Positions 1-64,000 of a stretch of DNA of 64,000 bases are shown piece by piece. Position 1 is the first letter of the stretch. Every line of letters begins with the position of its first letter. The DNA comes from Faecalibacterium sp. I4-3-84. Its GTDB lineage: Bacteria > Bacillota > Clostridia > Oscillospirales > Ruminococcaceae. The stretch is from positions 434,001 to 498,000 of the forward strand of contig NZ_CP094466.1 of NCBI RefSeq assembly GCF_023347255.1. Direction: 5' to 3'. The position numbers and the translations under genes were made by a program. The notes under the pieces are model-generated. The model had not been told where the DNA came from and did no database searches. It saw nothing but the letters and a program-made list of their open reading frames with translations.

Positions 1-186
1 AACGCAGAAAAGTTTATGAATGTTGTTCGGCGGCATACCAGCTTTGAAGAACTTACCCCTACTCTGTTGCGGGAGTTTGTAGAGAAAATCGTTGTGCATG
101 AGTGCAGCTATGACGAGAACAAGACCCGTAGGCAGGACATTGAGATTTATTATTCTTTTGTTGGCAAGGTGGACTTGCCCGAATAA
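1..186 (+). CDS. Serine recombinase, C-terminal tail (partial)
   Basis: The frame is open from base 1 and ends at TAA 184-186, leaving 61 residues. The tail, with REFVEKIVVHE and a final YYSFVGKVDLPE, resembles the C-terminus of large serine recombinases of the DUF4368 type, where it follows the zinc-ribbon and coiled-coil part. The catalytic domain lies left of the window and cannot be inspected. About 90 bases after the stop the sequence becomes the 3' part of a maff2-type ICE gene. I infer that this is the last gene of a smaller element inserted into maff2. The family call rests on a short tail. Confidence 0.7.
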   Translation, partial: NAEKFMNVVRRHTSFEELTPTLLREFVEKIVVHECSYDENKTRRQDIEIYYSFVGKVDLPE

Positions 187-274
187 CCGCCCGACCTATC
201 CGACATACCTCATGTGCCGGATAGGAACGGCAAAATTTTTTACACTTCTATTACTTCTTTATCACACATCAGTA

Positions 275-367
275 AAAAGTCAGGGTATGAAGCAGCTCAT
301 GGCTGGCGGCGGTGTTGCCCTGATTGGCATCACCCTGATCCCCCTGCTGAGCGGTCTGTTCGGCTAA
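275..367 (+). pseudogene. Maff2-family protein, 3' fragment
   Basis: The frame from about 275 to TAA 365-367 encodes KSQGMKQLMAGGG followed by a hydrophobic helix ending PLLSGLFG. This is the conserved C-terminal half of the small Maff2 membrane proteins that precede the VirB6-like gene in Tn1549-type ICEs. The usual N-terminal half is missing; upstream codons come from the tail region of the recombinase element. I read it as a target gene cut by integration. The exact crossover cannot be fixed without the other junction. Confidence 0.7.
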
Positions 368-374
368 TCTTTTC

Positions 375-401
375 CGGGCGGCGTCTGCCGCCCCGTACAT
401 A
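375..401 (+). other. Intercistronic hairpin followed by TACATA (site 1)
   Basis: CGGGCGGC pairs with GCCGCCCCG (387-395) across a 4-nt loop and TACATA follows directly at 396-401. There is no T-tract, so it is not a textbook terminator. The same arrangement recurs at 9488, 13224, 26557, 43504 and 45076, always between a stop codon and the next gene. Confidence 0.6.
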
Positions 402-509
402 TTTACTTGCAAGTGTTTCCAGCCCCTCCGTGGCAAACGGATTCTTATCACAAGAGGAAACGCATTGCAAATCGAATATTCACCTTTATACTGAAAGGAC
501 GGTGCTATT

Positions 510-578
510 ATGCAGATTCTGACTCACCTTATTTTTCTGCTCAACCTGCTCAAGACCCTTATCAACCATTTTTCTTGA
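510..578 (+). CDS. Possible 22-residue hydrophobic peptide
   Basis: ATG 510 follows AAAGGAC at suitable spacing and opens a frame of 22 residues rich in Leu and Ile, ending at TGA 576-578, just before the VirB6-like gene. It could be a tiny membrane peptide of the transfer operon or a chance frame. I do not recognise it. Confidence 0.3.
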   Translation: MQILTHLIFLLNLLKTLINHFS

Positions 579-594
579 TAGGTGGTGGCGCTGA

Positions 595-1461
595 GTGGAA
601 ACAGTTCTCAAAGCGATCTCAGATTGGATCAAGTCGCTGCTGACAGCGGCGATCATGTCCAATCTTTCCGGCTTGTTTGATGATGTGAATACCCAAGTGG
701 GCAACATCGCACAACAGGTCGGCACCAAACCATCCAGTTTTGAACCGAGAGTTTTTGCCATGATTGAAGCCCTCTCTCGAAATGTGGTGCTGCCCATTGC
801 AGGCGTGATTTTGACCTTCATTGCCTGTTATGAATTGATTGAGATGATCACCCAGCATAACAACATGGCACAATTTGAACCTGCGCTGCTGATGAAATGG
901 ATCTTCAAAACTGCCATTTCGGTCTGGATGATCTCCAACACTTTCGACATCATCATGGCGGTGTTCGATGTGACGCAGCAGGTGGTGGCAAATTCCAGCG
1001 GCATCATCAGCGGCAACACACGGGTGAACGACATCGGGCTTTCCATGTTGCAATCCAGCATGATGCAGATGGACGTAGGACCCTTGTTCGGACTGTTCTT
1101 GCAGTCCTTCTTCATCGGTATCACCATGCGCATCCTGTCCATCGTGATTTTCGTCATCGTCTACGGAAGAATGATTGAAATCTACATGATGGTCAGTCTG
1201 GCTCCAGTGCCCATGGCAACATGGGGCAACCACGAGCAATCCCATGTTGGACAGAACTATCTCCGTTCTCTGTTTGCGCTGGGATTTCAGGGCTTCCTGA
1301 TCCTGATCTGCGTGGCGATCTATGCCGTTCTGCTTCAGAATGTTGCCATATCCGGGGATGCCATCAACTCGATCTGGAGCATCGTGGGGTACACGGTGCT
1401 GCTATGCTTTACGCTGTTCAAGACTGGTTCCGTCGCCCGAAGCATTCTGGGCGCACACTAA
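595..1461 (+). CDS. VirB6/TrbL-like conjugal transfer membrane protein
   Basis: Start is GTG 595 with AGGTGG about 10 bases upstream; product is 288 residues. It has several hydrophobic segments, for example around residues 65-85 (VLPIAGVILTFIACYELIEM), 100-120, 165-200 and 220-270. This is the pattern of the polytopic inner-membrane channel subunit of Gram-positive type IV secretion systems. It lies between the maff2 remnant and prgI, the standard Tn1549-family order (maff2, virB6-like, prgI, virB4). The stop at 1459-1461 abuts the ribosome-binding site of the next gene, so the genes are co-transcribed. Function is inferred from order and membrane topology, not from a catalytic motif. Confidence 0.82.
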   Translation: METVLKAISDWIKSLLTAAIMSNLSGLFDDVNTQVGNIAQQVGTKPSSFEPRVFAMIEALSRNVVLPIAGVILTFIACYELIEMITQHNNMAQFEPALLMKWIFKTAISVWMISNTFDIIMAVFDVTQQVVANSSGIISGNTRVNDIGLSMLQSSMMQMDVGPLFGLFLQSFFIGITMRILSIVIFVIVYGRMIEIYMMVSLAPVPMATWGNHEQSHVGQNYLRSLFALGFQGFLILICVAIYAVLLQNVAISGDAINSIWSIVGYTVLLCFTLFKTGSVARSILGAH

Positions 1462-1473
1462 GGAGGTGGAATT

Positions 1474-1836
1474 TTGGCAGCTTATATTTCCGTGCCGCGC
1501 GATTTCAGCAAGGTGAAGTCCAAAGTAGCCTTCAACCTGACCGCCCGGCAGCTTATCTGTTTTGGTGCAGCGGCAGTCGTAGGGGTGCCGCTGTTTTTTG
1601 TTCTGCGGGACACCGCTGGCAATTCCGGTGCTACCCTCGGCATGATGGCGGTCATGCTGCCCATGTTCTTTCTGGCCATGTATCAGAAGAACGGTCAGCC
1701 GGCTGAAAAGATCCTGCGGTACTACTTTCAGGCGCGCTTTGTTCGCCCGAAGGTGCGTCCGTACCAGACCCGCAATTACTATGCACTGCTTGTGAAGGGA
1801 GATGACGCCCATGATTCCGTTTCTGAAAAAGAATAA
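1474..1836 (+). CDS. prgI: PrgI family (VirB3-like) conjugation protein
   Basis: TTG 1474 is preceded by a strong AGGAGGTGG (1461-1469). The 120-residue product starts MAAYISVPRDFSKVKSK, typical of PrgI proteins, with two membrane segments near residues 25-65 and a basic C-terminal tail. PrgI and VirB3-like proteins pair with the VirB4 ATPase at the membrane, and virB4 follows here with a 35-bp overlap. The unusual TTG start is accepted because of the ribosome-binding site and the conserved N-terminus. Confidence 0.87.
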   Translation: MAAYISVPRDFSKVKSKVAFNLTARQLICFGAAAVVGVPLFFVLRDTAGNSGATLGMMAVMLPMFFLAMYQKNGQPAEKILRYYFQARFVRPKVRPYQTRNYYALLVKGDDAHDSVSEKE

Positions 1837-4177
1837 GGACGGCAGGAAGCCGCCCAAGTCCACGGTGCCCCGCACGGCACAGGAGAGCATTCCGTTCCAG
1901 CGGATGTTTGAGGACGGTACCTGCCGTGTCCGTCCCGGCTACTACACCCGCACCATCCAGTATCAGGATATCAACTATCAGTTGGCGCAGCAGGAGGACA
2001 AGACCGCCATCTTTGAGGAATGGTGCTCTTTTCTCAACTTTTTCGACAGCTCTATCCACTTTGAACTGTCTTTCGTGAATACCGCTACCGATTCGGCAGA
2101 CTTCGAGAAGTCCATCCGCATCCCGTACCAGCAGGATGGCTTTGATGATGTGCGAGCCGAGTACAGCCAGATGTTGCGGCAGCAGCTTTCCAAGGGCAAC
2201 AACGGCCTGACCAAGACCAAATTCCTGACCTATGGCATCGAGGGCGACAGCATGGCGCAGGTCAAACCTCGGTTAGAGCACATCCAGAACGACCTGATGA
2301 ACAACTTTCACAGGTTGGGCGTTCTGGCAAAGCCGCTGGACGGTACGGAGCGTCTGCGGCTGATGCACGGGATGCTGAACATGGATGGAGCCAACAAGTT
2401 CCACTTCAACTGGAAAGACCTTGTGCCCAGTGGTCTGTCCGTAAAGGATGCCATTGCCCCCACTGCGCTGGCGTTTAAGAACAGCCGTACCTTTCAGGTG
2501 GGCGGCATCTTCGGGGCGGTCAGCTTCCTGAATATTACGGCTTCTGACCTGAGCGATCAGCTTTTGAAGGATTTCCTTGATATGGATTCCAGCCAGATCG
2601 TTACCATGCACATCCAGTCCGTTGACCAGAACAAGGCCATCAAAACCATCAAGCACACCATCACGGAACTGGACCGCAGCAAAATCGAAGAGCAGAAGAA
2701 AGCCGTCCGCGCAGGATACGATATGGACGTTTTGCCGTCCGATTTGGCAACCTACGGCAGAGATGCCAAGGCACTTTTGAAGGAATTGCAGAGCCAGAAC
2801 GAGCGGATGTTCCTTGTCACTTTTCTGGTGTTGAACACCGGCAAGACCGAGCAGGAACTGGAAACCAACGTGTTTCAGGCAGTCAGTATTGCCCAGAAGC
2901 ACAACTGCGAATTATGCCGCCTTGATTTTCAGCAGGAGCAGGGGCTTATGTCCTCGCTGCCGCTGGCAGACTGCCAGATCGAAATTCAGCGGGGACTGAC
3001 CACCAGCAGCACGGCAATTTTTGTGCCGTTTACTACGCAGGAGCTGTTCGACAACGGTAAGGAAAGCCTGTACTACGGTTTGAACGCCCTGTCCAATAAC
3101 CTGATTATGGTGGACCGCAAAAAGCTGAAAAACCCCAACGGTCTGATTCTGGGCACTCCCGGCTCTGGCAAGTCGTTCAGCGCAAAGCGAGAAATTTGCA
3201 ATGCTTTTCTCGTCACGGATGACGATATTCTTGTGTGCGATCCTGAGTCGGAGTATGCTCCACTGGTGGAACGTCTGCATGGGCAGGTCATCCATATCAG
3301 CCCTTCCAGCACCCAGTATATCAACCCCATGGACATCAACACAAACTATTCCGAGGAAGATAATCCGCTGGCTTTGAAAGCCGATTTTATTCTTTCCCTT
3401 TGCGAACTTGTAGTCGGCGGCAAAGAGGGGTTGAAGCCTGTGGAGAAAACGGTCATTGACCGCTGCGTCCACAAAATCTATGCTCCTTACTTTGAGCACC
3501 CCTGTCCCGAAACCGTGCCGATGCTGGAAGATCTCTACAATGCTCTGCTGACGCAGGATGAGCCGGAAGCCCATCATGTTGCAGCTGCTCTGGAAATCTA
3601 CGTCAAGGGCAGTCTGAATATCTTCAACCACCGCACCAACGTGGATATCGACAACCGCATCGTCTGCTATGACATCAAGCAGTTGGGAAAGCAGCTGAAA
3701 AAGCTGGGTATGCTCATCGTGCAGGATCAGGTCTGGGGCCGTGTGACCGCCAATCGCTCCGTTGGCAAATCGACCCGATACTACGCCGATGAGTTCCACC
3801 TTTTGCTGAAAGACGAGCAGACAGCCGCCTATTCCGTGGAGATTTGGAAACGTTTCCGTAAGTGGGGCGGCATCCCGACAGCCTTAACACAGAATGTGAA
3901 GGATCTGTTGGCAAGTCCCGAAGTATCGAATATTTTTGAAAATTCGGACTTCGTTTATATGCTGAATCAGGCCAACGGCGACCGGCAGATTCTTGCGAAA
4001 CAGCTTAATATTTCGCCCCATCAGCTTTCCTATGTGACCCACTCCGGCGAGGGCGAAGGGCTGCTGTTTTTCGGCAACGTGATCCTGCCCTTCGTTGACC
4101 ACTTTCCGAAAGACCTTGAACTCTACCGCATCCTGACCACCCGCCTGTCGGAAGTTGTGGAGGCAAAGCATGAATAA
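1802..4177 (+). CDS. virB4: VirB4-family conjugation ATPase
   Basis: The product is 791 residues, the usual length for TraE/VirB4-type ATPases of Tn916/Tn1549-like elements. Walker A is GTPGSGKS near residue 450 and Walker B lies in YYADEFHLLL near residue 660. The N-terminal half carries the usual VirB4 domain. The enzyme powers substrate transfer and channel assembly at the inner membrane. ATG 1802 overlaps the 3' end of prgI; ATG 1811 (MIPFLKK) is an alternative start. The 3' end overlaps the start of the NlpC/P60 gene by 8 bases, indicating translational coupling. Confidence 0.95.
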   Translation: MTPMIPFLKKNKDGRKPPKSTVPRTAQESIPFQRMFEDGTCRVRPGYYTRTIQYQDINYQLAQQEDKTAIFEEWCSFLNFFDSSIHFELSFVNTATDSADFEKSIRIPYQQDGFDDVRAEYSQMLRQQLSKGNNGLTKTKFLTYGIEGDSMAQVKPRLEHIQNDLMNNFHRLGVLAKPLDGTERLRLMHGMLNMDGANKFHFNWKDLVPSGLSVKDAIAPTALAFKNSRTFQVGGIFGAVSFLNITASDLSDQLLKDFLDMDSSQIVTMHIQSVDQNKAIKTIKHTITELDRSKIEEQKKAVRAGYDMDVLPSDLATYGRDAKALLKELQSQNERMFLVTFLVLNTGKTEQELETNVFQAVSIAQKHNCELCRLDFQQEQGLMSSLPLADCQIEIQRGLTTSSTAIFVPFTTQELFDNGKESLYYGLNALSNNLIMVDRKKLKNPNGLILGTPGSGKSFSAKREICNAFLVTDDDILVCDPESEYAPLVERLHGQVIHISPSSTQYINPMDINTNYSEEDNPLALKADFILSLCELVVGGKEGLKPVEKTVIDRCVHKIYAPYFEHPCPETVPMLEDLYNALLTQDEPEAHHVAAALEIYVKGSLNIFNHRTNVDIDNRIVCYDIKQLGKQLKKLGMLIVQDQVWGRVTANRSVGKSTRYYADEFHLLLKDEQTAAYSVEIWKRFRKWGGIPTALTQNVKDLLASPEVSNIFENSDFVYMLNQANGDRQILAKQLNISPHQLSYVTHSGEGEGLLFFGNVILPFVDHFPKDLELYRILTTRLSEVVEAKHE

Positions 4178-5816
4178 GAAACAGCCGAAGCTGAAATTTG
4201 AGGAGGACAAGGAACGCACTGCAACACGCTCCCCTCCGAAAAAGGAAAAGGTGGAGCAGACGCAGCCCCGAAAGAAACTGAAACTGGATGCCGACAAAGC
4301 TGCCGAAAAAGCACAACATCTACGCTTTGGCAAAGCCGAGATCACCCCGGACGAAGCATCCCGCATGACAAAAGCCCAGAAACGAGAGATGTACGCTTCG
4401 GCCATTGCCCGGTCTGCGGCTCACCGGGAAGTTGACCAGTATGAGGATGATAATGTCGGCACGCAGGCTCTCAACGAGGGACTGAAAACAGAAGAATCTG
4501 CTGCGGATTTTTCCAAAAGCCGCTATTCTCGTAAGCTCAAGAAGAAAGCCAAGCTCCAAGCAAAAAAGAAGCTCAGAGCTACAAAATCTTCTGCCCATGA
4601 GCCGGACAAGGTACAAAATGCAGGAGAGGCCAACGTCATTCATAGTGACAGCGGCGAGGGTGGTTCCAACTGGCTTTCCCGGTGGCGGCAGAAACAGGAC
4701 GTTCGCAAAAGCTACTATGCTGCTGCCCGGTCGGGCGGCACCGCAGCACAGACCGCTGGCGGGCAAAAGATCACATCCAGCGGTGCATCTGTCACTAAGT
4801 CCGGTGTAGAGCAGGTCATTGATAAGGGCAAGTCGGCTGTCAGCACTGCCGTCAACGGCATTGCCAATTTTGCAAAGAGCAACGCACACGTTTTGGTGAT
4901 CGTGGGCGTTTTTCTTTTGCTCCTGATGCTGGTCATGTCGGCATTTTCGTCCTGTTCCATTCTGTTCTCCGGCACCACGCAGGTATCCGGGCAGACCATG
5001 TACTCCGCTGAGGACAGGGACATCCGGGGCGCAGAACAGGACTATAAGAAGCTGGAAAAGGAACTGGATAAAAAAATCAAGCGCACCCCCACCGACCACC
5101 CCGGCTACAACGAGTACCAGTACCATCTGGATGCTATTGAGCACGACCCGTGGCAGTTGACGTCGTTCCTGACCACTTTGTATGACGATTACACCCGGTC
5201 GGAGGTGCAGAGCAAATTGAAGGAGACCTTCAAAAAACAGTACAAGCTGACCACATGGGTGGAGGTGCAGATACGGTATAAGACGGTCTGGGTCATCAGC
5301 CCGGCAGGAATCCCGGTCCCCACGCAGGTGCCCTACGAGTACAAAATCTTCCACACCAAATTGGTGAACAAAGGGCTGGAAGTCGTTATCCGGGAGGAAC
5401 TGGACAACGACCAGTGGAAACGGTACGAGATCTTTCAGGACACGCTGGGCGGTCGGCCTTATCTGTTCAACGGTGGTCTGCCGCCCGGTGGCTCCGATGG
5501 TTCCGGCACACCGGGCATCGACTATCAGATTCCGGCAGAAGCCCTGACGGATGAGGAGTTCGCCGCCATCTACAAGGAAGCCCAAAAGTATGTGGGCACA
5601 CCCTACGTCTGGGGTGGCTCCACCCCGGAAACAGGCTTCGATTGCAGCGGCTATGTTTGCTGGGTTTATAACCAGAACGGCTACGATGTGGGGCGCACCA
5701 CCGCCAACGGCCTGTGGAACAAGAGCCAGCACATCAGCGAGGCAGAAGCAAAGCCCGGTGACCTTGTTTTCTTCGAGGGAACGTATGATACCCCCGGAAA
5801 AAGTCATGTGGGCATC
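4170..5816 (+). CDS. Bitopic NlpC/P60 peptidoglycan hydrolase, exon 1 (CD1108-like)
   Basis: Start is ATG 4170 with GGAGG at 4159-4163; an upstream in-frame TTG at 4155 lacks such a site. Residues 1-235 are Lys/Gln-rich and cytoplasmic, one membrane helix spans about 240-262, and the extracellular part ends in an NlpC/P60 domain. FDCSGY (Cys near 492) and GKSHVGI (His near 547) supply two catalytic residues. The frame is interrupted after the Ile codon of SHVGI by a group II intron at 5817. The 549 codons here join in frame to 8380-8490 (36 codons), giving a 585-residue protein after splicing. It would locally open the wall for the conjugation channel. Read-through into the intron would replace the C-terminus with about 16 unrelated residues. 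Confidence 0.9.
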
Positions 5817-6461
5817 GTGCGTCCAGTAAGGACGATAGTAGAAGTAGAGAAAGGAGGCTGTGGTTAAGGTACTACCCCGCAAAGCAACGCGGGAATCCAC
5901 CTGCTTTACCGAAAATCGAAAGATGTACGGGAAAAGAGCACGGCAGGAAAGCGGCAAGTTGCCTAAAGACAATCGGGCACGACTGAACCGCGAGGATAAG
6001 TGAATACAAGGATAAAACTGAATTGTTTAAGGTGAGTTCCAAGCCCTTGTTACGTGTGGGCAAAGGAAAATTGTCTGAAACCTTTGGTACAGGGACCGTA
6101 GGAAATAGAGTCCTTCCTATGGGTTGCTAATCCCCTGTGCGGCACGTCGGAGAACCGATAGTAACGGAACAAAAGCATATCCGATAATTCACATTGACCT
6201 ACTACTATCGTCAACTGGAGATTGTCTAAACCGGAACGCTTGAAAAAGCTATGTGTAATGCAGCAATGTGATAAATTTCAAAGCTATGCTAGAAAGATGA
6301 CACTGAAAATCCGGCATGACAACGGAGCTTCTGTAGTAGTCCGAGAATCCTGAATTAACAGGAAAAGCCGTAAAATCGGATGCGGGAAAGCCGCTCACAT
6401 GGCGAAGAGAAGCAGTTTTTTGTGCATTAAAATCAGAAATTGATTAGAGAGGAAAGCCTCA

Positions 6462-8259
6462 ATGAAATCAACAATGGAGATTTTAACAAAATTACAAGAG
6501 AATTCCCAAAAGAACCAAGATGAAGTGTTTACACGACTGTACCGCTATCTTTTGAGGCCAGATATTTACTTCATCGCCTATCAGCATCTTTACTCCAATA
6601 AGGGTGCAGGAACGAAGGGTGTGAATGATGATACGGCTGATGGATTTAGCGAGCAGTATGTGACAGCCATCATTGAAGCATTGAGAACAGGGTCATATGA
6701 ACCCAAGCCGGTACGCAGAACCTATATTCAAAAGAAGAACGGCAAGCTGCGCCCGCTGGGACTTCCTGTATTCGCTGACAAGCTGGTGCAAGAAGCTATC
6801 CGTATGATTCTGGAAGCCATCTACGAGCCAATTTTCTCTATCTATTCCCACGGCTTTCGACCGGGCAGAAGCTGCCACACGGCACTTGCCATGATCAAGC
6901 ATGAGTTTACCGGAGCAAAGTGGTTCATTGAGGGCGACATCAAGGGATGTTTTGATAACATCGACCATTCCACGCTGATTGGTGTGCTGAACCGAAAAAT
7001 CAAGGATGCTCGTTTTCTGAACCTGATTCGTATGTTTCTGAAAGCCGGCTATATGGAAGACTGGAATTTCCATGAAACCTATAGCGGATGCCCGCAGGGT
7101 GGAATCATCTCCCCGATTCTTGCAAACATTTATCTGAACGAACTGGACAGGTATATTACGCAGCTGAAGAAGGAATTTGACCACGGATACAATCCGAGAA
7201 ACTTTACGGAAGAATACAACACGATAAGACACAAACGAGATGCACTGCATGAGAAAATCAAGAAAGCTGAAGGAACAATGCGGGAGCAACTGATTGCTCA
7301 GCACAAGCAACTGACAAAGCAGTTATTTCGGACACCTGCAAAAGCATGTACCGATAAGCGATTGAAATATGTTCGCTATGCAGATGACTTTCTGATTGCA
7401 GTCAATGGGACAAGAGAGGAATGCGAAGCGATTAAGGCAAAACTCACGGATTTTGTCCGGGACACTCTGGAAATGGAGTTGAGTCAAGAAAAGACCCTCA
7501 TTACGCACAGCAATACTCCTGCCCGATTTCTTGGTTTTGATGTTCGGGTGCGCAGGGATGCCAGTGTCAAACGCTCTGGAAAACGAAAAATGCGCACTAT
7601 GAACAACAAAGTGGAACTCAATATTCCACTGAAAGATAAGGTGGAGACCTATTTACTGTCCCATAGCATCGCTAAAAGGGATGGAAAGAGGTTGATTCCT
7701 ATTCATCGCCCCATTCTGCTGAACCGCACGGATTTGGAAATCGTAATGATTTATAATGCGGAACTCCGAGGGCTCTGTAACTATTATGCCATTGCAAGCA
7801 ACTTCAACAAGCTCGTTTACTTTGGCTATCTGATGGAATACAGCTGTCTGAAAACACTCGCAAACAAGCATCGCTCCCGAATTTCTAAGGTTCGTTATGA
7901 ATACAGAGATGGGACTGGCGCATGGGGGTGTTCCGTATGAAACCAAAAAGGGAAAACGCCGTATGATGTTCGCTAAGTACAGCGATTGCAAAGGCAAAGA
8001 TTTGACGGAAAAAATGCCCGATTTGGCGTATCGCTATTCGCACAACACAACATCCTTCGAGGAACGTCTGAAGGCCAAAGTCTGTGAAGTCTGCGGCTGT
8101 ACAGACAGCGATAGCTATGAAATCCACCATGTAAACAAGGTCAAAAACCTGAAAGGTAAAGCTGATTGGGAGAAAGTCATGCTGGCAAAGAGGCGCAAGA
8201 CAATCGTTGTGTGCCACAAATGCCACATGAGAATTCATCATGGAACTAAAACGGAATAA
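6462..8259 (+). pseudogene. ltrA: Group II intron reverse transcriptase-maturase with HNH domain, frameshifted
   Basis: The frame from ATG 6462 encodes reverse transcriptase blocks (FRPGRSCHTAL, GDIKGCFDNIDH, CPQGGIISP, YVRYADDFL) and a maturase (X) domain. It then meets an early stop at 7938-7940. Sequence from 7897 to 8259 in the +1-shifted frame continues the protein (GVPYETKKGKRRMMF...) into an HNH endonuclease domain with paired CxxC motifs (CEVCG and CHKCH) and EIHHVN. The break sits in a run of five G at 7924-7928; four G would restore one frame of about 598 residues. Without the shift the protein keeps RT and maturase but loses the endonuclease. A homopolymer sequencing error cannot be excluded. 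Confidence 0.9.
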
Positions 8260-8284
8260 CTTTTGAAATGGAGCAAAAAATGGG

Positions 8285-8318
8285 GAGCCGTGTGCGTTGA
8301 GAGGCGCAAGCACGGTTC
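8285..8318 (+). ncRNA. Group II intron domain V
   Basis: GAGCCGTGTGCGTT at the 5' side pairs with the GCAAGCACGGTTC side, a 34-nt hairpin of the canonical domain V size and layout. It is followed by the domain VI helix before the 3' splice site at 8379. Confidence 0.88.
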
Positions 8319-8379
8319 TGGGAGAGGTCTGTGCAAACCTGTCGTAGAAATACGATAAGGCGGCACTTTCCTACTCTAC

Positions 8380-8490
8380 TACCTCGGCAACGGTATGATG
8401 GTCAGTGCCGGAGACCCCATCAAGTACGCAAATATTCACTCGTCCTACTGGGAGAAGCATCTCGCCGGGTTTGGACGGCTTTCAAAATGA
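8380..8490 (+). CDS. NlpC/P60 peptidoglycan hydrolase, exon 2
   Basis: Thirty-six codons plus TGA 8488-8490 encode YLGNGMMVSAGDP...FGRLSK, the expected C-terminal end of the NlpC/P60 domain begun at 4170. It has no start codon of its own and is expressed only by intron splicing. Where many NlpC/P60 enzymes have a third polar residue in a GxMxHA-like motif, Ser is present here (MMVSA). Confidence 0.88.
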   Translation, partial: YLGNGMMVSAGDPIKYANIHSSYWEKHLAGFGRLSK

Positions 8491-8503
8491 TTGGAGGAGT
8501 TTT

Positions 8504-8767
8504 ATGAGCGAAAAATCGGATAAGCTGCGAGCGATGCTGGAAAAAGAGAAGGAGCGCCGCATCAAGTTGAACAATCGCATCGAGATTCTGGAGCGGCGCA
8601 TTCAGGAGGAAGATTCCGCCGAGGTCAACGAGATGGTGCGGACTGCCAAGGTCACGCCGGAACAGCTTGCCGCCCTGCTGCGGCAGTCTGCTGCCACCAC
8701 CCCGAACCCGGCTGCGCTGTCTGCCGTTGGTGCAACTTTTGAGGAGGTTGATACGGATGAAGATTAA
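8504..8767 (+). CDS. DUF4315 family ICE protein
   Basis: ATG 8504 follows GGAGGAG at 8493-8499 and the product is 87 residues. Residues 5-40 form a charged coiled coil (KLRAMLEKEKERRIKLNNRI) and the middle contains MVRTAKVTPEQLAALL, the pattern of DUF4315 proteins of Tn1549-type ICEs. It sits between the NlpC/P60 and DUF4366 genes, its normal place. Molecular role is unknown. Its translation depends on the transcript crossing the upstream intron. Confidence 0.82.
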   Translation: MSEKSDKLRAMLEKEKERRIKLNNRIEILERRIQEEDSAEVNEMVRTAKVTPEQLAALLRQSAATTPNPAALSAVGATFEEVDTDED

Positions 8768-9482
8768 GAAACTGGGTGCGCTGCTGGTATCGGCAGCACT
8801 GTGCGCTGGTATGGCGGCTCCCGCCTTCGCCTTTGAGGGCGAAGCTGCCCCGGTGGAACAGCCGGTTCTGCCGGAAGTCGTGGAGGAGGATATTGTCACC
8901 GTCACGGACGAAACCTCTGGTGCCCTGACCCCGGAGGGCAATCTGACGCTGGTGGACGATTACCACACCGACTATTCCGATGGCAGCGGACAGCAGTTTA
9001 TTACGCTGGTCAGCAAATCGGGCAATACCTTCTATCTGGTCATCGACAGGAACAGCAAAGGGGCGCAGACCGTCCACTTTATGAACCTTGTGGACGAAGC
9101 AGACCTGTTGGCACTGATGGAAGAGGATGCCGCCGATGCCTACACCGCCGAAAAAGAAGCGGCGTCGCAGGCAGAACAGGACAGGCTGAAAGCCGAGGAA
9201 GAAGCCAAGAAAGCCGCCGAAGAAGCGGCGGCATCTGGTACGGAACAGCCCAAGGAAAACAAGGTCACAAAGATCGCGTCCGGCTTTCTGGGGGTGGTCG
9301 TGCTGATTGCGCTGGTGGCAGGCGGCGGCTTCTACGCCTTTACGAAGCAAAAGCTGAAAAAGCAGGCCGAAAAAGAAGCCCTTGACCCCGATGCAGGTTA
9401 TACCGAGGACAAGGGCGATTTTGAGATTCCCACCGAGGATGAGCCGGAGGACACCGGCGAGGAAGATACCGAACCCATCTGA
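8757..9482 (+). CDS. DUF4366 family secreted or membrane ICE protein
   Basis: Start is ATG 8757 with GAGGAGG at 8741-8747, overlapping the upstream gene by 11 bases. The 241-residue product begins with a signal peptide (KKLGALLVSAALCAGMAAPAFA). It continues with an extracellular domain, a Glu/Ala/Lys-rich segment, a membrane helix (FLGVVVLIALVAGGGFY) near residues 180-200 and an acidic tail. This is the DUF4366 architecture found next to DUF4315 in conjugative elements, probably part of the surface-exposed transfer apparatus. No catalytic motif is visible. Confidence 0.82.
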   Translation: MKIKKLGALLVSAALCAGMAAPAFAFEGEAAPVEQPVLPEVVEEDIVTVTDETSGALTPEGNLTLVDDYHTDYSDGSGQQFITLVSKSGNTFYLVIDRNSKGAQTVHFMNLVDEADLLALMEEDAADAYTAEKEAASQAEQDRLKAEEEAKKAAEEAAASGTEQPKENKVTKIASGFLGVVVLIALVAGGGFYAFTKQKLKKQAEKEALDPDAGYTEDKGDFEIPTEDEPEDTGEEDTEPI

Positions 9483-9487
9483 TTTTA

Positions 9488-9511
9488 AGGCGGCGTTTTG
9501 CCGCCTACATA
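9488..9511 (+). other. Intercistronic hairpin with TACATA (site 2)
   Basis: AGGCGGC pairs with GCCGCCT (9500-9506) and TACATA overlaps its last base at 9506-9511. It lies between the DUF4366 stop and the topoisomerase start. Confidence 0.6.
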
Positions 9512-9542
9512 TTGCAATCCGAAACAGAATGGAGGGATATTT

Positions 9543-11615
9543 ATCGCACAATTGATCGTAGCGGAAAAGCCGTCCGTTGCCATGGCTTACGCTAAAGTCC
9601 TCGGTGCCACCAGCCGTCAGGACGGCTACCTTGAGGGCAACGGCTATCTCGTCAGTTGGTGTATTGGTCATCTGGTGGAACTGGCTCCGCCCAATGTTTA
9701 CGATGCCAAATACGTCAAGTGGAGCATCGCCGATTTGCCCATCCTGCCGCAAAAGTGGCAGTATCTGGTGTCTGCGAGCACGAAAAAACAGTTCGGTATC
9801 CTGAAAAAACTCATGCACCGGGCAGACGTTGATACTGTGGTGAACAGTTGCGATTCCGGTAGAGAGGGCGAACTGATCTTCCGCTTGGTGTACCAACAAG
9901 CGGGCTGTAAAAAGCCTGTTTTCCGCCTGTGGCTGTCCAGCATGGAGGAATCTGCCATCCGGGAGGGCTTTGCCCATCTGAAACCGTCAACTGAATACGA
10001 TGCGCTGTACAATGCAGCACTCTGCCGGGAACGCGCCGACTGGATGGTCGGTATCAATGCGTCCCGGCTTTTTTCGTGCCTGTACGGTCAGCCGCTGGCG
10101 GTGGGGCGTGTTATGACCCCGGTGCTTGCCATGACGGTAGTGCGGGAAGCTGCCATTGCCGCCTTTACCCCGGAGAAATTCTACACGGTTGCCCTGACCC
10201 TTGCAGACGGCGGCACCGCATCCAGCAAACGGTTTGCACAGAAAGCGGATGCTGAACTGTTGCTTTCCAAATGCCGAAAGGAGGGACGTGTCACGGTGCA
10301 GGAGATGGAACGCAAGGAAAAGTCCGAAAGCCCGCCGCAGCTCTATGACCTTACTGCATTGCAGCGGGATGCCAACCGTCTGCTGGGATTTACGGCACAG
10401 CAGACCTTGGACTATGCCCAAAGTCTTTACGAAAAACGGCTCATCACCTACCCTCGCACGGATAGCCGGTTTTTGACGGAGGACATGGCGGCATCCCTTC
10501 CGGGGCTGGTGACGGACACGGGCAGAGCGTTTGCCGTAAAGGAGCCTCTTCCCATCCATGCGCAGCAGGTCATCAACGGCAGCAAGGTCACCGACCACCA
10601 TGCGCTGTTGCCCACGAAAAGCATGGCAAACGCAGACCTCACCGCCCTCCCTGCCGGGGAGCGGAATGTCCTGCGGCTGATTGCCGCACGGCTGCTCTGC
10701 GCCGTAGGTGAACCGCACCGCTATGCAGAAACCATACTCACCACCATCTGCGCCGGGGAAGAGTTCTCCGCAAAAAGCAAGGTGGTGCTGTCCGATGGAT
10801 GGAAAGCCCTGGAGCGAAAAATGCTGGGGGAACTTCTGGGAAAGCAGAAAGAACCGGCTGTTCTGCCGGATGTGCAGGAGCAGAGCCAGTGCAGCGTTGC
10901 CGATGCCGAATTGAAAGAGGGGCAGACCTCCCCACCGAAGCATTTTACTGAGGATCTTCTACTTCATGCGATGGAAACTGCCAGTGCGGATAGTATGCCG
11001 GAGGGTGTGGAACGTCAGGGCATCGGCACCCCGGCTACCAGAGCCGCCACCATCGAAAAACTGGTACAGAAGGGCTTTCTGGAACGCAAAGGCACCAAGA
11101 AAACCAAGGTTCTGCTGCCCACGGATAAGGGAAAAGCCCTCATCACTGTGATGCCCGAAGAAATCCAATCCCCGGAAATGACCGCCGATTGGGAAACAAA
11201 GCTGCTGCAAATCGAACGTGGCGAAATGGAGCCGAGAGAATTTATGACCGAGATCAATACGATGATTACCGAACTGGTAAAGAACACGGAAATGAAAAAA
11301 GGAGCGAATGCGCTTATGAAAAACAAGATTATTGGTATCTGCCCGAACTGCGGTGCAAATGTTGTGGAGCGTGAAAAGGGCTGGTTCTGCGAGAACCGAG
11401 AGTGCCGTTTTGTCCTGTGGAAGGACAATGCGTTCTTCAAGCGTCTGGGCAAGCGTCTGGATGCTCATGTGGCAGACAAGCTGCTGCGGGATGGCCGGGT
11501 CCGCCTGAAAGACTGCAAGAGTGCCAAGGGCAAGACCTACAATGCCACCGTGCTGCTGTCCTGTGAAGCCGATGGCCGCAGCAAGTTTTCGCTGGAATTT
11601 GAAGGTGGGTGCTGA
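9543..11615 (+). CDS. topB: DNA topoisomerase III (type IA)
   Basis: The protein reads AQLIVAEKPSVAMAYAKVLGA at its N-terminus, with the toprim motif DSGREGE near residue 104 and the active-site tyrosine in ITYPRTDS near residue 302. A C-terminal CPNCG...CENREC zinc-like segment follows. ICE-borne TopB enzymes relax or decatenate transfer intermediates. The start is unusual: the conserved Met position is ATC 9543, six bases after GGAGGG (9531-9536). The next candidate is TTG 9552, and no ATG is near. Length from 9543 is 690 residues, normal for the family. The stop overlaps the next ATG by one base. Confidence 0.93.
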   Translation: MAQLIVAEKPSVAMAYAKVLGATSRQDGYLEGNGYLVSWCIGHLVELAPPNVYDAKYVKWSIADLPILPQKWQYLVSASTKKQFGILKKLMHRADVDTVVNSCDSGREGELIFRLVYQQAGCKKPVFRLWLSSMEESAIREGFAHLKPSTEYDALYNAALCRERADWMVGINASRLFSCLYGQPLAVGRVMTPVLAMTVVREAAIAAFTPEKFYTVALTLADGGTASSKRFAQKADAELLLSKCRKEGRVTVQEMERKEKSESPPQLYDLTALQRDANRLLGFTAQQTLDYAQSLYEKRLITYPRTDSRFLTEDMAASLPGLVTDTGRAFAVKEPLPIHAQQVINGSKVTDHHALLPTKSMANADLTALPAGERNVLRLIAARLLCAVGEPHRYAETILTTICAGEEFSAKSKVVLSDGWKALERKMLGELLGKQKEPAVLPDVQEQSQCSVADAELKEGQTSPPKHFTEDLLLHAMETASADSMPEGVERQGIGTPATRAATIEKLVQKGFLERKGTKKTKVLLPTDKGKALITVMPEEIQSPEMTADWETKLLQIERGEMEPREFMTEINTMITELVKNTEMKKGANALMKNKIIGICPNCGANVVEREKGWFCENRECRFVLWKDNAFFKRLGKRLDAHVADKLLRDGRVRLKDCKSAKGKTYNATVLLSCEADGRSKFSLEFEGGC

Positions 11616-12502
11616 TGGAGCAGATAAAAGAAGCGGTCTACCTTATCAACGATGAACGCTATCTGCATCTCCGGGAAAACGGTGCAGGGGTCGGCTTTGC
11701 CACCTACAACAAGGTAACTGGTGAGCCGCTGGAAAGCGGGCAGATCTCGGAAAAGAACCTGCCGCCCGATGGCAGGAACGCCATTTCTGCCGCCCGGAAC
11801 TGGTATCTGTTTGAACTTTCGGACGATGACCGCAAGGTCATCCAACAGGAAAGCGTAAAGATCCTCGAAAACATCCCGCAAGCTGGTATCGGCAGACGGC
11901 GCATCTGGGAGCCGGAAACGCTGCCGAAGGATATTCGTCTCATCAACAGCCACTATGATGACCTCTATCGCATTCCCGATGGCGGCGTAATTCAGGTGGA
12001 TTACCCGGATAGGCGCAGTTTTACGGCACGGGTGGAACATCTGGATGATTATCACTTTGACATGGGCGGTCTGGGCAATGTGTTCCACATCTGCCAGTTT
12101 GCCGAGGTCATGGAACGGAACCATGCCGACTTCTACCCGGAGATTCAGACACAGGACGAGCAGGCTGCATGGGAACTGGGCGGCAAAGGCTATCTTGCCA
12201 TCCAGTCCTGTGAGGATGGATGGGATTACACCCTCTACCACAGCGATTATTCTGTGATGGACGGTGGGCAGCTGGATGCCCCGGAACTGACCATTCAGGA
12301 AGCCCGTGAACAGATTCTGGAAGCACACCACATGGAAAAGGGCCGGCGGCTACTGCAGGACTACGATGCAGTCATGGATAAAGTTGCGGAAGCCGAGGAA
12401 CTGAGTGCAGACCATCGCCCTTCCACACTGGAAAAGCTGGCAGAACTGGCAAGTGATACGTCTGCGCCAAAATCCTCTGCACGTTCTGCACCGGAACTGT
12501 GA
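11615..12502 (+). CDS. Conserved Tn1549-type ICE protein of unknown function
   Basis: ATG 11615 shares one base with the topB stop (TGATG). The 295-residue soluble protein has no signal peptide or membrane segment. It contains YRIPDGGVIQVDYPDRRSF and FHICQFAEVMERNHADFYPE, and ends in a Ser/Ala-rich tail. I recognise it only as a regular neighbour of topB and the YodL gene in this ICE family. No enzymatic motif is apparent. Confidence 0.65.
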   Translation: MEQIKEAVYLINDERYLHLRENGAGVGFATYNKVTGEPLESGQISEKNLPPDGRNAISAARNWYLFELSDDDRKVIQQESVKILENIPQAGIGRRRIWEPETLPKDIRLINSHYDDLYRIPDGGVIQVDYPDRRSFTARVEHLDDYHFDMGGLGNVFHICQFAEVMERNHADFYPEIQTQDEQAAWELGGKGYLAIQSCEDGWDYTLYHSDYSVMDGGQLDAPELTIQEAREQILEAHHMEKGRRLLQDYDAVMDKVAEAEELSADHRPSTLEKLAELASDTSAPKSSARSAPEL

Positions 12503-12510
12503 GGTGGACG

Positions 12511-13026
12511 ATGCAGCAAAAATGGAACCAGAATTTTGACGGTGAACCCATGACGGACATCCCGCAGAAGTTTCTAAACGCAGGGTGCGATGTTTATATG
12601 GTGATGCAGCTGCGGCATGACGAAAAAATCTTCGATGAAAGATTTGCTTCTATGCGGGAGTTGAACCATCGAGGCAAAACGCCCGACCGGGATCATTACG
12701 AGGTCACCTACTATGCTGATCTGCCCGCCATGTGGCAGGATGTGCCGAACAACGAGATTTTGGAAGAACTATTTCAGATGTCCAACCTCTCCCGTCCGCA
12801 GGATTTTGAGGGACACAGCCTGTCGGTCAGCGATGTGATCGCACTCAAACGCAATGGCGAGGTATCCGTGCATTATGTGGACAGCATCGGCTTCAAGGAA
12901 CTGCCGGGGTTTCTGGATAAAAAGCCGGAACGCACATCGGTTTTGCAAACGCTCAAAGAGAAGTGCGATGCCCCGGAGTGCAATCCCACCGTCTGCCGGA
13001 AAGCGAGGGATGCCCATGAACTTTAA
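12511..13026 (+). CDS. YodL domain-containing ICE protein
   Basis: ATG 12511 follows GAGGTGG (12501-12507) and the product is 171 residues. The motif RPQDFEGHSLSVSDVIALKR near residue 95 is the hallmark of the YodL-like domain found in conjugative-element proteins. It is in the topB operon and its 3' end overlaps the next small gene by 11 bases. Function is unknown. Confidence 0.75.
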   Translation: MQQKWNQNFDGEPMTDIPQKFLNAGCDVYMVMQLRHDEKIFDERFASMRELNHRGKTPDRDHYEVTYYADLPAMWQDVPNNEILEELFQMSNLSRPQDFEGHSLSVSDVIALKRNGEVSVHYVDSIGFKELPGFLDKKPERTSVLQTLKEKCDAPECNPTVCRKARDAHEL

Positions 13027-13219
13027 CCATGAGGAACTCATGCTGATGATGCTCTACAACACCGGCACCCGGCTGGGGCTTATCCACGAACTGCGGCTCA
13101 TGCAGTGTTACCTGATGCCGGATGAAACCGCCCTGCAGGAGTTGTCGGAGGGCGTTATCGAAAAGCTGAAACTGCTGACTGATGCGGAGTTTGCCGAACT
13201 GGAATTTCCCCCGGACTGA
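13016..13219 (+). CDS. Small conserved ICE protein (67 aa)
   Basis: ATG 13016 has GAGGG seven bases upstream; a second in-frame ATG at 13010 is less well placed. The product begins MNFNHEELMLMMLYNTGTR and is mostly helical. It is the last gene of the backbone block before cargo begins and is followed by a hairpin at 13224. I do not know its role. Confidence 0.6.
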   Translation: MNFNHEELMLMMLYNTGTRLGLIHELRLMQCYLMPDETALQELSEGVIEKLKLLTDAEFAELEFPPD

Positions 13220-13223
13220 CTTT

Positions 13224-13247
13224 CGCCGCCTGCGGGCGGCGTACATA
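13224..13247 (+). other. Intercistronic hairpin with TACATA (site 3)
   Basis: CGCCGCC pairs with GGGCGGCG (13234-13241) and TACATA follows at 13242-13247. It marks the junction between ICE backbone and cargo. Confidence 0.6.
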
Positions 13248-13295
13248 GGCTCTTTTACAATGGGATTCGGTGTGGTATACTGAACTCGACAAATC

Positions 13296-13430
13296 GGGAT
13301 TTGTCTTGACTTTATAAATTTCCCCGCCTGATTTGCCCCGTTCATTGTCCAGATAGTACATATAGCAGTGGTCACAGCCCTCACTGTATTTGCGGCAGCC
13401 ATGCCAGGGATTCCAAATATCACTGCTCAT
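13296..13430 (-). pseudogene. DUF5131 (Gp37/Gp68-type) protein, N-terminal fragment
   Basis: On the minus strand, ATG 13430 opens MSSDIWNPWHGCRKYSEGCD followed by HCYMYYLD. This is the conserved start of the phage Gp37/Gp68 (DUF5131) family with its CxxxSxGCxxCY motif. Homology stops near NPDL, about 45 residues in, where the sequence runs into the backbone junction. The other five-sixths of the gene are missing, so the product is not functional. Confidence 0.75.
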
Positions 13431-13724
13431 ACCGATTCCTTTCCAGTTCGCAAATCAGACTGTGAGGCATTCTTCGTGGCCCACGTACCGCACCAATCCC
13501 ATAGGCTTTCAGCTTCTCAAACGGGAGAAAAGACGGGTTGTACTGATCCAGCTTTTTCAATCTCATCACATGGTTCATATGTACGTTGCCATCATCATAA
13601 TGGTAAGGAATATTGACTTCTGTAGCTTCGCACCGATATAGAACAGCGGAAACCGGGGCCGTAACATATAGACAGACAACATCGCCAACGGCTACTTCCT
13701 CCTGTTTATAGCCTTGGTCAGTAG
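13420..13724 (-). pseudogene. Remnant of a small PUA/EVE-like protein gene
   Basis: A minus-strand frame of about 100 residues is open from a TAG just above 13724 to TGA 13420-13422. It has no start codon but protein-like content (EEVAVGDVVCLYVTAP, HVMRLKKLDQYNPSFLPFEK). It overlaps the DUF5131 start by 11 bases, so the two were an operon. The alternation of short strands resembles EVE/PUA-like proteins, but this is a guess. The 5' end is lost. Confidence 0.45.
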
Positions 13725-13819
13725 TTTGATACTATGTACGAACTTTCTGCGTACTTGCTTTCGTTTTTGGATACCGTACAATATTTATACAATGAATCGT
13801 CAAGAGAGGAGGCAACAAG

Positions 13820-14494
13820 GTGACTTCTTTAACCATAGAACAAAAAAGAGTGGACATATACCCAAGCGCAAAGCCGGGCAGCCCAGTTATCTATCTCAAC
13901 ACCTTTTCCAATGCCGTTAACAGTGTGTATAAAAACCTGATGGCGCTCGGCTGCCCAGATTTCTGTCTGGTGGCGGTCAGTCAGCTGAAATGGGATCATG
14001 ACATGACACCGTGGTATATGGGGCCGATCTCTAAACACGATACGCCCTGCACCGGGGGTGCGGATGATTACCTGAAACTGCTTCTGGATGAAATTATGCC
14101 GGAAGCGGAAGCACTCCTTCCCGGTGCGCCCGCCTGGCGGGGCCTCGCCGGTTACTCGCTGGCCGGGCTGTTCGCCCTCTACGCTCTCTACCAAACGGAT
14201 GTGTTTGCCCGCGCAGCGAGTATGTCAGGTTCCTTCTGGTTTGAGGGCATCATGGAATATGTGTGCTCCCATGAGATGAAGCGCAAACCTGACTGTCTGT
14301 ATTTTTCTCTCGGAGACAAGGAGAGCTCCACCGATAATCCGATTTTGAACGTTGTGCAGCAGAATACGCAGGAGATAGAAACACTGTGCCACGGGAAAGG
14401 CATCGAAACCACCTTCGTACTGAACAGTGGCAGCCACTATCAGGCGTGCAACAAGCGCACAGCGGCTGGCATTCACTGGATATTAAATAGATAA
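13820..14494 (+). CDS. Alpha/beta hydrolase, esterase-like (cargo)
   Basis: GTG 13820 lies seven bases after AGGAGG (13807-13812); product is 224 residues. The nucleophile elbow GYSLAG near residue 115, a late Asp and a His near the C-terminus (SGSHYQACNKR) fit the serine-esterase fold of the IroE/enterochelin-esterase type. There is no signal peptide, so it acts in the cytosol. It precedes a stand-alone adenylation enzyme by 20 bases and probably belongs to the same small pathway, for example releasing or editing an activated acyl product. The substrate is unknown. Confidence 0.8.
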   Translation: MTSLTIEQKRVDIYPSAKPGSPVIYLNTFSNAVNSVYKNLMALGCPDFCLVAVSQLKWDHDMTPWYMGPISKHDTPCTGGADDYLKLLLDEIMPEAEALLPGAPAWRGLAGYSLAGLFALYALYQTDVFARAASMSGSFWFEGIMEYVCSHEMKRKPDCLYFSLGDKESSTDNPILNVVQQNTQEIETLCHGKGIETTFVLNSGSHYQACNKRTAAGIHWILNR

Positions 14495-14514
14495 ACCGAC
14501 AAGGAGATAAAACG

Positions 14515-15990
14515 ATGGATACGATCTATTCGCTTTTTCAGAAGGTAGTTAAAGAACATGAAAATGCCCCGGCTATCATTGAAAACGACCGCACCATGAC
14601 TTTTGGAGAGCTGTCCAACATGGTGGATATGATCACGTGCAGCTTTCCGCAGGAAGTACACAGCATCGGCATCGTCATGCGTCACCGAACCGAGATGATT
14701 GCCTCGATTCTGGCGGTACTCAAATGCGGCGGCCGATATGTCCCAGCCGAGCCGGATTTTCCCACCGGGCGCATCCATGACATGATGACCGAGGCACAGG
14801 TGGATTTTGTGCTGACGGAACACGCCTTTGCGCCCAAACTGAGCAGTTTCCCCATCCGCTATACAGATTGTGAGATCTGCGGCGTGGAGACGCCCTCCTG
14901 GAAGCGCAACGCCATCGAAGACCCGGAACGCCCCGCCTATGTGCTGTATACGTCAGGTACCACCGGGCGGCCCAAAGGTGTCTGTGTCACCAACCGCAAT
15001 GTTTGCCATTATGTCCGTGCCTTTGCCAACGAGTTCCATCCCGGCCCCGGTGATGTCATGCTGCAATATTCCGTCTGTTCTTTTGACATCTTTGTGGAGG
15101 AAGTGTTCACCAGTCTGCTGAATGGTGCCGCTCTGGCCATCCCCGCTGACGAGGATAAGGCCGACATCCATGCATTGATGGCTTTTGTGGAACGCCACCA
15201 TGTGACTATGATCAGCGGCTTTCCGTATCTGCTGGCAGAAATGAACCACCTGTCTGTCATTCCGTCCTCTCTGCGGCTGCTTATCAGCGGCGGCGATGTG
15301 TTGCGGGGCGTTTATGTGGATCACCTGCTGAACAAAGCAGAGGTTTACAACACCTACGGCCCCTCCGAGACAACGGTCTGCGCCTCCTATTACCGTTGTA
15401 ATAGTGGAACTGTGCTGGAGGACGGTACCTATCCCATCGGTCATCCTGTACTAGGTGCGCAAATCAGGATTCTGGATCAGTCTGGCAACGAGGTTGCCAA
15501 AGGGCAGACGGGTGAGATTTGCATTTATGGCGGCGGTGTATCTCTGGGCTACATTGGCGACCATGCCGAGGAAAACAGAGCTTTTGAGCGGCAGCCGGAC
15601 GGTAGCACCATGTACCGCAGCGGCGATTTGGGCTATATCCTGCCGGATGGCAACATTGCATTCCTGCACCGCAAGGACGACCAGATCATGATTTACGGCA
15701 AGCGGGTGGAACTTGCCGAGGTGGAGTCCCGGCTCTATCGGTGCAAGGATGTGCAGCAGGCTATTGTCCGGGCTTTTACAGACGAGGATGGACTGTCCTA
15801 TATGACCGCCTATGTGGTGCCTTCCGACAATAAGCTGAAAGTCTCGGAAGTAAAAAAAGAACTGTCTGAAAATTTGACTTCCTTTATGATCCCAGAGTTC
15901 TTTGTGAAGATGAAGCAGATTCCTTTGAATGTCAACGGTAAGCCGGATGTGTCGAAACTGCCGGTGGTAATGAAAGCGGGGGCATTATAA
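14515..15990 (+). CDS. Stand-alone amino-acid adenylation enzyme (NRPS-like A domain)
   Basis: The 491-residue product has adenylation core motifs in order: YTSGTTGRPKG (about 145), FDIFVEEVF (about 185, with the Asp that binds an amino group), NTYGPSETT (about 282), YRSGDLGY (about 366) and NVNGKPD (about 482, catalytic Lys). There is no carrier, condensation or thioesterase domain. DltA-type and free-standing A domains share this size. It is flanked by an esterase and overlaps a GNAT gene by one base, suggesting a three-gene unit that activates and modifies a small amino-acid derivative. No carrier-protein gene is visible nearby, so the acceptor is unknown. Confidence 0.85.
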   Translation: MDTIYSLFQKVVKEHENAPAIIENDRTMTFGELSNMVDMITCSFPQEVHSIGIVMRHRTEMIASILAVLKCGGRYVPAEPDFPTGRIHDMMTEAQVDFVLTEHAFAPKLSSFPIRYTDCEICGVETPSWKRNAIEDPERPAYVLYTSGTTGRPKGVCVTNRNVCHYVRAFANEFHPGPGDVMLQYSVCSFDIFVEEVFTSLLNGAALAIPADEDKADIHALMAFVERHHVTMISGFPYLLAEMNHLSVIPSSLRLLISGGDVLRGVYVDHLLNKAEVYNTYGPSETTVCASYYRCNSGTVLEDGTYPIGHPVLGAQIRILDQSGNEVAKGQTGEICIYGGGVSLGYIGDHAEENRAFERQPDGSTMYRSGDLGYILPDGNIAFLHRKDDQIMIYGKRVELAEVESRLYRCKDVQQAIVRAFTDEDGLSYMTAYVVPSDNKLKVSEVKKELSENLTSFMIPEFFVKMKQIPLNVNGKPDVSKLPVVMKAGAL

Positions 15991-16460
15991 TGGAGATTCA
16001 GATCCGGCAGGCCACGATCCAGGACCTGAATGTATTGATGCAATGGCGAATGGAAGTCTTGCATGAGGTATTCTCCATCCCCTCGGAGCGGTCTGTAACA
16101 GAGCTGGAATCGGAAAATCGCCGCTACTATCAAACAGAACTGCCGCAGGGCGGACATATTGCCTGCTTTGCCTACGTAGGGGAGGAAATCGTCGGCTGCG
16201 GCGGGATATGCCTCTATCATGAGATGCCCTCACCGGACAATCTAAACGGGAAATGTGCCTACCTGATGAACATTTATACCCGGCCGCAGTTTCGCGGACA
16301 CGGCATAGGGAACAGAATCGTCAGGTGGCTTGTAGAGCAGGCTCGTCAGCGGCATATTTCAAAAATTTATCTTGAAACCTCAAACAAAGGCAGGCCGCTG
16401 TATCAAACAATCGGTTTTGCCGATATGAAGGATATGATGAAACTGTCCCGTGAAAAATAA
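15990..16460 (+). CDS. GNAT family N-acetyltransferase
   Basis: ATG 15990 shares one base with the upstream stop (TAATG), so translation is coupled to the adenylation gene. The 156-residue product starts MEIQIRQATIQDLNVLMQW and has the acetyl-CoA loop RPQFRGHGIGNRIVRWLV near residues 95-112, characteristic of GNAT enzymes. Its partner genes suggest a role in modifying the product of the adenylation enzyme, but the substrate is unknown. Confidence 0.87.
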   Translation: MEIQIRQATIQDLNVLMQWRMEVLHEVFSIPSERSVTELESENRRYYQTELPQGGHIACFAYVGEEIVGCGGICLYHEMPSPDNLNGKCAYLMNIYTRPQFRGHGIGNRIVRWLVEQARQRHISKIYLETSNKGRPLYQTIGFADMKDMMKLSREK

Positions 16461-16485
16461 GCAAAATCAAAGGAGCATACATACA

Positions 16486-17431
16486 ATGGAGCCAATCATC
16501 TGAAACGTTGAAGTAAAAAGCGTCCTCACAAAATCCAATTTGCCTGTGAGTGATTATTCGGTCAATCCTTATGTGGGCTGTGGCCACGGCTGCAAATATT
16601 GCTACGCATCTTTTATGAAGCGTTTTACCAATCACCCGGAGCCCTGGGGAGAGTTCATAGACGTTAAATTTTGGCCGGAAATCAAACACCCGGAGCGGTA
16701 TGCAGGGAAAGAACTGTTTCTCTGTTACGTGACCGACCCATATCAGCCGCTGGAGGAAACCGTCTGCCGCACCCGCGCCATTTTGGAGCAGATGCAGGGC
16801 AGCGAATGTAGCCTCAGTATTGCTACCAAGTCTGACCTGGTGCTGCGTGACCTTGACCTCATTAAAACATTCCCCAATGCGCGGGTATCCTGGTCGATCA
16901 AACACACTGGACGAAGATTTTCGCGCTGATATGGACAATGCAGTGAGCATTGAGCGGCGGCTGGCCGCTATGAAAGCATTTCATGATGCTGGTGTGCGCA
17001 CCACCTGCTTTATCTCGCCGATTTTCCCCGGCCTCACCGACCTGCCCTCCATCATCCACCGGGCGAAGAATCAATGTAATTTGGTCTGGCTGGAAAACCT
17101 AAACTTGCGGGGCGGTTATAAGAAAACGATTTTTGACTATATAACGGAAAAACATCCAGACCTGCTGCCGCTGTACGATACCATTTACAATAAAAAGGAA
17201 CGCAGCTACTGGTCAATGCTGGATGCGCAGATGCGGCAGTTTTGCCAAGAGGAAGGGCTACTGTATGTCCGGGATGATGATTCCATCAAACGCCCGTTCA
17301 ACGATCCGCCTATCGTGGTCAATTATTTTTTCAACGAAGAGATTATCCCTCGGCCAAAATGCAGAAGAACAGGTAATCAAAACTATATAGTAACATGCAG
17401 AAAGCTAGAAGTTGTAGAGGTGAGGTTATGA
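16486..17431 (+). pseudogene. Radical SAM mobile pair protein B-like, disrupted twice
   Basis: ATG 16486 follows AAAGGAG and begins MEPII, then hits TGA at 16501-16503. In the same frame NVEVKSVLTKSNLPVSDYSV continues into VGCGHGCKYCYASF, the CxxxCxxC [4Fe-4S] motif. A second lesion is an extra A in AAA 16900-16902; correcting it turns SWSIKHTG into SWSINTLDEDF and restores the frame to TGA 17429-17431. The protein matches the radical SAM 'mobile pair' B family related to spore photoproduct lyase-like enzymes. The A partner is not present. Two independent lesions argue for a decayed gene. Confidence 0.85.
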
Positions 17432-17725
17432 AACGCGCAGAATTAGAATCAGACATATAACGCCGAGACAGATTATCCGTGGCTCAAATATCCGAATTTT
17501 GAGGTGTTCCGGCATTGTAATAATCGGAAGTGGTTTGCTCTGATTATGGATGTACCAAAGAACAAGCTGGGGCTGCAAGGCGAAGAAATGCTGGAAGTGG
17601 TCGATTTCAAATGTGACCCAATTCTGATTGGCACACTACGAGAGGAACCCGGCTTCTTCCCGGCGTATCACATGAGCAAGGATAGCTGGATTACTGTTGC
17701 ACTGGATGTGCAGCGTATCAGATGA
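17428..17725 (+). pseudogene. MmcQ/YjbR family protein, N-terminal frameshift
   Basis: ATG 17428 gives MKRAELESDI and then TAA. Another frame beginning about 17453 reads TYNAETDYPWLKYPNF and continues to KWFALIMDVPKNKLGL and TAG/TGA at 17725. Together these are the two parts of an MmcQ/YjbR (CyaY-like fold, DNA-binding) protein, with a short out-of-frame deletion between residues 9 and 12. The remaining 90 residues lack a good start. These small proteins are common passengers beside acetyltransferase and radical SAM cargo. Confidence 0.75.
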
Positions 17726-17823
17726 CAAAACCAAAATGTTGCTTGATATGAGTTATGAAGCAACGATACCCAAAACATGCAAAAAGAGATACTGACAAAT
17801 TCCAGTTTGAGAGGATAAGGGCA

Positions 17824-18405
17824 ATGGAATTTAAGTTGATTTCCATAGCAAGCATAATAGCTTTTTATGGTTGCTATTTTGTGAAAATGTTCCATCAAAA
17901 AAAGCAGGGAATACAGACAGACCAAATCGGAAAGAACAAAGTTGGTTTTGTGAAATTCGTGGAAATTACCATGAAGATTGCGGCTATTCTTGTTTTTATA
18001 GCGGGGCTTTCCAGTATTTTTTTTGAAACGGAGCATAGCCCTGTTTCCGTTCGGATTTTTGGAGCGATACTGAGTGTTGCGGGAACGGCTATATTTATCG
18101 TTGCGGTATGGACGATGCGTGACAGTTGGCGAGCAGGAGTGTCCAAAACCGATAAAACGGAGCTTGTGACAAACGGCATTTATCAAATCAGCCGCAATCC
18201 CGCCTTCCTGGGATTTGACCTTTTATATATTGGCACACTATTGATGTTTTTTAACTGGATTTTGTGCTTCCTAACGGTATTTGCGGTCATCATGTACCAT
18301 TTGCAGATTGTCAATGTCGAAGAAGATTTTTTATTTGCCACATTTGGAAATGAGTATCTGCAATATAAGAAGAAAGTTTGTCGCTATATTGGCAGAAAGC
18401 GATAA
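17824..18405 (+). CDS. Isoprenylcysteine carboxyl methyltransferase-like membrane protein
   Basis: ATG 17824 follows AAGGG; the 193-residue product has about five hydrophobic segments. The C-terminal part carries the SAM-binding pattern NGIYQISRNPAFLGF and EEDFLFATFGNEYLQYKKKV typical of ICMT/PEMT-like methyltransferases. It sits in the inner membrane; bacterial substrates of this family are mostly unknown. It is part of the cargo block and precedes arsC by 29 bases. Confidence 0.82.
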   Translation: MEFKLISIASIIAFYGCYFVKMFHQKKQGIQTDQIGKNKVGFVKFVEITMKIAAILVFIAGLSSIFFETEHSPVSVRIFGAILSVAGTAIFIVAVWTMRDSWRAGVSKTDKTELVTNGIYQISRNPAFLGFDLLYIGTLLMFFNWILCFLTVFAVIMYHLQIVNVEEDFLFATFGNEYLQYKKKVCRYIGRKR

Positions 18406-18434
18406 CTTCCAGTTTGTGGGGAAGGAACACCTAT

Positions 18435-18845
18435 ATGTCAAAACCCAAAATCGCCTTTATCTGTGTCCATAATTCCTGCCGCAGTCAGATTGCCGAAGCC
18501 TTTGGCAAGGTACTGGCCGCAGATGTGTTTGAAAGCTACTCGGCTGGAACCGAAACCAAACCGCAGATCAATCAGGATGCTGTGCGCCTGATGAAAGAAC
18601 TATATGGCATCGACATGGAAAAGGCACAGTATTCCAAGCTGATTTCTGCAATTCCAAAGCCGGATATCGCTATTTCCATGGGCTGCAATGTCAGCTGCCC
18701 GTTCATTGGCAGACCTTTTGATGAGAATTGGGGTCTGGATGACCCCACCGGAAAAAGCGATAATGAATTCAAAGCAGTCATAGAGCAGATTCGTCAGAAT
18801 GTTCTTGCGTTAAAATCGAAACTTTACGATGGTTCCAGTTTTTGA
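18435..18845 (+). CDS. arsC: Arsenate reductase, low-molecular-weight phosphatase type
   Basis: ATG 18435 is preceded by GGGGAAGGA. The 136-residue product has the P-loop CVHNSCRSQ (CX5R) at residues 10-18 and the Asp motif DDPTGKS near 100, the layout of thioredoxin-coupled ArsC enzymes. The paired resolving cysteines typical of the family appear in MGCNVSCP. No arsB, acr3 or arsR lies nearby, so it is a lone cargo gene. A terminator follows at 18916. Confidence 0.87.
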   Translation: MSKPKIAFICVHNSCRSQIAEAFGKVLAADVFESYSAGTETKPQINQDAVRLMKELYGIDMEKAQYSKLISAIPKPDIAISMGCNVSCPFIGRPFDENWGLDDPTGKSDNEFKAVIEQIRQNVLALKSKLYDGSSF

Positions 18846-18915
18846 AACCCTCAAAAGTGAGGTCTTGATAGAACGCTTCGATTCATGCTGTACTAAAACC
18901 AGTTTTAATTCCATA

Positions 18916-18948
18916 AGCGAGTGACCTGAAAAGGCCGCTCGCTTTTTT
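18916..18948 (+). terminator. Rho-independent terminator after arsC cargo
   Basis: AGCGAG pairs with CTCGCT around an ACCTGAAAAGGCC loop and is followed by six T. It separates the cargo block from the helicase gene. Confidence 0.8.
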
Positions 18949-18979
18949 GTTTTCCACGAAACATGAAGGGAGGAACGCA

Positions 18980-21900
18980 ATGCCAAATAAAACGCAAGAA
19001 TATCTTAATCTCGCCCAGCAAACGGCAAAGGAACTGACCCGGTATTGGGAAAACTGGACGGACTATCTGACCACTGCATCCCGGTTGTATAAATACAGCT
19101 ATGCAGACCAGCTCATGATCTACGCCCAGCGTCCTGATGCTACCGCCTGTGCCAGTTTCGACCTCTGGAACAACCGCATGAACCGATACGTCAGGCATGG
19201 CTCCAAGGGCATCGCCCTGTTAGACCAGTCCAGCAGTGTCCCACGTCTGCACTATGTCTTTGATGTGAGCGATACCGGGGTGCGCTGCAATTCTCGTGAC
19301 CCTGAGGTGTGGCAGCTCGGCCCTGATCTGGTTCAGCCTGTGTCAGAAATGCTTGCCAGAGAATACGGTGTCCGGCATGAACGAATCACCCAGCAGATCG
19401 CGGACATTTGCGGCAAGCTGGTGGATTGCTATTGGGATAACAACAGCGGTGACATTCTCGACATCGTTGACGGCTCGTTCCTGATGGATTATGATGAAGC
19501 CGGACAGGAGTTCCAGTTCAAAAGTGCCGCTGCAATCAGCATCACCTATGCTGTCCTTGAACGATGCGGTTTTGAGCCGGAAGGACATTTTGACCGGGAC
19601 GATTTTCAGGCCATCTTCTCCTTTTCCACTCCTGCCGCCGTGTATGCGTTGGGCACCGCAGTCAGCGAGTGCAGCCGGGATGTGCTGCGCAACATCGAAA
19701 GAACCGTAAAGACGACAATCCGCCGCCGCAATGTAGAAAGGAGCCAGTATGAATATGAACAGCAGGAACGTGACCTACTCGACCATCGGGGATTATCAGC
19801 TCCCGAACCTGACCCTGCCCCGGCAGGAGAAAACACTGGGCAAGTACGGGCGACTGCGCCGGACTTACCTGATGAAGCATCGCCCGGTGCTGTACAACTC
19901 GATGCTTCTGTCGGGAACTCTGCATCCGCACCTGTTGGAGGTGGAGCAAACCGCAGAGAGCCGGATGCGGCAGACCATGCAGGAGTTGCTGAAACAGAAC
20001 CCGGCTCCGAACAAGGAGCAGTATCAGATGGAGTGGGTGCAGCACATGAACAGCCTGAAAGCACAGGCCGAGGAACTGGTGATGAACGAGCTGATTTACA
20101 GCTAAGTTTCTTCGATGCACACATTCCCACCGAAGCTGAACAAATTGAATCCATCGACCAAGCGGAGAGCGAAAAATCGCCCTCCGCTTTCTCTTTGTCA
20201 CAGGCTGAGATCGAAAACGCGCTGCGGAGAGGTTCTAACTTTGAAAACAGCAAACTTCGCATCTGGAAAATTTATCAGCTCCAGCCTGACCGAAAACTCC
20301 GGGCAAAAGCTCTTGCGAAAGAATATGCCCCAAACGGACCCGGCGGCTCCTCGCACACCTATCTGGACGGAAGCAATGGTTGGCTCGATCATGACAGCAA
20401 GGGGCTGACGTTTGAACACTATCCAGACCATCAGAAAGTGCTTTTCCGCTGGAATCAGGTCGAAAAATATATCGACCTGATGATTCAGTCTGACCGCTAT
20501 CTGTCGGATAAAGAGAAAAGAACCATTGACTTCCCCCTTGAGCTGAACGCCGCCAGTGCTGCCGAATACACGGCATTAAAGGAACAGTACCCGGACACTC
20601 TCGTTGGATTTGAAGCAGGTGGCAATTTTATGTTCTATGGAGAAGATGCCGCTAAAGTTGCCAAAATCATCAACAGTGCTTTGTTCACGAGAGACACCGC
20701 GCTGGGCGAAGTTCAGGTCACAGGCTTTTCTCCTCGCTTATGGGCAAGAAAGTCAAAAGAATTATGGTCTGCGGGCAATGATGTCTATCTTGCCGGGTTA
20801 AACGAAGATGGCACTCACCATCAGACCAAGCATCTGCGCAAAGAGGACTATCTTCCCATTGGCTCCATTATCAATATGGATAGCCGTGAATTTCGGATTG
20901 ATAGGGTGGACTTTAATAAGGGCAAAGTTTCTTTGCAGGATATGGCACTGGCCGATATGCGGGTGCCGATTTTTCGGGAAGAACCGCTGTCTGTTGTCCG
21001 GGAATTGTACGAACAGCAAGACGAAGCTCTTGACACCGCTCCCGAAAAAGCAGTCGATTATAAGGTCGGGGATGATGCCGTTGTTGAACTGCCTACCCGA
21101 ACCATCGAGGGAAAGGTCGGCTATGTTGGTGAAACCGATGTGCGCATCGACACCAGTGCGCAGGGCTATTCGTGGAGCAACGAGGTGTTGAACAAACAGC
21201 AGTTCGAGGACAGTCTGCGACGGAATGAGCCTACGTCTGATGAATCACTGGACAAGCTGCCTATTTCTGTAGAGGTCAACGGCGAATGGCAGACCTTCCC
21301 GGATGCCGCTGCCTTGGATGAAGCCCTGAATGCCGAACCTGCGCCGGAGCCTGCCGGGAACTTCCACATCACGGACGACCATCTGGGCGAGGGCGGCGCA
21401 AAGCAGAAGTATGCCCGGAATATTGCAGCTATCCGCACCCTGTTTCAGTTGGAACAGGAACACCGTGGAGCCACCGCCGAGGAACAGGAAGTGCTTTCGC
21501 AGTATGTGGGCTGGGGTGATCTGCCGGATGCCTTTGACCCGGATAAGAGCAACTGGTCAAAAGAGTACACGGAACTGAAAGGGCTGCTCTCCGAGGACGA
21601 GTATGCCGCAGCCCGCAGCTCCGTGCTGAATGCCCACTACACCAGCCCCACCGTGATCCGTGGTATCTACGATGCGGTGGAGCGTATGGGTTTCCGCAGC
21701 GGTAACATTCTGGAACCTAGTATGGGCGTGGGCAACTTCTTTGGAATGCTGCCGGACACCATGCAGGACAGCCGCTTGTACGGTGTGGAATTGGATTCCA
21801 TCACCGGGCGCATTGCGAAAAAACTGTATCCGCAGGCTGACATTACTGTTGCTGGCTTTGAGACCACCGACAGGCGTGACTTTTATGATCTAGCCGTGGG

Positions 21901-24900
21901 CAACGTACCTTTTGGTCAGTATAAAGTCAACGACAAGGCGTACAACAAGCTGGGATTCTCCATCCACAATTATTTCTTTGCGAAAGCCATCGACCAAGTG
22001 CGTCCGGGCGGCATTGTGGCGTTTGTGACTTCTCGTTATACCATGGACAGCAAGGACAGCACCGCCCGCAAACACATGGCAGAGCGTGCCGATTTGCTGG
22101 GTGCTATCCGTCTGCCGAATAATGCGTTTCGCGCCAATGCTGGCACAGATGTTGTCAGCGACATTATTTTCCTGCAAAAGCGCGACCGTCCCATTGACCA
22201 TGAGCCGGACTGGGTGCAGTTGGGCAAAACAGAAGATGGCTTTGCCATCAACCAGTATTTCGCAGACCACCCGGAGATGGTTCTGGGCGTACTCTCCACC
22301 GAAAGCACCCAGTATGGACGAGAGGAACTGACGGTTGCGCCCCTTGAGGGCACCAGCCTTGCCGACCAACTTGCAGAAGCAGTACAGCATATTGAGGGGC
22401 AATACGCCGAAGTTGAGGTGGAAACACCAGATATTGCGGATGCCGAAAATGAGAAGCACATTCTCCCGGCTGACCCGGAGGTCAAAAACTTCTCCTATAC
22501 CGTAGTGGACGGCGAAGTTTTCTACCGGGAAAATTCCGTGATGACGCAGGTAGAACTTTCCGACACCGCCAAGGGGCGCGTCACCGGCATGGTGGAACTG
22601 CGCCAGATCGTCAACGACCTGATCGACCAGCAGTTGAACGACTACCCGGACGAGGACATCAAGGCAACACAGGAGCGTTTGAACGCCGCCTACGATGCCT
22701 TTACCGCCAAATATGGCTTGCTGAACGACCGCAAAAACGGGCGGCTGTTTGAGCAGGATTCCTCGTATTATCTGCTGTGCTCACTGGAAAATCTGGACGA
22801 GCAGGGGCAGCTCAAGAGCAAGGCTGCAATGTTCACCAAGCGCACTATCCGCCCGGAACGCACCGTCACCAGCGTGGATACCCCCAGCGAAGCGTTGGCG
22901 GTGTCCATCGGAGAACACGGCAAGGTGGATTTACCCTATATGGCAGAACTGCTGGGTACGCCCGGCGAGTACGGGCGCATTACCACCGAACTTTCCGGTG
23001 TGATCTTCAAAGACCCTGCCGCCGACCCCACCGACCCTGAAGCAGGCTGGCAGATGGCAGACGAGTACCTGTCCGGCGATGTCCGGGCAAAGCTGCGAAT
23101 GGCGCAGTTCGCCGCCGAAACGAACCCGGAGTTTGTGGTCAATGTGGATGCGCTAACTAAGGCGCAGCCCAGAGAACTGGAAGCCTCAGAAATTGATGTG
23201 CGGTTGGGCGCAACATGGCTGAACCCGGACATTATTCAGAAGTTTATGACCGAGACGTTCCAGATCCCCTACTATCTGCGCCATGCAGTCAAAGTGAGGT
23301 ATTCTCCTTATACCGCAGAGTGGCGCGTGGAGGGCAAGACCGCCACCGGGCGGAGCGATATTATCTCCTCCGAGACCTACGGCACATCCCGTGCCAATGC
23401 CTACAAGATTCTGGAGGAGACCCTGAACCTGAAAGATGTCCGCATCTATGACACGATCGAGGATGCCGAGGGCAAGCCCAAACGGGTGCTGAACAAGCGG
23501 GAAACCATGCTGGCGCAGCAGAAGCAACAGGTCATCAAGGATGCTTTCGCCAACTGGGTCTGGCAAGACCCTCAGCGGCGCATTGCGCTGGTGAAGCAGT
23601 ATAACGAGCTGTTCAACTCCACCCGCCCCCGTGAGTATGATGGCTCCCACATCCATTTTGTCGGCATGAACCCGGAGATCACCCTCCGGGAACACCAGCG
23701 AAATGCCATCGCCCATGTGCTTTATGGCGGTAACACGCTGCTTGCACACGAAGTTGGTGCGGGCAAGACCTACGAAATGGCGGCATCTGCCATGGAAGCA
23801 AAACGGCTGGGGCTGTGCCAGAAATCCCTCTTTGTGGTGCCCAACCATTTGACAGAGCAGTGGGCTTCGGAGTTTTTGAACCTCTACCCTAACGCAAAAC
23901 TTTTGGTAGCACGGCGCAAGGACTTTGAAACTGCCAATCGCAAAAAATTCTGTGCCCGCATCGCCACCGGGGACTATGATGCCGTCATCATTGGCCATTC
24001 GCAGTTTGAGCGCATTCCGCTGTCTTTTGAGCGGCAGGAGCGCATTATTCAGGAGCAGATTTACGAGACCCTTGCCGCCATCAACGAACTGAAAGCCCAT
24101 GCAGGCGAGAATTTCTCTATCAAGCAGATGGAAAAGACCCGGAAAACGCTGGAAACCAAGCTGGAAAAACTGCGCTCCGATGAGCGCAAGGACGATGTAA
24201 TCACCTTTGAGCAACTAGGCGTTGACAGGCTTTTTGTGGACGAGAGCCATTTTTACAAGAACCTCTTTTTGACCACAAAAATGCGGAATGTCGCAGGATT
24301 ATCCACCAGCGAAGCCCAGAAATCCAGCGATATGTTCGGCAAGTGCCGCTATCTGGACGAGATCACCGGCGGGCGTGGCGTGGTGTTCGCTACCGGCACC
24401 CCGGTGAGCAACTCCATGACCGAGTTGTACACGGTCATGCGGTACTTGCAATACAGCACCTTGCAGCAGAAAAAGCTGACCCACTTCGACTGCTGGGCAT
24501 CTACCTTTGGAGAGACCACCACTGCAATCGAACTAGCCCCGGAAGGTACAGGCTATCGGGCGAGAACGAGATTTGCAAAGTTCTTCAATCTCCCGGAGTT
24601 AATGTCGATGTTCAAGGAGGTTGCGGACATTAAAACTAGCGACCAGCTTCATCTGCCGGTGCCGGTTGCAAAGTTTGAAACCGTGGTGGCAAAGCCCTCG
24701 GAAATTCAGAAGGAAATGGTGCAGGAACTGAGCAAGCGTGCGGCAGAAATCCACTCCGGTGCAGTAGATGCCTCCGTGGACAATATGCTCTGCGTCACAA
24801 ACGACGGCAGAAAGATTGGCTTGGATGTTCGCCTGATGAACCCCATGCTGCCGGACGACCCCAACAGCAAGCTGAACGTCTGTGTGCGGAACGTGCTGAA

Positions 24901-26221
24901 GATCTGGGATGAGGGCAAAGATCAGAAGCTGACCCAGCTTTTGTTCTGCGACCTCTCCACTCCGAAAAATGACGGCAACTTCAACGTCTACGATGACATT
25001 CGCAAAAAGCTGATCGCTGCCGGTGTGCCGGAAAACGAGATCGAGTTCATCCACAACGCCGACACCGAAGCGAAAAAGGCGGCATTGTTCTCCAAAGTGC
25101 GCTCTGGCGATGTGCGAGTTTTGCTCGGAAGCACTGCAAAAATGGGAGCGGGCACCAACGTCCAGTCCCGGCTTGTGGCAGTGCATCATCTGGATGTTGG
25201 CTGGAAGCCCAGCGACATGACCCAGCGCAACGGGCGAATCATCCGGCAGGGCAACATGAATAAGGAAGTCAAGGTGTTCAATTACGTCACGGAAGGGACA
25301 TTTGACTCGTACTTGTTTCAGACCCTTGAGAATAAACAGCGATTCATCAGCCAAATCATGACTTCCAAATCTCCGGTGCGCTCCTGCGAGGACGTGGACG
25401 AGCAGGCACTTTCCTATGCGGAGATCAAGGCACTGTGCGCCGGAAATCCGCTCATCAAGGAAAAGATGGACTTGGACGTTCAGGTCGCCAAGCTGAAGGT
25501 GCTGAAAGCCGACCACCAGAGCCAAAAGTTCCGTCTGCAAGACAAGCTGCTGACCAAATTCCCGGCTGACATTCGGGAAACGAACGCCTATATTGCTGGG
25601 GTGAAAGCGGACGCACAGCTTGCCGCCGCCCACCCGCAGGGCAAGGAGGAGTTTTGCGGCATGACCATCAAGGGCGTGACCTACGATGAGAAAAAGACCG
25701 CCGGTGAGCGTCTGGTGCTTGCTTGTTCTGAACTGCCAAACGCCGAAGAAAAAGTCATCGGCAGCTACCGGGGCTTTGAGTTGTCTCTGCGGTTCGATAC
25801 CTTCCGCAGCGAATATCAGGCGATTCTGAAGGGTCAGCGGAGGTACCCGGTAGCACTGGGCACCGACCCGCTGGGCAACATTATCCGTCTGGATAATTCG
25901 CTGAACAACTTCCCGGAGCGCATTAACTCTGCTGAGAATGAACTAGCCACTCTGCATCAGCAGCAGGCGGCGGCGCAAATCGAAGTGGAAAAGCCCTTCC
26001 CACAGGAGGAAGAACTGACAGAGAAGTCCGCACGGCTTGCGGAACTGAACGCTCAGTTGGATGTGGACGAAAAGAGCCATGAGCCGGAACAGGACGAGGA
26101 AGAACAGGAGAATGTCTCTCGCCGCCCCTCGGTGCTGGCGGCACTGGAAGAAAAATCCGATAAGCCGGAGCCGGTGAAGCCCTTCCGCAGCTATTATGAT
26201 AAGGATGGTGATGCCCGATGA
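18980..26221 (+). CDS. Large N6-methylase/SNF2-type helicase fusion of Tn1549-like ICEs
   Basis: ATG 18980 has GGGAGGA at 18968-18974 and the product is 2413 residues. It contains in order an N-terminal ArdC-like region and a low-complexity linker (about 260-380). An N6-adenine methylase follows, with EPSMGVGNFF near 912 and NVPFG in place of NPPY near 975. Then comes a SNF2-like helicase with VGAGKTYEM near 1591, DESH near 1753, ATGTPVSNS and QRNGRIIRQG near 2083, and a coiled C-terminal part. Such proteins are constant in Tn1549-type ICEs and probably protect or process the transferring DNA. The linker region is also read as tnpV in another frame. The stop overlaps mobC. Confidence 0.93.
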   Translation: MPNKTQEYLNLAQQTAKELTRYWENWTDYLTTASRLYKYSYADQLMIYAQRPDATACASFDLWNNRMNRYVRHGSKGIALLDQSSSVPRLHYVFDVSDTGVRCNSRDPEVWQLGPDLVQPVSEMLAREYGVRHERITQQIADICGKLVDCYWDNNSGDILDIVDGSFLMDYDEAGQEFQFKSAAAISITYAVLERCGFEPEGHFDRDDFQAIFSFSTPAAVYALGTAVSECSRDVLRNIERTVKTTIRRRNVERSQYEYEQQERDLLDHRGLSAPEPDPAPAGENTGQVRATAPDLPDEASPGAVQLDASVGNSASAPVGGGANRREPDAADHAGVAETEPGSEQGAVSDGVGAAHEQPESTGRGTGDERADLQLSFFDAHIPTEAEQIESIDQAESEKSPSAFSLSQAEIENALRRGSNFENSKLRIWKIYQLQPDRKLRAKALAKEYAPNGPGGSSHTYLDGSNGWLDHDSKGLTFEHYPDHQKVLFRWNQVEKYIDLMIQSDRYLSDKEKRTIDFPLELNAASAAEYTALKEQYPDTLVGFEAGGNFMFYGEDAAKVAKIINSALFTRDTALGEVQVTGFSPRLWARKSKELWSAGNDVYLAGLNEDGTHHQTKHLRKEDYLPIGSIINMDSREFRIDRVDFNKGKVSLQDMALADMRVPIFREEPLSVVRELYEQQDEALDTAPEKAVDYKVGDDAVVELPTRTIEGKVGYVGETDVRIDTSAQGYSWSNEVLNKQQFEDSLRRNEPTSDESLDKLPISVEVNGEWQTFPDAAALDEALNAEPAPEPAGNFHITDDHLGEGGAKQKYARNIAAIRTLFQLEQEHRGATAEEQEVLSQYVGWGDLPDAFDPDKSNWSKEYTELKGLLSEDEYAAARSSVLNAHYTSPTVIRGIYDAVERMGFRSGNILEPSMGVGNFFGMLPDTMQDSRLYGVELDSITGRIAKKLYPQADITVAGFETTDRRDFYDLAVGNVPFGQYKVNDKAYNKLGFSIHNYFFAKAIDQVRPGGIVAFVTSRYTMDSKDSTARKHMAERADLLGAIRLPNNAFRANAGTDVVSDIIFLQKRDRPIDHEPDWVQLGKTEDGFAINQYFADHPEMVLGVLSTESTQYGREELTVAPLEGTSLADQLAEAVQHIEGQYAEVEVETPDIADAENEKHILPADPEVKNFSYTVVDGEVFYRENSVMTQVELSDTAKGRVTGMVELRQIVNDLIDQQLNDYPDEDIKATQERLNAAYDAFTAKYGLLNDRKNGRLFEQDSSYYLLCSLENLDEQGQLKSKAAMFTKRTIRPERTVTSVDTPSEALAVSIGEHGKVDLPYMAELLGTPGEYGRITTELSGVIFKDPAADPTDPEAGWQMADEYLSGDVRAKLRMAQFAAETNPEFVVNVDALTKAQPRELEASEIDVRLGATWLNPDIIQKFMTETFQIPYYLRHAVKVRYSPYTAEWRVEGKTATGRSDIISSETYGTSRANAYKILEETLNLKDVRIYDTIEDAEGKPKRVLNKRETMLAQQKQQVIKDAFANWVWQDPQRRIALVKQYNELFNSTRPREYDGSHIHFVGMNPEITLREHQRNAIAHVLYGGNTLLAHEVGAGKTYEMAASAMEAKRLGLCQKSLFVVPNHLTEQWASEFLNLYPNAKLLVARRKDFETANRKKFCARIATGDYDAVIIGHSQFERIPLSFERQERIIQEQIYETLAAINELKAHAGENFSIKQMEKTRKTLETKLEKLRSDERKDDVITFEQLGVDRLFVDESHFYKNLFLTTKMRNVAGLSTSEAQKSSDMFGKCRYLDEITGGRGVVFATGTPVSNSMTELYTVMRYLQYSTLQQKKLTHFDCWASTFGETTTAIELAPEGTGYRARTRFAKFFNLPELMSMFKEVADIKTSDQLHLPVPVAKFETVVAKPSEIQKEMVQELSKRAAEIHSGAVDASVDNMLCVTNDGRKIGLDVRLMNPMLPDDPNSKLNVCVRNVLKIWDEGKDQKLTQLLFCDLSTPKNDGNFNVYDDIRKKLIAAGVPENEIEFIHNADTEAKKAALFSKVRSGDVRVLLGSTAKMGAGTNVQSRLVAVHHLDVGWKPSDMTQRNGRIIRQGNMNKEVKVFNYVTEGTFDSYLFQTLENKQRFISQIMTSKSPVRSCEDVDEQALSYAEIKALCAGNPLIKEKMDLDVQVAKLKVLKADHQSQKFRLQDKLLTKFPADIRETNAYIAGVKADAQLAAAHPQGKEEFCGMTIKGVTYDEKKTAGERLVLACSELPNAEEKVIGSYRGFELSLRFDTFRSEYQAILKGQRRYPVALGTDPLGNIIRLDNSLNNFPERINSAENELATLHQQQAAAQIEVEKPFPQEEELTEKSARLAELNAQLDVDEKSHEPEQDEEEQENVSRRPSVLAALEEKSDKPEPVKPFRSYYDKDGDAR
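19749..20105 (+). CDS. tnpV: TnpV-like protein overlapping the helicase gene in another frame
   Basis: ATG 19749 lies five bases after AAGGAG (19738-19743) and opens 118 residues wholly inside the helicase gene, in a different forward frame. The product reads YSTIGDYQLPNLTLP, GKYGRLRRTYL, LLLSGTLHPHL and ends EELVMNELIYS, matching transposon-encoded TnpV proteins along their whole length. The helicase frame is low-complexity across the same bases (Pro/Glu/Gly/Ala-rich). The recognisable constraint therefore lies in the tnpV frame. This looks like genuine dual coding. The role of TnpV is unknown. Confidence 0.8.
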   Translation: MNMNSRNVTYSTIGDYQLPNLTLPRQEKTLGKYGRLRRTYLMKHRPVLYNSMLLSGTLHPHLLEVEQTAESRMRQTMQELLKQNPAPNKEQYQMEWVQHMNSLKAQAEELVMNELIYS

Positions 26222-26550
26222 AAGAAAAGCGGGACGAGATCATCATCCTGAGAACCACAAAAACTGAGAAGAACCGCATTTATGAAAAGATGCTGGGCAT
26301 GGGCATCCGCAGCCTGAGTGCCTATATCCGCAAAATGGCACTGGACGGATACTGCCTGAACCTTGACTTGCCGCAACTGCGGCGCATGGCGTATCTCTTG
26401 CAGATGTGCAGCAACAACCTGAATCAGTACGCCAAAGCCGCTAATGAAAATGGTCGGGTCTATGCCGCCGACATGGAGGACCTGCGGCAGCGGCTGGATG
26501 AACTGATTGAGATTGGTCGGCAGATCCTTTCCCGGCTGGCTGATCTCTAA
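26218..26550 (+). CDS. mobC: MobC family relaxosome accessory protein
   Basis: ATG 26218 overlaps the helicase stop (ATGA). The 110-residue product has an N-terminal ribbon-helix-helix-like segment (RTTKTEKNRIYEKMLGMGIR) and the C-terminal MobC helix pattern (MCSNNLNQYAKAANENG). MobC proteins bind oriT beside the relaxase and help open the strands. The relaxase follows 430 bases downstream. Confidence 0.87.
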   Translation: MKEKRDEIIILRTTKTEKNRIYEKMLGMGIRSLSAYIRKMALDGYCLNLDLPQLRRMAYLLQMCSNNLNQYAKAANENGRVYAADMEDLRQRLDELIEIGRQILSRLADL

Positions 26551-26556
26551 ATTTCT

Positions 26557-26587
26557 CCTCGCAGTTGGAGGGCTGCGGGGCTACATA
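26557..26587 (+). other. Intercistronic hairpin with TACATA (site 4)
   Basis: CCTCGCAG pairs with CTGCGGGG (26573-26580), followed by TACATA at 26582-26587. It lies just after the mobC stop, in the stretch where oriT may also be expected. Confidence 0.55.
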
Positions 26588-26653
26588 TAGGTTGACATCC
26601 TTGCAAGGGGTGTGGAGATGCCTTTATAATAAAGTCGAAAGGCGGTGCTTGCT

Positions 26654-26929
26654 ATGAGGTTCGTTTTTAAGATGATCGTTTTCCCGTTTTGGCTGCTTAC
26701 AGCTTACCTTGCGCTGATGCTGAAATGGACGCTGAACCTGTCGGCGTTTGTGCTGGCGCTGCCCATGCTGTATATTTTCGGCTGCGGTCTTTATACGCTG
26801 TACTGCCGGGAGTGGATGCAGTTCTTGATTTTGCTGGTGGCAGAGTTTGGCTGCTTCCTGCTCATCACCGCCGGAACGGTCATTGTGGAAGCCGTAGAAT
26901 GGCTCAGCGGTTGGATTGCAGAATTATAA
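26654..26929 (+). CDS. Small ICE membrane protein
   Basis: ATG 26654 is spaced properly from AAAGGCGG; the in-frame GTG 26645 is too close. The 91-residue product has three predicted membrane helices (about 5-25, 32-50, 58-85) and no other motif. Genes of this size and topology lie between mobC and the relaxase in related elements. Function is unknown. Confidence 0.6.
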   Translation: MRFVFKMIVFPFWLLTAYLALMLKWTLNLSAFVLALPMLYIFGCGLYTLYCREWMQFLILLVAEFGCFLLITAGTVIVEAVEWLSGWIAEL

Positions 26930-26982
26930 AATTTTTATGCCGCCATTGTGCGGCATTTTCTTTTTGCCGGGAGGTGGTAGAA

Positions 26983-28368
26983 CTGGCTGCAACACGCTTG
27001 ATTGCGCTGCACAAAAACAAAGGCAAGTCGGTTGCGGCCTGCCTGAAAAGCCGAACAGATTACGCCCAGAACCCGGACAAGACACAGCAGGGCGAACTGG
27101 TCAGCAGTTACGAATGCAGTCCCCTGACCGTGGATGAAGAATTTATGCTTTCCAAACGCCAGTATGAGTTGATGACTGGGCGCAGGCAGAAAAGCGATGT
27201 GATTGCCTATCAAATTCGACAGTCTTTCAAACCCGGTGAGATCACCGCCGAAGAAGCCAACAAGGTGGGCTACGAACTGGCAATGCGTTTCACCAAAGGC
27301 AAGTATGCGTTTATTGTCGCAACGCATACCGACCGAGAACACATTCATAATCACATTATCTACAACTCCACTGCATTGGACAGCACCCGAAAATTCCGGG
27401 ATTTTTTGTTGTCCGGGCTGGCGGTGCAACGGTTGAGCGATTTGATTTGTCTGGAACATCAACTGTCTGTCATTGAAATCAAGCCGTACCGAGAGCGACA
27501 GAAGCGCACCCTTTATCCACCCAGAGAAAGTAATCGAGATAAGTTGTGTGCCGTAATTGACAACATCCTGCTGAACGAGAAAACTGCAAGTTTCGAGGGC
27601 TTCCTTCAAAAGCTGGAACAGCAGGGCTACGAAATCAAACGGGGAAAGTACACTTCGGTCAAAGGAACACGGCAGAAACGCTTTATCCGTTTTCGGACAC
27701 TGGGCGCAGGATACAGTGAAGATGAAATCAAGGCGGTCATTGCCGGAGAAGCCGAACACCGCCCACATCAGAAGCAGCCACCGAAAGAGCAGCCGTTCCA
27801 CCTGTTGGTGGACATTCAGGCAAAGCTCTCCGAGGGCAAAAGCGAAGGCTATGCACGGTGGGCGAAACGCTACAATTTGAAAGAGATGTCCAAGACCTTG
27901 ATTTTTTTGCAGGAAAATAAAATCGGCAGCATCGAAGAAATGCAGGAGCGTGTGGACGCTGCCACTGCCCGTTATCATGAACTTGGTGATTCCATTAAAG
28001 CCTCTGAAAATCGGCTGGCAGAAATTGCGGTGCTGAAAGCGCATATCACCAACTACGCCAAAACGCGACCGGTCTACGATGCCTACCGTAAGACCGGATA
28101 CAGCAAGCGCTTTCTGGAAACGCACCGCACGGAGATCACGTTGCACAAGGCAGCGAAAGCGGCGTTTGATGAAGCCAACTTGAAAAAACTCCCCAAGGTC
28201 AAGGAGTTGGATGTGGAATATTCCAAGCTGCTGACAGAAAAGAAAGTACGCTACCCGGACTACCGCAAAGCGAAAGAAGAAATGCAGGAGCTTCTTCGTG
28301 CAAAGAGAAACGTAGAAATGTTCTTTGCAGAGGAAAAGAGCATTGCCGAAAAAATGAAGTCCCGATAA
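26983..28368 (+). CDS. Relaxase (MobP/Tn1549-type mobilisation nickase)
   Basis: The protein begins AATRLIALHKNKGKSVAACL and carries the metal-binding motif THTDREHIHNHIIYNS near residue 116, typical of relaxases that nick oriT and lead the strand into the channel. The C-terminal half is coiled. Start choice: the position of the family's initiator Met is CTG 26983, eight bases after GGGAGG (26969-26974). GTG 26974 is an in-frame alternative but sits on the ribosome-binding site. Length from 26983 is 461 residues. A strong terminator follows directly. Confidence 0.92.
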   Translation: MAATRLIALHKNKGKSVAACLKSRTDYAQNPDKTQQGELVSSYECSPLTVDEEFMLSKRQYELMTGRRQKSDVIAYQIRQSFKPGEITAEEANKVGYELAMRFTKGKYAFIVATHTDREHIHNHIIYNSTALDSTRKFRDFLLSGLAVQRLSDLICLEHQLSVIEIKPYRERQKRTLYPPRESNRDKLCAVIDNILLNEKTASFEGFLQKLEQQGYEIKRGKYTSVKGTRQKRFIRFRTLGAGYSEDEIKAVIAGEAEHRPHQKQPPKEQPFHLLVDIQAKLSEGKSEGYARWAKRYNLKEMSKTLIFLQENKIGSIEEMQERVDAATARYHELGDSIKASENRLAEIAVLKAHITNYAKTRPVYDAYRKTGYSKRFLETHRTEITLHKAAKAAFDEANLKKLPKVKELDVEYSKLLTEKKVRYPDYRKAKEEMQELLRAKRNVEMFFAEEKSIAEKMKSR

Positions 28369-28373
28369 ATGAA

Positions 28374-28422
28374 GATAGCCTAGGATTCTTCCCTCATGGA
28401 AGAACCCTAGGCTATCTTTTTT
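28374..28422 (+). terminator. Strong terminator after the relaxase
   Basis: GATAGCCTAGG...TTCTTCC pairs with GGAAGAA...CCTAGGCTATC around CTCAT and runs into six T. The stem is about 19 bp, ending the mobilisation operon. Confidence 0.9.
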
Positions 28423-28572
28423 GTTATAAAAGTGTTTAGAACAAACGCGCAGCCTGCATCGGCACGATGCAGAACAAATGGGGTTTGGGCACAGCCCAAC
28501 AAGCATTTTGCAAAGCAAAATAGCATTTGTATAGACGAATGCCCTGCTTGCCGCAACTATGCGTCATTTTGT

Positions 28573-28817
28573 TATGAGGTAAAGTGTGGAAAATATACCT
28601 CCCTCAAGGGTGCACAACAGAAATGGTTTGTTCGATTCCGTATTTTGGATGCAGTGTACAATGAATACGAATTGAAAGTCGATATTGTCGGAAAAGCCGA
28701 ACATCACTCCACCAGAAACAGTCGCCTAAAGAGCAGCTCCTTAATCTGCTGATAGATGCTCAGTTAAATTTGACCGAGAGCAAAAGCACGGGCTATGCTC
28801 GCTGGGCAAAAAGATAG
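28573..28817 (+). pseudogene. Fragment of a second relaxase gene
   Basis: YEVKCGKYTSLKGAQQKWFV and RFRILDAVYNEYELK parallel residues about 220-260 of the intact relaxase (YEIKRGKYTSVKGTRQKRF). After a frame break, LTESKSTGYARWAKR parallels its SEGKSEGYARWAKR. The piece differs too much to be a recent local duplication, so it comes from a related but separate element. No start codon or catalytic His cluster remains. Confidence 0.8.
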
Positions 28818-28829
28818 TTCACGAAACAT

Positions 28830-28884
28830 AATGTTTGTCAATGGTTTATTATCGTTAAGCGATAATAAACCATTGACAAACATT
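28830..28884. repeat. Perfect 25-bp inverted repeat with 5-nt loop
   Basis: Bases 28830-28854 (AATGTTTGTCAATGG...) are exactly complementary to 28860-28884, with TTAAG between. No T-tract follows on either strand. It lies 46 bases upstream of the DUF2975 gene, at the start of the AT-rich island. Confidence 0.9.
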
Positions 28885-28929
28885 TATATCGGTGGTAACA
28901 TAGGGATGTAGCGTAAGGAGGTGCTTATA

Positions 28930-29553
28930 ATGTTTCGAGGAACGATACCACAGACTTCAACAATAAAAAGTTTAAAAACAAGATGTGACACTATCACACC
29001 AGTTATTAATATTGCATTTATTTTTACATCGTTATTTTTGATTGCTCAAATTATCTATTGGATTGTTCTTTTTACAAAACCATCTTGTGCCTTCTCTTGT
29101 GATGTATTTAAATCAGGAGAAGATATAGTTGCAATTTCTCGATATGCAAAACAAGGCACTATGATTATAGTAAATCAAAAAATTTCTGAATCTGTGGTTA
29201 CATCTCCAAAAGCCTTTTATATTCTAAATTATTTTAGAAAAGTATTATGCCAAGGACTTGTAGCGGTTCTTTTATATTACACAAAAGAACTTTTTGGCAC
29301 AGTGGCTAGGTACTGTACTCCGTTTCAAGAAAGCGTCGTTCAATATTTCTATAGTTCTGGTTGGATAACTATTTTATGGGGAGTCATAATTAATGTTTTC
29401 TATCCAATAATTGCAGAATTCTTGGGATTTGGTAAATATAGTATAACCTTTTTTGATTTCCGAACAATTATGCTCGGTGGGATTCTCCTGTCCTTTTCTT
29501 ACATTTTTGGGTATGGAATGACATTACAAATCGAATCAGATGGAACACTATAA
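28930..29553 (+). CDS. DUF2975 family membrane protein
   Basis: ATG 28930 follows AAGGAGGTG at ideal spacing. The 207-residue product has about four membrane helices (near residues 28-52, 95-115, 145-165, 180-200), the DUF2975 plan. A short Xre regulator follows 12 bases later, the usual partner of DUF2975 proteins in Firmicutes. The pair is AT-rich compared with the ICE backbone and marks the beginning of imported DNA. Its role is unknown. Confidence 0.75.
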   Translation: MFRGTIPQTSTIKSLKTRCDTITPVINIAFIFTSLFLIAQIIYWIVLFTKPSCAFSCDVFKSGEDIVAISRYAKQGTMIIVNQKISESVVTSPKAFYILNYFRKVLCQGLVAVLLYYTKELFGTVARYCTPFQESVVQYFYSSGWITILWGVIINVFYPIIAEFLGFGKYSITFFDFRTIMLGGILLSFSYIFGYGMTLQIESDGTL

Positions 29554-29564
29554 ATACTTAGGGG

Positions 29565-29786
29565 ATGATTATTATTGCAATAATTCTTCGATTGGATCGT
29601 GTGATGGCTGATAGGAAGGTGACACTCAAATGGCTTTCGGAGCAAGTCGGTGTTACAAATGTAAACCTGTCAAAAATTAAAACGGGAAAAATAAACGCTA
29701 TTCGCTTTTCTACCCTAAATGCATTATGTAAAGCTCTTAAGTGTCAACCTGGCGATTTATTAGAATACTGCGAAGATAACGTATGA
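29565..29786 (+). CDS. Small Xre/YozG-like helix-turn-helix regulator
   Basis: The 73-residue product has LDRVMADRKVTLKWLSEQVG, VTNVNLSKIKTGKINAIRF and ALCKALKCQPGDLLEY, a compact Cro/C1-type helix-turn-helix of the kind found beside DUF2975 genes. ATG 29565 has a weak TAGGGG ahead. It probably regulates its own two-gene operon. Confidence 0.85.
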   Translation: MIIIAIILRLDRVMADRKVTLKWLSEQVGVTNVNLSKIKTGKINAIRFSTLNALCKALKCQPGDLLEYCEDNV

Positions 29787-29853
29787 GATTCGGATAATTG
29801 CAATATTAGGATGATAGAATTACGTACATATCATTTTGTTAAAAAAGTAAGCT

Positions 29854-29909
29854 ATAACAAAAATCTCTCTGCGTAGGCTAATAGAACTACACAGAGAGAT
29901 TTTTGTTAT
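29854..29909. terminator. Bidirectional terminator-like hairpin
   Basis: ATAACAAAAATCTCTCTG pairs with CAGAGAGATTTTTGTTAT around about 20 bases, with A and T tracts inside the stem arms. It can end transcription from the DUF2975-HTH operon. Confidence 0.75.
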
Positions 29910-30060
29910 GATTCAGAAATACATTCAAACTCAAGAGAGTGTTCTCCACTTGTCAATGATTCACAATCTATTTGACAGAAGCATCGTTGCTTACGGAACT
30001 GAAACCAACTAGACGATCAATCTTGTAAATGTAATCACCCCTTCCATTGGCTGCAATAAT
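29907..30060 (+). pseudogene. IS3-family transposase remnant
   Basis: YIQTQESVLHLSMIHNLFDR and SIVAYGTETN, then an in-frame TAG and TINLVNVI, match the catalytic-core stretch of IS3/IS150 OrfB (pattern YLSMIxDLYDxSIVAY). Only about 50 codons remain and stops interrupt them. From 30060 to 30270 I see further AT-rich decayed sequence but no gene. Confidence 0.65.
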
Positions 30061-30270
30061 TATAGTCTTTGACAGAAAAAGCTTTTTATCAACTAAATGA
30101 GAGCATTTTCATCTACATTACCTGTCTTACCACTCTAACGAGCCGTGCCCATAAAGCATATCTTCTAAGATGATAAGTTCTTTGTCATCTCACCTTACTT
30201 GAACCTTATAGATAAAACATTTTTGCACCCTCCGTTATGCTAGCGACTTTGAATTGTTCAAGCTAACCTA

Positions 30271-30307
30271 TAAAAAACTGCCCACACACAAATCCTCGTG
30301 AGTGGAC
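30271..30307 (-). terminator. Terminator of the RiPP-ABC operon
   Basis: On the minus strand CTGTCCACTCAC pairs with GTGTGTGGGCAG around an 8-nt loop and is followed by six T. It lies about 50 bases beyond the ABC transporter stop. Confidence 0.8.
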
Positions 30308-30359
30308 AGAAAAGTTAGTTGATAGTGTTATATACTATTTCTAGATACTTTTTAAGTTA

Positions 30360-31982
30360 TCACATACAGGGTTGAAGTGTGATGATCTTATCAAAATATG
30401 GAATTAAAGTGTCATCATGAGTAATAACAATAATCAAATGGTTTCGCTTGACGGATTTAAGATATTTCATTAAATTTAATCTTGCTTTAGCATCAAGTGC
30501 TGAAGTTGGTTCATCAAAAATCATTACATGTCGATTTCGTATCAGTGTTCGAATGAGTGCAATTTTTTGCTTTTCACCGCTCGATATATTAGAAAGACTA
30601 GAGTCAACGATAGTATTTAGACATAAATGCGCATTTTCTTCTTGGTCAAACAAGCCTAATATATCAGTGAATTTTTTTATGTCGGTTGATGAATAAGTTT
30701 CCCCTAGGGTTATGTTGTATTCGATAGTTTCATTTAGCAGAATCGGTTCGCTTTCACAATAAGAGATATTTTTTTCTCTTAATTTAGAAAAACATATGCG
30801 AGTTGATGAAATGCCATTAATGAAGAGATTTGATGCGTTATAAATTCCCATTAAAATATATGCAAGTGTTGTTTTTCCACTTCCATTTTCACCCAAAACA
30901 CCATAAATATATCCCTCATAAAAAGAGTAATTCAAATTTTTAAAAACCACCTTTGAACGGTATTGGAAATTCAGCCCAGTTAGATTTATACTATGTATCT
31001 CAACAAGCTTATATGTACCGTCTTTAGGAACAGAAGCGCAAACAATTTTACTTATTCTATCAAACGATGCTTTGGTTTCTTGCAAATTTTTACCCATAGA
31101 GAAGAAATATTTGATGCCTCTCATAGATGTTCTACTTAAAGATAAAAGTATTGAAAATTCTCCGATCGACATTTTTTGATGAAAAATATACACGCCAGAA
31201 ACAATAAAAAATAAAACTTGTATAACAATTTCAAAAAAGCTATCAAGCATCGAAAAAGAAAAACTTGTATTTTGATATACAATCGCTTTTTTATATAGTA
31301 TGGAAAAGGCTGAATCTAATTGATTGAGCATTTTTGAACTTGCTTCAAAAGCTTTAATAAATGGAAGAAAATCCAGTTGTTCATATAGTTTTCCGAAAAA
31401 CAATCCTTGTGCTTCTTTATATGATAAACTAGATATATAAACTTTTTTTCGTAGCAAACTATACAGTAATGCATATGCACTTATTGATCCTATTAAGATA
31501 AGCGCAATCCCTAAATTGTAATAAAAGGTATAGCATATTGCAAATAACCCCATAATCAAATTTATTACGGAATTAGAGAAAAATTCCAAGAAAAAAGAAG
31601 ATACTTGATATGAATCATTATTGATTTTTTGAGTCAAAGATGCAGCATTCTCTGATCGTACATCCAATAGAGATATTGTATGTATTTTTTGAAGAACATC
31701 TCTGTTGATCTTGTACATAATTTGGTTGTTGGCTTTTGCTGTTAAGAGATTTCCGAGAAAGCTAAAAACGATACTTCCTATAAAAGTAACGGTGTACAAA
31801 ACGCAAAACTTAACAAGTAAATCGATTTCTTTTCCACTATATAGAGTATCAAAAATGGCACCAGTAACAAACATTATGACTAGCGACAGAAAGTTAGAAA
31901 TTAAAATGCAAAAAAAAGACGAGATAAGAACTGCTTTACAATCGATAGCCTTTTTCCAAACAAATTTAATCATTGTAAACAT
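30360..31982 (-). CDS. ABC exporter of the RiPP locus (membrane and ATPase domains fused)
   Basis: The 540-residue protein has an N-terminal six-helix membrane domain (residues about 1-310) and an ATPase domain with GENGSGKTT (Walker A), SSGEKQ (signature) and MIFDEPTSALD (Walker B). There is no C39 peptidase domain at the N-terminus, so it does not itself cleave a double-glycine leader. ATG 31982 has GAGG upstream and overlaps the maturase gene by 17 bases, which ties its job to export of, or immunity to, the modified peptides. A separate protease would be needed to remove the leader. Confidence 0.9.
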   Translation of the reverse strand: MFTMIKFVWKKAIDCKAVLISSFFCILISNFLSLVIMFVTGAIFDTLYSGKEIDLLVKFCVLYTVTFIGSIVFSFLGNLLTAKANNQIMYKINRDVLQKIHTISLLDVRSENAASLTQKINNDSYQVSSFFLEFFSNSVINLIMGLFAICYTFYYNLGIALILIGSISAYALLYSLLRKKVYISSLSYKEAQGLFFGKLYEQLDFLPFIKAFEASSKMLNQLDSAFSILYKKAIVYQNTSFSFSMLDSFFEIVIQVLFFIVSGVYIFHQKMSIGEFSILLSLSRTSMRGIKYFFSMGKNLQETKASFDRISKIVCASVPKDGTYKLVEIHSINLTGLNFQYRSKVVFKNLNYSFYEGYIYGVLGENGSGKTTLAYILMGIYNASNLFINGISSTRICFSKLREKNISYCESEPILLNETIEYNITLGETYSSTDIKKFTDILGLFDQEENAHLCLNTIVDSSLSNISSGEKQKIALIRTLIRNRHVMIFDEPTSALDAKARLNLMKYLKSVKRNHLIIVITHDDTLIPYFDKIITLQPCM

Positions 31983-33261
31983 TTTGTGCCTCAGTACGAC
32001 GTGAGTTTAAAATTTGAGCTAGGGAAACGTAATTATACCTTACTGTGGCACAATTCATAATATTGGAAGAGATATTGTGGTATGGACATCCACCTAAGCA
32101 AACCGGAAGAAATGCACATTCTTTGCATTCTGAATAATATGTAAAATTATAACATGTCCATTTTTTCATATTCGGCGTATCAAATCCGGTTTTGACGTTA
32201 CCGGAGGATTTTTCTTTAATTCCAATCTCATCCCAACATTTGTATAAATCACCCAATGGATCAATGACGAAACTGTTAGATGCTACGGCTCCACAAAGTT
32301 GTCCGTTGAACCGTGGAAGGCCAACAAACGTGTACCCTCTGTTTAAATTTCTCATATAGAAGGCCGATTCATACTCGGAGAAATCGCGGCTATTCAAGCA
32401 GCCGGAGTGGTAGCAATTCCCAATATTGTTAATATCGTCAACTGCAGCGATATAAACATTCACCTTTCCTCTAAGATTGTACTGATCAAAGTAATCAAGC
32501 AGTTCATCAACTCGTTCCATATTCTTTCTGTCAATGTTAATGCGAATACTAATATTCAAAAATTCACATGCTTCAGAAATATTTGACAAGATCCTGTAAA
32601 ATGTATCCGAATGATTTGGCAGACATCTCCGTTCATTGTGTATATCCGGTGGGCCATCAACTGTAACCTGTGCAGCGACAACGTTAAGTTCTTTTAAATA
32701 TTTTGCCATATCTGAGGTTAGGTAATACCCATTTGTAACTATTGATGAATGAAGATCCACATTTTTGTGTAATTCAATTGCCCTAGTAATCTGTTCAATG
32801 ATTTTAGGCTGTAATAGCGGCTCCCCGCCATACCAAGAAATAGAAACGTGATGCTTACCATCAATTAGCTGAGTAGCTTCGATTCTTTCGTGAATAAAAT
32901 GAATTACATCGCTAACTATAGAAGGCGTCATGGTATTATACTTTCTACCTGTTTCATAGCAATAGGGGCATCTGAAATTGCAAGACAATGTAGGTGCAAT
33001 CGTAAGTGAAAGAATTCGGTTGCTTTTCATAGAATCTTGCATAATATTCGTTAAACGAGCAAATTCATCGATTTCATCTGCAACATAGAATCCTCCTTTT
33101 TCCATGTTGGAAAAATAATTGGCAATATCGGCTTTTTTATCATTTGAAACATATTGAGAATAGTATTCATCATTGAGTAAAACGGTCGCACCTGTAACGG
33201 TATTATACAATAAATGTTTGTCGCCAAAATTCGACAATATGTTGTACCTCGATTTTTTCAC
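31966..33261 (-). CDS. Radical SAM/SPASM peptide maturase
   Basis: GTG 33261 has GGAGG (33267-33271) upstream and gives 431 residues beginning MKKSRYNILSNFG. The N-terminal ~80 residues look like a peptide-recognition region. CNFRCPYC (Cys 94, 98, 101) is the radical SAM cluster motif and WYGGEPLL follows. The C-terminal Cys set (KCWDEIG, ECKECAFLPVCLGGCPY) is a SPASM domain holding extra Fe-S clusters. Such enzymes form thioether or related cross-links in ribosomal peptides. Two Cys-rich precursor genes lie directly upstream and an exporter downstream. The chemistry (thioether, C-C or other) cannot be read from sequence. Confidence 0.92.
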   Translation of the reverse strand: MKKSRYNILSNFGDKHLLYNTVTGATVLLNDEYYSQYVSNDKKADIANYFSNMEKGGFYVADEIDEFARLTNIMQDSMKSNRILSLTIAPTLSCNFRCPYCYETGRKYNTMTPSIVSDVIHFIHERIEATQLIDGKHHVSISWYGGEPLLQPKIIEQITRAIELHKNVDLHSSIVTNGYYLTSDMAKYLKELNVVAAQVTVDGPPDIHNERRCLPNHSDTFYRILSNISEACEFLNISIRINIDRKNMERVDELLDYFDQYNLRGKVNVYIAAVDDINNIGNCYHSGCLNSRDFSEYESAFYMRNLNRGYTFVGLPRFNGQLCGAVASNSFVIDPLGDLYKCWDEIGIKEKSSGNVKTGFDTPNMKKWTCYNFTYYSECKECAFLPVCLGGCPYHNISSNIMNCATVRYNYVSLAQILNSRRTEAQNVYND

Positions 33262-33273
33262 AATAAAACCTCC

Positions 33274-33314
33274 AAAAGAGCAGCAGAAGTAATATGAATC
33301 TTCTACTGCTCTTT
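33274..33314 (-). promoter_or_regulatory. Attenuator hairpin between precursors and maturase
   Basis: On the minus strand AAAGAGCAGTAGAAG pairs with CTTCTGCTGCTCTTT (one G-T pair) around a 10-nt loop, followed by four T and the maturase ribosome-binding site. A leaky terminator at this point would make precursor mRNA exceed maturase mRNA, as is common in RiPP operons. Confidence 0.75.
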
Positions 33315-33352
33315 GATAAAAACATGTAATCAACCAAAATGACGACAGGTCA

Positions 33353-33493
33353 TCACGTATTGATCAGGCATTTAAAACAAACATTTACGGGACAGAAATC
33401 TGGATCATCCTTTCGAGCAACGCAAATTCGCATTACACATACAGCACTTAATGACAGATCGTCTTGATTCTGCGGACTCTGTAACCATTCCAT
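33353..33493 (-). CDS. Cys-rich RiPP precursor peptide B (46 aa)
   Basis: ATG 33493 follows GAAGGTG and the frame ends at TGA 33353-33355. The peptide starts MEWLQSPQNQDDLSLS and then has Cys 19, 24, 34, 39 and 42 in a short core ending CFKCLINT. Its first seven residues mirror those of the neighbouring peptide (MDWLQNP), so both share a leader. It lies 92 bases upstream of the maturase. I do not recognise a named precursor family. Confidence 0.78.
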   Translation of the reverse strand: MEWLQSPQNQDDLSLSAVCVMRICVARKDDPDFCPVNVCFKCLINT

Positions 33494-33521
33494 AAAATAC
33501 ACCTTCACTCATGATAAAAAA

Positions 33522-33704
33522 TTATAAGCATTCATCGGTAGAAAGTACATGGATAAAACAAATCATCATACCACGGCAGGTATCACTTGAAGTATATACC
33601 GGGCATACGCCATAAGCAGAACAACGTCCAAGACATTTTGCTCCTTGGCATGGACAGGAAGAAGATAACTCCGCGATATCTAAGGGATTTTGTAGCCAAT
33701 CCAT
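33522..33704 (-). CDS. Cys-rich RiPP precursor peptide A (60 aa)
   Basis: ATG 33704 has a GGAGG ribosome-binding site and the frame codes MDWLQNPLDIAELSSSCPCQ, then a core with eight Cys in all (17, 19, 24, 28, 34, 43, 49, 59). The leader MxWLQxP is shared with peptide B; the cores differ. It is the first precursor after agrD in the same direction. Dense Cys plus a radical SAM/SPASM enzyme suggests thioether-bridged peptides of the ranthipeptide or sactipeptide kind, which is an inference. Confidence 0.8.
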   Translation of the reverse strand: MDWLQNPLDIAELSSSCPCQGAKCLGRCSAYGVCPVYTSSDTCRGMMICFIHVLSTDECL

Positions 33705-33803
33705 TTTTATTCCTCCATTCTTCTTGATTGATCATTATTATCTGCATGAGATTCATCTCGCCATTATCGATTGTTTTGGCAGCAATGACAACTCGAAAAA
33801 TTA

Positions 33804-33974
33804 TTATTTGTTTTTTATTTGGGTTCCTTTGATATTTTGGAGGTCGGTTTTATCATATAGTTCAAGGGGCCTCTCGGGCTGATAGAGAATACTAGTACAC
33901 GTCGGAGGCCAACCAAACCGCTCCAAGTCGATCATATATTCCAGAAGGTTCTTTGCAATCAAATCAATGCTCAT
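33804..33974 (-). CDS. agrD: AgrD-like autoinducing peptide precursor
   Basis: The 56-residue frame overlaps the 3' end of agrB (ATG 33974, or 33977 with one more Met). It has the AgrD layout: an amphipathic N-terminal helix (MSIDLIAKNLLEYMIDLERF), a core PPTCTSILY with a single Cys at residue 26, and a charged tail QPERPLELYDK comparable to the Pro/Glu tail of known AgrD proteins. AgrB would cut after the core and form a thiolactone between the Cys and the core's last residue. CTSIL or CTSILY is the likely ring. Confidence 0.83.
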   Translation of the reverse strand: MSIDLIAKNLLEYMIDLERFGWPPTCTSILYQPERPLELYDKTDLQNIKGTQIKNK

Positions 33975-34548
33975 CATAAAATTCCTTTCTTTTTATATTT
34001 TCAATTTGGAGCAGCACGACGGTAGAAAGCACACTCCAAAATGTACAACTTAATACAATTGGACATTCGCAAAAAATCATATTAAAAAACCAAATTATAT
34101 AGACGACAACTTTTTTCTTTTGATTATTTGCATTTTTTTCATTTTCTCCGAAATGTACATACTGAGGATATAATGGTGAACAGTGAAGAAGGTTTGCAAA
34201 TAATACAGCATTCAAAATCAATGTGATAATTGGCGGTACTCGTTCAACAAATGGCTCCAAGAACACTGTTATTAGTAAAAGCATTACACTGCTTAAAGTA
34301 AGGCATTTCCAAGGTGAAGATGCATGCCATCCCCCAATGTGTCTCCGAATTGAGCAGAAGATAATTAAAAACAAAACAGTCTCTAAAGGTCTTTTAATGT
34401 AGAGAGAAAAAATCAATGCAGTCATTCCAAAGATAAGCCGAATGGTTTTCTTCTCTATAACATATTGGCACCAACTCTTGTTTTTTCTTTCTACAATTCC
34501 AATTTTAATGAAATAGTCAGATAGATACTTTGAAAATTTCTTTATCAT
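33964..34548 (-). CDS. agrB: AgrB-type peptide protease/cyclase
   Basis: ATG 34548 follows AAAAGGA and the product is 194 residues with several membrane helices. RRHIGGWHASSPWKC contains the catalytic pair His 75 and Cys 82, seven residues apart as in staphylococcal AgrB (His 77, Cys 84). AgrB cleaves AgrD and makes its thiolactone. The gene is the first of the agrBD-RiPP transcription unit and its promoter (34568-34631) carries the paired regulator boxes. Confidence 0.93.
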   Translation of the reverse strand: MIKKFSKYLSDYFIKIGIVERKNKSWCQYVIEKKTIRLIFGMTALIFSLYIKRPLETVLFLIIFCSIRRHIGGWHASSPWKCLTLSSVMLLLITVFLEPFVERVPPIITLILNAVLFANLLHCSPLYPQYVHFGENEKNANNQKKKVVVYIIWFFNMIFCECPIVLSCTFWSVLSTVVLLQIENIKRKEFYDEH

Positions 34549-34567
34549 TTCCTTTTCACCTGTTGGT

Positions 34568-34631
34568 ACTATACTACAAATCTTTGACTGATTGTCGCTT
34601 TTGCGGTGAATGCCATATTTTTTGCAGTGAA
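34568..34631 (-). promoter_or_regulatory. agrB promoter with LytTR-type box pair
   Basis: On the minus strand TTCACTGCA (34623-34631) and TTCACCGCA (34602-34610) are exactly 21 bp apart, and TATAGT (34568-34573) lies 28 bp beyond. Two 9-bp direct repeats on a 21-bp period are the layout bound by AgrA/LytTR regulators. Matching elements lie at 38783 and 40222. Confidence 0.82.
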
Positions 34632-34651
34632 ATTGGCATTGCAAGGTTGAT

Positions 34652-34683
34652 TTCCCACCAACCAAAATAATGGTTGGCGGGAA
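34652..34683 (-). terminator. Hairpin upstream of the agrB promoter
   Basis: CCCGCCAACC pairs with GGTTGGTGGG on the minus strand around eight bases. It separates the remnant at 34750-35022 from the agrB promoter; the T-tract is weak. Confidence 0.6.
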
Positions 34684-34749
34684 TCACATAGTCTTCTAGT
34701 AAGCAGTACCAAAAAGCTATCAAGGTGCTACTTATTTAGAACAATTCCT

Positions 34750-35022
34750 TTATATGGCGTTATAATATCCTGCGGCAATAGTTTCCCAGTCGTCATAGTC
34801 CGTTGTTGAAAATCCTGCCGCTGCAAAACTTCCCATATGTAAAGTTGTTAAGTCAAAAAAAGAGCCGGTATATCCGTAGTTGAAGTTCCCCAAAATTTCA
34901 CTTGTAATATGATGAAATTCTCCGTCATAATACGAACAGAATACTCGATTGTACGGCTCATAAGGAGCAAAAAAATTAAAAATGCAGCACAAGCCATAGA
35001 TCGTGCGGTGAAACGGGCATTG
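34750..35022 (-). pseudogene. C-terminal fragment resembling a polymorphic toxin (type 44-like)
   Basis: A minus-strand frame is open from a TGA at 35023-35025 to TAA at 34750. It has no good start codon. ITSEILGNFNYGYTGSFFDL and DDWETIAAGYYNAI recall the GNxxYGYxG...DDxxDxxxIxxG pattern at the end of polymorphic toxin type 44 domains. The upstream codons fall inside a regulator-box element, so a deletion seems to have fused a promoter to a gene tail. The assignment is tentative and the fragment is probably not functional. Confidence 0.45.
34983..35012 (-). promoter_or_regulatory. Degenerate LytTR-type box pair
   Basis: On the minus strand TTCACCGCA (35004-35012) is followed 21 bp later by the weaker TGTGCTGCA (34983-34991). 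The left context (GACAAT) and the TATGGC spacer match the element at 40222. No TATAGT lies at the expected distance, so it may be a decayed promoter. Confidence 0.5.
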
Positions 35023-35130
35023 TCAATTGTAGGATGTTAAAACTAATGGTTTGAGTGAGCCTTAGAAATGTATTTTATTAGTAAAACCTCTGCCTGCTTA
35101 ACTCGTGGTTTCAAATCTCTCAAGCTAACA

Positions 35131-35178
35131 AAAAAATCCCACCTGTCCGATGCTTTAGGCAAATAACAGGCGGGATTT
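35131..35178 (-). terminator. Terminator of the agrA-agrC operon
   Basis: On the minus strand AAATCCCGCCTGT pairs with GACAGGTGGGATTT and runs into further T. It lies 11 bases after the agrC stop. Confidence 0.85.
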
Positions 35179-35188
35179 GACAATTTAA

Positions 35189-36511
35189 CTAACGACTGAT
35201 TGGGAGTTGTGCAGAAAAAGAGAAAAGTTGCTTCTGTGAACTATAATCAAAAACATAGAGAGCCCCTATATTATCTAAAATAGCTGTGACATTTTTCAAA
35301 CCGTAACCATGTTCAATTGATGTGGTTTTAGAAATCACTATTTTGTTATCAAGAATTTCTACATTATGCGCTGTACGATTTTCAAGATATAAGAATCCTG
35401 CAGCTTCTTTCGTTCTCATCTTCAACAGTATTCTTCTTTCTTCAAAATTCGAAATATCCATACAGGCATTTAAAGCGTTGTCTAAAAGGTTAGAAAGGAC
35501 AACTATTAATTCTTCATCTGATAATGGAAAAGTAGTGAGATCCCCAAGCTGTAGTTGAAATGAAATTTGATTTTTGACAGCAATAGAATATTTTTGAGTC
35601 AACAAAATATCTACTACATTGCGTCCTGTCTTGGTAATCAATGTTGGAAGCATTTCTTTTTTTAGTAATGGCCTTACATATTTTAGAACTTGACTATCTG
35701 GTGATTCTTGTTGTGCCAATCCATAAATTATAGCTAATTGATTTTGAAAATCATGCGTCTTTTTTCGCTGGTCAGAATAGGCCTCCACTAATGCCTCCAT
35801 GCTCTCTTTTTCCTGCTTGATACTACGTTTTAAGATGATATTATCCTGCAATGCAGCTTGTTGTTGATCCATATAATCGAGTACCCATATTGCCATTACA
35901 TCAAAGAATAAAAGAACGATTTCGCAAAGGAGCAACTCTGTTCCAGCATTGGATTCAATTTCATAAATTTGAAAAAGCATTACAGAACAGAAGGTTGTAG
36001 TTAGTGGAAATAGCATTGCTCGAAGCCAATCATGCCAAATAGTGTTTTTGAATTGAAATCGCTTTTTTGCGAGTAACCCGATTATAGCAACAATTAAAAG
36101 TTCCACGCATTTTACTCCATAACATATTAAGTAATACTCTACTGGATTTTCCATGTATGAGGAAAATTCTCTCTTGGATAGAAATGAAATAGCTAAAAGG
36201 ACTAGAACATCCCATATGCTTACAAATGAATAAAATCCAACGGCGATTCCGATACTTTGTATGATGGTGTCTATATAAGAAATTTTCAACCATATAGCAT
36301 CCACTATGATTAATACAAATGCTTTGAGCCAAAAATACTTATCAAGTAGTGCAAGGGCAGCAATATTAAAAACCGCCAACAAAATAATTGAAATCAGGAA
36401 CTTTACTGTTGATAGATTTTTCTTGAAAAAAACTGAAGCAAAAAAAGTTAGCACAATCACTTCAAGTAGTACCAATAATGTATTGCTCAACAACAGAAGA
36501 AGTCTATTCAT
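35189..36511 (-). CDS. agrC: AgrC-like sensor histidine kinase (GHKL)
   Basis: ATG 36511 overlaps the agrA stop (ATGA); GAAGGG lies upstream. The 440-residue protein has about six membrane helices in the first 220 residues, then KKTHDFQNQL with the phospho-accepting His. ATP-binding motifs are VLSNLLDNALNAC (N box) and EHGYGLKNV (G box). Peptide-sensing kinases of the AgrC/ComD group share this plan. It would detect the AgrD-derived peptide at the membrane and phosphorylate the adjacent LytTR regulator. Confidence 0.92.
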   Translation of the reverse strand: MNRLLLLLSNTLLVLLEVIVLTFFASVFFKKNLSTVKFLISIILLAVFNIAALALLDKYFWLKAFVLIIVDAIWLKISYIDTIIQSIGIAVGFYSFVSIWDVLVLLAISFLSKREFSSYMENPVEYYLICYGVKCVELLIVAIIGLLAKKRFQFKNTIWHDWLRAMLFPLTTTFCSVMLFQIYEIESNAGTELLLCEIVLLFFDVMAIWVLDYMDQQQAALQDNIILKRSIKQEKESMEALVEAYSDQRKKTHDFQNQLAIIYGLAQQESPDSQVLKYVRPLLKKEMLPTLITKTGRNVVDILLTQKYSIAVKNQISFQLQLGDLTTFPLSDEELIVVLSNLLDNALNACMDISNFEERRILLKMRTKEAAGFLYLENRTAHNVEILDNKIVISKTTSIEHGYGLKNVTAILDNIGALYVFDYSSQKQLFSFSAQLPISR

Positions 36512-37218
36512 AGGTTTGTTCCCTTCCAAAGCAAGAATTTTCTACAGATTTCTTTATAATTTTTTTCTGAAACTCTAATCGTTGTACTATTTCGAAGCTG
36601 CGCACTGTAGCTAGCTATCTTATCAATATAATGCATATTCACCAAGAAGCTTTTTTGCAACCGAATAAAGCCTTGGTCGGAAAGGAAATTATCATAGTCT
36701 TCTAATTTTCCAAGACATTCTATGGTTTCACCATTCAACAGAAAGACCTGTACTCTTCGCTGAGAAGTTCCCTCAAAGTAGAGAATATTTTTTATAGCTA
36801 AAGGCAGGATTCGGTCCCTTTGTCGAATTTGAATAGTGCGGTTATTATCATATAGTTTTTCTTGCAGATCATCCATACAATCAGAAAGTTCTTCATCTAA
36901 TTGTGTTTTGAGAAGATATCGAAAAGCGTTCACCTTATATCCTGAAGGTGCATACTTAATAAAGGATGTCACAAATACTAATATCATCTCTGGATATCGT
37001 TGATGGAGTACCTTTGCAACATCTAGTCCGTTAATTTCCGGCATATCAATGTCAAGAAAGGCCACCTGTATAGATGATAAATCATCTTCAAGTAGATTTT
37101 TGCTAGAGGAAAAAATTTGGCAATCATATAAAAGATCTTTTCTAGCGCAGTACTCCTTTATTTTCTTGTCTAGTATTTTAGAAAATTCCAACTCATCGTC
37201 AAGAATTACAATCTTCAC
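36508..37218 (-). CDS. agrA: AgrA-like LytTR response regulator
   Basis: The receiver domain has IVILDDE at the start, the phospho-acceptor in AFLDIDMPEINGLD and a late Lys (LLKTQ). The C-terminal LytTR domain contains ILYFEGTSQRRVQVF and GFIRLQKSFLVNMHYI. I take GTG 37218 as start because VKIVILDDE is the usual N-terminus and GGAGG precedes it, though 12 bases away; ATG 37263 is an alternative. LytTR domains bind paired 9-bp repeats on a 21-bp period, exactly the layout found at three promoters in this island. Confidence 0.92.
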   Translation of the reverse strand: MKIVILDDELEFSKILDKKIKEYCARKDLLYDCQIFSSSKNLLEDDLSSIQVAFLDIDMPEINGLDVAKVLHQRYPEMILVFVTSFIKYAPSGYKVNAFRYLLKTQLDEELSDCMDDLQEKLYDNNRTIQIRQRDRILPLAIKNILYFEGTSQRRVQVFLLNGETIECLGKLEDYDNFLSDQGFIRLQKSFLVNMHYIDKIASYSAQLRNSTTIRVSEKNYKEICRKFLLWKGTNL

Positions 37219-37386
37219 GGCACAATCGAACCTCCGTATCTTTCTCTTATATTGATTAACCATACCGCGAAAACCTCCATATTGTCAACATTATTTTTGC
37301 AATTCGCATCTTTAGCACAATTATCAAGCATTCATGTGTTAAAGTCAAGAAAAATGCTGATTATTAGCATAAAGTGGGATTGGTGC

Positions 37387-37629
37387 ATGAAGATATATGA
37401 TTATGCCGGCAAGAAGAACATTAGTGGGGAACGGATACGAGAAGCACGAACACGGCTCCATCTGACACAAACAAATCTTGCTGTTCAGCTTAAACTTGTA
37501 GGCGTTGACGTGGAACGCGATTCTATAAGCCGTATCGAAATTGGAACACGATTTGTTACCGATTACGAAATTCGCGAATTATCAAAAATTTTGAAAGTTA
37601 CTCCCACATGGCTTCTTGGGATGGAGTAA
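37387..37629 (+). CDS. Xre-family helix-turn-helix regulator
   Basis: The 80-residue product has RIREARTRLHLTQTNLAVQL, VERDSISRIEIGTR and ELSKILKVTPTWLLG, a complete Cro/C1-type DNA-binding domain with nothing else. It is divergent from agrA and could regulate the island, perhaps by repressing agrAC. This is a positional guess. Confidence 0.82.
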   Translation: MKIYDYAGKKNISGERIREARTRLHLTQTNLAVQLKLVGVDVERDSISRIEIGTRFVTDYEIRELSKILKVTPTWLLGME

Positions 37630-37636
37630 CCAAACG

Positions 37637-37671
37637 AAAAGTGTAGCGGTTTGTGACTGCTGCACTTTTTT
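37637..37671 (+). terminator. Terminator after the Xre regulator
   Basis: AAAAGTGTAGC pairs imperfectly with GCTGCACTTTT and is followed by six T. Confidence 0.7.
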
Positions 37672-37673
37672 CG

Positions 37674-38707
37674 TATTATAGCAATTTTCAAAATTAAAGC
37701 GAGTAGTTGCAAGAACGAAACCATCCGGCACAGTCGGATTGCGAAATATGCGCAAAAGCAGTCTGGAAGACATCCGGCAGAGCATCGGCTGTCCGTGCTT
37801 TGAGTTTGCGGAGGATAGCTTTGACCTTCGACCAGAGTTTCTCAATCGGGTTCAAATCAGGGCTGTACGGTGGCAGGTAAAGACAGTGTATGCCGGATTT
37901 ATCCAGAAGTTCTTTGACTGCCTTTGCATGGTGAGATTTCATGTTATCCATGACCAGAACCGAAGTTTTGCTCAAATATGGAATCAAATCGTTTTCAAGA
38001 TAATCCTTAAAACGGGCAACGGTAGTTCCACTGGGAAATGTGGTATAGTGGTAGATTCTGTTTGCCTGAATTGAAGAAAGAATCGTTGTATTCTTCGGCT
38101 TGCACAGTGGTGCAGAATCGACTGCTCTGTTTCCGCCCAAAGCATAGGCGTAGTGTCTGGTCATGTCCGTGTTGCAACCGCTTTCATCCAGAAAGACAAG
38201 ATCATTGCTTTTGTACCCAGATAATAAGGCCGTTCCAGTCTTTCCGCTTCTTCGCCACATCGGGGACGCTCCTGTTCGGCAGCGTGAAGGGATTTCTTTT
38301 TGCGGCGGCAGCCCTGCTTTTGTAAAAACCTCCAGACAGTATCAATGCTGGCTGGAAGATTCAACGTCTGAATGATTTCCAGACAGGTGATATCCAGCTG
38401 GGCATTCAGAAGATTCAGGATGTTCTGACCCTCTGTTTCTGTAATTTTGGGCTTACATCCACGGAGATTTGTCTGCGTTTCATAGCTGCCGGTTTCTCTT
38501 CTGCGCTTCAGCAATCGGTAGATCGAACTGGTGTTTACAGAAAAGCATTCTGCCAGTTCTTTTACACTGATACCTCTATCGTATGTCTCCAGAATCAACT
38601 TTCTTGCTTCATTACGTAGCATAACATCCACCTTCTTTGCTTTTGTTATGCCACTTTTTGCGAAAAGGTAAAGTACCGTGCACTATATTTGAAAATCGCT
38701 ATAATAC
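37674..38707 (-). mobile_element. IS630-family insertion sequence
   Basis: The ends carry inverted repeats TATTATAGCAATTTTCAAA (left) and, read inward from the right, TATTATAGCGATTTTCAAA, bracketing a transposase region. Length is about 1.03 kb, usual for IS630-like elements, and the ends abut TA. It lies between the Xre regulator and the second regulator-box promoter. Confidence 0.85.
37694..38631 (-). pseudogene. IS630-like transposase in two frames
   Basis: The N-terminal part (38161-38631) has the helix-turn-helix region ([20 protein letters not shown]). The C-terminal part (37694-38260), in another frame, has the DDE core: [31 protein letters not shown] and PPYSPDLNPIEKLWS. Between them near 38200-38260 the reading frame appears to move twice. 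Many IS630 elements use programmed frameshifting, but the double shift suggests decay. Confidence 0.8.
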
Positions 38708-38782
38708 TCCTAAGACCAAGTAGAGGGTCTTAAAATTATTAAACTTTTTCGATTCTTGTATCCAGCTGATATGAATAGCCAT

Positions 38783-38845
38783 CTCACCGCAGAAACTATG
38801 GCTTTTACGGCAAATCTCTCAATTTTGTCTCCTTGTGTGTTATAG
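38783..38845 (+). promoter_or_regulatory. Promoter with LytTR-type box pair, before the secreted-protein gene
   Basis: CTCACCGCA (38783-38791) and TTTACGGCA (38804-38812) are 21 bp apart; TATAGT (38840-38845) begins 27 bp after the second. The TATGGC spacer also matches the agrB element. Downstream lies a possible 7-codon leader frame (38882-38905, MQKGKKM) with its own GAGGTG, then the gene at 38947. Confidence 0.8.
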
Positions 38846-38946
38846 TACAGTTATACATTTTAATGGATTGAGGTGACACCAATGCAGAAAGGTAAGAAGA
38901 TGTAGACACTCAAATATTTGATTTTTCATAATTTAGAGGTAAGAAA

Positions 38947-39573
38947 ATGAAACGTTTTGTTGCTTTGGTTCTTTCCACGTTTGTTTTATTTGCTGCAGGA
39001 TTGGTTTCATTTGCTGCTCCTGTACATAGCAATTCTCCTGCGCAGTGGCATGCGACGGCAGTACTAACCAATACTGATACTGGTGAAAAATCCTTCGTGC
39101 CTATTAATTTGGCAGAAAGCTCCATAAAAAAAACTAGCGATTCCTCACAATGTTTTACTGAAAAAGCAACAGTATACTTTAAGATTTCTAATAGCGAGAT
39201 TCAACCTTGTTATTCGGATACATCTATTTCCGAAACAGATGTTAAGGCAACCATTAAAATCACTTATAATCGTTCTAGTGATAAAATACAAGTGACCAAT
39301 GTTAGCGGTTCATGGATACCCGATAATTCTCAAATTCAAATAAGTAACCGATCTGTTGATTATGGTGATGGTGGTCCTCTCAGCAGTGGTCATAGTGCGC
39401 ATCAAAAACCAACATCAAATTCTTTTTCCTACACAACCGGCTGGCCATGGGTGACATGGTATCCTGCTTCGTCTGATGCAATGAGTGGCGCAAGAGCGTA
39501 CTCGACTGCGACAGTATCTGTAACTGGTATGAGTTCGCATACTATTGAGGTGTTTGTGACAGCCACAAAATAA
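38947..39573 (+). CDS. Secreted protein of unknown function under agr-type control
   Basis: The 208-residue product begins with a signal peptide (RFVALVLSTFVLFAAGLVSFAA). The mature part is Ser/Thr-rich and probably beta-structured, with no known motif, two Cys (residues about 67 and 91) and a Trp-rich patch (TGWPWVTWYP). GAGGTAAG precedes ATG 38947. Its promoter has the same paired boxes as agrB, so it is likely a quorum-regulated exoprotein. I do not recognise its family. Confidence 0.8.
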   Translation: MKRFVALVLSTFVLFAAGLVSFAAPVHSNSPAQWHATAVLTNTDTGEKSFVPINLAESSIKKTSDSSQCFTEKATVYFKISNSEIQPCYSDTSISETDVKATIKITYNRSSDKIQVTNVSGSWIPDNSQIQISNRSVDYGDGGPLSSGHSAHQKPTSNSFSYTTGWPWVTWYPASSDAMSGARAYSTATVSVTGMSSHTIEVFVTATK

Positions 39574-39595
39574 TTAATCGAGGGAGCAAAGTATT

Positions 39596-39838
39596 TTGTT
39601 GTTTGAATTCAAAAAAATATCCTCTTCGTTGAATTATGAAAGGGCAAACAGAATCGGGGAACTGTTGTCTAAGAATAAAATTGCTTATCAATTAAAGCCT
39701 CGTGTTATGTCGGTCTATAATATTTTTGACTCTGCACATTTAGGAAATATGAGTAATCAAAAACCGAAGATAACTTATTCTGTTTATGTGAAAAAATCCG
39801 ATATACAGTCGGCGATCGAGCTCATGAAAAAGATTTGA
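39596..39838 (+). CDS. Small DUF2007-like protein
   Basis: TTG 39596 follows GAGGGAG at nine bases. The 80-residue product (MLFEFKKISSSLNYERANRI ... YSVYVKKSDIQSAIELMKKI) resembles small alpha/beta proteins of the DUF2007 type, which pair a helix on 'ANRIGELLSKNKI' with a C-terminal strand-helix. It is 22 bases behind the secreted-protein gene and thus co-transcribed. Function unknown. Confidence 0.6.
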   Translation: MLFEFKKISSSLNYERANRIGELLSKNKIAYQLKPRVMSVYNIFDSAHLGNMSNQKPKITYSVYVKKSDIQSAIELMKKI

Positions 39839-39975
39839 GGTTAAACATTTTAGTTCTTCAACTTTCAACTTGCAAAATCGATAAACAAGGAAAAGTAAAT
39901 AACGATAACAACATTTAACTTCCAAGTTTTAAAGTGCGGATTCAGCAAATATTTTCTTGGTCTTCACAATTACGG

Positions 39976-40116
39976 GGCTGTTGCAAAATAGCTCTTTGGA
40001 AAAATAACGCTCAAAACCCGGAACTCTTTCGGATCCAAAACGGTTCAAAAAGAGTTCCGGGTTTCTTGTTTTGCACTATTTCTTTGTACAAGGAGCTATT
40101 ATATTTTGCAACAGTC
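39976..40116. repeat. MITE-like palindromic element
   Basis: Outer repeats GGCTGTTGCAAAATAGCTC (39976-39994) and, inverted, GAGCTATTATATTTTGCAAC... (40094-40116) enclose a second hairpin, CCCGGAACTC...GAGTTCCGGG. It is 141 bp with no coding capacity. The GGCTGTTGCAAAAT end resembles those of some IS families. The inner hairpin recurs at 60856-60906 in the chromosome. Between 39840 and 39975 I see nothing. Confidence 0.65.
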
Positions 40117-40221
40117 TCATGAAGCCATCAGCAATATCGTTTATCCGCATGAGTTGTTTTTGCTTCTTGCAGGAGAAGGTGCCAATTGATACTTACAATG
40201 GTTTGATATGACAATATCCAT

Positions 40222-40284
40222 CTCACTGCAAAAAATATGGCATTCACTGCATTTTGGGCAGCTGTAAAATTTTTGTGATATAGT
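40222..40284 (+). promoter_or_regulatory. Promoter with LytTR-type box pair, before a short RNA
   Basis: CTCACTGCA (40222-40230) and TTCACTGCA (40243-40251) are 21 bp apart; TATAGT (40279-40284) begins 27 bp after the second box. The first box and spacer (CTCACTGCAAAAAATATGGC) nearly match the agrB promoter. Confidence 0.8.
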
Positions 40285-40290
40285 AAGAAT

Positions 40291-40424
40291 CGAAGTAAGT
40301 GTGTACTTCATAAAACAATCGTATGATGTAGCTTTGTTCAGCTCTTGCGGTTGCATGATTGATACCAGCACAGCATAGGGATTCACCGTACAGAGCGAGT
40401 GAAGCCCTGATGCTGTGCTTTTTT
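40291..40424 (+). ncRNA. Candidate agr-controlled small RNA (about 134 nt)
   Basis: Transcription from the TATAGT at 40279 would begin near 40291 and meet a strong terminator at 40368-40424: GCACAGCATAGGGATTCAC pairs with GTGAAGCCCTGATGCTGTGC before six T. No frame longer than a few codons with a ribosome-binding site lies between. It may be an RNAIII-like effector of the island, or an attenuated leader of the SARP-like gene at 40447. The transcript is inferred. Confidence 0.55.
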
Positions 40425-40446
40425 ATTTGATACGAGGTGAGATTTT

Positions 40447-41766
40447 ATGCGTCAGTCTGATCATGAGTACGAAGAACGGAGCTTTGGAGATATTCAACGT
40501 GCAATTGATTTTGATAACAGTATGAACGACCTAGAATCGCAATTGTATTACCGGCGTCTTTCCCCGAAAGAAGTTGCCCAGCAGGTGCTGAAAGCTACCT
40601 GTCAATTCTACGATGCTGACTGGTGTGGGTTGATTCAGGTTGATCTTGATCTGAACTTGTGGACACCTTTCTGGTGGTTCAACACGGGTGCAACGGACAA
40701 AACAATGCTTTTGACCGAAGAATATGAATCCGCTGAATTTCTGGATCGGTGGGTACAGGCTGTCCGTAAGGGTATTCCGATGGTCGTTCCGGATGCCGAG
40801 GCGACAAAAGAAACCTATCCTGCGGAGTACGACCTGTACCAGCGGCTTGGCATACGGTCTGTCATTGCCGTTTCTCTGGAACCGCGCCCGGTCGCGCTGC
40901 TCGCCGTCCGCAATCCCAAACGGTACATCCAGCAGACCAGTATGCTGCGGATTCTGGCCTATGTGCTGCTTGCATCGTACAACGAACAGAAAATGCTGAA
41001 TCGGCTCCAAATGGCGTATATTCCTACTTCGATTCAAAGCAGCAAGGACATCTATGTCAGTCTGTTTGGCGAACTGAGCATCAGTACGTCCAAAGGCGTT
41101 CTGAAAGAAGCCGATTTTAATTCTCCGAGAATCAGCCGACTGATTTCGTATCTGCTGATCTCCCGCAAAAATGCTATTTCTCCGCAGGAGATCACGCAAA
41201 CACTCTGGCCGGATGATTCAGACAATCCCGCCAAGAACGTCAAAGGGCTGGTTTACCGTTTACGCCAGAAGTTCAGTATTATTTCGGATGAACCATTGGT
41301 TTTATCCTCCGCATCCGGATATCAGCTTAACCCGGAACTCCATATTATGACGGATTATCAGCGTTTTGATGAACTTGTATCTTCCGCTGTCAGAGCGTCC
41401 TCCGTAATCAACAAAGTGGACATCCTTAAAAATGCTCTTGACCTCTACCATGGAAGGGTCTTGTCCTCCGCAGACGGAGAACATTGGCTCATTCAGTTTG
41501 CCACAAAATACCATCTTTCCTATATGAGTGCTGTCAGTGAACTGCTGAAGCAGCTGGATTCGCTGCGTTCTTATGACCTGCTCAATCAGTACGCCATGAA
41601 GTCTCTGGCCATCGCTCCGGATAATCCGAAAGCATACTGCTGGCTGATTCGCTCCCTGAAAGCGCAGGGAATGAATGAACTTGCAACCAATGAACTGGCC
41701 GCAGCAAAGGAACATCTTACCACGGAAGAATACGAAGAAATCCTTGCATTTGGAGTCAATCGGTGA
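40447..41766 (+). CDS. SARP-like transcriptional activator (GAF, winged helix, BTAD)
   Basis: ATG 40447 follows GAGGTGAG. The 439-residue protein has a GAF-like N-terminal domain (about 40-190), an OmpR-type winged helix (about 205-290, with SRLISYLLISRKNAISPQEI and GLVYRLRQKF) and a bacterial transcriptional activator domain of helical repeats (about 305-435). This is the order of SARP-like regulators, which bind heptamer direct repeats on an 11-bp period. Exactly such repeats begin 12 bases after the stop. It probably controls the downstream structured RNA and sigma-like gene of the ICE. Confidence 0.85.
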   Translation: MRQSDHEYEERSFGDIQRAIDFDNSMNDLESQLYYRRLSPKEVAQQVLKATCQFYDADWCGLIQVDLDLNLWTPFWWFNTGATDKTMLLTEEYESAEFLDRWVQAVRKGIPMVVPDAEATKETYPAEYDLYQRLGIRSVIAVSLEPRPVALLAVRNPKRYIQQTSMLRILAYVLLASYNEQKMLNRLQMAYIPTSIQSSKDIYVSLFGELSISTSKGVLKEADFNSPRISRLISYLLISRKNAISPQEITQTLWPDDSDNPAKNVKGLVYRLRQKFSIISDEPLVLSSASGYQLNPELHIMTDYQRFDELVSSAVRASSVINKVDILKNALDLYHGRVLSSADGEHWLIQFATKYHLSYMSAVSELLKQLDSLRSYDLLNQYAMKSLAIAPDNPKAYCWLIRSLKAQGMNELATNELAAAKEHLTTEEYEEILAFGVNR

Positions 41767-41777
41767 GAATAATTCCT

Positions 41778-41891
41778 ATAACACTTTCGTAACACCTTCA
41801 TGTGACTTTCATAACACCTAAAATTCTTCAGAAAGGGGCAAAAACGGCTCCATAACACTTTCATAACACCGCCAGATGACTTTCATAACAC
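41778..41891. promoter_or_regulatory. Two blocks of four heptamers on an 11-bp period (SARP-type operator)
   Basis: Block 1: ATAACAC 41778, GTAACAC 41789, ATGTGAC 41800, ATAACAC 41811. Block 2: ATAACAC 41852, ATAACAC 41863, AGATGAC 41874, ATAACAC 41885. Each step is exactly 11 bp and most spacers are TTTC. The last heptamer ends 10 bases before TATGCT (41902-41907), a probable -10 box. Confidence 0.85.
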
Positions 41892-41901
41892 CGTCGTGTG
41901 A

Positions 41902-42095
41902 TATGCTTACAGGGCACGAATCGATGCCCTGCAAAAGCTGATCGCACGGCGGTTTTCTTTTTACGGGCTTCGATGCGCCAGAACAAAAACATATCGAAGC
42001 CTGAGATGCATTAAAGGCCGAGGATACTTATACTGCTTTCCATTTTCGGATGGAAAGGTATCGGTACCCTTTTCTTTAGTGCATCTCTTTTTTGT
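41902..42095 (+). ncRNA. Candidate structured leader or small RNA
   Basis: After TATGCT (41902) come a hairpin CAGGGCA/TGCCCTG (41910-41931) and another GGCTTCGAT/ATCGAAGCC (41966-42001). A large nested stem GAGATGCA (42003-42010)/TGCATCTC (42080-42087) then encloses CTTTCCAT/ATGGAAAG and ends in a T-run. No coding frame fits. It may be a terminated small RNA or an attenuator ahead of the sigma-like gene. Confidence 0.55.
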
Positions 42096-42124
42096 TGCCT
42101 AGAAAAGCCCGCAAACTGTCCCGC

Positions 42125-42180
42125 AGTGAAGTGTCCTCATCCTCCGCATCCAGCGGAAAGGACACTTCATGTTTCTTTTT
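42125..42180 (+). terminator. Second hairpin in the sigma-like gene leader
   Basis: AGTGAAGTGTCC pairs with GGACACTTCAT (42160-42170), followed by GTTTCTTTTT. It lies about 90 bases before ATG 42273 and may end the leader transcript or attenuate the gene. Confidence 0.65.
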
Positions 42181-42272
42181 GCCCTCTTTTCGTGGCTGGA
42201 ACTGGCCGCAAAGTATCCCTAGAATCTCCAAATTTCGACTTTTTACGCTTTATCGAAAATTTGGAGGTTTAC

Positions 42273-42755
42273 ATGAAATTCAATAATGGCTCGGAGCGTG
42301 TACGTCTGGAAAACAGGTGGAAGAAACTGCGTATCCAGTACCGGGAAGCAGGAATGTCAGAGGAAGCAATTCAAGAGATGTACAACTTTGATGTTCAAGT
42401 GGTCAACTCCGAACAGCGGTACTATCGACATTCAAAATACCTCGCCTTTAATGATGCAGACACGGAGGACACCCATAGTAACGACCGCTATGAAGAAGCT
42501 ATTTTGATGGCCGACACATACAGGGAGACCAAAAGTCGTTTTACATGGATCGGCGAAATTGAAGATGAACGCTTGCTCTCTGCCCTTGAGAAATTGAAAG
42601 AGGAGGATTTGAAAATTCTGACCTTATATGCCTATGACGGCTACACTGTTACTGAAATTTCTAAAGTTTTACGCTGCTCCCAGCCTACAATTAGCATCAA
42701 AATCAAACGAATTACTAAATTTTTGAAAAACTTTGAATTTGATGCTATGGATTGA
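42273..42755 (+). CDS. Sigma-70 region 4-like ICE regulator
   Basis: ATG 42273 follows TTGGAGG at ideal spacing; 160 residues. The C-terminal 60 residues (LLSALEKLKEEDLKILTLYA, GYTVTEISKVLRCSQPTISI, KIKRITKFL) form a sigma region 4-type helix-turn-helix. The N-terminus is helical and charged. Small sigma-like proteins of this kind are common in Tn916- and Tn1549-type elements and control excision or transfer genes. It lies downstream of the SARP-type operator and structured leader. Confidence 0.8.
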   Translation: MKFNNGSERVRLENRWKKLRIQYREAGMSEEAIQEMYNFDVQVVNSEQRYYRHSKYLAFNDADTEDTHSNDRYEEAILMADTYRETKSRFTWIGEIEDERLLSALEKLKEEDLKILTLYAYDGYTVTEISKVLRCSQPTISIKIKRITKFLKNFEFDAMD

Positions 42756-43201
42756 GCTTTCTCGTGAGCTAGTAAGTGAGGGGACAATTTCCCGGACGGC
42801 TACCGCCGCTGGTTATATGTCCACACTCACGAACCTTGAAAGCTGAATAGTTCAGTCGTCTGGTACTCAGAACAATGATACTTCCGTAATTCGCGGCCCG
42901 GTCAGAAAGTAGACGGGGTGGCTGAGATGCCAATGGAACGGTACAAGCCCGTCGCCAGATGATTCCCCACTCTCAGGGAGCCGAGGGCGAATATGAGAGA
43001 ACTTTATTCATATTTTCATCGCACTGCCAAATCGGCAGAGCAGTGATCTGCAATCCCAACACGATTCCCCAACGAATAACACGTTGGTTTGCAATAAAGC
43101 AGGAGCAGTCGGATGCCGTTTTCGGTCTCCGACAACTCCTGTTACTTTTACTTATCCATATCTATCCGCAAAACAACTACCCGACATAGGAGGACATCTC
43201 T
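42756..43201 (+). other. Noncoding stretch with hairpins
   Basis: No convincing gene is present in these 446 bases. I see a stem AGTGAGGGGACA/TGTCCACACTCAC at about 42773-42836 with an inner CGG/CCG helix. A second hairpin, GGAGCAGTCGGA/TCCGACAACTCC, lies at 43102-43139 just before the ribosome-binding site of the next gene. It may be a conserved leader or RNA of the element. Confidence 0.45.
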
Positions 43202-43429
43202 ATGGATGAATTGAATCCTACCGTGCGGGAGCAGGAGATCTACGAGGAAATGGAGCTGACCCCGGAAATGGTCAAATCCATCCGAACCCTCTGCGCGACC
43301 TGCCTCCGGCACTTCGTGGAAGCTAAGGCTTTCAAAATTGCGCTCGTGCCCAGCCCTGACAAGAGCATGGACACCTGCACGGTCTGCCAGACCAACCGTG
43401 GGCATGACTATGTTGTTATGCACCGGTAA
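43202..43429 (+). CDS. Conserved ICE hypothetical protein (75 aa)
   Basis: ATG 43202 follows AGGAGG. The product has TLCATCLRHFVEAKAFKIAL and a CTVCQTNRGHDYVV tail, two CxxC motifs that may bind a metal. It lies at the start of the gene run leading to the recombinase. I do not recognise a named family. Confidence 0.6.
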   Translation: MDELNPTVREQEIYEEMELTPEMVKSIRTLCATCLRHFVEAKAFKIALVPSPDKSMDTCTVCQTNRGHDYVVMHR

Positions 43430-43503
43430 GTCCGGCACTGCACTTTGTCAACGGGGAGGTGATAACACACCCCATTAAAATGAATGCCGCCATAAATTGA
43501 ACG

Positions 43504-43542
43504 AAGCCCGCTGCCAAGAAAAAGCAGCGGGCTTTGTACATA
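43504..43542 (+). other. Intercistronic hairpin with TACATA (site 5)
   Basis: AAGCCCGCTGC pairs with GCAGCGGGCTT (43524-43534) and TACATA follows at 43537-43542, just upstream of the PemK/MazF-like gene. Confidence 0.6.
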
Positions 43543-43563
43543 ACAAAACATGGAGGTGAACAT

Positions 43564-44241
43564 TTGCAGCAAAACTGGAAGTTCCGGCGCGGAGACATTT
43601 ACTACGTCCAATTCGGAAACACAAGTACCGGCTCGGAACAGCACGGCGACCGCCCTGCGGTCATCATTCAGAATGATGTGGGCAATACCTACGCACCGAC
43701 CCTCATCGTTGTCCCTCTGACAAGCAATACGGAAAAGAAAGTAAATCAGCCGACACACTGCTTATTGGAAAACGAAGGGCTGTCTATGTCCTCTATGGCT
43801 CTGGCAGAACAGATCTTCACCATCGACAAAAGCCGCATTTTGAAATACTTAGGGCATCTCGCCCCGGAAGATATGCAGCGGCTCGATTATGCCTTGAAGA
43901 ACAGTCTTGCCTTGAACCCACTGGGCAGCATTCGGAAGCTCAAGCCCATCATCCGCTCCACGGCAGCGTATGCGCCGCCGGAAGTAGTGGATGGCAAGCC
44001 GCCTGTCTATCCATACACACCCATTCAATCGTCCTTTGAGGACGCAGGGAGCGTGGAGGAAATGATGCTGTACACCGAGCTGCAATCCGCTGTTCATGCC
44101 ATGATACAGCGGCTCGAATACAGCTTTACCTTTAATCCCAGCCTGCTCACCATCCCGAAGCGTAAGCAGCAGGTCAGTGAGATTTTAGCAGAAGCTGAAA
44201 AATACATCTGGAGAATCCGGGAGGAAATGCAATGCGAATGA
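43564..44241 (+). CDS. PemK/MazF-family protein with C-terminal extension
   Basis: TTG 43564 lies six bases after GGAGGTG; no ATG is better placed. Residues 5-120 have the PemK/MazF fold signature (RRGDIYYVQFG, EQHGDRPAVIIQND, APTLIVVPLTS, MALAEQIFTIDKSRI), usually an mRNA endonuclease. About 100 extra helical residues follow, which ordinary MazF toxins lack. No antitoxin gene precedes it; the downstream DUF6551 gene overlaps by 10 bases and is the likely partner. In this setting it may be an element regulator and not a classic toxin. Confidence 0.83.
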   Translation: MQQNWKFRRGDIYYVQFGNTSTGSEQHGDRPAVIIQNDVGNTYAPTLIVVPLTSNTEKKVNQPTHCLLENEGLSMSSMALAEQIFTIDKSRILKYLGHLAPEDMQRLDYALKNSLALNPLGSIRKLKPIIRSTAAYAPPEVVDGKPPVYPYTPIQSSFEDAGSVEEMMLYTELQSAVHAMIQRLEYSFTFNPSLLTIPKRKQQVSEILAEAEKYIWRIREEMQCE

Positions 44242-45050
44242 GCAACACCAACAACTTTTCCGCATCTTTCAATGTGGCCACTCCTTATCAGATGGTGGTC
44301 ATTCACAGCAGCAAGCTAATCTACCCGCGCGAGCTTTATCAGCGGGGCATCCAGCGTAAGCGCGTTGAGCTGATTGCAAGAGACTTCAATGAATATACGG
44401 CGAACGAACCGAAAATCAGCTTCCGCAATGGCCGGTATTATGTGACGGACGGCCAGCACACCATTGAAGCGCGTATCCTGCGCAACGGTGGCAAAGACCT
44501 CCCGATTCTCTGCAAGGTGTATACGGGTCTGACGATGCAGCAGGAAGCCCTGTTCTTCGCAGAGCAGAACGGTCACGCTGCACCGCTGACGGCGGGCATC
44601 AAGCTCCGTGCCAAGGTCGTGGGCGAGGATGCTCTTTCCATGGCATTCCTCGCAGCCACCAACCGGGTGGGTCTGGACTTCAATTATGACAGCTTGCAGT
44701 TGAGCGACTACCGCATCAGCTGCGTAGGCACTGCACTCAAGCTGTACAACCAGATGGGCGAGAAAATCTACTGCGAGGCTCTGCGGCTGATTGTGGACGC
44801 ATGGGAGGGCAAACCTGATTCCTTCCGTGCCGCAGTCCTGAAGGGTGTGATGTACTTCGTGGAAGTGTATCACGGTGAGTTCAGCGAGGAACGGCTAATC
44901 CGTGCCCTGCGCAGCGTCCATCCCATGGAAATCTACCGCACCGGGATGGACAACCCGGCAAAGCTGCCCGGATGGAAGAAATACGTTTTCCCCATCTATG
45001 CGACGTACAACGGCAAATCCCGTAAGGATGCGCTACCGATGAAGTTCTGA
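44232..45050 (+). CDS. DUF6551 (ParB-like) protein
   Basis: ATG 44232 follows GGGAGGAA and overlaps the MazF-like gene. The 272-residue product contains RNGRYYVTDGQHTIEAR, the ParB/Srx-like core with the DGQHT motif, and FAEQNGHAAPLTAG. DUF6551 proteins are regular passengers of Firmicutes conjugative elements and may bind or cleave DNA. Coupling to the MazF-like gene suggests joint function. Confidence 0.8.
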   Translation: MRMSNTNNFSASFNVATPYQMVVIHSSKLIYPRELYQRGIQRKRVELIARDFNEYTANEPKISFRNGRYYVTDGQHTIEARILRNGGKDLPILCKVYTGLTMQQEALFFAEQNGHAAPLTAGIKLRAKVVGEDALSMAFLAATNRVGLDFNYDSLQLSDYRISCVGTALKLYNQMGEKIYCEALRLIVDAWEGKPDSFRAAVLKGVMYFVEVYHGEFSEERLIRALRSVHPMEIYRTGMDNPAKLPGWKKYVFPIYATYNGKSRKDALPMKF

Positions 45051-45075
45051 CATTTACAGGAATCTCTCCTTAAAG

Positions 45076-45116
45076 ACAATGGGCATCCGCACAACGCAGA
45101 TGCCCATTGTTACATA
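45076..45116 (+). other. Intercistronic hairpin with TACATA (site 6)
   Basis: ACAATGGGCATC pairs with GATGCCCATTGT (45099-45110), directly followed by TACATA at 45111-45116. It lies after the DUF6551 stop. Confidence 0.65.
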
Positions 45117-45157
45117 TTAAGACAACAGTACTTATTCATAATAGGAGTTACAATCTT

Positions 45158-45343
45158 ATGATCGATAAATTTTCACAGGTCGCAAAGAACCTTCCTGCGG
45201 CTGACCGTGATGCCGACCGGCAATATCATGTAATCAACGGTTATCCTGTCGTTTTTAGCTTTTCCAAGGAACCCAACCCGGAAGCGTTTGAGCGCATTCG
45301 GAACATCCTGCTTGCCACCAGCTATACGAAGAAGGTAGGTTGA
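45158..45343 (+). CDS. Small ICE protein (61 aa)
   Basis: ATG 45158 has AGGAG upstream (11 bases). The product MIDKFSQVAKNLPAADRDAD... ends with a helix (EAFERIRNILLATSY). Such short proteins commonly precede the recombinase in this element group. Role unknown. Confidence 0.6.
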   Translation: MIDKFSQVAKNLPAADRDADRQYHVINGYPVVFSFSKEPNPEAFERIRNILLATSYTKKVG

Positions 45344-45347
45344 CATC

Positions 45348-45485
45348 ATGGACGAATGCAGAATCAAACGCTATACTGAGTGCGGTAACGGGCGGTATTA
45401 CAAACCGAGCTATTGCCGGACGTTCTTTGACAACGAAATAAAGCCTATCCCCACTTTTATGATGAAAGTGAGGAATTTACAATGA
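45348..45485 (+). CDS. Small Cys-containing protein coupled to the recombinase (45 aa)
   Basis: ATG 45348 opens MDECRIKRYTECGNGRYYKP, with three Cys at 4, 12 and 23, and ends at TGA 45483-45485 overlapping the recombinase ATG (ATGA). The preceding gene ends 5 bases earlier, so these form a tight operon. It could be a recombination directionality factor by position and size, but there is no direct sign of this. Confidence 0.5.
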   Translation: MDECRIKRYTECGNGRYYKPSYCRTFFDNEIKPIPTFMMKVRNLQ

Positions 45486-47080
45486 CAAAAAACAACAATC
45501 GCGTGTGCTGCTTGTACCGCGTTTCCACCGATAAGCAGGTGGATTTCAACTCCAACCATGAAGCAGACCTGCCCATGCAGCGAAAGGCTTGCCATAAATT
45601 CGCTGCATCGAAGGGCTGGGTCATCGTCCATGAAGAACAGGAAGAAGGCGTGTCCGGCCACAAAGTCCGGGCCGCCGCCCGCGACAAGCTACAGATCATC
45701 AAGGACTATGCCCGAAGGGGCAAGTTCGATATCCTGCTGGTATTCATGTTCGACCGTATCGGTCGTATCGCAGATGAAACGCCCTTTGTTGTGGAATGGT
45801 TTGTACGGAACGGCATCCGGGTATGGAGTACCCAAGAGGGTGAGCAGCGTTTCGACAACCACACTGACAAACTGCTGAACTACATCCGCTTCTGGCAGGC
45901 GGACGGCGAGAGCGAAAAGACTTCCGTCCGTACCCGTACCAGTCTGCGCCAGCTTGTGGAAGAAGGTCACTTCAAGGGCGGAAATGCGCCTTATGGCTAT
46001 GACCTTGTACGGAGTGGGCGTATCAACAAACGCAAACACGAACTCTACGAACTGCACATCAACGAACAGGAAGCTGCCGTAGTGCGGATCGTCTTTGACA
46101 AGTATGTTTATGAGGGCTATGGTCCGCAGCACATTGCTACCTATCTGAATAATTCTGGCTATCGTGCAAGGTCTGGAAAGTGCTGGCACCCATCCAGTAT
46201 TCGGGGGATGGTACAAAACCTGACCTACACCGGCGTTCTCCGTTGCGGGGATGCACGGTCAGAATTGATGCCCGATTTGCAGATTGTCCCGCAGGAACAG
46301 TTTGAAAACGCACAACGCATTCGGAATGAACGTTCTGTACGCTCAACTGCGGAAGCCGAAAATCGCCTTCCTTTGAACATCCATGGGAAGTCGCTGCTTG
46401 CCGGCAACGCTTACTGCGGACACTGCGGTGCAAAGCTGGAACTGACCAGCAGCCGTAAATGGCGAAAAATGGCAGATGGTTCGTTAGACAATACGCTGCG
46501 TATTCGCTATACCTGTTACGGAAAGCTCCGCAAGCAGACCAACTGCACTGGGCAGACAGGGTACACTGTCCACATTCTGGATGAGATCATCGATAAGGCG
46601 GTCCGCCAGATTTTCTCCAAGATGAGGGGTATCCCAAAAGAGCAGATTGTTACAAAACGCTATGAAAAAGAAAACACGGAACGCAAGAATCATCTGCAAG
46701 ACCTTCAGACACAGCGGAACAAGGCAGAAAAAGACCTGTTGGCACTGAAAGCCGAGGTTTTAGCTTGCATCAAAGGTGAAAGCGTGTTACCGAGAGAAAC
46801 CCTTGCCGAAATGATTACAGTGCAGGAAGAGAAACTCACGGAGCTGGAAAACCTTTGCGAAGCGGCCAGTGAAGAACTGGAGAAAACGGCAGAGCTGATG
46901 GATAAAGTGTCGCGGCTGTATGATGAACTGATTTCTTATGCTGACCTGTACGACAGTGCAAATTTTGAAGCGAAGAAGATGATCGTCAGCCAGCTCATCC
47001 GCAGGGTAGACGTATATCGCGGCTATCAGATCAACATCTCGTTCAACTTCGATCTAACTCCTTACATTGAGGGGGAGTGA
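45482..47080 (+). CDS. Large serine recombinase of the ICE
   Basis: The 532-residue protein has the resolvase domain with catalytic Ser in LYRVSTDKQ (residue about 15), FDRIGR and the long linker helix. A recombinase domain (GGNAPYGYDLV, HPSSIRGMVQNLTYTGV) follows, then a zinc-ribbon (CGHCGAKLE) and coiled coil. It catalyses site-specific integration and excision. The gene sits next to the element end, and the att sites at 47434 and 52255/55177 show tRNA-Ala is the target. Its last ~33 codons recur inverted at 52614-52719. Confidence 0.95.
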   Translation: MTKNNNRVCCLYRVSTDKQVDFNSNHEADLPMQRKACHKFAASKGWVIVHEEQEEGVSGHKVRAAARDKLQIIKDYARRGKFDILLVFMFDRIGRIADETPFVVEWFVRNGIRVWSTQEGEQRFDNHTDKLLNYIRFWQADGESEKTSVRTRTSLRQLVEEGHFKGGNAPYGYDLVRSGRINKRKHELYELHINEQEAAVVRIVFDKYVYEGYGPQHIATYLNNSGYRARSGKCWHPSSIRGMVQNLTYTGVLRCGDARSELMPDLQIVPQEQFENAQRIRNERSVRSTAEAENRLPLNIHGKSLLAGNAYCGHCGAKLELTSSRKWRKMADGSLDNTLRIRYTCYGKLRKQTNCTGQTGYTVHILDEIIDKAVRQIFSKMRGIPKEQIVTKRYEKENTERKNHLQDLQTQRNKAEKDLLALKAEVLACIKGESVLPRETLAEMITVQEEKLTELENLCEAASEELEKTAELMDKVSRLYDELISYADLYDSANFEAKKMIVSQLIRRVDVYRGYQINISFNFDLTPYIEGE

Positions 47081-47258
47081 TACGTCTGCCTGCAAAACAG
47101 TCGGGCATCGAACAAGCATTTTCAAAAACAACGAAACAGCAAGAATTGGGGGTTGCCGTCCATGTGCCTGCAAAATCAGGCATTTGGATGATTTTCAGTG
47201 CGACCTCCAAGAAAGCAAAAAGAAAAGCACCGTACTTCAAACGAAGTACAGTGCTTTT

Positions 47259-47334
<76 letters not shown>

Positions 47335-47404
47335 ATAAAATCCAAGAAGCGAACCTCTTGGATGGAGTTTTTTGTTGGGAATTTAATTGTCGCAGGACTA
47401 TCTG

Positions 47405-47438
47405 ACTGGGGGTGTGTTTTGATACCAACCGGGCTCCC
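47405..47438. other. Element end and attachment junction (left locus)
   Basis: CTGGGGGTGTGTTTTGATACC leads into CTCCC (47434-47438), the complement of the GGGAG core in the tRNA D-arm. The same end sequence in inverted orientation flanks both junctions of the sister element at 52255 and 55177. Confidence 0.8.
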
Positions 47439-47455
47439 AGCTGAGCTAATCCCCC
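47434..47455 (-). other. 5' half (22 nt) of the split target tRNA-Ala
   Basis: Minus-strand GGGGGATTAGCTCAGC...GGGAG equals positions 1-22 of tRNA-Ala and then leaves the tRNA sequence. It retains the chromosomal tRNA promoter at 47488-47516. The matching 3' half should be at the other end of the ICE, left of the window. Confidence 0.88.
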
Positions 47456-47487
47456 AGATGTTCGTGCCGTGCCTGACGACGTGGTTT

Positions 47488-47516
47488 ATTATATCAGCAC
47501 ATCCGGGAGTTGTCAA
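47488..47516 (-). promoter_or_regulatory. tRNA-Ala promoter (left locus)
   Basis: Minus-strand TTGACA (47511-47516) and TATAAT (47488-47493) are 17 bp apart, a consensus promoter reading into the split and then the complete tRNA-Ala. Confidence 0.88.
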
Positions 47517-47635
47517 CTATTTTTTGAAAAATTTTTCGGCAGTTTGTCTGCCAATGGAGATTTTTTGAGATTGTCCGATCCTGCTCCATCCCTGCGCCGT
47601 TTTCCCACAGCCTGCTCAGTTTTTGCGCAAACAAA

Positions 47636-47673
47636 GACCCCGCACAAAACGATCGCTCGTCTTGTGCGGGGTC
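47636..47673. terminator. Bidirectional terminator below the MAM-like gene
   Basis: GACCCCGCACAA pairs with TTGTGCGGGGTC around about 14 bases. It lies 70 bases past the MAM-like stop. Confidence 0.85.
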
Positions 47674-47740
47674 TCTAGCTCTTTTTATCTGACACAGCAA
47701 ACGCTATGTCAAATCAAACTATCTATCTTATTCAGATAAA

Positions 47741-48181
47741 TTAGGCGTCGAGACTGCCGTCTGCCTTGTACTTGTTGAAGGTCAGGTTCTGGCCCTTGGT
47801 CTCCAGGCCGATGGGGCTGCTGCCCAAGGTGTAGATAGCGGACAGGCCGCCCAGGATGCTCATGCCAGCGTTCAGAACGCCCAGGCCCATAGCCCACTCA
47901 CCAGCCAGAGCGGAAGCGCCCTTCTTGTAAGCAGATGCTACAGAGCCGACCAGGCCGCCAACAATGTCGCCGGGAACATAGTAGCCATCAAACAGGGTGT
48001 TGAAAGCCTTGCCAGCATTGTTAGCGATGAAAGCGTTGCCAACGATCTTGATCACGTTGGTAGAGACGTTCTGCCAGTTGGCAGTGGTCATAGCAGGAGC
48101 CAGGACATCAACCAGGCTACCACCAACAACATAGGTCATCTCGTTTTCTGCAACAGCAGAGAAGTTTGCAGGCATCATCAT
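47741..48181 (-). CDS. MAM-family (microbial anti-inflammatory molecule-like) secreted protein
   Basis: The 146-residue product starts MMMPANFSAVAENEMTYV followed by VGG, closely matching the start of Faecalibacterium MAM (MMMPAN...AENEMTYVNGG). VGG/S at residues 19-22 looks like a double-glycine leader site, pointing to export by a peptidase-containing ABC transporter. The mature part is hydrophobic and Gly/Ala-rich. GAAGGGAG lies before the triple ATG. F. prausnitzii MAM is reported to dampen NF-kB signalling in gut cells; whether this paralogue does is unknown. It is a single gene with its own terminator. Confidence 0.85.
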   Translation of the reverse strand: MMMPANFSAVAENEMTYVVGGSLVDVLAPAMTTANWQNVSTNVIKIVGNAFIANNAGKAFNTLFDGYYVPGDIVGGLVGSVASAYKKGASALAGEWAMGLGVLNAGMSILGGLSAIYTLGSSPIGLETKGQNLTFNKYKADGSLDA

Positions 48182-48429
48182 AATGAATTTCTCCCTTCAA
48201 ATTTAGAAAGATATTTGCAAGCCATTTGTTTGGCTTACGTCCCTTACTAGGATGGCAATAATATACCACACTTTCCAGAAATGTTCAAGTACTTTTTTGA
48301 AAAAAATGTGAAAAATGTGATAGACTGTGAAAATCCGGTCTCAAAATTCTTACAGAAGCCGCTTTTTTGCACACAGCGACATGGTTTTTTGCAAAATTGG
48401 AAGATACTGGAATTTGAAAGGGATCGTGT

Positions 48430-49269
48430 ATGAAAACCGTGATCTATCTGGACGAACTGCTGCTGACGAACTTTCTGGCCGCAGCAGCGCTGCTTTTGGG
48501 CGCAGGGCTTTTGTGTGCGCGGCAGTGCAGCGGCCTGCGGCTGATGGCGGGCAGTGCGGCAGCGGCAGCAGCTTCGCTGGGCATTCTGCTGCCGGAGCTG
48601 CCCGAGCCTGCAGCTTTCCTTTATAAGGTATTCACCTGCTGTGCTGCTGTAGCTGCGGCTTACGGCGTGCCGGGCCTGCGCAATTTTGTGCAGCTGTGTG
48701 CGTGGTATCTGCTGCTGAACCTGCTGCTGTGCGGAGCCGTACTGCTGCCCGGGGTGCAAAGCGCAAATCTCTGCGTCTATCTGCCGCTGTCTCCGGGCCG
48801 GCTGCTACTGTGCTGCGGTGCAGTGCTTGCCGTGCTGCGCGGCGTACTGTTCTGCTTTGGCCGTGCAGGCACCCGCTGCTTTGCCGCTGTGCTGGAGCTG
48901 GAAGGTGCAGCCCTCTCCGTACAGGCTTTCTGCGACACCGGCTTCTCGGTGCAGGACCCGCTGACCGGGCAGGCAGTGGTTCTGGTCGATTATCCCGCCG
49001 TGCGCAGCGCCCTGCCGCAGGAGCTGCGCACATTTCTGGACCGTTATTTTGCCTGCGGCACGGCACCGCCGCCGGAGCTGCGGGTGCGGCTGGTGCCCTG
49101 CACCACCATTGCCGGGCACTGCGTGCTGCCTGCCGTTCCGGCCAAGGCCCTGCGCACCAGCAAAGGCAGTGCAGCGGGCATTCTGGCCGCATTCTGCCGC
49201 CCGGAAGCGCAGCAGCCATGGACAGCTCTGCTGGGCAGCGAACTGGCCGTACAGCTGGGCATCCGTTGA
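48430..49269 (+). CDS. spoIIGA: Sigma-E processing peptidase SpoIIGA
   Basis: The 279-residue protein has five membrane helices in the first ~150 residues and a C-terminal aspartyl-protease part with FCDTGFSVQDPLTGQAVVLV, the DTG active-site motif. SpoIIGA cleaves the pro-peptide of sigma E during sporulation. sigE follows 48 bases downstream, the standard order. The length is normal and the frame intact. Confidence 0.93.
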   Translation: MKTVIYLDELLLTNFLAAAALLLGAGLLCARQCSGLRLMAGSAAAAAASLGILLPELPEPAAFLYKVFTCCAAVAAAYGVPGLRNFVQLCAWYLLLNLLLCGAVLLPGVQSANLCVYLPLSPGRLLLCCGAVLAVLRGVLFCFGRAGTRCFAAVLELEGAALSVQAFCDTGFSVQDPLTGQAVVLVDYPAVRSALPQELRTFLDRYFACGTAPPPELRVRLVPCTTIAGHCVLPAVPAKALRTSKGSAAGILAAFCRPEAQQPWTALLGSELAVQLGIR

Positions 49270-49317
49270 GAAGCGCTTGATGCGACCGATACTTATAGAT
49301 GTACAGGAGGGGTATTC

Positions 49318-50022
49318 ATGTTTCATGTTCTGCACCGGTTCTGGCGTTGGCTCCTTGCACGGCTGGGCTATTGCGGCGGCGCACATTTTCTGGCGGGCGC
49401 GCCCAGCCTGCCCCCGCCCCTGACCCCGGAACAGGAAAAAGTCCTGCTGGCCCGTATGGCTGCAGGCGATGCCGCTGCCCGGGACGACCTGATCACCCAC
49501 AACCTGCGGCTGGTGGTGTATCTTGCCAAAAAGTACGAAAGCAGCGGTGTGCCTGCCGAGGACATGATCAGCATTGGCACCATCGGGCTGATCAAGGCGG
49601 TGAACACCTTCACGCCGGAGCGCAGCATCAAGCTGGCCACCTACGCCAGCCGCTGCATCGGCAATGAAATTCTGATGTACTTACGCAAAAGCTCCAACCG
49701 CCGTCAGGAAGCCAGCATCGACGAACCGCTGAACGTGGATGGCGACGGCAACGAGCTGCTGCTTTCTGATATTCTGGGCAGTGATGAGAACCAGATCAGC
49801 CAGCGGCTGGAGCAGGATGCGGAGCGCGCCGTGCTGCGCCGGGCCGTGGACAGCCTGTCCCCGCGGGAACGGCAGATCATGGAGCTGCGCTTTGGTCTGG
49901 CGGACGGCATTGAACGCACCCAGAAGGAAGCCGCCGACGCACTGGGCATCAGCCAAAGCTACATTTCCCGGCTGGAAAAACGGATCATCCATACCTTAAA
50001 AGTACAATTGGAAAACGAATAA
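49318..50022 (+). CDS. sigE: Sporulation sigma factor E (pro-form)
   Basis: ATG 49318 follows AGGAGGGG. The 234-residue protein has an N-terminal pro-sequence ([18 protein letters not shown]), then sigma-70 region 2 ([32 protein letters not shown]) and region 4 ([28 protein letters not shown]). Sigma E directs early mother-cell genes after SpoIIGA processing. Confidence 0.95.
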
Positions 50023-50106
50023 CGGCTCCCAGTTTTTCCCGTGCATAGTGCTTTGCCCGCAGGGCCATACTCCCGGTGAAGATCAAAACAGACCGGGGGC
50101 GTTTGG

Positions 50107-50874
50107 ATGTACAACAAAGTGGAGCTGTGCGGCATGAACACTGCAAAGCTGCCTGTGCTGACCGAAGCCGAAAAGCGGGAACTGCTGGCCCGCGCCCACG
50201 CCGGTGATGCAGCAGCCCGGGAACAAATGGTGGAAGGCAACCTGCGGCTGGTGCTCAGCGTGGTGCAGCGGTTCGCCCAGCGCGGCGAAAATCTGGACGA
50301 CCTGTTTCAGGTGGGGTGCATCGGCCTGATCAAGGCCATCGATAACTTTGATCCTGCCCAGCCGGTGCGCTTTTCCACCTACGGCGTGCCCATGATCATT
50401 GGGGAGATCCGGCGCTTTCTGCGGGACAACAACGCCCTGCGGGTGAGCCGCAGCCTGCGGGATACCGCCTACCGTGCCATGCAGAGCCGCGAAGCGCTGG
50501 AAAAGCAGCTGGGCCGCGAGCCGACCATGGACGAGATCGCACAGGCGGCGGGCCTTGCCCGGCGCGAAGTGGCCGCTGCGCTGGAATCGGTGATGGAGCC
50601 GATCAGTCTGGAAGAGCCGGTGTACACCGATGGCGGCGATGCGATGTATGTGATCGATCAGGTGCGGGACCCGGACGGCGAGGACAGCTGGATCAGCGGG
50701 CTGCAGTTCCGGCAGACCGTGGCCGGGCTGACCCCGCGGGAAAAGCGGATCATGGAGCTGCGCTACCTGCAGGGCAAGACCCAGATGGAGGTGGCGCAGG
50801 AGATCGGCATCAGTCAGGCACAGGTCAGCCGGTTGGAAAAAGGCGCACTGAGCCAGTTCCGCACCCGGGACTGA
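50107..50874 (+). CDS. sigG: Sporulation sigma factor G
   Basis: The 255-residue product has the sigma G N-terminus MYNKVELCGMNTAKLPVL, region 2 (GENLDDLFQVGCIGLIKAID), region 3 and region 4 (LTPREKRIMELRYL, GISQAQVSRLEKGAL). It follows sigE as in Bacillus and Clostridium. Intact frame; forespore role by family. Confidence 0.95.
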   Translation: MYNKVELCGMNTAKLPVLTEAEKRELLARAHAGDAAAREQMVEGNLRLVLSVVQRFAQRGENLDDLFQVGCIGLIKAIDNFDPAQPVRFSTYGVPMIIGEIRRFLRDNNALRVSRSLRDTAYRAMQSREALEKQLGREPTMDEIAQAAGLARREVAAALESVMEPISLEEPVYTDGGDAMYVIDQVRDPDGEDSWISGLQFRQTVAGLTPREKRIMELRYLQGKTQMEVAQEIGISQAQVSRLEKGALSQFRTRD

Positions 50875-50878
50875 ACCT

Positions 50879-50926
50879 AAAAAAGGCGGCACAGCTTCCG
50901 TTTTGTTCGGAAGTGTGCCGTCTTTT
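50879..50926. terminator. Shared terminator of sigG and spoIIID
   Basis: GGCGGCACA...TTCCG pairs with CGGAA...TGTGCCGTC, with A and T tracts outside, so it works in both directions between convergent sigG and spoIIID. Confidence 0.85.
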
Positions 50927-51173
50927 ATCTGCGGCTGTATTTGCGCCGGGTGGCCGCACCGCCGCGCAGATGCCGCTCTGCCTTATTGCAGGCCAGAACC
51001 GCCCGCACCTGCCGGAACAGCTCCGGCTGCAGCGTCCGCAGCCGTACCGCAACATCCTTGTGCACGGTGGACTTGCTGCACCCGAACACCGCTGCCGCCG
51101 CACGCACTGTGGCCCGGTTGGCCGCGATATATTCGCCCAGCTGTACCGCCCTCTGTTCGGGGTCTCCCTTCAT
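50925..51173 (-). CDS. spoIIID: Sporulation regulator SpoIIID
   Basis: The 82-residue protein begins with ERAVQLGEYI-like sequence (EQRAVQLGEYIAANRATVRA), has the helix-turn-helix VFGCSKSTVHKDVAVRL, and a basic tail (GGAATRRKYSRR). SpoIIID controls mother-cell genes under sigma E. It is convergent with sigG. Confidence 0.92.
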   Translation of the reverse strand: MKGDPEQRAVQLGEYIAANRATVRAAAAVFGCSKSTVHKDVAVRLRTLQPELFRQVRAVLACNKAERHLRGGAATRRKYSRR

Positions 51174-51246
51174 ATCCAGACTCCTCCCATTGTGAACTTA
51201 TAGTACAGCCTATGCACAGGCCGGGGCAGATATGTTCCGCCGGGGC

Positions 51247-51274
51247 TTGACTTTTGCGCCGGATGCGCTATACT
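51247..51274 (+). promoter_or_regulatory. Promoter of the thiT transcript
   Basis: TTGACT (51247-51252) and TATACT (51269-51274) with a 16-bp gap, just upstream of the TPP riboswitch. Confidence 0.7.
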
Positions 51275-51290
51275 TTTGCTTGGACATAAA

Positions 51291-51369
51291 AACAGGGGCG
51301 CCGAAAGGCTGAGATCCGCGTTTTGCGGAGTACCCTTTTACTAGACCGGACAATGCCGGCGTGGGAGTT
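51291..51369 (+). promoter_or_regulatory. TPP riboswitch (THI element)
   Basis: AGGGGCGCC...GGCTGAGATCC...GAGTACCC...GACCGGACAATGCCGGCGTGGGAG has the conserved CTGAGA and ACC(C) thi-box elements and the terminal helix. It precedes thiT by about 97 bases and should repress it when thiamine pyrophosphate is abundant. Confidence 0.93.
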
Positions 51370-51465
51370 TGCAGAACTGTCCGTTCTTTCACAAACCCCG
51401 TGCGCCTGCTGAAAAGCGGGCGCACTTTGTTTTTGTGTACTATTGTTCTGAGAAGAGGAATCCCT

Positions 51466-52095
51466 ATGACCAAAACCTATTCCAAGACCCGCATTCTGGT
51501 GGAGGGTGCGCTGATGATCGCCCTGTCCACCGTTTTGAGCATGATCCAGATCCCGCTCATGCCCCACGGCGGTTCCATCACCCTGTTCAGCATGGTGCCC
51601 ATTCTGGTAATGAGCTACCGCCACGGCGCAAAGTGGGGCATCATGACCGCTTTCGTCAACAGCCTGATCCAGCTTGTGCAGGGCCTTGGCAATCTGGCAT
51701 ACTGCCAGACCCTCACGGCACAGGTGGGCTGCGTGCTGCTGGACTACCTTCTGGCCTTCACGGTGCTGGGCTTTGCCTGCCTGATCGCAAAGCCTTTCCG
51801 CAGCCGCACCGTGGGTGTCGGTGTCAGCGCCTTTGTGGTGTGCCTGCTGCGCTTTTTGTGCAGCTTTCTGTCCGGTTACATCGTCTGGAAGGACTACGAC
51901 TACGCTTTCAGCTGGATGACCGAGATCGGCTTTCCCGGCATCTCCAACATGAGCGTGGACGGTCTGTGCTGGCTGTACAGTGCCGTGTACAACGCCACCT
52001 ACATGCTGCCCGAAGCCATTCTGACCACGGTCCTTGTGGTGATCCTGATCCGTGTCGCCCCGCAGATCTTCGACCCGCAGAACGCAAGAGCGTAA
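51466..52095 (+). CDS. thiT: Thiamine ECF transporter substrate-binding subunit ThiT
   Basis: ATG 51466 has AAGAGGAA upstream; the 209-residue protein has six membrane helices. It contains EGALMIALSTVLSMI, the signature SYRHGAKWGI, and Trp/Tyr residues near WKDYDY that line the thiamine site in ThiT. The TPP riboswitch upstream confirms the substrate. It works with shared EcfA/A'/T subunits encoded elsewhere. Confidence 0.94.
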   Translation: MTKTYSKTRILVEGALMIALSTVLSMIQIPLMPHGGSITLFSMVPILVMSYRHGAKWGIMTAFVNSLIQLVQGLGNLAYCQTLTAQVGCVLLDYLLAFTVLGFACLIAKPFRSRTVGVGVSAFVVCLLRFLCSFLSGYIVWKDYDYAFSWMTEIGFPGISNMSVDGLCWLYSAVYNATYMLPEAILTTVLVVILIRVAPQIFDPQNARA

Positions 52096-52110
52096 GTTTT
52101 TTCGCAGTCA

Positions 52111-52154
52111 TTTTTCCCGCCGGGAAGGGCATTTCCCCGGCGGGAATTTTTTTT
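52111..52154 (+). terminator. Terminator after thiT
   Basis: TTCCCGCCGGG pairs with CCGGCGGGAA around about 13 bases and ends in eight T. Confidence 0.9.
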
Positions 52155-52176
52155 GCAGAAAATCCCCAAAAAGCTG

Positions 52177-52205
52177 TTGACAATCCGGCAAAGCGCTGGT
52201 ATAAT
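52177..52205 (+). promoter_or_regulatory. tRNA-Ala promoter (right locus)
   Basis: TTGACA (52177-52182) and TATAAT (52200-52205) with a 17-bp gap; mirror image of the promoter at the left locus but with a different spacer. Confidence 0.9.
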
Positions 52206-52237
52206 TACTCCTGTCGTCAGGCACGGCACGAACATCT

Positions 52238-52259
52238 GGGGGATTAGCTCAGCTGGGAG
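52238..52259 (+). other. 5' half (22 nt) of split tRNA-Ala (right locus)
   Basis: GGGGGATTAGCTCAGCTGGG and AG equal tRNA positions 1-22, ending in the core GGGAG (52255-52259). The 3' half, starting with the same GGGAG, is at 55177. Confidence 0.92.
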
Positions 52260-52358
52260 CCCGGTTGGTATCAAAACACACCCCCAGTCAGATAGTCCTG
52301 CGACAATCAAATTCCCAACAAAAAACTCCATCCAAGAGGTTCGCTTCTTGGATTTTAT

Positions 52359-52434
<76 letters not shown>

Positions 52435-52613
52435 AAAAAGCACTGTACTTCGTTTGAAGTACGGTGCTTTTCTTTTTGCTTTCTTGGAGGTCGCACTGAA
52501 AATCATCCAAATGCCTGATTTTGCAGGCACATGGACGGCAACCCCCAATTCTTGCTGTTTCGTTGTTTCTGAAAATGCTTGTTCGATGCCCGACTGTTTT
52601 GCAGGCGGACGTA

Positions 52614-52719
52614 TCACTCCCCCTCAATGTAAGGAGTGAGATCGAAGTTAAACGAGATGTTGATCTGATAGCCACGATAAACGTCTACCCTGCGGATCAG
52701 CTGGTTGACAACCATCCGT
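52614..52719 (-). pseudogene. Serine recombinase 3' remnant
   Basis: The minus strand reads QLIRRVDVYRGYQINISFNF then DLTPYIEGE and a stop at 52614-52616, identical in protein to the end of the recombinase at 45482-47080. Upstream it is joined abruptly to a beta-galactosidase-like fragment. Confidence 0.9.
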
Positions 52720-52724
52720 CTTTT

Positions 52725-52935
52725 TAAAGCCGGGGATGGCACTGGTGTAGTTCTTTGCGTAGGCGAATTTCCAGATGCCGTCCAGCTTCATCGCCAAAGA
52801 AGAGGAGCCTGTCCGATATTCTTCGCGGGAAGCGTAAGTACGGAAACTTGCATGAGCATTCAGCACGTTGCCCGCAATATCGCCTGAACCATAGCCGACT
52901 TTATTATACCACTTCAGATAACGCTTCTCAGTCAT
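52725..52935 (-). pseudogene. Mosaic of sugar transporter and beta-galactosidase fragments
   Basis: From ATG 52935 the minus strand reads MTEKRYLKWYNKVGYGSGDI, the start of a GPH-type sugar:cation symporter. After about 25 residues it changes to YRTGSSSLAMKLDGIWKFAY and NYTSAIPGF, which resembles the N-terminal domain of GH2 beta-galactosidases. The end is fused to the recombinase remnant. It is deletion debris, not a working gene. From 52936 to 53099 I see no gene. Confidence 0.65.
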
Positions 52936-53099
52936 TGTGCTTTCTCCCATCTTGCTTGTTTTGTGTGGGCGCGACCAATTGCTGCGCACTTCAGACTGGA
53001 ATTCTCATTACGCAAGTTGCCCGAATCTCTTGCGTTTCATCTGAAAATATTATAGAATCCAAATAACATCAGAGAGCCAACGGCTCCAAAGGAGAAGCT

Positions 53100-53591
53100 A
53101 TGAGTTACGCAATCGTATTCAGCAGTAAAACAGGCAACACGGAATTACTGGCAGACACATTGCACAGCTGTCTGCCGCAGGCGGATTGCTGTTATTTTGG
53201 CAACCCGAACCCTGCCGCCATGGAAGCGGACACCCTTTATGTGGGCTTCTGGACGGATAAGGGAAAAGCAGATGAGAGTTCTTCGGACTTTTTGAAGCAG
53301 CTGCGGGGAAAGCAGGTGTTTTTGTTTGGTACCGCTGGTTTTGGCGGCAGCGAAGAATATTTTAACAAGATCCTGAAAACCGTGCAAAAAGATCTGCACA
53401 GCAGCAACACGGTGATCGGCAGCTTCATGTGTCAGGGGAAGATGCCGATGTCGGTACGTCAGCGATATGAGAACACGAAAAAGCAGCCGCTTCATCTGCC
53501 CAATCTGGACGCAATGATCGAGAATTTCGACAAAGCCCTTTCTCACCCGGATGCGGATGATCTGGAGCGGCTGAAACAGGCTGTAAGATAA
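53100..53591 (+). CDS. Short flavodoxin-like protein, copy 1
   Basis: ATG 53100 follows AAAGGAG. The 163-residue product has the FMN phosphate-binding loop SSKTGNTELLA at residues 8-18 and GFWTDKG and GTAGFGGSEEYF loops, a flavodoxin fold for one-electron transfer. A paralogue lies at 55299. This copy is inside the sister-element remnant, between its two att sites. Confidence 0.85.
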   Translation: MSYAIVFSSKTGNTELLADTLHSCLPQADCCYFGNPNPAAMEADTLYVGFWTDKGKADESSSDFLKQLRGKQVFLFGTAGFGGSEEYFNKILKTVQKDLHSSNTVIGSFMCQGKMPMSVRQRYENTKKQPLHLPNLDAMIENFDKALSHPDADDLERLKQAVR

Positions 53592-53593
53592 CA

Positions 53594-53634
53594 AAAACCG
53601 GTGACTTTCCGCAATGGAGAAAGTCACCGGTTTT
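53594..53634 (+). terminator. Terminator after flavodoxin copy 1
   Basis: AAAACCGGTGACTTTC pairs with GAAAGTCACCGGTTTT around an 8-nt loop. Confidence 0.88.
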
Positions 53635-53763
53635 CTGTTTCAGCTTATCGGAGCAGCCAACCGTAATCCTGTCTGCAATCTACCGTTCGGTATAAACCGG
53701 TACGTTCATCGTGACCCTGTCATAAGCCCGGAGTTCCCCTGCGAACAAAACATTCCGATATGA

Positions 53764-53808
53764 AAAAGGACGCTGCCGCCTCTGGGCGAGAGGCTGCAGC
53801 GTCCTTTT
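53764..53808. terminator. Bidirectional terminator-like hairpin
   Basis: AAAAGGACGCTGC pairs with GCAGCGTCCTTTT. It lies 60 bases beyond the DUF4300 stop and can end that gene on the minus strand. The stretch 53635-53763 holds no gene I can support. Confidence 0.8.
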
Positions 53809-53865
53809 GGTATCAGAGGGCGAATCGTCTGTCAGACCGAACGGCTCCCAATGAATTGGATGCTT

Positions 53866-54774
53866 TTAGCTTGCGTTTTCCGGTTCGTCAAGAATGCGCC
53901 AGCCGTCCATCAGGTCTGAATTTTCCAGAATAAAGGTGTGGGCAGTATCCTGTCCCCACGAGTTGTCGTATTTCAGCATCAGATAATCGCTCAACTCGGT
54001 CCGATTTTTGAACTTCAATAAGCGATACGGCTCCTGAAAAGCGACCTTTTCGACGAAATATACCGCATCCGATGTGGGAAGCATAACGCCGACATGACCG
54101 ATCATAAGAGAATTGTCCGTTTCAGAGAACTGATCATGCAGGACCACAGAGACGAGACGGATCTTATCATCTTCTACGAAGGAGAGGCCGCGTTTCTTCC
54201 ATTCCTGCTGAATCGTTTTCAAATGGGTAGGAATATCGGTCGTATTGGTAGTTTTGACCGGGGCGAACAGCGCATCAAACTTTTGCCGTTCATCGCCGCA
54301 AAGGGATTCCGGGTCAGAATCCAGTGTTTCATAGTCCATAAACAGGGTGTCCTCGGCTGAGTCAAGGTCTGCCTTGCCCGTGACGGTGATAAAATCACCG
54401 AACAGCCCACAAGCGGTGATCCGACAGTTCCAGCCGGGGAAGGTATCGTATTTTTCTGTCCATGCGTCCTGCATGGAGTAAGGATCGTATTTCAGATCCA
54501 AAGGCTTGGCGTTTTCAAAACCTGTGGTGAGCCATGCCGGGTCCACAGCATTGTTGAACTTCTGCACATGATCAAAGAAGGTCCGTATCCGCAGGTCGGA
54601 TACGCCGGCATTCTGCAAAAGATTGGAAAGAAGAGCCTGTGTATCCGAATCTGCCAAATTGGAGTATTCGATTTGCTGAAGGACAGGCTGAGAAGTTTTT
54701 TGAGTGCAGCCCCCTGCCAGAAGTGCACCGCAAAAAAGTGCAGCGGTGCAGACAAGAAAAGTTCGACGTTTCAA
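53866..54774 (-). CDS. DUF4300 family lipoprotein
   Basis: The 302-residue product has a lipoprotein signal peptide with lipobox LLAGGC (Cys near 23). DUF4300 features follow: QQIEYSNLADSDTQALLSNL, FFDHVQKFNNAV, FPGWNCRITACGLFGDFI. It would be anchored outside the membrane. Function of the family is unknown. It lies inside the sister-element remnant and is transcribed alone. Confidence 0.82.
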   Translation of the reverse strand: MKRRTFLVCTAALFCGALLAGGCTQKTSQPVLQQIEYSNLADSDTQALLSNLLQNAGVSDLRIRTFFDHVQKFNNAVDPAWLTTGFENAKPLDLKYDPYSMQDAWTEKYDTFPGWNCRITACGLFGDFITVTGKADLDSAEDTLFMDYETLDSDPESLCGDERQKFDALFAPVKTTNTTDIPTHLKTIQQEWKKRGLSFVEDDKIRLVSVVLHDQFSETDNSLMIGHVGVMLPTSDAVYFVEKVAFQEPYRLLKFKNRTELSDYLMLKYDNSWGQDTAHTFILENSDLMDGWRILDEPENAS

Positions 54775-55143
54775 AAATGGTCACCTCGCTGTGTTTTTCG
54801 GAAAGCTGTAGTCTCCACCATAGGCGAAGAGAGCAATGCAATTGGACTCATAACGAATGGTATCACAGATAAACAAAGAAAATCAATGACTTCTGTCGTA
54901 TTTGACCATATATAATGTTGCAGCATCCATATCCCATACAGCTAACGTCCATGTGGGGAAAGACGATGCGGCAGCTTTCCGAACGGTTTTCTTCATGTCG
55001 GACACAACAGGAGTATACCCAAGTCGGAATGAAAATTTTCCGTTTTTTCCGAACGGAAGGTCCAAATCGCTTTCTGAATACAGTGTCATAATGCGCTGCT
55101 TGCCGCCCATATCGTATTAACGCCAAATGATACCCATTCACAC
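54775..55143. other. Stretch without a recognisable gene
   Basis: A minus-strand frame (54883-55110) reads GKNGKFSFRLGYTPVVSDMK and AAASSFPTWTLAVWDMDAAT. It looks protein-like but has no convincing start or family. It may be the tail of a truncated gene next to the element end. Confidence 0.35.
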
Positions 55144-55151
55144 ACGATTTT

Positions 55152-55235
<84 letters not shown>

Positions 55236-55298
55236 GAAGGAAAAGCACCGCACGGAAACGTGTGGTGTTTTTTGTTGTTACCGACCAAAGGAGAGATT

Positions 55299-55790
55299 AT
55301 GAGCTACGCGATCGTATTCAGCAGTAAAACAGGCAACACAAAATTATTGGCAGACACGCTGCACGCCTGTCTGCCACAGGAAAACTGCTGCTATTTTGGC
55401 ACCCCGGACCCTGCTGCCATGGAAGCGGACGACCTCTATGTGGGCTTCTGGACAGACAAGGGAAACGCTGACGAAAGCACTTTGGACTTTTTGAAGCAGC
55501 TGCACGGCAAAAATATCTTCCTTTTTGGCACCGCCGGCTTTGGCGGCAGTGAGGAGTATTTCAACAAGATCCTGAAAAAGGTGGAGGGTTCGCTGGACAG
55601 GAGCAACACAGTCTTCGGCCGTTATATGTGTCAGGGCAAGATGCCGCTTTCGGTACGCCAGCGGTATGAGGGCATGAAAAAGCAGCCGATCCATCTGCCC
55701 AATCTGGATGCGCTGATCGAGAATTTTGACAACGCCCTTTCTCACCCGGATGCAGAAGATCTGGAACGATTAAAGCAGGCGGTAAAATGA
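55299..55790 (+). CDS. Short flavodoxin-like protein, copy 2
   Basis: Paralogue of the gene at 53100, same length (163 residues), with SSKTGNTKLLA and GTAGFGGSEEYF. ATG 55299 follows AAAGGAG. It lies 64 bases after the tRNA 3' half and is the chromosomal neighbour of the original tRNA-Ala. The flavin-dependent partner is not adjacent. Confidence 0.87.
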   Translation: MSYAIVFSSKTGNTKLLADTLHACLPQENCCYFGTPDPAAMEADDLYVGFWTDKGNADESTLDFLKQLHGKNIFLFGTAGFGGSEEYFNKILKKVEGSLDRSNTVFGRYMCQGKMPLSVRQRYEGMKKQPIHLPNLDALIENFDNALSHPDAEDLERLKQAVK

Positions 55791-55792
55791 TA

Positions 55793-55838
55793 AAAAGGCA
55801 GCGGTTTTCCTCAAACAGAGGAAGCCGTTGCCTTTTTT
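55793..55838 (+). terminator. Terminator after flavodoxin copy 2
   Basis: AAGGCAGCGGTTTTCCTC pairs with GAGGAAGCCGTTGCCTT and ends in six T. Confidence 0.88.
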
Positions 55839-55882
55839 GCTTAGCGGATGATCCTACGCTCCTGCCTGCGGCTCCGCGGTTC

Positions 55883-56719
55883 TCATCCCACGCTTCTTTT
55901 ATAAAAGAACAGGTACTGCTGCACGATGCCTGCTTCCAGCCCGAACTGCGGGAACGGGTCCTGCCCGGCAAACTCGTCCCGGATGAGCCGTTCGATCCAG
56001 ACATCCACCGGCACACGGCCCACACGGCCATAGCCGAACAGACACACGCAGTTTGCCACCTTTTTGCCCACACCGTCCAGTTCCATCAAACGGGCAAAAA
56101 GTGCTTCATCGGGCAGGGAAGCCAGCTTCTTCAGGTCCAGTGTGCCCTCTGCCGCCTGCTGCGCCGCATGCAGCACGTAGCGGGTGCGGTAGCCAAGACC
56201 GCACTCCTGCAGCGCCTGCTCCCCGGCACAGCAGAGCGCTTCTGCTGTCGGGAACGTATACACCGGCCCTTCGCTATCGCTGCCCAGCCGCTCGCCAAAC
56301 CGCTCCGAAAGCAGCTCTACCGCCCTGCGGATAGCCGGGATGCTCTTTCGCTGCGAGATGATGAAGCTGACCAGCATCTCCCACTCATCCTGACGCAGCA
56401 CCCGGATGCCCCGGCCATATTCCATGGCACGCTGCAGAAAGTCGTCCCGGCTGTCCAGCTTTCCGCGCAGGGCGGCATAGCTGCGGCCAAGGTCGAAGTA
56501 ACCGTGCCAGAAGGTTTCCCATGCGCCCGGCTCACACCGCACCGTGTAGGTTCCGCTGCGCAGTGGTCTGAGGTAAAGCAGCTGTCTCCCGGAAACAAAC
56601 CGATACCAGCCCTCCGCCTGCTTCCGGGGGCGAAAGCACTGGCCGCTTTCCAGAATTTTGTCCGGGTCGAAATCATCCCGGATCTGAACCGTTTTCTCTT
56701 CCAGCTCCATTGCCCCCAT
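55883..56719 (-). CDS. ogg: OGG1-type 8-oxoguanine DNA glycosylase/lyase
   Basis: ATG 56719 overlaps the yfcE stop (TGATG); ATG 56710 is an alternative. The 278-residue enzyme has SGQCFRPRKQAEGWYRF and the HhH-GPD module LDGVGKKVANCVCLFGYGRV with the catalytic Lys, then PVDVWIERL with the Asp. It removes oxidised guanine from DNA. Two-gene operon with yfcE. Confidence 0.9.
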   Translation of the reverse strand: MGAMELEEKTVQIRDDFDPDKILESGQCFRPRKQAEGWYRFVSGRQLLYLRPLRSGTYTVRCEPGAWETFWHGYFDLGRSYAALRGKLDSRDDFLQRAMEYGRGIRVLRQDEWEMLVSFIISQRKSIPAIRRAVELLSERFGERLGSDSEGPVYTFPTAEALCCAGEQALQECGLGYRTRYVLHAAQQAAEGTLDLKKLASLPDEALFARLMELDGVGKKVANCVCLFGYGRVGRVPVDVWIERLIRDEFAGQDPFPQFGLEAGIVQQYLFFYKRSVG

Positions 56720-57264
56720 CACAGCTCCAGCTCCCGGTACACTTCGCCTTCCAGCGTTTTCCAAAGGAAAGTCTCCCCTTCCAGTGTCATATAGCTATGT
56801 GCGCTCCCCTCCTTCGGGATGCTCACAGAACCGGGGTTCAGGTAGAGATTGCCTTCGCCGAACTCTGTCCACGCCGGAATGTGGGTGTGGCCATGCAGCA
56901 GGACATCCCCCGGAGCCAGCGGCGGCAGTTTTTTCAGGTTGTGTACATGACCGTGGGTAGCGTAAACGAGCCGCCTGCCCACCGGCAGCACCGCATAGTC
57001 GGCCAGAATGGGAAAATCCAGCACCATCTGATCCACCTCAGCGTCACAGTTGCCCCGCACGCACAAAAGCGCCGGCTTCAGCCCGTTCAGGAGCGGGATG
57101 ACCTCCTTCGGGGCATAGCCCTCCGGCAGGTCGTTGCGGGGGCCGTGATACAAAAGATCCCCCAGCAAAAGCAGCCGGTCTGCTCTCTCCCGCTCAAACG
57201 CTTTGATCATTTTTTTGCAATAAAACGCCGACCCGTGCAGGTCGGATGCGATCATCCATTTCAT
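56719..57264 (-). CDS. yfcE: YfcE-type metallophosphodiesterase
   Basis: The 181-residue protein has the calcineurin-like motifs SDLHG (9), LLLLGDLLYHGPR (32), VRGNCD (69), THGH (103) and LHGHTHIP (122) that bind two metals. Phosphodiesterase of the YfcE family, cytosolic. First gene of the operon with ogg. Confidence 0.93.
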   Translation of the reverse strand: MKWMIASDLHGSAFYCKKMIKAFERERADRLLLLGDLLYHGPRNDLPEGYAPKEVIPLLNGLKPALLCVRGNCDAEVDQMVLDFPILADYAVLPVGRRLVYATHGHVHNLKKLPPLAPGDVLLHGHTHIPAWTEFGEGNLYLNPGSVSIPKEGSAHSYMTLEGETFLWKTLEGEVYRELEL

Positions 57265-57364
57265 GGCAGGATTCTCCTTATTTTATAAAGTATCTATTTT
57301 TATTTTAGCCTCCCGGTGAAAAATGGTCAAGTCTATAAAAGTCATACTTTATCCGTTTGACCTC

Positions 57365-57393
57365 TTGACATCTGCCGGAAGCCGTGTTATCCT
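57365..57393 (+). promoter_or_regulatory. Promoter upstream of the MATE gene
   Basis: TTGACA (57365-57370) and TATCCT (57388-57393) with a 17-bp gap. It reads through an attenuator-like hairpin at 57442 before the gene. Confidence 0.75.
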
Positions 57394-57441
57394 ACAGTTA
57401 ATAAAATTCGTGTGGATTTTTACAGCAGTATGCTACTTTTC

Positions 57442-57482
57442 GCCACACAATGACTTCAAAAAAGCCATTGTGTGGCTTTTTT
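57442..57482 (+). promoter_or_regulatory. Attenuator-like terminator in the MATE leader
   Basis: GCCACACAATG pairs with CATTGTGTGGC around 13 bases and ends in six T, 49 bases after the -10 box and 92 before ATG 57574. A full terminator between promoter and gene suggests conditional read-through. Confidence 0.7.
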
Positions 57483-57573
57483 GCGTCTGCGTTTGTTTTC
57501 GAGCAGTCTCGCCCTGACGATTCCGCGGCTGCAGTAATTCATTTCTTTTCTCTACAGGAGCAATGCAAACACT

Positions 57574-58929
57574 ATGAACGAGACCTTTATGAAAGAAAAA
57601 CCGGTGCTGCCGCTGCTGGTATCCATGGCACTGCCGAACGTTATCTCCATGCTGGTGAACAGCCTGTACAACATCGTGGACAGCCTGTTCGTGGCTCGCA
57701 TCAGTGAGGATGCCATGACTGCCCTCAGTCTGGTGTATCCCATCCAGAACTTTGCCAACGCCATTGCCATTGGCTTTGGCATTGGCATCAATGCCATGAT
57801 CGCACTGTACCTTGGCGCAGGCGACCACAAAAAGGCCGAGACTGCCGCCACCCACGGTATGGCGCTGAGCCTGATGCACGGCATTCTCATCACCATTGTC
57901 AGCATCGCCATCATGCCGGGCTTTTTGCGCCGGTTCACCAGCGACGCAGGCCTGATCGCATCCGGCATCACCTACTCCACCATCGTATTCCTGTTTGCCA
58001 CCATCAACATGGCGGCACTGGCCTTTGAAAAGATGTTTCAGGCCGTGGGCCGCATGAAGGTGACTATGGCGGCGCTGATCTTCGGCTGTGTGTGCAACAT
58101 CATTCTGGACCCCATCCTGATCTTCGGCCTTGGCCCGGTGCCTGCCATGGGCATTGCGGGTGCGGCCCTTGCCACCGGCATCGGCCAGCTGCTGAGCCTG
58201 TGCGTTTACCTCTTCGTTTACGTCCGTACTGAGCTGCCTGTCCGACTGCGCCGCAGCTGCCTGCGCCCGGATGCCGCACTAGACGGCAGACTGTATGCCG
58301 CACTAGACGGCAGACTGTATGCCATCGGCGTGCCGGCCATCCTCAATCTGGCCCTGCCCTCTCTGCTGGTCACCTTCCTGAACGGCCTGCTGGCGGGCTT
58401 TTCCCAGAGCTACGTGGTGGTGCTGGGCATTTACTACAAGCTGCAGACCTTCCTGTATCTGCCCGCCAACGGCATCGTGCAGGGTATGCGCCCGCTCATT
58501 GGCTACAATTACGGTGCCAAGCAGCACGCCCGCGTGAAAAAGCTCTATGAACTCACCCTCATCATGAGTGCTGTCATCATGGCTGCGGGCACGGTCATCT
58601 GCCTGTTCGCTTCCCGCCCGCTGATGCAGCTGTTCACCTCCAACCCCGAAACCGTCGCCATCGGCCAGACTGCCCTGCGCATCATCTGTCTGGGCTTTGT
58701 GGTTTCTGCCGTATCCACCACCTCTTCTGGTGCACTGGAAGGCCTTGGCAAGGGCGCAGAATCGCTGGTCATCTCGCTGTGCCGCTACATCGTATTCATC
58801 ATGCCGCTGGCCGCTGTGCTGTGCCATTTCCATGGTGCCAACGGCGTGTGGCATGCATTCTGGATCACCGAAGTGCTGTCCGCCATCGTGGCTTACCCGG
58901 TGTACCGCAAGGCAGTTGGAAAGTGCTGA
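57574..58929 (+). CDS. MATE family efflux transporter
   Basis: The 451-residue protein has twelve hydrophobic segments in two halves and begins LPLLVSMALPNVISMLVNSL and YNIVDSLFVARIS, the MATE signature. It exports cationic compounds in exchange for Na+ or H+. An 8-residue exact tandem repeat (AALDGRLY twice) lies in the cytoplasmic loop between the halves near residue 237. A leader attenuator may control it. Confidence 0.92.
   Translation: MNETFMKEKPVLPLLVSMALPNVISMLVNSLYNIVDSLFVARISEDAMTALSLVYPIQNFANAIAIGFGIGINAMIALYLGAGDHKKAETAATHGMALSLMHGILITIVSIAIMPGFLRRFTSDAGLIASGITYSTIVFLFATINMAALAFEKMFQAVGRMKVTMAALIFGCVCNIILDPILIFGLGPVPAMGIAGAALATGIGQLLSLCVYLFVYVRTELPVRLRRSCLRPDAALDGRLYAALDGRLYAIGVPAILNLALPSLLVTFLNGLLAGFSQSYVVVLGIYYKLQTFLYLPANGIVQGMRPLIGYNYGAKQHARVKKLYELTLIMSAVIMAAGTVICLFASRPLMQLFTSNPETVAIGQTALRIICLGFVVSAVSTTSSGALEGLGKGAESLVISLCRYIVFIMPLAAVLCHFHGANGVWHAFWITEVLSAIVAYPVYRKAVGKC
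58273..58320 (+). repeat. 24-bp in-frame tandem duplication
   Basis: A 24-base unit (58273-58296, beginning GCCGCACTAGACGGCAGAC) is repeated exactly at 58297-58320. It adds eight residues to the inter-domain loop of the MATE protein without shifting the frame. Confidence 0.93.
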
Positions 58930-58988
58930 GCCTTCTTGAAAGCGCTGGACGGCGAAGACCAAGTAAAATAAAATAGTTTCAAGCAGTT

Positions 58989-59023
58989 GAGGGAGAGTTT
59001 GCCAAAAACCCTCCCTCTTTTTT
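58989..59023 (+). terminator. Terminator after the MATE gene
   Basis: GAGGGAG pairs with CTCCCTC (59011-59017), then six T. Confidence 0.85.
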
Positions 59024-59034
59024 GTGCATTTTAT

Positions 59035-59063
59035 TTGACAGTACGCAAAAACTGCGGTAGAAT
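59035..59063 (+). promoter_or_regulatory. Promoter of the AGCS symporter gene
   Basis: TTGACA (59035-59040) and TAGAAT (59058-59063) with a 17-bp gap. Confidence 0.8.
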
Positions 59064-59127
59064 AAGATGTTTGTTTTCCGGCATTTCGGCTGGAAAAGCG
59101 CAATTTAACAGAGGATGTGGGAAAAAT

Positions 59128-60519
59128 ATGATCGAGACGATCACGGCCGTCAATCAGGCGGTCAACCAATTCATCTGGGGCGTGCCCGCCATGGTGTGCA
59201 TCATCGGCGTAGGCCTGCTCCTGAGCGTTCGCACGGGCTTTTTGCAGATCCGCAAATTTCCCTACGCCATCAAGACCACCATTGGACGCATGTTCCGCAA
59301 AAAAGACGCTTCCGATGGTGCCATGACCCCCTTTCAGGCGGTGTGCACCGCGCTGGCCGGCACCGTGGGCACCGGCAACATTGCCGGTGTGGCAGGCGCG
59401 ATCGCCATTGGCGGACCGGGTGCCGTGTTCTGGATGTGGTGTTCTGCCCTGCTGGGCATGTGCACCAAGTTTGCCGAGGTCACGCTGGCGGTGCACTACC
59501 GTGAGCGCAGCGAGGCGGGCGAATGGGTAGGCGGCCCCATGTACTACATTAAAAACGGCCTGAGCAAGCATTGGCAGTTTCTTGCTGTGCTGTATTCCCT
59601 GTTTGGCGTGCTGACCGTGTTTGGCACCGGCAATGCCACACAGGTAAATACCATCGTTGCCGCCATCGATACCGCTCTGCTGGAGTACGGCGTGGTGGGC
59701 GGCGGTGCGCTTTCTACCCTGAACCTCGTGGTTGGCATCGCAGTGGCCATGCTGGTGGCCATGGTGCTGCTGGGCGGCATCAAGCGCATTGGCAGCGTGA
59801 GCGAAAAGCTGGTGCCCTTTATGGCTCTGTTCTACATCGTGCTGTCCGTGGGCGTTATGGTGCTGAACTTTGAGCGCCTGCCCTATGTGTTCGAGTCCAT
59901 CATTGCGGGTGCGTTCAACCCGGCAGCGTTCACCGGCGGCACCATCGGCAGCCTGTTCGTCAGTATGCAGAAGGGTGTGTCCCGCGGCATTTTCTCCAAC
60001 GAGGCCGGCCTTGGCACCGGTTCCATTGCTCACGCCTGCGCCGACACCAAAAAGCCGGCCAAGCAGGGCATGTTCGGCATCTTTGAAGTGTTTGCCGATA
60101 CCATCGTCATCTGCACCCTGACTGCCATGGTCATTCTGTGCAGCGGCACCACCGTGAACTACGGCACCGCCGCCGGTGCAGAGCTGACCATCAGCGGCTT
60201 TACCACTACCTACGGCGGCTGGGCTTCCATCTTTACCGCCGTGGCCCTGTGCTGCTTTGCTTTTTCCACCATCATCGGCTGGGGCCTGTACGGTTCCCGG
60301 TTCCTCGTGTTCCTGTGCCGCAGCGATAAGGTGGCAAAGCCCTTCTTTCTGGTCTACTCCTTTGTGTCCATTCTGGGCGCAACGATGGATCTGGGCCTGC
60401 TGTGGAGCATCGCCGATACCTTCAACGGCCTGATGAGCATTCCGAACCTGCTCGCGTTGCTGCTGCTTTCCGGCACAGTGGTCAGGCTGACCAAAGAATT
60501 TTTTGCATCGGAGGGCTGA
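59128..60519 (+). CDS. Alanine/glycine:cation symporter (AGCS family)
   Basis: ATG 59128 follows GAGGATGTGGG; longer in-frame starts upstream precede the promoter and are rejected. The 463-residue protein has about eleven membrane helices and AGCS signatures: ALAGTVGTGNIAGVAGAIAI, GGPMYYI and SNEAGLGTGSIAHA. It takes up alanine or glycine with Na+. Confidence 0.93.
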   Translation: MIETITAVNQAVNQFIWGVPAMVCIIGVGLLLSVRTGFLQIRKFPYAIKTTIGRMFRKKDASDGAMTPFQAVCTALAGTVGTGNIAGVAGAIAIGGPGAVFWMWCSALLGMCTKFAEVTLAVHYRERSEAGEWVGGPMYYIKNGLSKHWQFLAVLYSLFGVLTVFGTGNATQVNTIVAAIDTALLEYGVVGGGALSTLNLVVGIAVAMLVAMVLLGGIKRIGSVSEKLVPFMALFYIVLSVGVMVLNFERLPYVFESIIAGAFNPAAFTGGTIGSLFVSMQKGVSRGIFSNEAGLGTGSIAHACADTKKPAKQGMFGIFEVFADTIVICTLTAMVILCSGTTVNYGTAAGAELTISGFTTTYGGWASIFTAVALCCFAFSTIIGWGLYGSRFLVFLCRSDKVAKPFFLVYSFVSILGATMDLGLLWSIADTFNGLMSIPNLLALLLLSGTVVRLTKEFFASEG

Positions 60520-60530
60520 TTGCCCACAAC

Positions 60531-60583
60531 AAAAAGAGGCTGTTGCACTTTCGGCTAAAACGATGTGCAGCAGCCTCTTTTGT
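60531..60583. terminator. Terminator after the symporter
   Basis: AAAAGAGGCTGTTGCAC pairs with GTGCAGCAGCCTCTTTT, one wobble pair, T-tract on the plus strand. Confidence 0.85.
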
Positions 60584-60711
60584 TATTCGGGCAGGTGTAC
60601 CGGTACCCGCGCCACACAGTGCACCCAGCAATCGCCGTCCTTGCGGGTAAAGCAGAACACCTTGCGGAACAAGATATCCCCCGGCACAAGGTTCAGCTGC
60701 CGGGCGCGCTC

Positions 60712-60829
60712 CATTCTGGACACCGCCATTGGTGTGATCGTTGCGCTGCTGGTAAACTATTTCCTGCCGCGGGAGCGGGTGGTGCGCCTGTGGGAGGGCT
60801 TCAAAAAGCGTCTCGGCCTTTGCCGATAA
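60712..60829 (+). pseudogene. C-terminal fragment of an aromatic acid exporter-like protein
   Basis: The frame reads SILDTAIGVIVALLVNYFLP then RERVVRLWEGFKKRLGLCR and stops at TAA. This resembles the last membrane helix and tail of ArAE/FUSC-type exporters. No start or upstream part is present. Confidence 0.5.
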
Positions 60830-60855
60830 AAAGCATTCAAAAAATACTGTACGAT

Positions 60856-60906
60856 ACCCGGAACTTTTTCAGGGCCAAAACGGCTCTAAAAAGGTTCCGG
60901 GTCTTT
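60856..60906. terminator. Long hairpin related to the core of the MITE at 39976
   Basis: ACCCGGAAC...GGGCC pairs with GGCTC...GTTCCGGGT. Sequence and loop (CCAAAACGG) match the inner hairpin of the 39976-40116 element. Confidence 0.65.
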
Positions 60907-61046
60907 GATTTTTCGCAATTTCCCTGCGCAGGCTGCTACCGCACTTTTTCAATTCCCTTATTCTGCCTGTGTCCGGCTCTTTTCAACCCGGACAGTTCAT
61001 GTTACAATATACATTAGAAATAAAAAATGAATCGAGGGAATGAACC

Positions 61047-62003
61047 TTGGATTTTTATGGTACCATCGGCCCGGCCTGCGCACAGCCGGCGATCTTGCAG
61101 CACATGGTGGAAGTCGGCATGACCGGCATCCGCATGAATCTTTCCCACGGACCGCTGGCGGCGCACACCGACTGGCTGGCCATGATCCGCGCAGCCGGCA
61201 TCCGTCAGCTGCTGATCGACCTGCAGGGGCCGGAACTGCGCATCGGCACGCTGGCAGAGCCTGTTGCTCTGGTTGAGGGCAGCTCTGTACGCCTTGGCGC
61301 AGACGGCGTACCTTGCCCGGCAGCTCTGGTACAGGCGGCTGCGCCCGGACAGCAGCTTCTGCTGGACGACGGCAAGCTTCTGGTGCAGGTCACACAGGCA
61401 TTGCCGGAAGTCCTTGTGTGCACCGTGGTGCGCGGCGGCACCCTGCAGAGCCGCAAAAGCATTGCTGCACCGGGCCTTGCGGTGCCCTCGCCTACCCTGA
61501 CGGAGGAAGACCTGCAGAACCTGAAAATTGCAAAGCAGTGCGGTGTTACCGGTGTGATGCTGCCTTTTGTGCGCGGCAAAGCAGATATTCTGGCCCTGCG
61601 CCATGCGCTGGAAGAAGCCGGGGCTGCGGATATCCGTATCTTTGCCAAAATTGAAAACATGACCGGTGTGCGTGCCCTGCCGGAATTCATCCACCTTGTG
61701 GATGAGGTGGTGATCGCCCGCGGAGACCTTGGCAATGCCATGCCGCTGTGGGAGCTGCCCCGCTGCCAGAAGCAGCTTTCCGCCGCCTGCCGGGCTGCAG
61801 GCGTGCCCTTTATGGTAGTGACCCAGATGCTGGACAGCATGTGCACCCGCGCGGTGCCCACCCGGGCCGAGGTGAGCGACATCTACAACGCCGTATTGGA
61901 CGGTGCTGCCAGCGTCATGCTGACCGGTGAGACTGCTGCCGGACAGTACCCGATGCAAGCCATGGAATATCTGGTGCGCACAGCGCAGACAGCCCTTGCC
62001 TGA
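61047..62003 (+). CDS. pyk: Short pyruvate kinase-like protein
   Basis: TTG 61047 follows GAGGGAA and gives 318 residues. The catalytic barrel is present: GPACAQP, IRMNLSHG, LLIDLQGPELRIG, IFAKIEN, DEVVIARGDLG, MVVTQMLDSM and SDIYNAVLDGAASVMLTGET. The N-terminal Gly-Pro starts where usual, but the C-terminal regulatory domain and PEP-utiliser domain are missing, so the protein is far shorter than the normal 470-580 residues. It may be a single-domain paralogue, and activity is uncertain. Confidence 0.82.
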   Translation: MDFYGTIGPACAQPAILQHMVEVGMTGIRMNLSHGPLAAHTDWLAMIRAAGIRQLLIDLQGPELRIGTLAEPVALVEGSSVRLGADGVPCPAALVQAAAPGQQLLLDDGKLLVQVTQALPEVLVCTVVRGGTLQSRKSIAAPGLAVPSPTLTEEDLQNLKIAKQCGVTGVMLPFVRGKADILALRHALEEAGAADIRIFAKIENMTGVRALPEFIHLVDEVVIARGDLGNAMPLWELPRCQKQLSAACRAAGVPFMVVTQMLDSMCTRAVPTRAEVSDIYNAVLDGAASVMLTGETAAGQYPMQAMEYLVRTAQTALA

Positions 62004-62097
62004 CCTTTGCGGAGTTTTTGCGCAAAAGGGATGGCGCATTGTGTCAGAATACGGTATAATAAACGTAAATATTTCTTGTTCAGAAAGGTTTTTTGCT

Positions 62098-63030
62098 ATG
62101 GGAATCGTTGTGCTCGGTGCTGTTTTTGTGGATATCAAAGGCTATCCCCTTTCCGCCTATATTCCGGGCGGGCGCAATGCCGGCCGCATTGAGCAGGTAC
62201 ACGGCGGAGTGAGCCGCAACGTGGTGGAGGATATCGCCAATGTAGAGCTGCGCCCTACCTTTGTCAGTCTGGTGGACGACACCGGCATGGGACAGGATGT
62301 GATCAACAAGCTGGAGAACCACAAGGTGAACACCAAGTACATCCAGCGCGTGCCGGACGGCATGGGCACCTGGCTGGCCATCTTTGACAACGACGGCGAT
62401 GTGCATGCAGCCATTTCCAAGCGGCCGGACACCACTCCCCTCACCGGCCTTTTAAAGGAAAAGGGCGACGAGATCTTTGCCGACTGCGATGCCATTGCGC
62501 TGGAGCTGGATCTGGAAAAAGATACTGTAAAACAGGTGCTGCACTACGCCAAAAAGTACAACAAAAAGGTTTTTGCGGCCATTTCCAACATGAGTATTGC
62601 CATGGAGCGCCGGGATTTCCTGCAGCAGATCGATTGCTTTGTGTGCAACCAGCAGGAAGCCGGGCTGCTGTTCTCCGATGATTACGGCCATCTGGCCCCG
62701 GACGAAATGTGCAGGGTTCTGGCCGCCAATGTGCACAGCGCCAACATTCCCAGTATGGTGATCACCATGGGCGGTCAGGGTGCCGTATATGCCCGCGCCA
62801 ACGGCGAGTGCGGCGTGGTGCCTGCCAAGAAGGTGGATGTGATTGACACCACCGGCGCAGGCGATGCCTTCTTTGCCGGCACCACCATCGGCCTGACCTA
62901 CGGCAAAACGCTGGCCGAGTCCTGCGAGATCGGCAGCCGACTGGCCGCATCGGTCATCTGCATCACCGAGAACGTCTGCCCCCGCTTCCGCCCGCTGGAA
63001 TTCGGGCTGAACATTCCGGTGGTGGATTAA
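62098..63030 (+). CDS. PfkB family carbohydrate kinase
   Basis: ATG 62098 follows AGAAAGG; TATAAT lies at 62055-62060. The 310-residue product has GGVSRNVVEDIA near the N-terminus and the catalytic signature DTTGAGDAFFAG near residue 257. Ribokinase-fold kinases phosphorylate sugars or nucleosides; VSLVDDTGMGQ and GMGTWLAIFDNDGDVHA recall pseudouridine kinase relatives, but this is not certain. Confidence 0.87.
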   Translation: MGIVVLGAVFVDIKGYPLSAYIPGGRNAGRIEQVHGGVSRNVVEDIANVELRPTFVSLVDDTGMGQDVINKLENHKVNTKYIQRVPDGMGTWLAIFDNDGDVHAAISKRPDTTPLTGLLKEKGDEIFADCDAIALELDLEKDTVKQVLHYAKKYNKKVFAAISNMSIAMERRDFLQQIDCFVCNQQEAGLLFSDDYGHLAPDEMCRVLAANVHSANIPSMVITMGGQGAVYARANGECGVVPAKKVDVIDTTGAGDAFFAGTTIGLTYGKTLAESCEIGSRLAASVICITENVCPRFRPLEFGLNIPVVD

Positions 63031-63039
63031 AGTAATATC

Positions 63040-63079
63040 AGAAAGCCGGGCAGACTGCGGTCTGCCCGGCTTTCTTTTT
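63040..63079. terminator. Terminator between the PfkB kinase and pyrB
   Basis: AGAAAGCCGGGCAGAC pairs with GTCTGCCCGGCTTTCT around four bases, then T. It can serve both convergent genes. Confidence 0.9.
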
Positions 63080-63102
63080 AGGATTCGGGGAAGAGGTTTA
63101 TA

Positions 63103-64000
63103 TCATGCTTCCAGCACCTTTTTGCCGGTAACTGGATCAGGGATATCAAGCAATGCCAGAATGATGGCCATGCGGATATACACGCCATTGTGCACTTGAT
63201 CAAAGTAGGCGGCACGCGGGTCGTCATCCACATCCTTTTTGATCTCGTCGATGCGGGGCAGCGGATGCAGCACCGGCATATCCTGCGGTGCCTTCTGCAG
63301 CAGCGCTTCGTCCAGCTGGTAGCAGCCTTTCAAGCGCAGGTATTCTTCCTCGTTGAAAAAGCGCTCCTGCTGGATACGAGTCATGTACAACACATCCAGA
63401 TGCGGCAGCTCGGCTTCAAGGTCAGCCGTTTCCTTATAGATCTGATGGGTCGGCTCCAGCGATTCATTTTTCACATACTGCGGCAGGCGCAGATCTTCCG
63501 GCGAGATGAACACGAATCGGTTGCCCTCAAACTGGCTCAGCGCAGCGGTCAGGGAGTGGACCGTGCGGCCAAACTTAAGGTCGCCGCAGAAGCCGATAGT
63601 CAAATGATCCAGCCGCCCCTTGCGCTGGCGGATCGTCATGAGGTCGATCATGGTCTGGCTGGGATGCGCGTGCCCACCGTCGCCTGCATTGATCACCGGC
63701 ACACGTGCAGAAAGGGATGCCCGCAGCGGTGCGCCCTCTTTGGGGTGGCGCATGGCGATCACATCGGCGTAGTTGCTCACCACGCGGGCGGTGTCCTCCA
63801 CCGTCTCGCCCTTGCTGGCGGAAGAAAGCTGTGCCCCTGCAAAGCCCAGTGTCTTGCCGCCCAGCCGCAGCATGGCCGATTCAAACGAAAGGCGGGTGCG
63901 GGTGGAAGGCTCGTAGAACAGGGTGGCCAGAATGCGCCCATCGCACAGGTGGGCATAGGGTGCCGGGTCGGCCTCCATCCGGTCGGCAAGATCCAGAAGG
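63103..64000 (-). CDS. pyrB: Aspartate carbamoyltransferase catalytic chain (partial)
   Basis: The minus-strand frame runs off the right edge; 298 codons are visible. It has the carbamoyl-phosphate loop FYEPSTRTRLSFESAM, the loop with SSASKGET, MRHPKEGA, NAGDGGHAHPSQTMIDL and HPLPRIDEI, all typical of ATCase. It catalyses the first committed step of pyrimidine synthesis. No regulatory PyrI domain follows. Confidence 0.95.
   Translation of the reverse strand, partial: LLDLADRMEADPAPYAHLCDGRILATLFYEPSTRTRLSFESAMLRLGGKTLGFAGAQLSSASKGETVEDTARVVSNYADVIAMRHPKEGAPLRASLSARVPVINAGDGGHAHPSQTMIDLMTIRQRKGRLDHLTIGFCGDLKFGRTVHSLTAALSQFEGNRFVFISPEDLRLPQYVKNESLEPTHQIYKETADLEAELPHLDVLYMTRIQQERFFNEEEYLRLKGCYQLDEALLQKAPQDMPVLHPLPRIDEIKKDVDDDPRAAYFDQVHNGVYIRMAIILALLDIPDPVTGKKVLEA

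Follow-up and report, generated by a model that had tools for sequence, protein, structure and literature searches.

Does an agr quorum-sensing system that lies directly upstream of a radical SAM peptide locus switch that locus on, or do the two merely share a mobile element? The question arises at positions 30360-37218 of the window (the whole 64,000-nucleotide stretch of Faecalibacterium sp. I4-3-84 DNA that we analysed), where all cassette genes lie on the minus strand in the order agrA-agrC, agrB-agrD, precA, precB, radical SAM, ABC. Based on sequence comparison, we consider it probable that this is an ICE-borne quorum-sensing/RiPP cassette whose genes from agrB to ABC would form one AgrA-switched transcript. 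The features of this region are as follows.

36508..37218, minus strand: agrA, LytTR response regulator (LytTR PF04397, 3.8e-15; Response_reg PF00072, 1e-9)
35189..36511, minus strand: agrC, GHKL sensor histidine kinase (HATPase_c_5 PF14501, 1.7e-14)
34750..34992, minus strand: Ntox44-like polymorphic toxin domain remnant between agrC and agrB (PF15607, 20.6 bits, cut-off 24)
33964..34548, minus strand: agrB, signal peptide protease/exporter (PF04647, 1.6e-21, 76.9 bits, cut-off 23)
33804..33977, minus strand: agrD, pro-signal overlapping the end of agrB (by position and conserved residues)
33522..33704, minus strand: predicted precursor A, 60 aa with 8 Cys (GGAGG ribosome site, leader like that of B)
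33353..33493, minus strand: predicted precursor B, 46 aa with 5 Cys (by similarity to A)
31966..33261, minus strand: radical SAM/SPASM peptide maturase (PF04055, 1.4e-17)
30360..31982, minus strand: ABC exporter, membrane and ATPase domains (PF00664, PF00005)
37387..37629, plus strand: XRE-type regulator, divergent from agrA (HTH_3, 23.5 bits, cut-off 23)

The GC content of this island is 36% (0.357) versus 52-55% in its flanks (0.518 and 0.549), and the domain matches for agrA, agrC, agrB, the maturase and the exporter confirm the AT-rich agr/RiPP island claimed by an earlier, sequence-only reading. Transposase pieces adjoin the cassette, and no near match to 29800-41800 was found among plasmids. 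The kinase and regulator domains by which an agr system is recognised, GHKL (PF14501) and LytTR with its receiver (PF04397, PF00072), all scored over their cut-offs; agrA begins with GTG preceded by GGAGG, and H259 and N347 of AgrC are invariant among three sequences. AgrB carries His75 and Cys82, which we take to be the peptidase active pair. AgrD scored 15.9 bits against TIGR04223, below the cut-off of 19; W-P-P-x-C and Y-Q-x-x-R-P are invariant in an alignment of seven AgrD sequences, and its predicted ring is C-T-S-I-L, followed by YQPERP.

The pair of Cys-rich precursors that had been claimed is likewise present. The two are similar to each other (E 4e-7) with a leader common to both, their open reading frames have ribosome sites, and a Cys-rich precursor with a predicted leader and core thus appears to adjoin the maturase; neither precursor matched a family in NCBIfam or Pfam. 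The CxxxCxxC motif and several C-terminal cysteines of the maturase are invariant among nine sequences. Its best NCBIfam match is TIGR04334 (Clo7bot; 270 bits, cut-off 600), with TIGR04463 (257 bits, cut-off 525) and the PapB ranthipeptide maturase NF047865 (131 bits, cut-off 340) also among its best matches, all at scores far under the curated cut-offs. A maturase alignment search of viral contigs gave loci for the best 80 of 149 relatives, four of which were used as alignment rows; an agrC search of viral contigs returned no relative. The locus had also been called self-contained, which holds for its signal, sensor, precursor, maturase and exporter genes but not for a leader protease or immunity gene, neither of which was recognised at the locus, and the Pfam matches of the exporter lack a peptidase domain.

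If agrB to ABC are transcribed together, the signals for this should lie ahead of agrB and after the exporter. The candidate elements are listed below.

34599..34631, minus strand: AgrA/LytTR-type box upstream of agrB, TTCACTGCAAAA-N9-TTCACCGCAAAA, 21 bp start to start
40222..40254, plus strand: second AgrA-like box, upstream of the ICE regulator leader (30.4 bits)
38783..38815, plus strand: third and weakest AgrA-like box (17.4 bits, leave-one-out; TATAGT at +37)
33791-33763, minus strand: candidate sigma-70 site TTGTCA-17-GATAAT in the agrD-precA gap (consensus scan)
35134..35178, minus strand: terminator-like hairpin downstream of agrC, between agrAC and agrBD (fold z -4.3)
33275..33314, minus strand: stable hairpin in the gap between precursor B and the maturase (fold z -4.0)
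30278..30309, minus strand: terminator-like hairpin after the exporter, then six T (fold z -3.6)

With a leave-one-out matrix the agrB box scored 35.8 bits, compared with at most 13.0 for ten alternative spacings in the window, and the -10 element of the agrB promoter, TATAGT, lies at 34568-34573. An equivalent box precedes agrB in L042 and L046, the relatives with the closest AgrA and AgrC; among 49 scanned loci, which partly overlap, only the window and these two scored above 15.1, the top of 152 control values. The exact box core matches twice in the 3,119,411 bases of the genome, both times inside the island, at the agrB box and at the second box, and the exact pattern had no match in viral contigs. 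At five of six group-I sites a -10-like hexamer lies 36 or 37 nt past the second repeat (background 0.078); in a second AgrA clade this offset is variable, mostly 39, and in L043 the repeats ahead of agrB are spaced by 20. The matrices were built from few sites, and an in-gene site of L046 scores 17.4, equal to the third box of the window; a control spacing of 19 in L046 reached 21.0 because it overlaps the real site. Scores stayed at or below 5.8 in L146, which has related agrAC and in which agrB was not found, and at or below 12.6 in L147-L149, whose agrC is more distant. This phylogenetic footprint supports a promoter with AgrA-type repeats ahead of agrB, at which AgrA binding is putative. 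The earlier proposal of a single density-sensing promoter was therefore only partly right: the conserved box is where it was expected, but two further AgrA-like boxes lie 4-6 kb from it and a sigma-70-like site lies in the agrD-precA gap.

The terminator claimed after the exporter corresponds to the hairpin at 30278-30309. This hairpin and the one at 35134-35178, which has seven consecutive T with three inside the stem, were recognised by reading and folding, and a consensus scan (6 sites found, 4.5 expected) lists neither. The hairpin at 33275-33314 is possibly an attenuator or processing site. Folding gave no stable structure in the agrD-precA gap, and the three matches from an Rfam scan of 28500-42000 were each under their gathering score.

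By family resemblance, AgrB would cut AgrD and export a cyclic peptide, which AgrC would sense, phosphorylating AgrA. AgrA would then bind the 21-bp-spaced direct repeat ahead of agrB and switch on agrB-agrD-precA-precB-rSAM-ABC as one transcript ending at the 30278-30309 hairpin. The radical SAM/SPASM enzyme would cross-link the precursors, probably through thioethers, and the modified peptides would be exported; their likely role is population-triggered action against other strains or that of a second signal. Further targets of this AgrA may be a nearby gene for a secreted protein and the ICE regulator. The window indeed carries genes of the conjugative element proposed earlier.

1802..4177, plus strand: TraG/VirB4-type conjugation ATPase (PF19044, 7.8e-11)
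26689..28368, plus strand: relaxase, whole open frame (PF03432, 5.3e-31)
38947..39573, plus strand: 208-aa protein with a signal-like N-terminus (open frame)
39596-39838: small protein downstream of the 208-aa protein (open frame)
40322..40446, plus strand: conserved leader with a terminator hairpin (z -4.1)
40447..41766, plus strand: GAF/winged-helix/BTAD regulator, an ICE backbone gene
45482..47080, plus strand: serine recombinase (PF00239, PF07508)

A broader reading, which we regard as tentative, is that this ICE family carries interchangeable pherotype cassettes, each with a signal, sensor and modified peptide of its own, between the relaxase and the GAF/BTAD regulator, and that AgrA also drives the ICE-regulator promoter, so that one signal would govern both peptide and transfer. 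The ICE regulator is 94.7% identical in G008, 68.1% in G012 and 60.6% in G013; the backbones are 93-95% alike, yet the agr proteins within them are just 20-48% alike. Rings predicted within the family are CTSIL, CMGGV, CSGWL and CFGWL; the stretch read around the CFGWL locus contains no maturase gene. We also considered whether the 40222 promoter gives rise to an RNAIII-like RNA and rejected this, since the hairpin there is conserved together with the ICE regulator and was thus read as its leader; a short terminated transcript may nevertheless arise from this promoter, and within the transfer-control reading the leader may, equally tentatively, be attenuator-like. A family search of the 208-aa protein region gave nothing over cut-off.

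Another explanation is that agr and the RiPP operon are independent neighbours in one ICE cargo hotspot, separately regulated, with the RiPP promoter at 33791-33763. The TTGTCA-17-GATAAT candidate fits this, as do the many different cargos that occupy the ICE neighbourhood and the occurrence of agr and RiPP genes without each other. G029 and G017 have agr and no maturase gene in the stretch read; in G028, of the window's species, a Cys-repeat precursor accompanies a CefB-like maturase gene (474 bits, cut-off 600) and there is no agr; and tblastn found no agr at two distant loci from a radical SAM search of genome contigs. The agr-radical SAM link is not obligatory.

A search for co-occurrence elsewhere, as the sequence-only reading had suggested, was nevertheless positive. 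Within the genus, a radical SAM match lies within 5 kb of an agrB match in 5 of the 9 genomes (among 31) that match the window's AgrB (expected 0.07; P 1e-8), and in 4 of 8 without the window's own genome (P 6e-7). Adding G016, which has a more distant AgrB by Pfam and its maturase match on a separate contig, gives 5/10 (expected 0.073), and also removing G008, whose agr-linked maturase gene is internally deleted, gives 4/9 (expected 0.058); the co-located match in G002 resembles WgkB (293 bits, cut-off 650). Outside the genus, 3 of the 10 genomes with both genes (maturase at E<=1e-50 in the family or E<=1e-55 in the order, plus a PF04647 match) have them within 10 kb (expected 0.11; P 2e-4), and the other genera so linked (G191, G395 and G500) argue against independent neighbours. 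In 6 of these 10 genomes agr and maturase are on different contigs, and draft contigs may hide proximity. The Poisson test presupposes that genes are placed at random and that genomes are independent, and hotspots and descent break both conditions; a Fisher test within one ICE family is fairer, though also weaker.

In 39 neighbourhoods of this family, a RiPP-type maturase gene is present in 3 of 4 agr cargos, an association above expectation (Fisher 0.0017; 0.013 without the window). Of the 44 relaxase copies with >=70% identity, 39 entered the census, namely L185-L220 (36), the window, L042 and L045; it omits five relaxase copies, L221 (54% relaxase) and L222, and some contigs end early. An agr call required AgrB and AgrC model matches, and lone response-regulator matches of 28-45 bits (L185, L186, L187, L195 and L218) were not counted. 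We left out a radical SAM match in L194 (41 bits) because the genes around it resemble polysaccharide-type genes; if counted, Fisher is 0.0042. The maturase of L201 (G028) likely occupies the ICE slot, with mobile-element-like genes between relaxase and maturase.

Boxes at other linked loci also speak against separate regulation. Divergent maturase operons are preceded by their own AgrA-like box in 3 of 4 loci: G013 (second-ranked in its locus at 20.8 bits, TAATAT at +37), G003 (top-ranked at 21.7) and G500. The box ahead of the G002 maturase scored 14.2, below the best control (15.8), and in L044 a control of 20.4 came close to the site at 20.8. G500, from another family, has TTRGACAAA-N12-TTRGACAAA, with three matches at <=2 mismatches in 3.2 Mb and none for a reversed control. 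All three are in the locus, exact before agrB, exact before the maturase operon and with two mismatches between them, each with TATAAT or TATACT downstream; 12 other spacings gave no match in the locus. This result strengthens the cassette reading and weakens independent neighbours, which we now consider unlikely. The tested gaps of the co-directional loci G191 and G395 yielded no near-identical 21-bp repeat.

It is far less probable still that the radical SAM enzyme modifies AgrD, giving one modified signal with the Cys-rich peptides as accessories. The genes are adjacent and co-directional, and such a precedent was considered: PMC10301443 describes a LanM-like gene, CA_C0082, that adjoins an agr locus and is agr-controlled in Clostridium acetobutylicum and relatives, some such agr systems sitting in lanthipeptide clusters, and AIP modification was its authors' first hypothesis. 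That locus resembles the window in having a RiPP-type enzyme gene directly beside agr, but CA_C0082 lacks catalytic residues and the window enzyme is a radical SAM protein, and the abstract and section 3.1 of PMC10301443 make no mention of mobility; the LanM-like protein was moreover dispensable for active signal (PMC10301443). Two shared-leader precursors immediately precede the enzyme gene, other Cys-bearing small open reading frames lie beside the enzyme at some linked loci, and G029 has agr without the enzyme, all of which argue against AgrD as substrate. A decaying, inactive cassette, as the toxin-domain remnant, transposase pieces and low GC might suggest, is similarly improbable given that all 8 of 8 cassette frames are open, key residues are present in the maturase, AgrC and AgrB, and promoter geometry is retained.

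In streptococci, Rgg/SHP and radical SAM RiPP genes are neighbours. By analogy, the ICE-borne cassette appears to be the agr counterpart of these loci, in which, as PMC8092268 and PMC13361665 describe for streptide and tryglysin, Rgg/SHP quorum sensing controls a radical SAM-modified peptide. The window would likewise join quorum sensing to such a peptide. The streptococcal loci use a linear SHP sensed by Rgg, whereas the window has a two-component agr with a predicted cyclic signal, and its peptide genes, borne on an ICE, are probably cotranscribed with the signal gene. The agr gene set of Staphylococcus aureus is the same as that of the window; unlike in S. aureus, the order is A-C then B-D, and the effector would be a peptide operon joined to agrBD rather than RNAIII. 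AgrA-type direct repeats ahead of a promoter are common to both, those of S. aureus being centred near -60 (PMC4227749).

If the cassette reading is true, bacteria pass one another complete modules that turn on a modified peptide in response to a private density signal, an arrangement that could explain the possible silence of such clusters in dilute culture; the predicted cyclic peptide would offer a direct inducer route for silent radical-SAM peptides. A single ICE backbone would also provide a natural set of cassettes with matching signal, sensor and peptide, on which the co-evolution of agr specificity and competition could be tested. XRE-type genes resembling that at 37387..37629 adjoin agrA in L042 and L046 too.

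The AT-rich island that the sequence-only reading had described occupies 29-40 kb of the window, with a GC content of 0.357 at 28900-40100 versus 0.518 at 1-28000 and 0.549 at 43000-64000. That reading had also placed agr and radical SAM RiPP genes together on one strand, and all eight genes are present in the claimed order:

36508-37218, minus strand, agrA
35189-36511, minus strand, agrC
33964-34548, minus strand, agrB
33804-33977, minus strand, agrD
33522-33704, minus strand, precA, small Cys-rich ORF, putative precursor
33353-33493, minus strand, precB, small Cys-rich ORF, putative precursor
31966-33261, minus strand, radical SAM/SPASM enzyme (maturase)
30360-31982, minus strand, ABC exporter

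The agrB and agrD genes overlap by 14 nt and the maturase and exporter genes by 17 nt, while gaps of 99, 28, and 91 nt separate agrD from precA, precA from precB, and precB from the maturase gene, which starts with a GTG at 33261 preceded by GGAGG. PrecA and PrecB align over 36 residues (E 4e-7). No leader protease or immunity gene was recognised for the cassette; we infer the thioether chemistry, export, and function of the peptide. The source genome is a single contig of 3,119,411 bases, and the window carries a relaxase, TraG-type ATPase, and serine recombinase, in agreement with the proposed conjugative element (ICE), together with a topoisomerase and an SNF2-type giant protein. The ICE also contains a group II intron reverse transcriptase/maturase (6462-7940) and further cargo at 13820-18405 (an AMP-binding enzyme, a partial radical SAM match below cut-off, and an ICMT-type methyltransferase). 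Transposase pieces (DDE_3, HTH_23) at 37673-38707, which we take to be IS630-like, are bounded by 20-nt inverted repeats (95% complementary), and a MITE-like sequence with imperfect terminal inverted repeats, judged by eye, lies at 39974-40118.

The agrC-agrB interval holds, in order, a terminator-like hairpin (35134-35178, fold score z -4.3), an Ntox44-like toxin-domain remnant (34750-34992, below cut-off), and a direct repeat, TTCACTGCAAAA-N9-TTCACCGCAAAA, spaced 21 bp start to start and followed by TATAGT. The repeat pair is centred an estimated ~54 nt before the inferred start; S. aureus AgrA binds direct repeats centred near -60 (PMC4227749), and AgrA would bind the window's repeat likewise. 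This AgrA/LytTR-type box is also found ahead of agrB in loci L042 (genome G013) and L046 (G017), the two relatives with the closest AgrA (48-52%) and AgrC (41-43%). Scored with a matrix built from these two loci alone, the agrB box came out top of the whole 64-kb window with 35.8 bits, followed by boxes at 40222 (+, 30.4 bits) and 38783 (+, 17.4 bits); the next site scored 9.2, and ten alternative spacings reached at most 13.0 bits. The 38783 box is the least certain of the three, since an in-gene site of L046 scored equally (17.4 bits) in that locus's own leave-one-out scan. Applied to 49 loci, some of which overlap, the full matrix gave scores above 15.1, the highest of 152 control values, in the three source loci alone. 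Genome-wide, the box core has two exact matches, both inside the island; allowing up to two mismatches raised this to 20, against 2 with the reversed control, which makes the weaker matches mostly uninformative. In five of six group-I sites, the second repeat is followed at 36 or 37 nt by a -10-like hexamer (background 0.078 per site).

If quorum control is the logic of these loci, a maturase operon pointing away from agrBD should own an AgrA box. Four loci have this divergent arrangement (in G013, G003, G002, and G500). In G013 (L042), the second-ranked site of the locus (20.8 bits; alternative spacings up to 14.9) lies 127 bp ahead of the start of the maturase gene and has TAATAT at +37. The G003 locus (L043) was scanned with a matrix built on other loci of the second AgrA clade. 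Its top site at 21-bp spacing (21.7 bits) precedes an operon in which the maturase gene is accompanied by a gene for a secreted-type protein and by a small Cys-bearing ORF; other spacings gave at most 14.3 bits, except for the agrB site itself (spacing 20). The site before the G002 maturase (L045) scored 14.2 bits, under the best control (15.8). G500 (L138), from another family of the order, carries TTAGACAAA-N12-TTAGACAAA upstream of agrB and TTAGACAAA-N12-TTGGACAAA upstream of the maturase operon. Its 3.2-Mb genome contains three matches at up to two mismatches: these two sites, each a perfect match, and a third, two-mismatch site on the other strand, 41 bp from the maturase-operon site. The reversed control gave zero matches in the same genome, 12 other spacings gave none in the locus, and TATAAT or TATACT follows each match at a similar distance. 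Because its motif does not resemble the window's, G500 represents an independent case. In L138 (7076-7175), the stretch separating agr from the maturase operon has two AgrA-like boxes back to back in opposite orientation, from which one regulator could fire both ways. No 21-bp-spaced 9-mer repeat (up to one mismatch) was found in the gaps tested of the co-directional G191 and G395 loci.

The proposal of a single promoter before agrB stood in part: the conserved box supports the promoter, but 'single' holds only partly, given the boxes at 40222 and 38783 and a promoter-like TTGTCA-17-GATAAT in the agrD-precA gap. Promoter-like sites are about as frequent in the region (39) as in shuffles (35.0, sd 5.0), so the gap site is no evidence for or against a second start. 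The gap has no stable fold (z -0.26), and a hairpin and six T follow the exporter gene (z -3.6); a single transcript would span agrB to the exporter. Between precB and the maturase gene lies a further hairpin (z -4.0), with only four T, which could reduce maturase relative to precursor. A consensus terminator scan, which found 6 sites (4.5 expected), listed none of the hairpins after agrC, precB, and the exporter gene. On the 3' side of the cassette, a near-perfect inverted repeat (29854-29909, 23-nt arms, 96% complementary) is perhaps a bidirectional terminator. The weak 38783 box (17.4 bits) precedes a secreted-type protein and a small protein of about 80 aa. This arrangement (38783-39838) is repeated in L044 (8632-9820), again with a weak box (16.2 bits), and the two proteins might together form a further agr effector. 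Inverted-repeat operator-like sequences, seen by eye between an XRE gene and agrA in the window (37216-37400), L042 (9746-9900), and L046 (11712-12000), suggest that agrAC is under XRE control.

The 40222 box reads into a leader (40322-40446) upstream of the GAF/winged-helix/BTAD regulator gene of the ICE family (40447-41766, plus strand). The leader is conserved together with this gene (94% in G008, 78% in G012, and weakly in G013, 71%, E 8.5e-4) and folds as a terminator hairpin (single-sequence z -4.1). Across the window, L161, L162, and L163, 6 of 30 predicted pairs are kept by double-sided changes in at least one of the four sequences, and some other pairs are broken in one of the four. 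The conserved leader possibly acts as an attenuator or as a small RNA. The box lies outside the conserved stretch (the G008 match starts at query base 204), and the sign of putative quorum control over the regulator thus comes from a single element.

The linkage, whose gene order the sequence-only reading had proposed to seek in other Ruminococcaceae, recurs. The window's AgrB matched 9 of 31 genus genomes searched, and five of these nine (G000, G013, G003, G002, and G008) have a radical SAM match within 5 kb (0.069 expected at random); without the window's genome, 4/8 are linked (P 6e-7). The G008 enzyme gene is internally deleted, with two short frames compared to 426 aa in G028. A wider search covered 297 family and 394 order genomes, AgrB being sought in 20 of the 23 positive order genomes. 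AgrB and a strong maturase match occurred together in ten genomes outside the genus, within 10 kb in three (0.11 expected) and within 12 kb in four (0.14 expected), with the remaining six having them on different contigs. G191 reads in one direction agrA-agrC-agrB-agrD, a transposase-like piece, the radical SAM gene, a carrier-like protein, a small ORF with Cys, a subtilase-like protein, a 128-aa protein, and ABC. G395 reads agrB-agrD-agrA-agrC, then in the same direction 115-aa and 596-aa proteins, two putative ABC transporters, the radical SAM gene, a carrier-like protein, two Cys-bearing small ORFs, and a subtilase-like protein. The agr genes and the maturase of G500 point away from each other. 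Apart from agr, radical SAM, and the G191 ABC, names in these three genomes were read from translations. The linked enzymes score best against several subfamilies, all below cut-off, so the linkage possibly has more than one origin. Five small family genomes (G116, G098, G255, G307, and G202; 0.7-0.9 Mb) each have two to six radical SAM maturase matches (E<=1e-20).

This regulatory design is recurring and testable, and related designs are known. Quorum-controlled radical SAM RiPPs occur in streptococci, whose loci use Rgg/SHP (PMC8092268 and PMC13361665) where the window has agr; "agr" as a whole word is absent from the main text of PMC13361665. PMC10301443 describes an agr-controlled RiPP-type enzyme beside agr in Clostridium, whereas agr in the window adjoins a radical SAM RiPP operon. 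In antiSMASH surveys, ranthipeptide and cyclic-lactone-autoinducer clusters are separate categories; PMC9846645 reports both for 85.7% of its 84 F. prausnitzii strains, and PMC13289728 counts both in rumen isolates. The available portions of PMC12802319, PMC8326336, and PMC12715929 describe no agr-radical SAM locus, and among the matches listed from the open-access literature we found no paper on a radical SAM RiPP operon linked to agr.

The ICE backbone is closely similar between elements, with relaxases of L042 and L045 being 92.6% and 93.8% identical to the window's over aligned parts and the GAF/BTAD regulator 94.7% identical in G008, while the cassette proteins are far apart. Identities in L042, L045, and G008 are 48%, 32%, and 33% for AgrA; 43%, 23%, and 21% for AgrC; 29%, 20%, and 23% for AgrB; and 36%, 21%, and 35% (the last over 70 residues) for the maturase. 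It follows that the cassette is moving or diversifying separately from the backbone. Among the 39 of 44 relaxase neighbourhoods with a relaxase at >=70% identity, agr occurs in four (window, L042, L045, and L191), a RiPP-type maturase gene in four (window, L042, L045, and L201), and both in three (Fisher 0.0017, or 0.013 without the window). G028, the source of L201, belongs to the same species. The window's AgrB matched nothing in this genome; it carries a CefB-like maturase and a Cys-repeat precursor, with no agr within the 20 kb read. The predicted signal cores, whose ring limits are inferred, differ in the seven aligned sequences (CTSIL, CMGGV, CAGII, CTGWL, CAGWM, CSGWL, and CFGWL).
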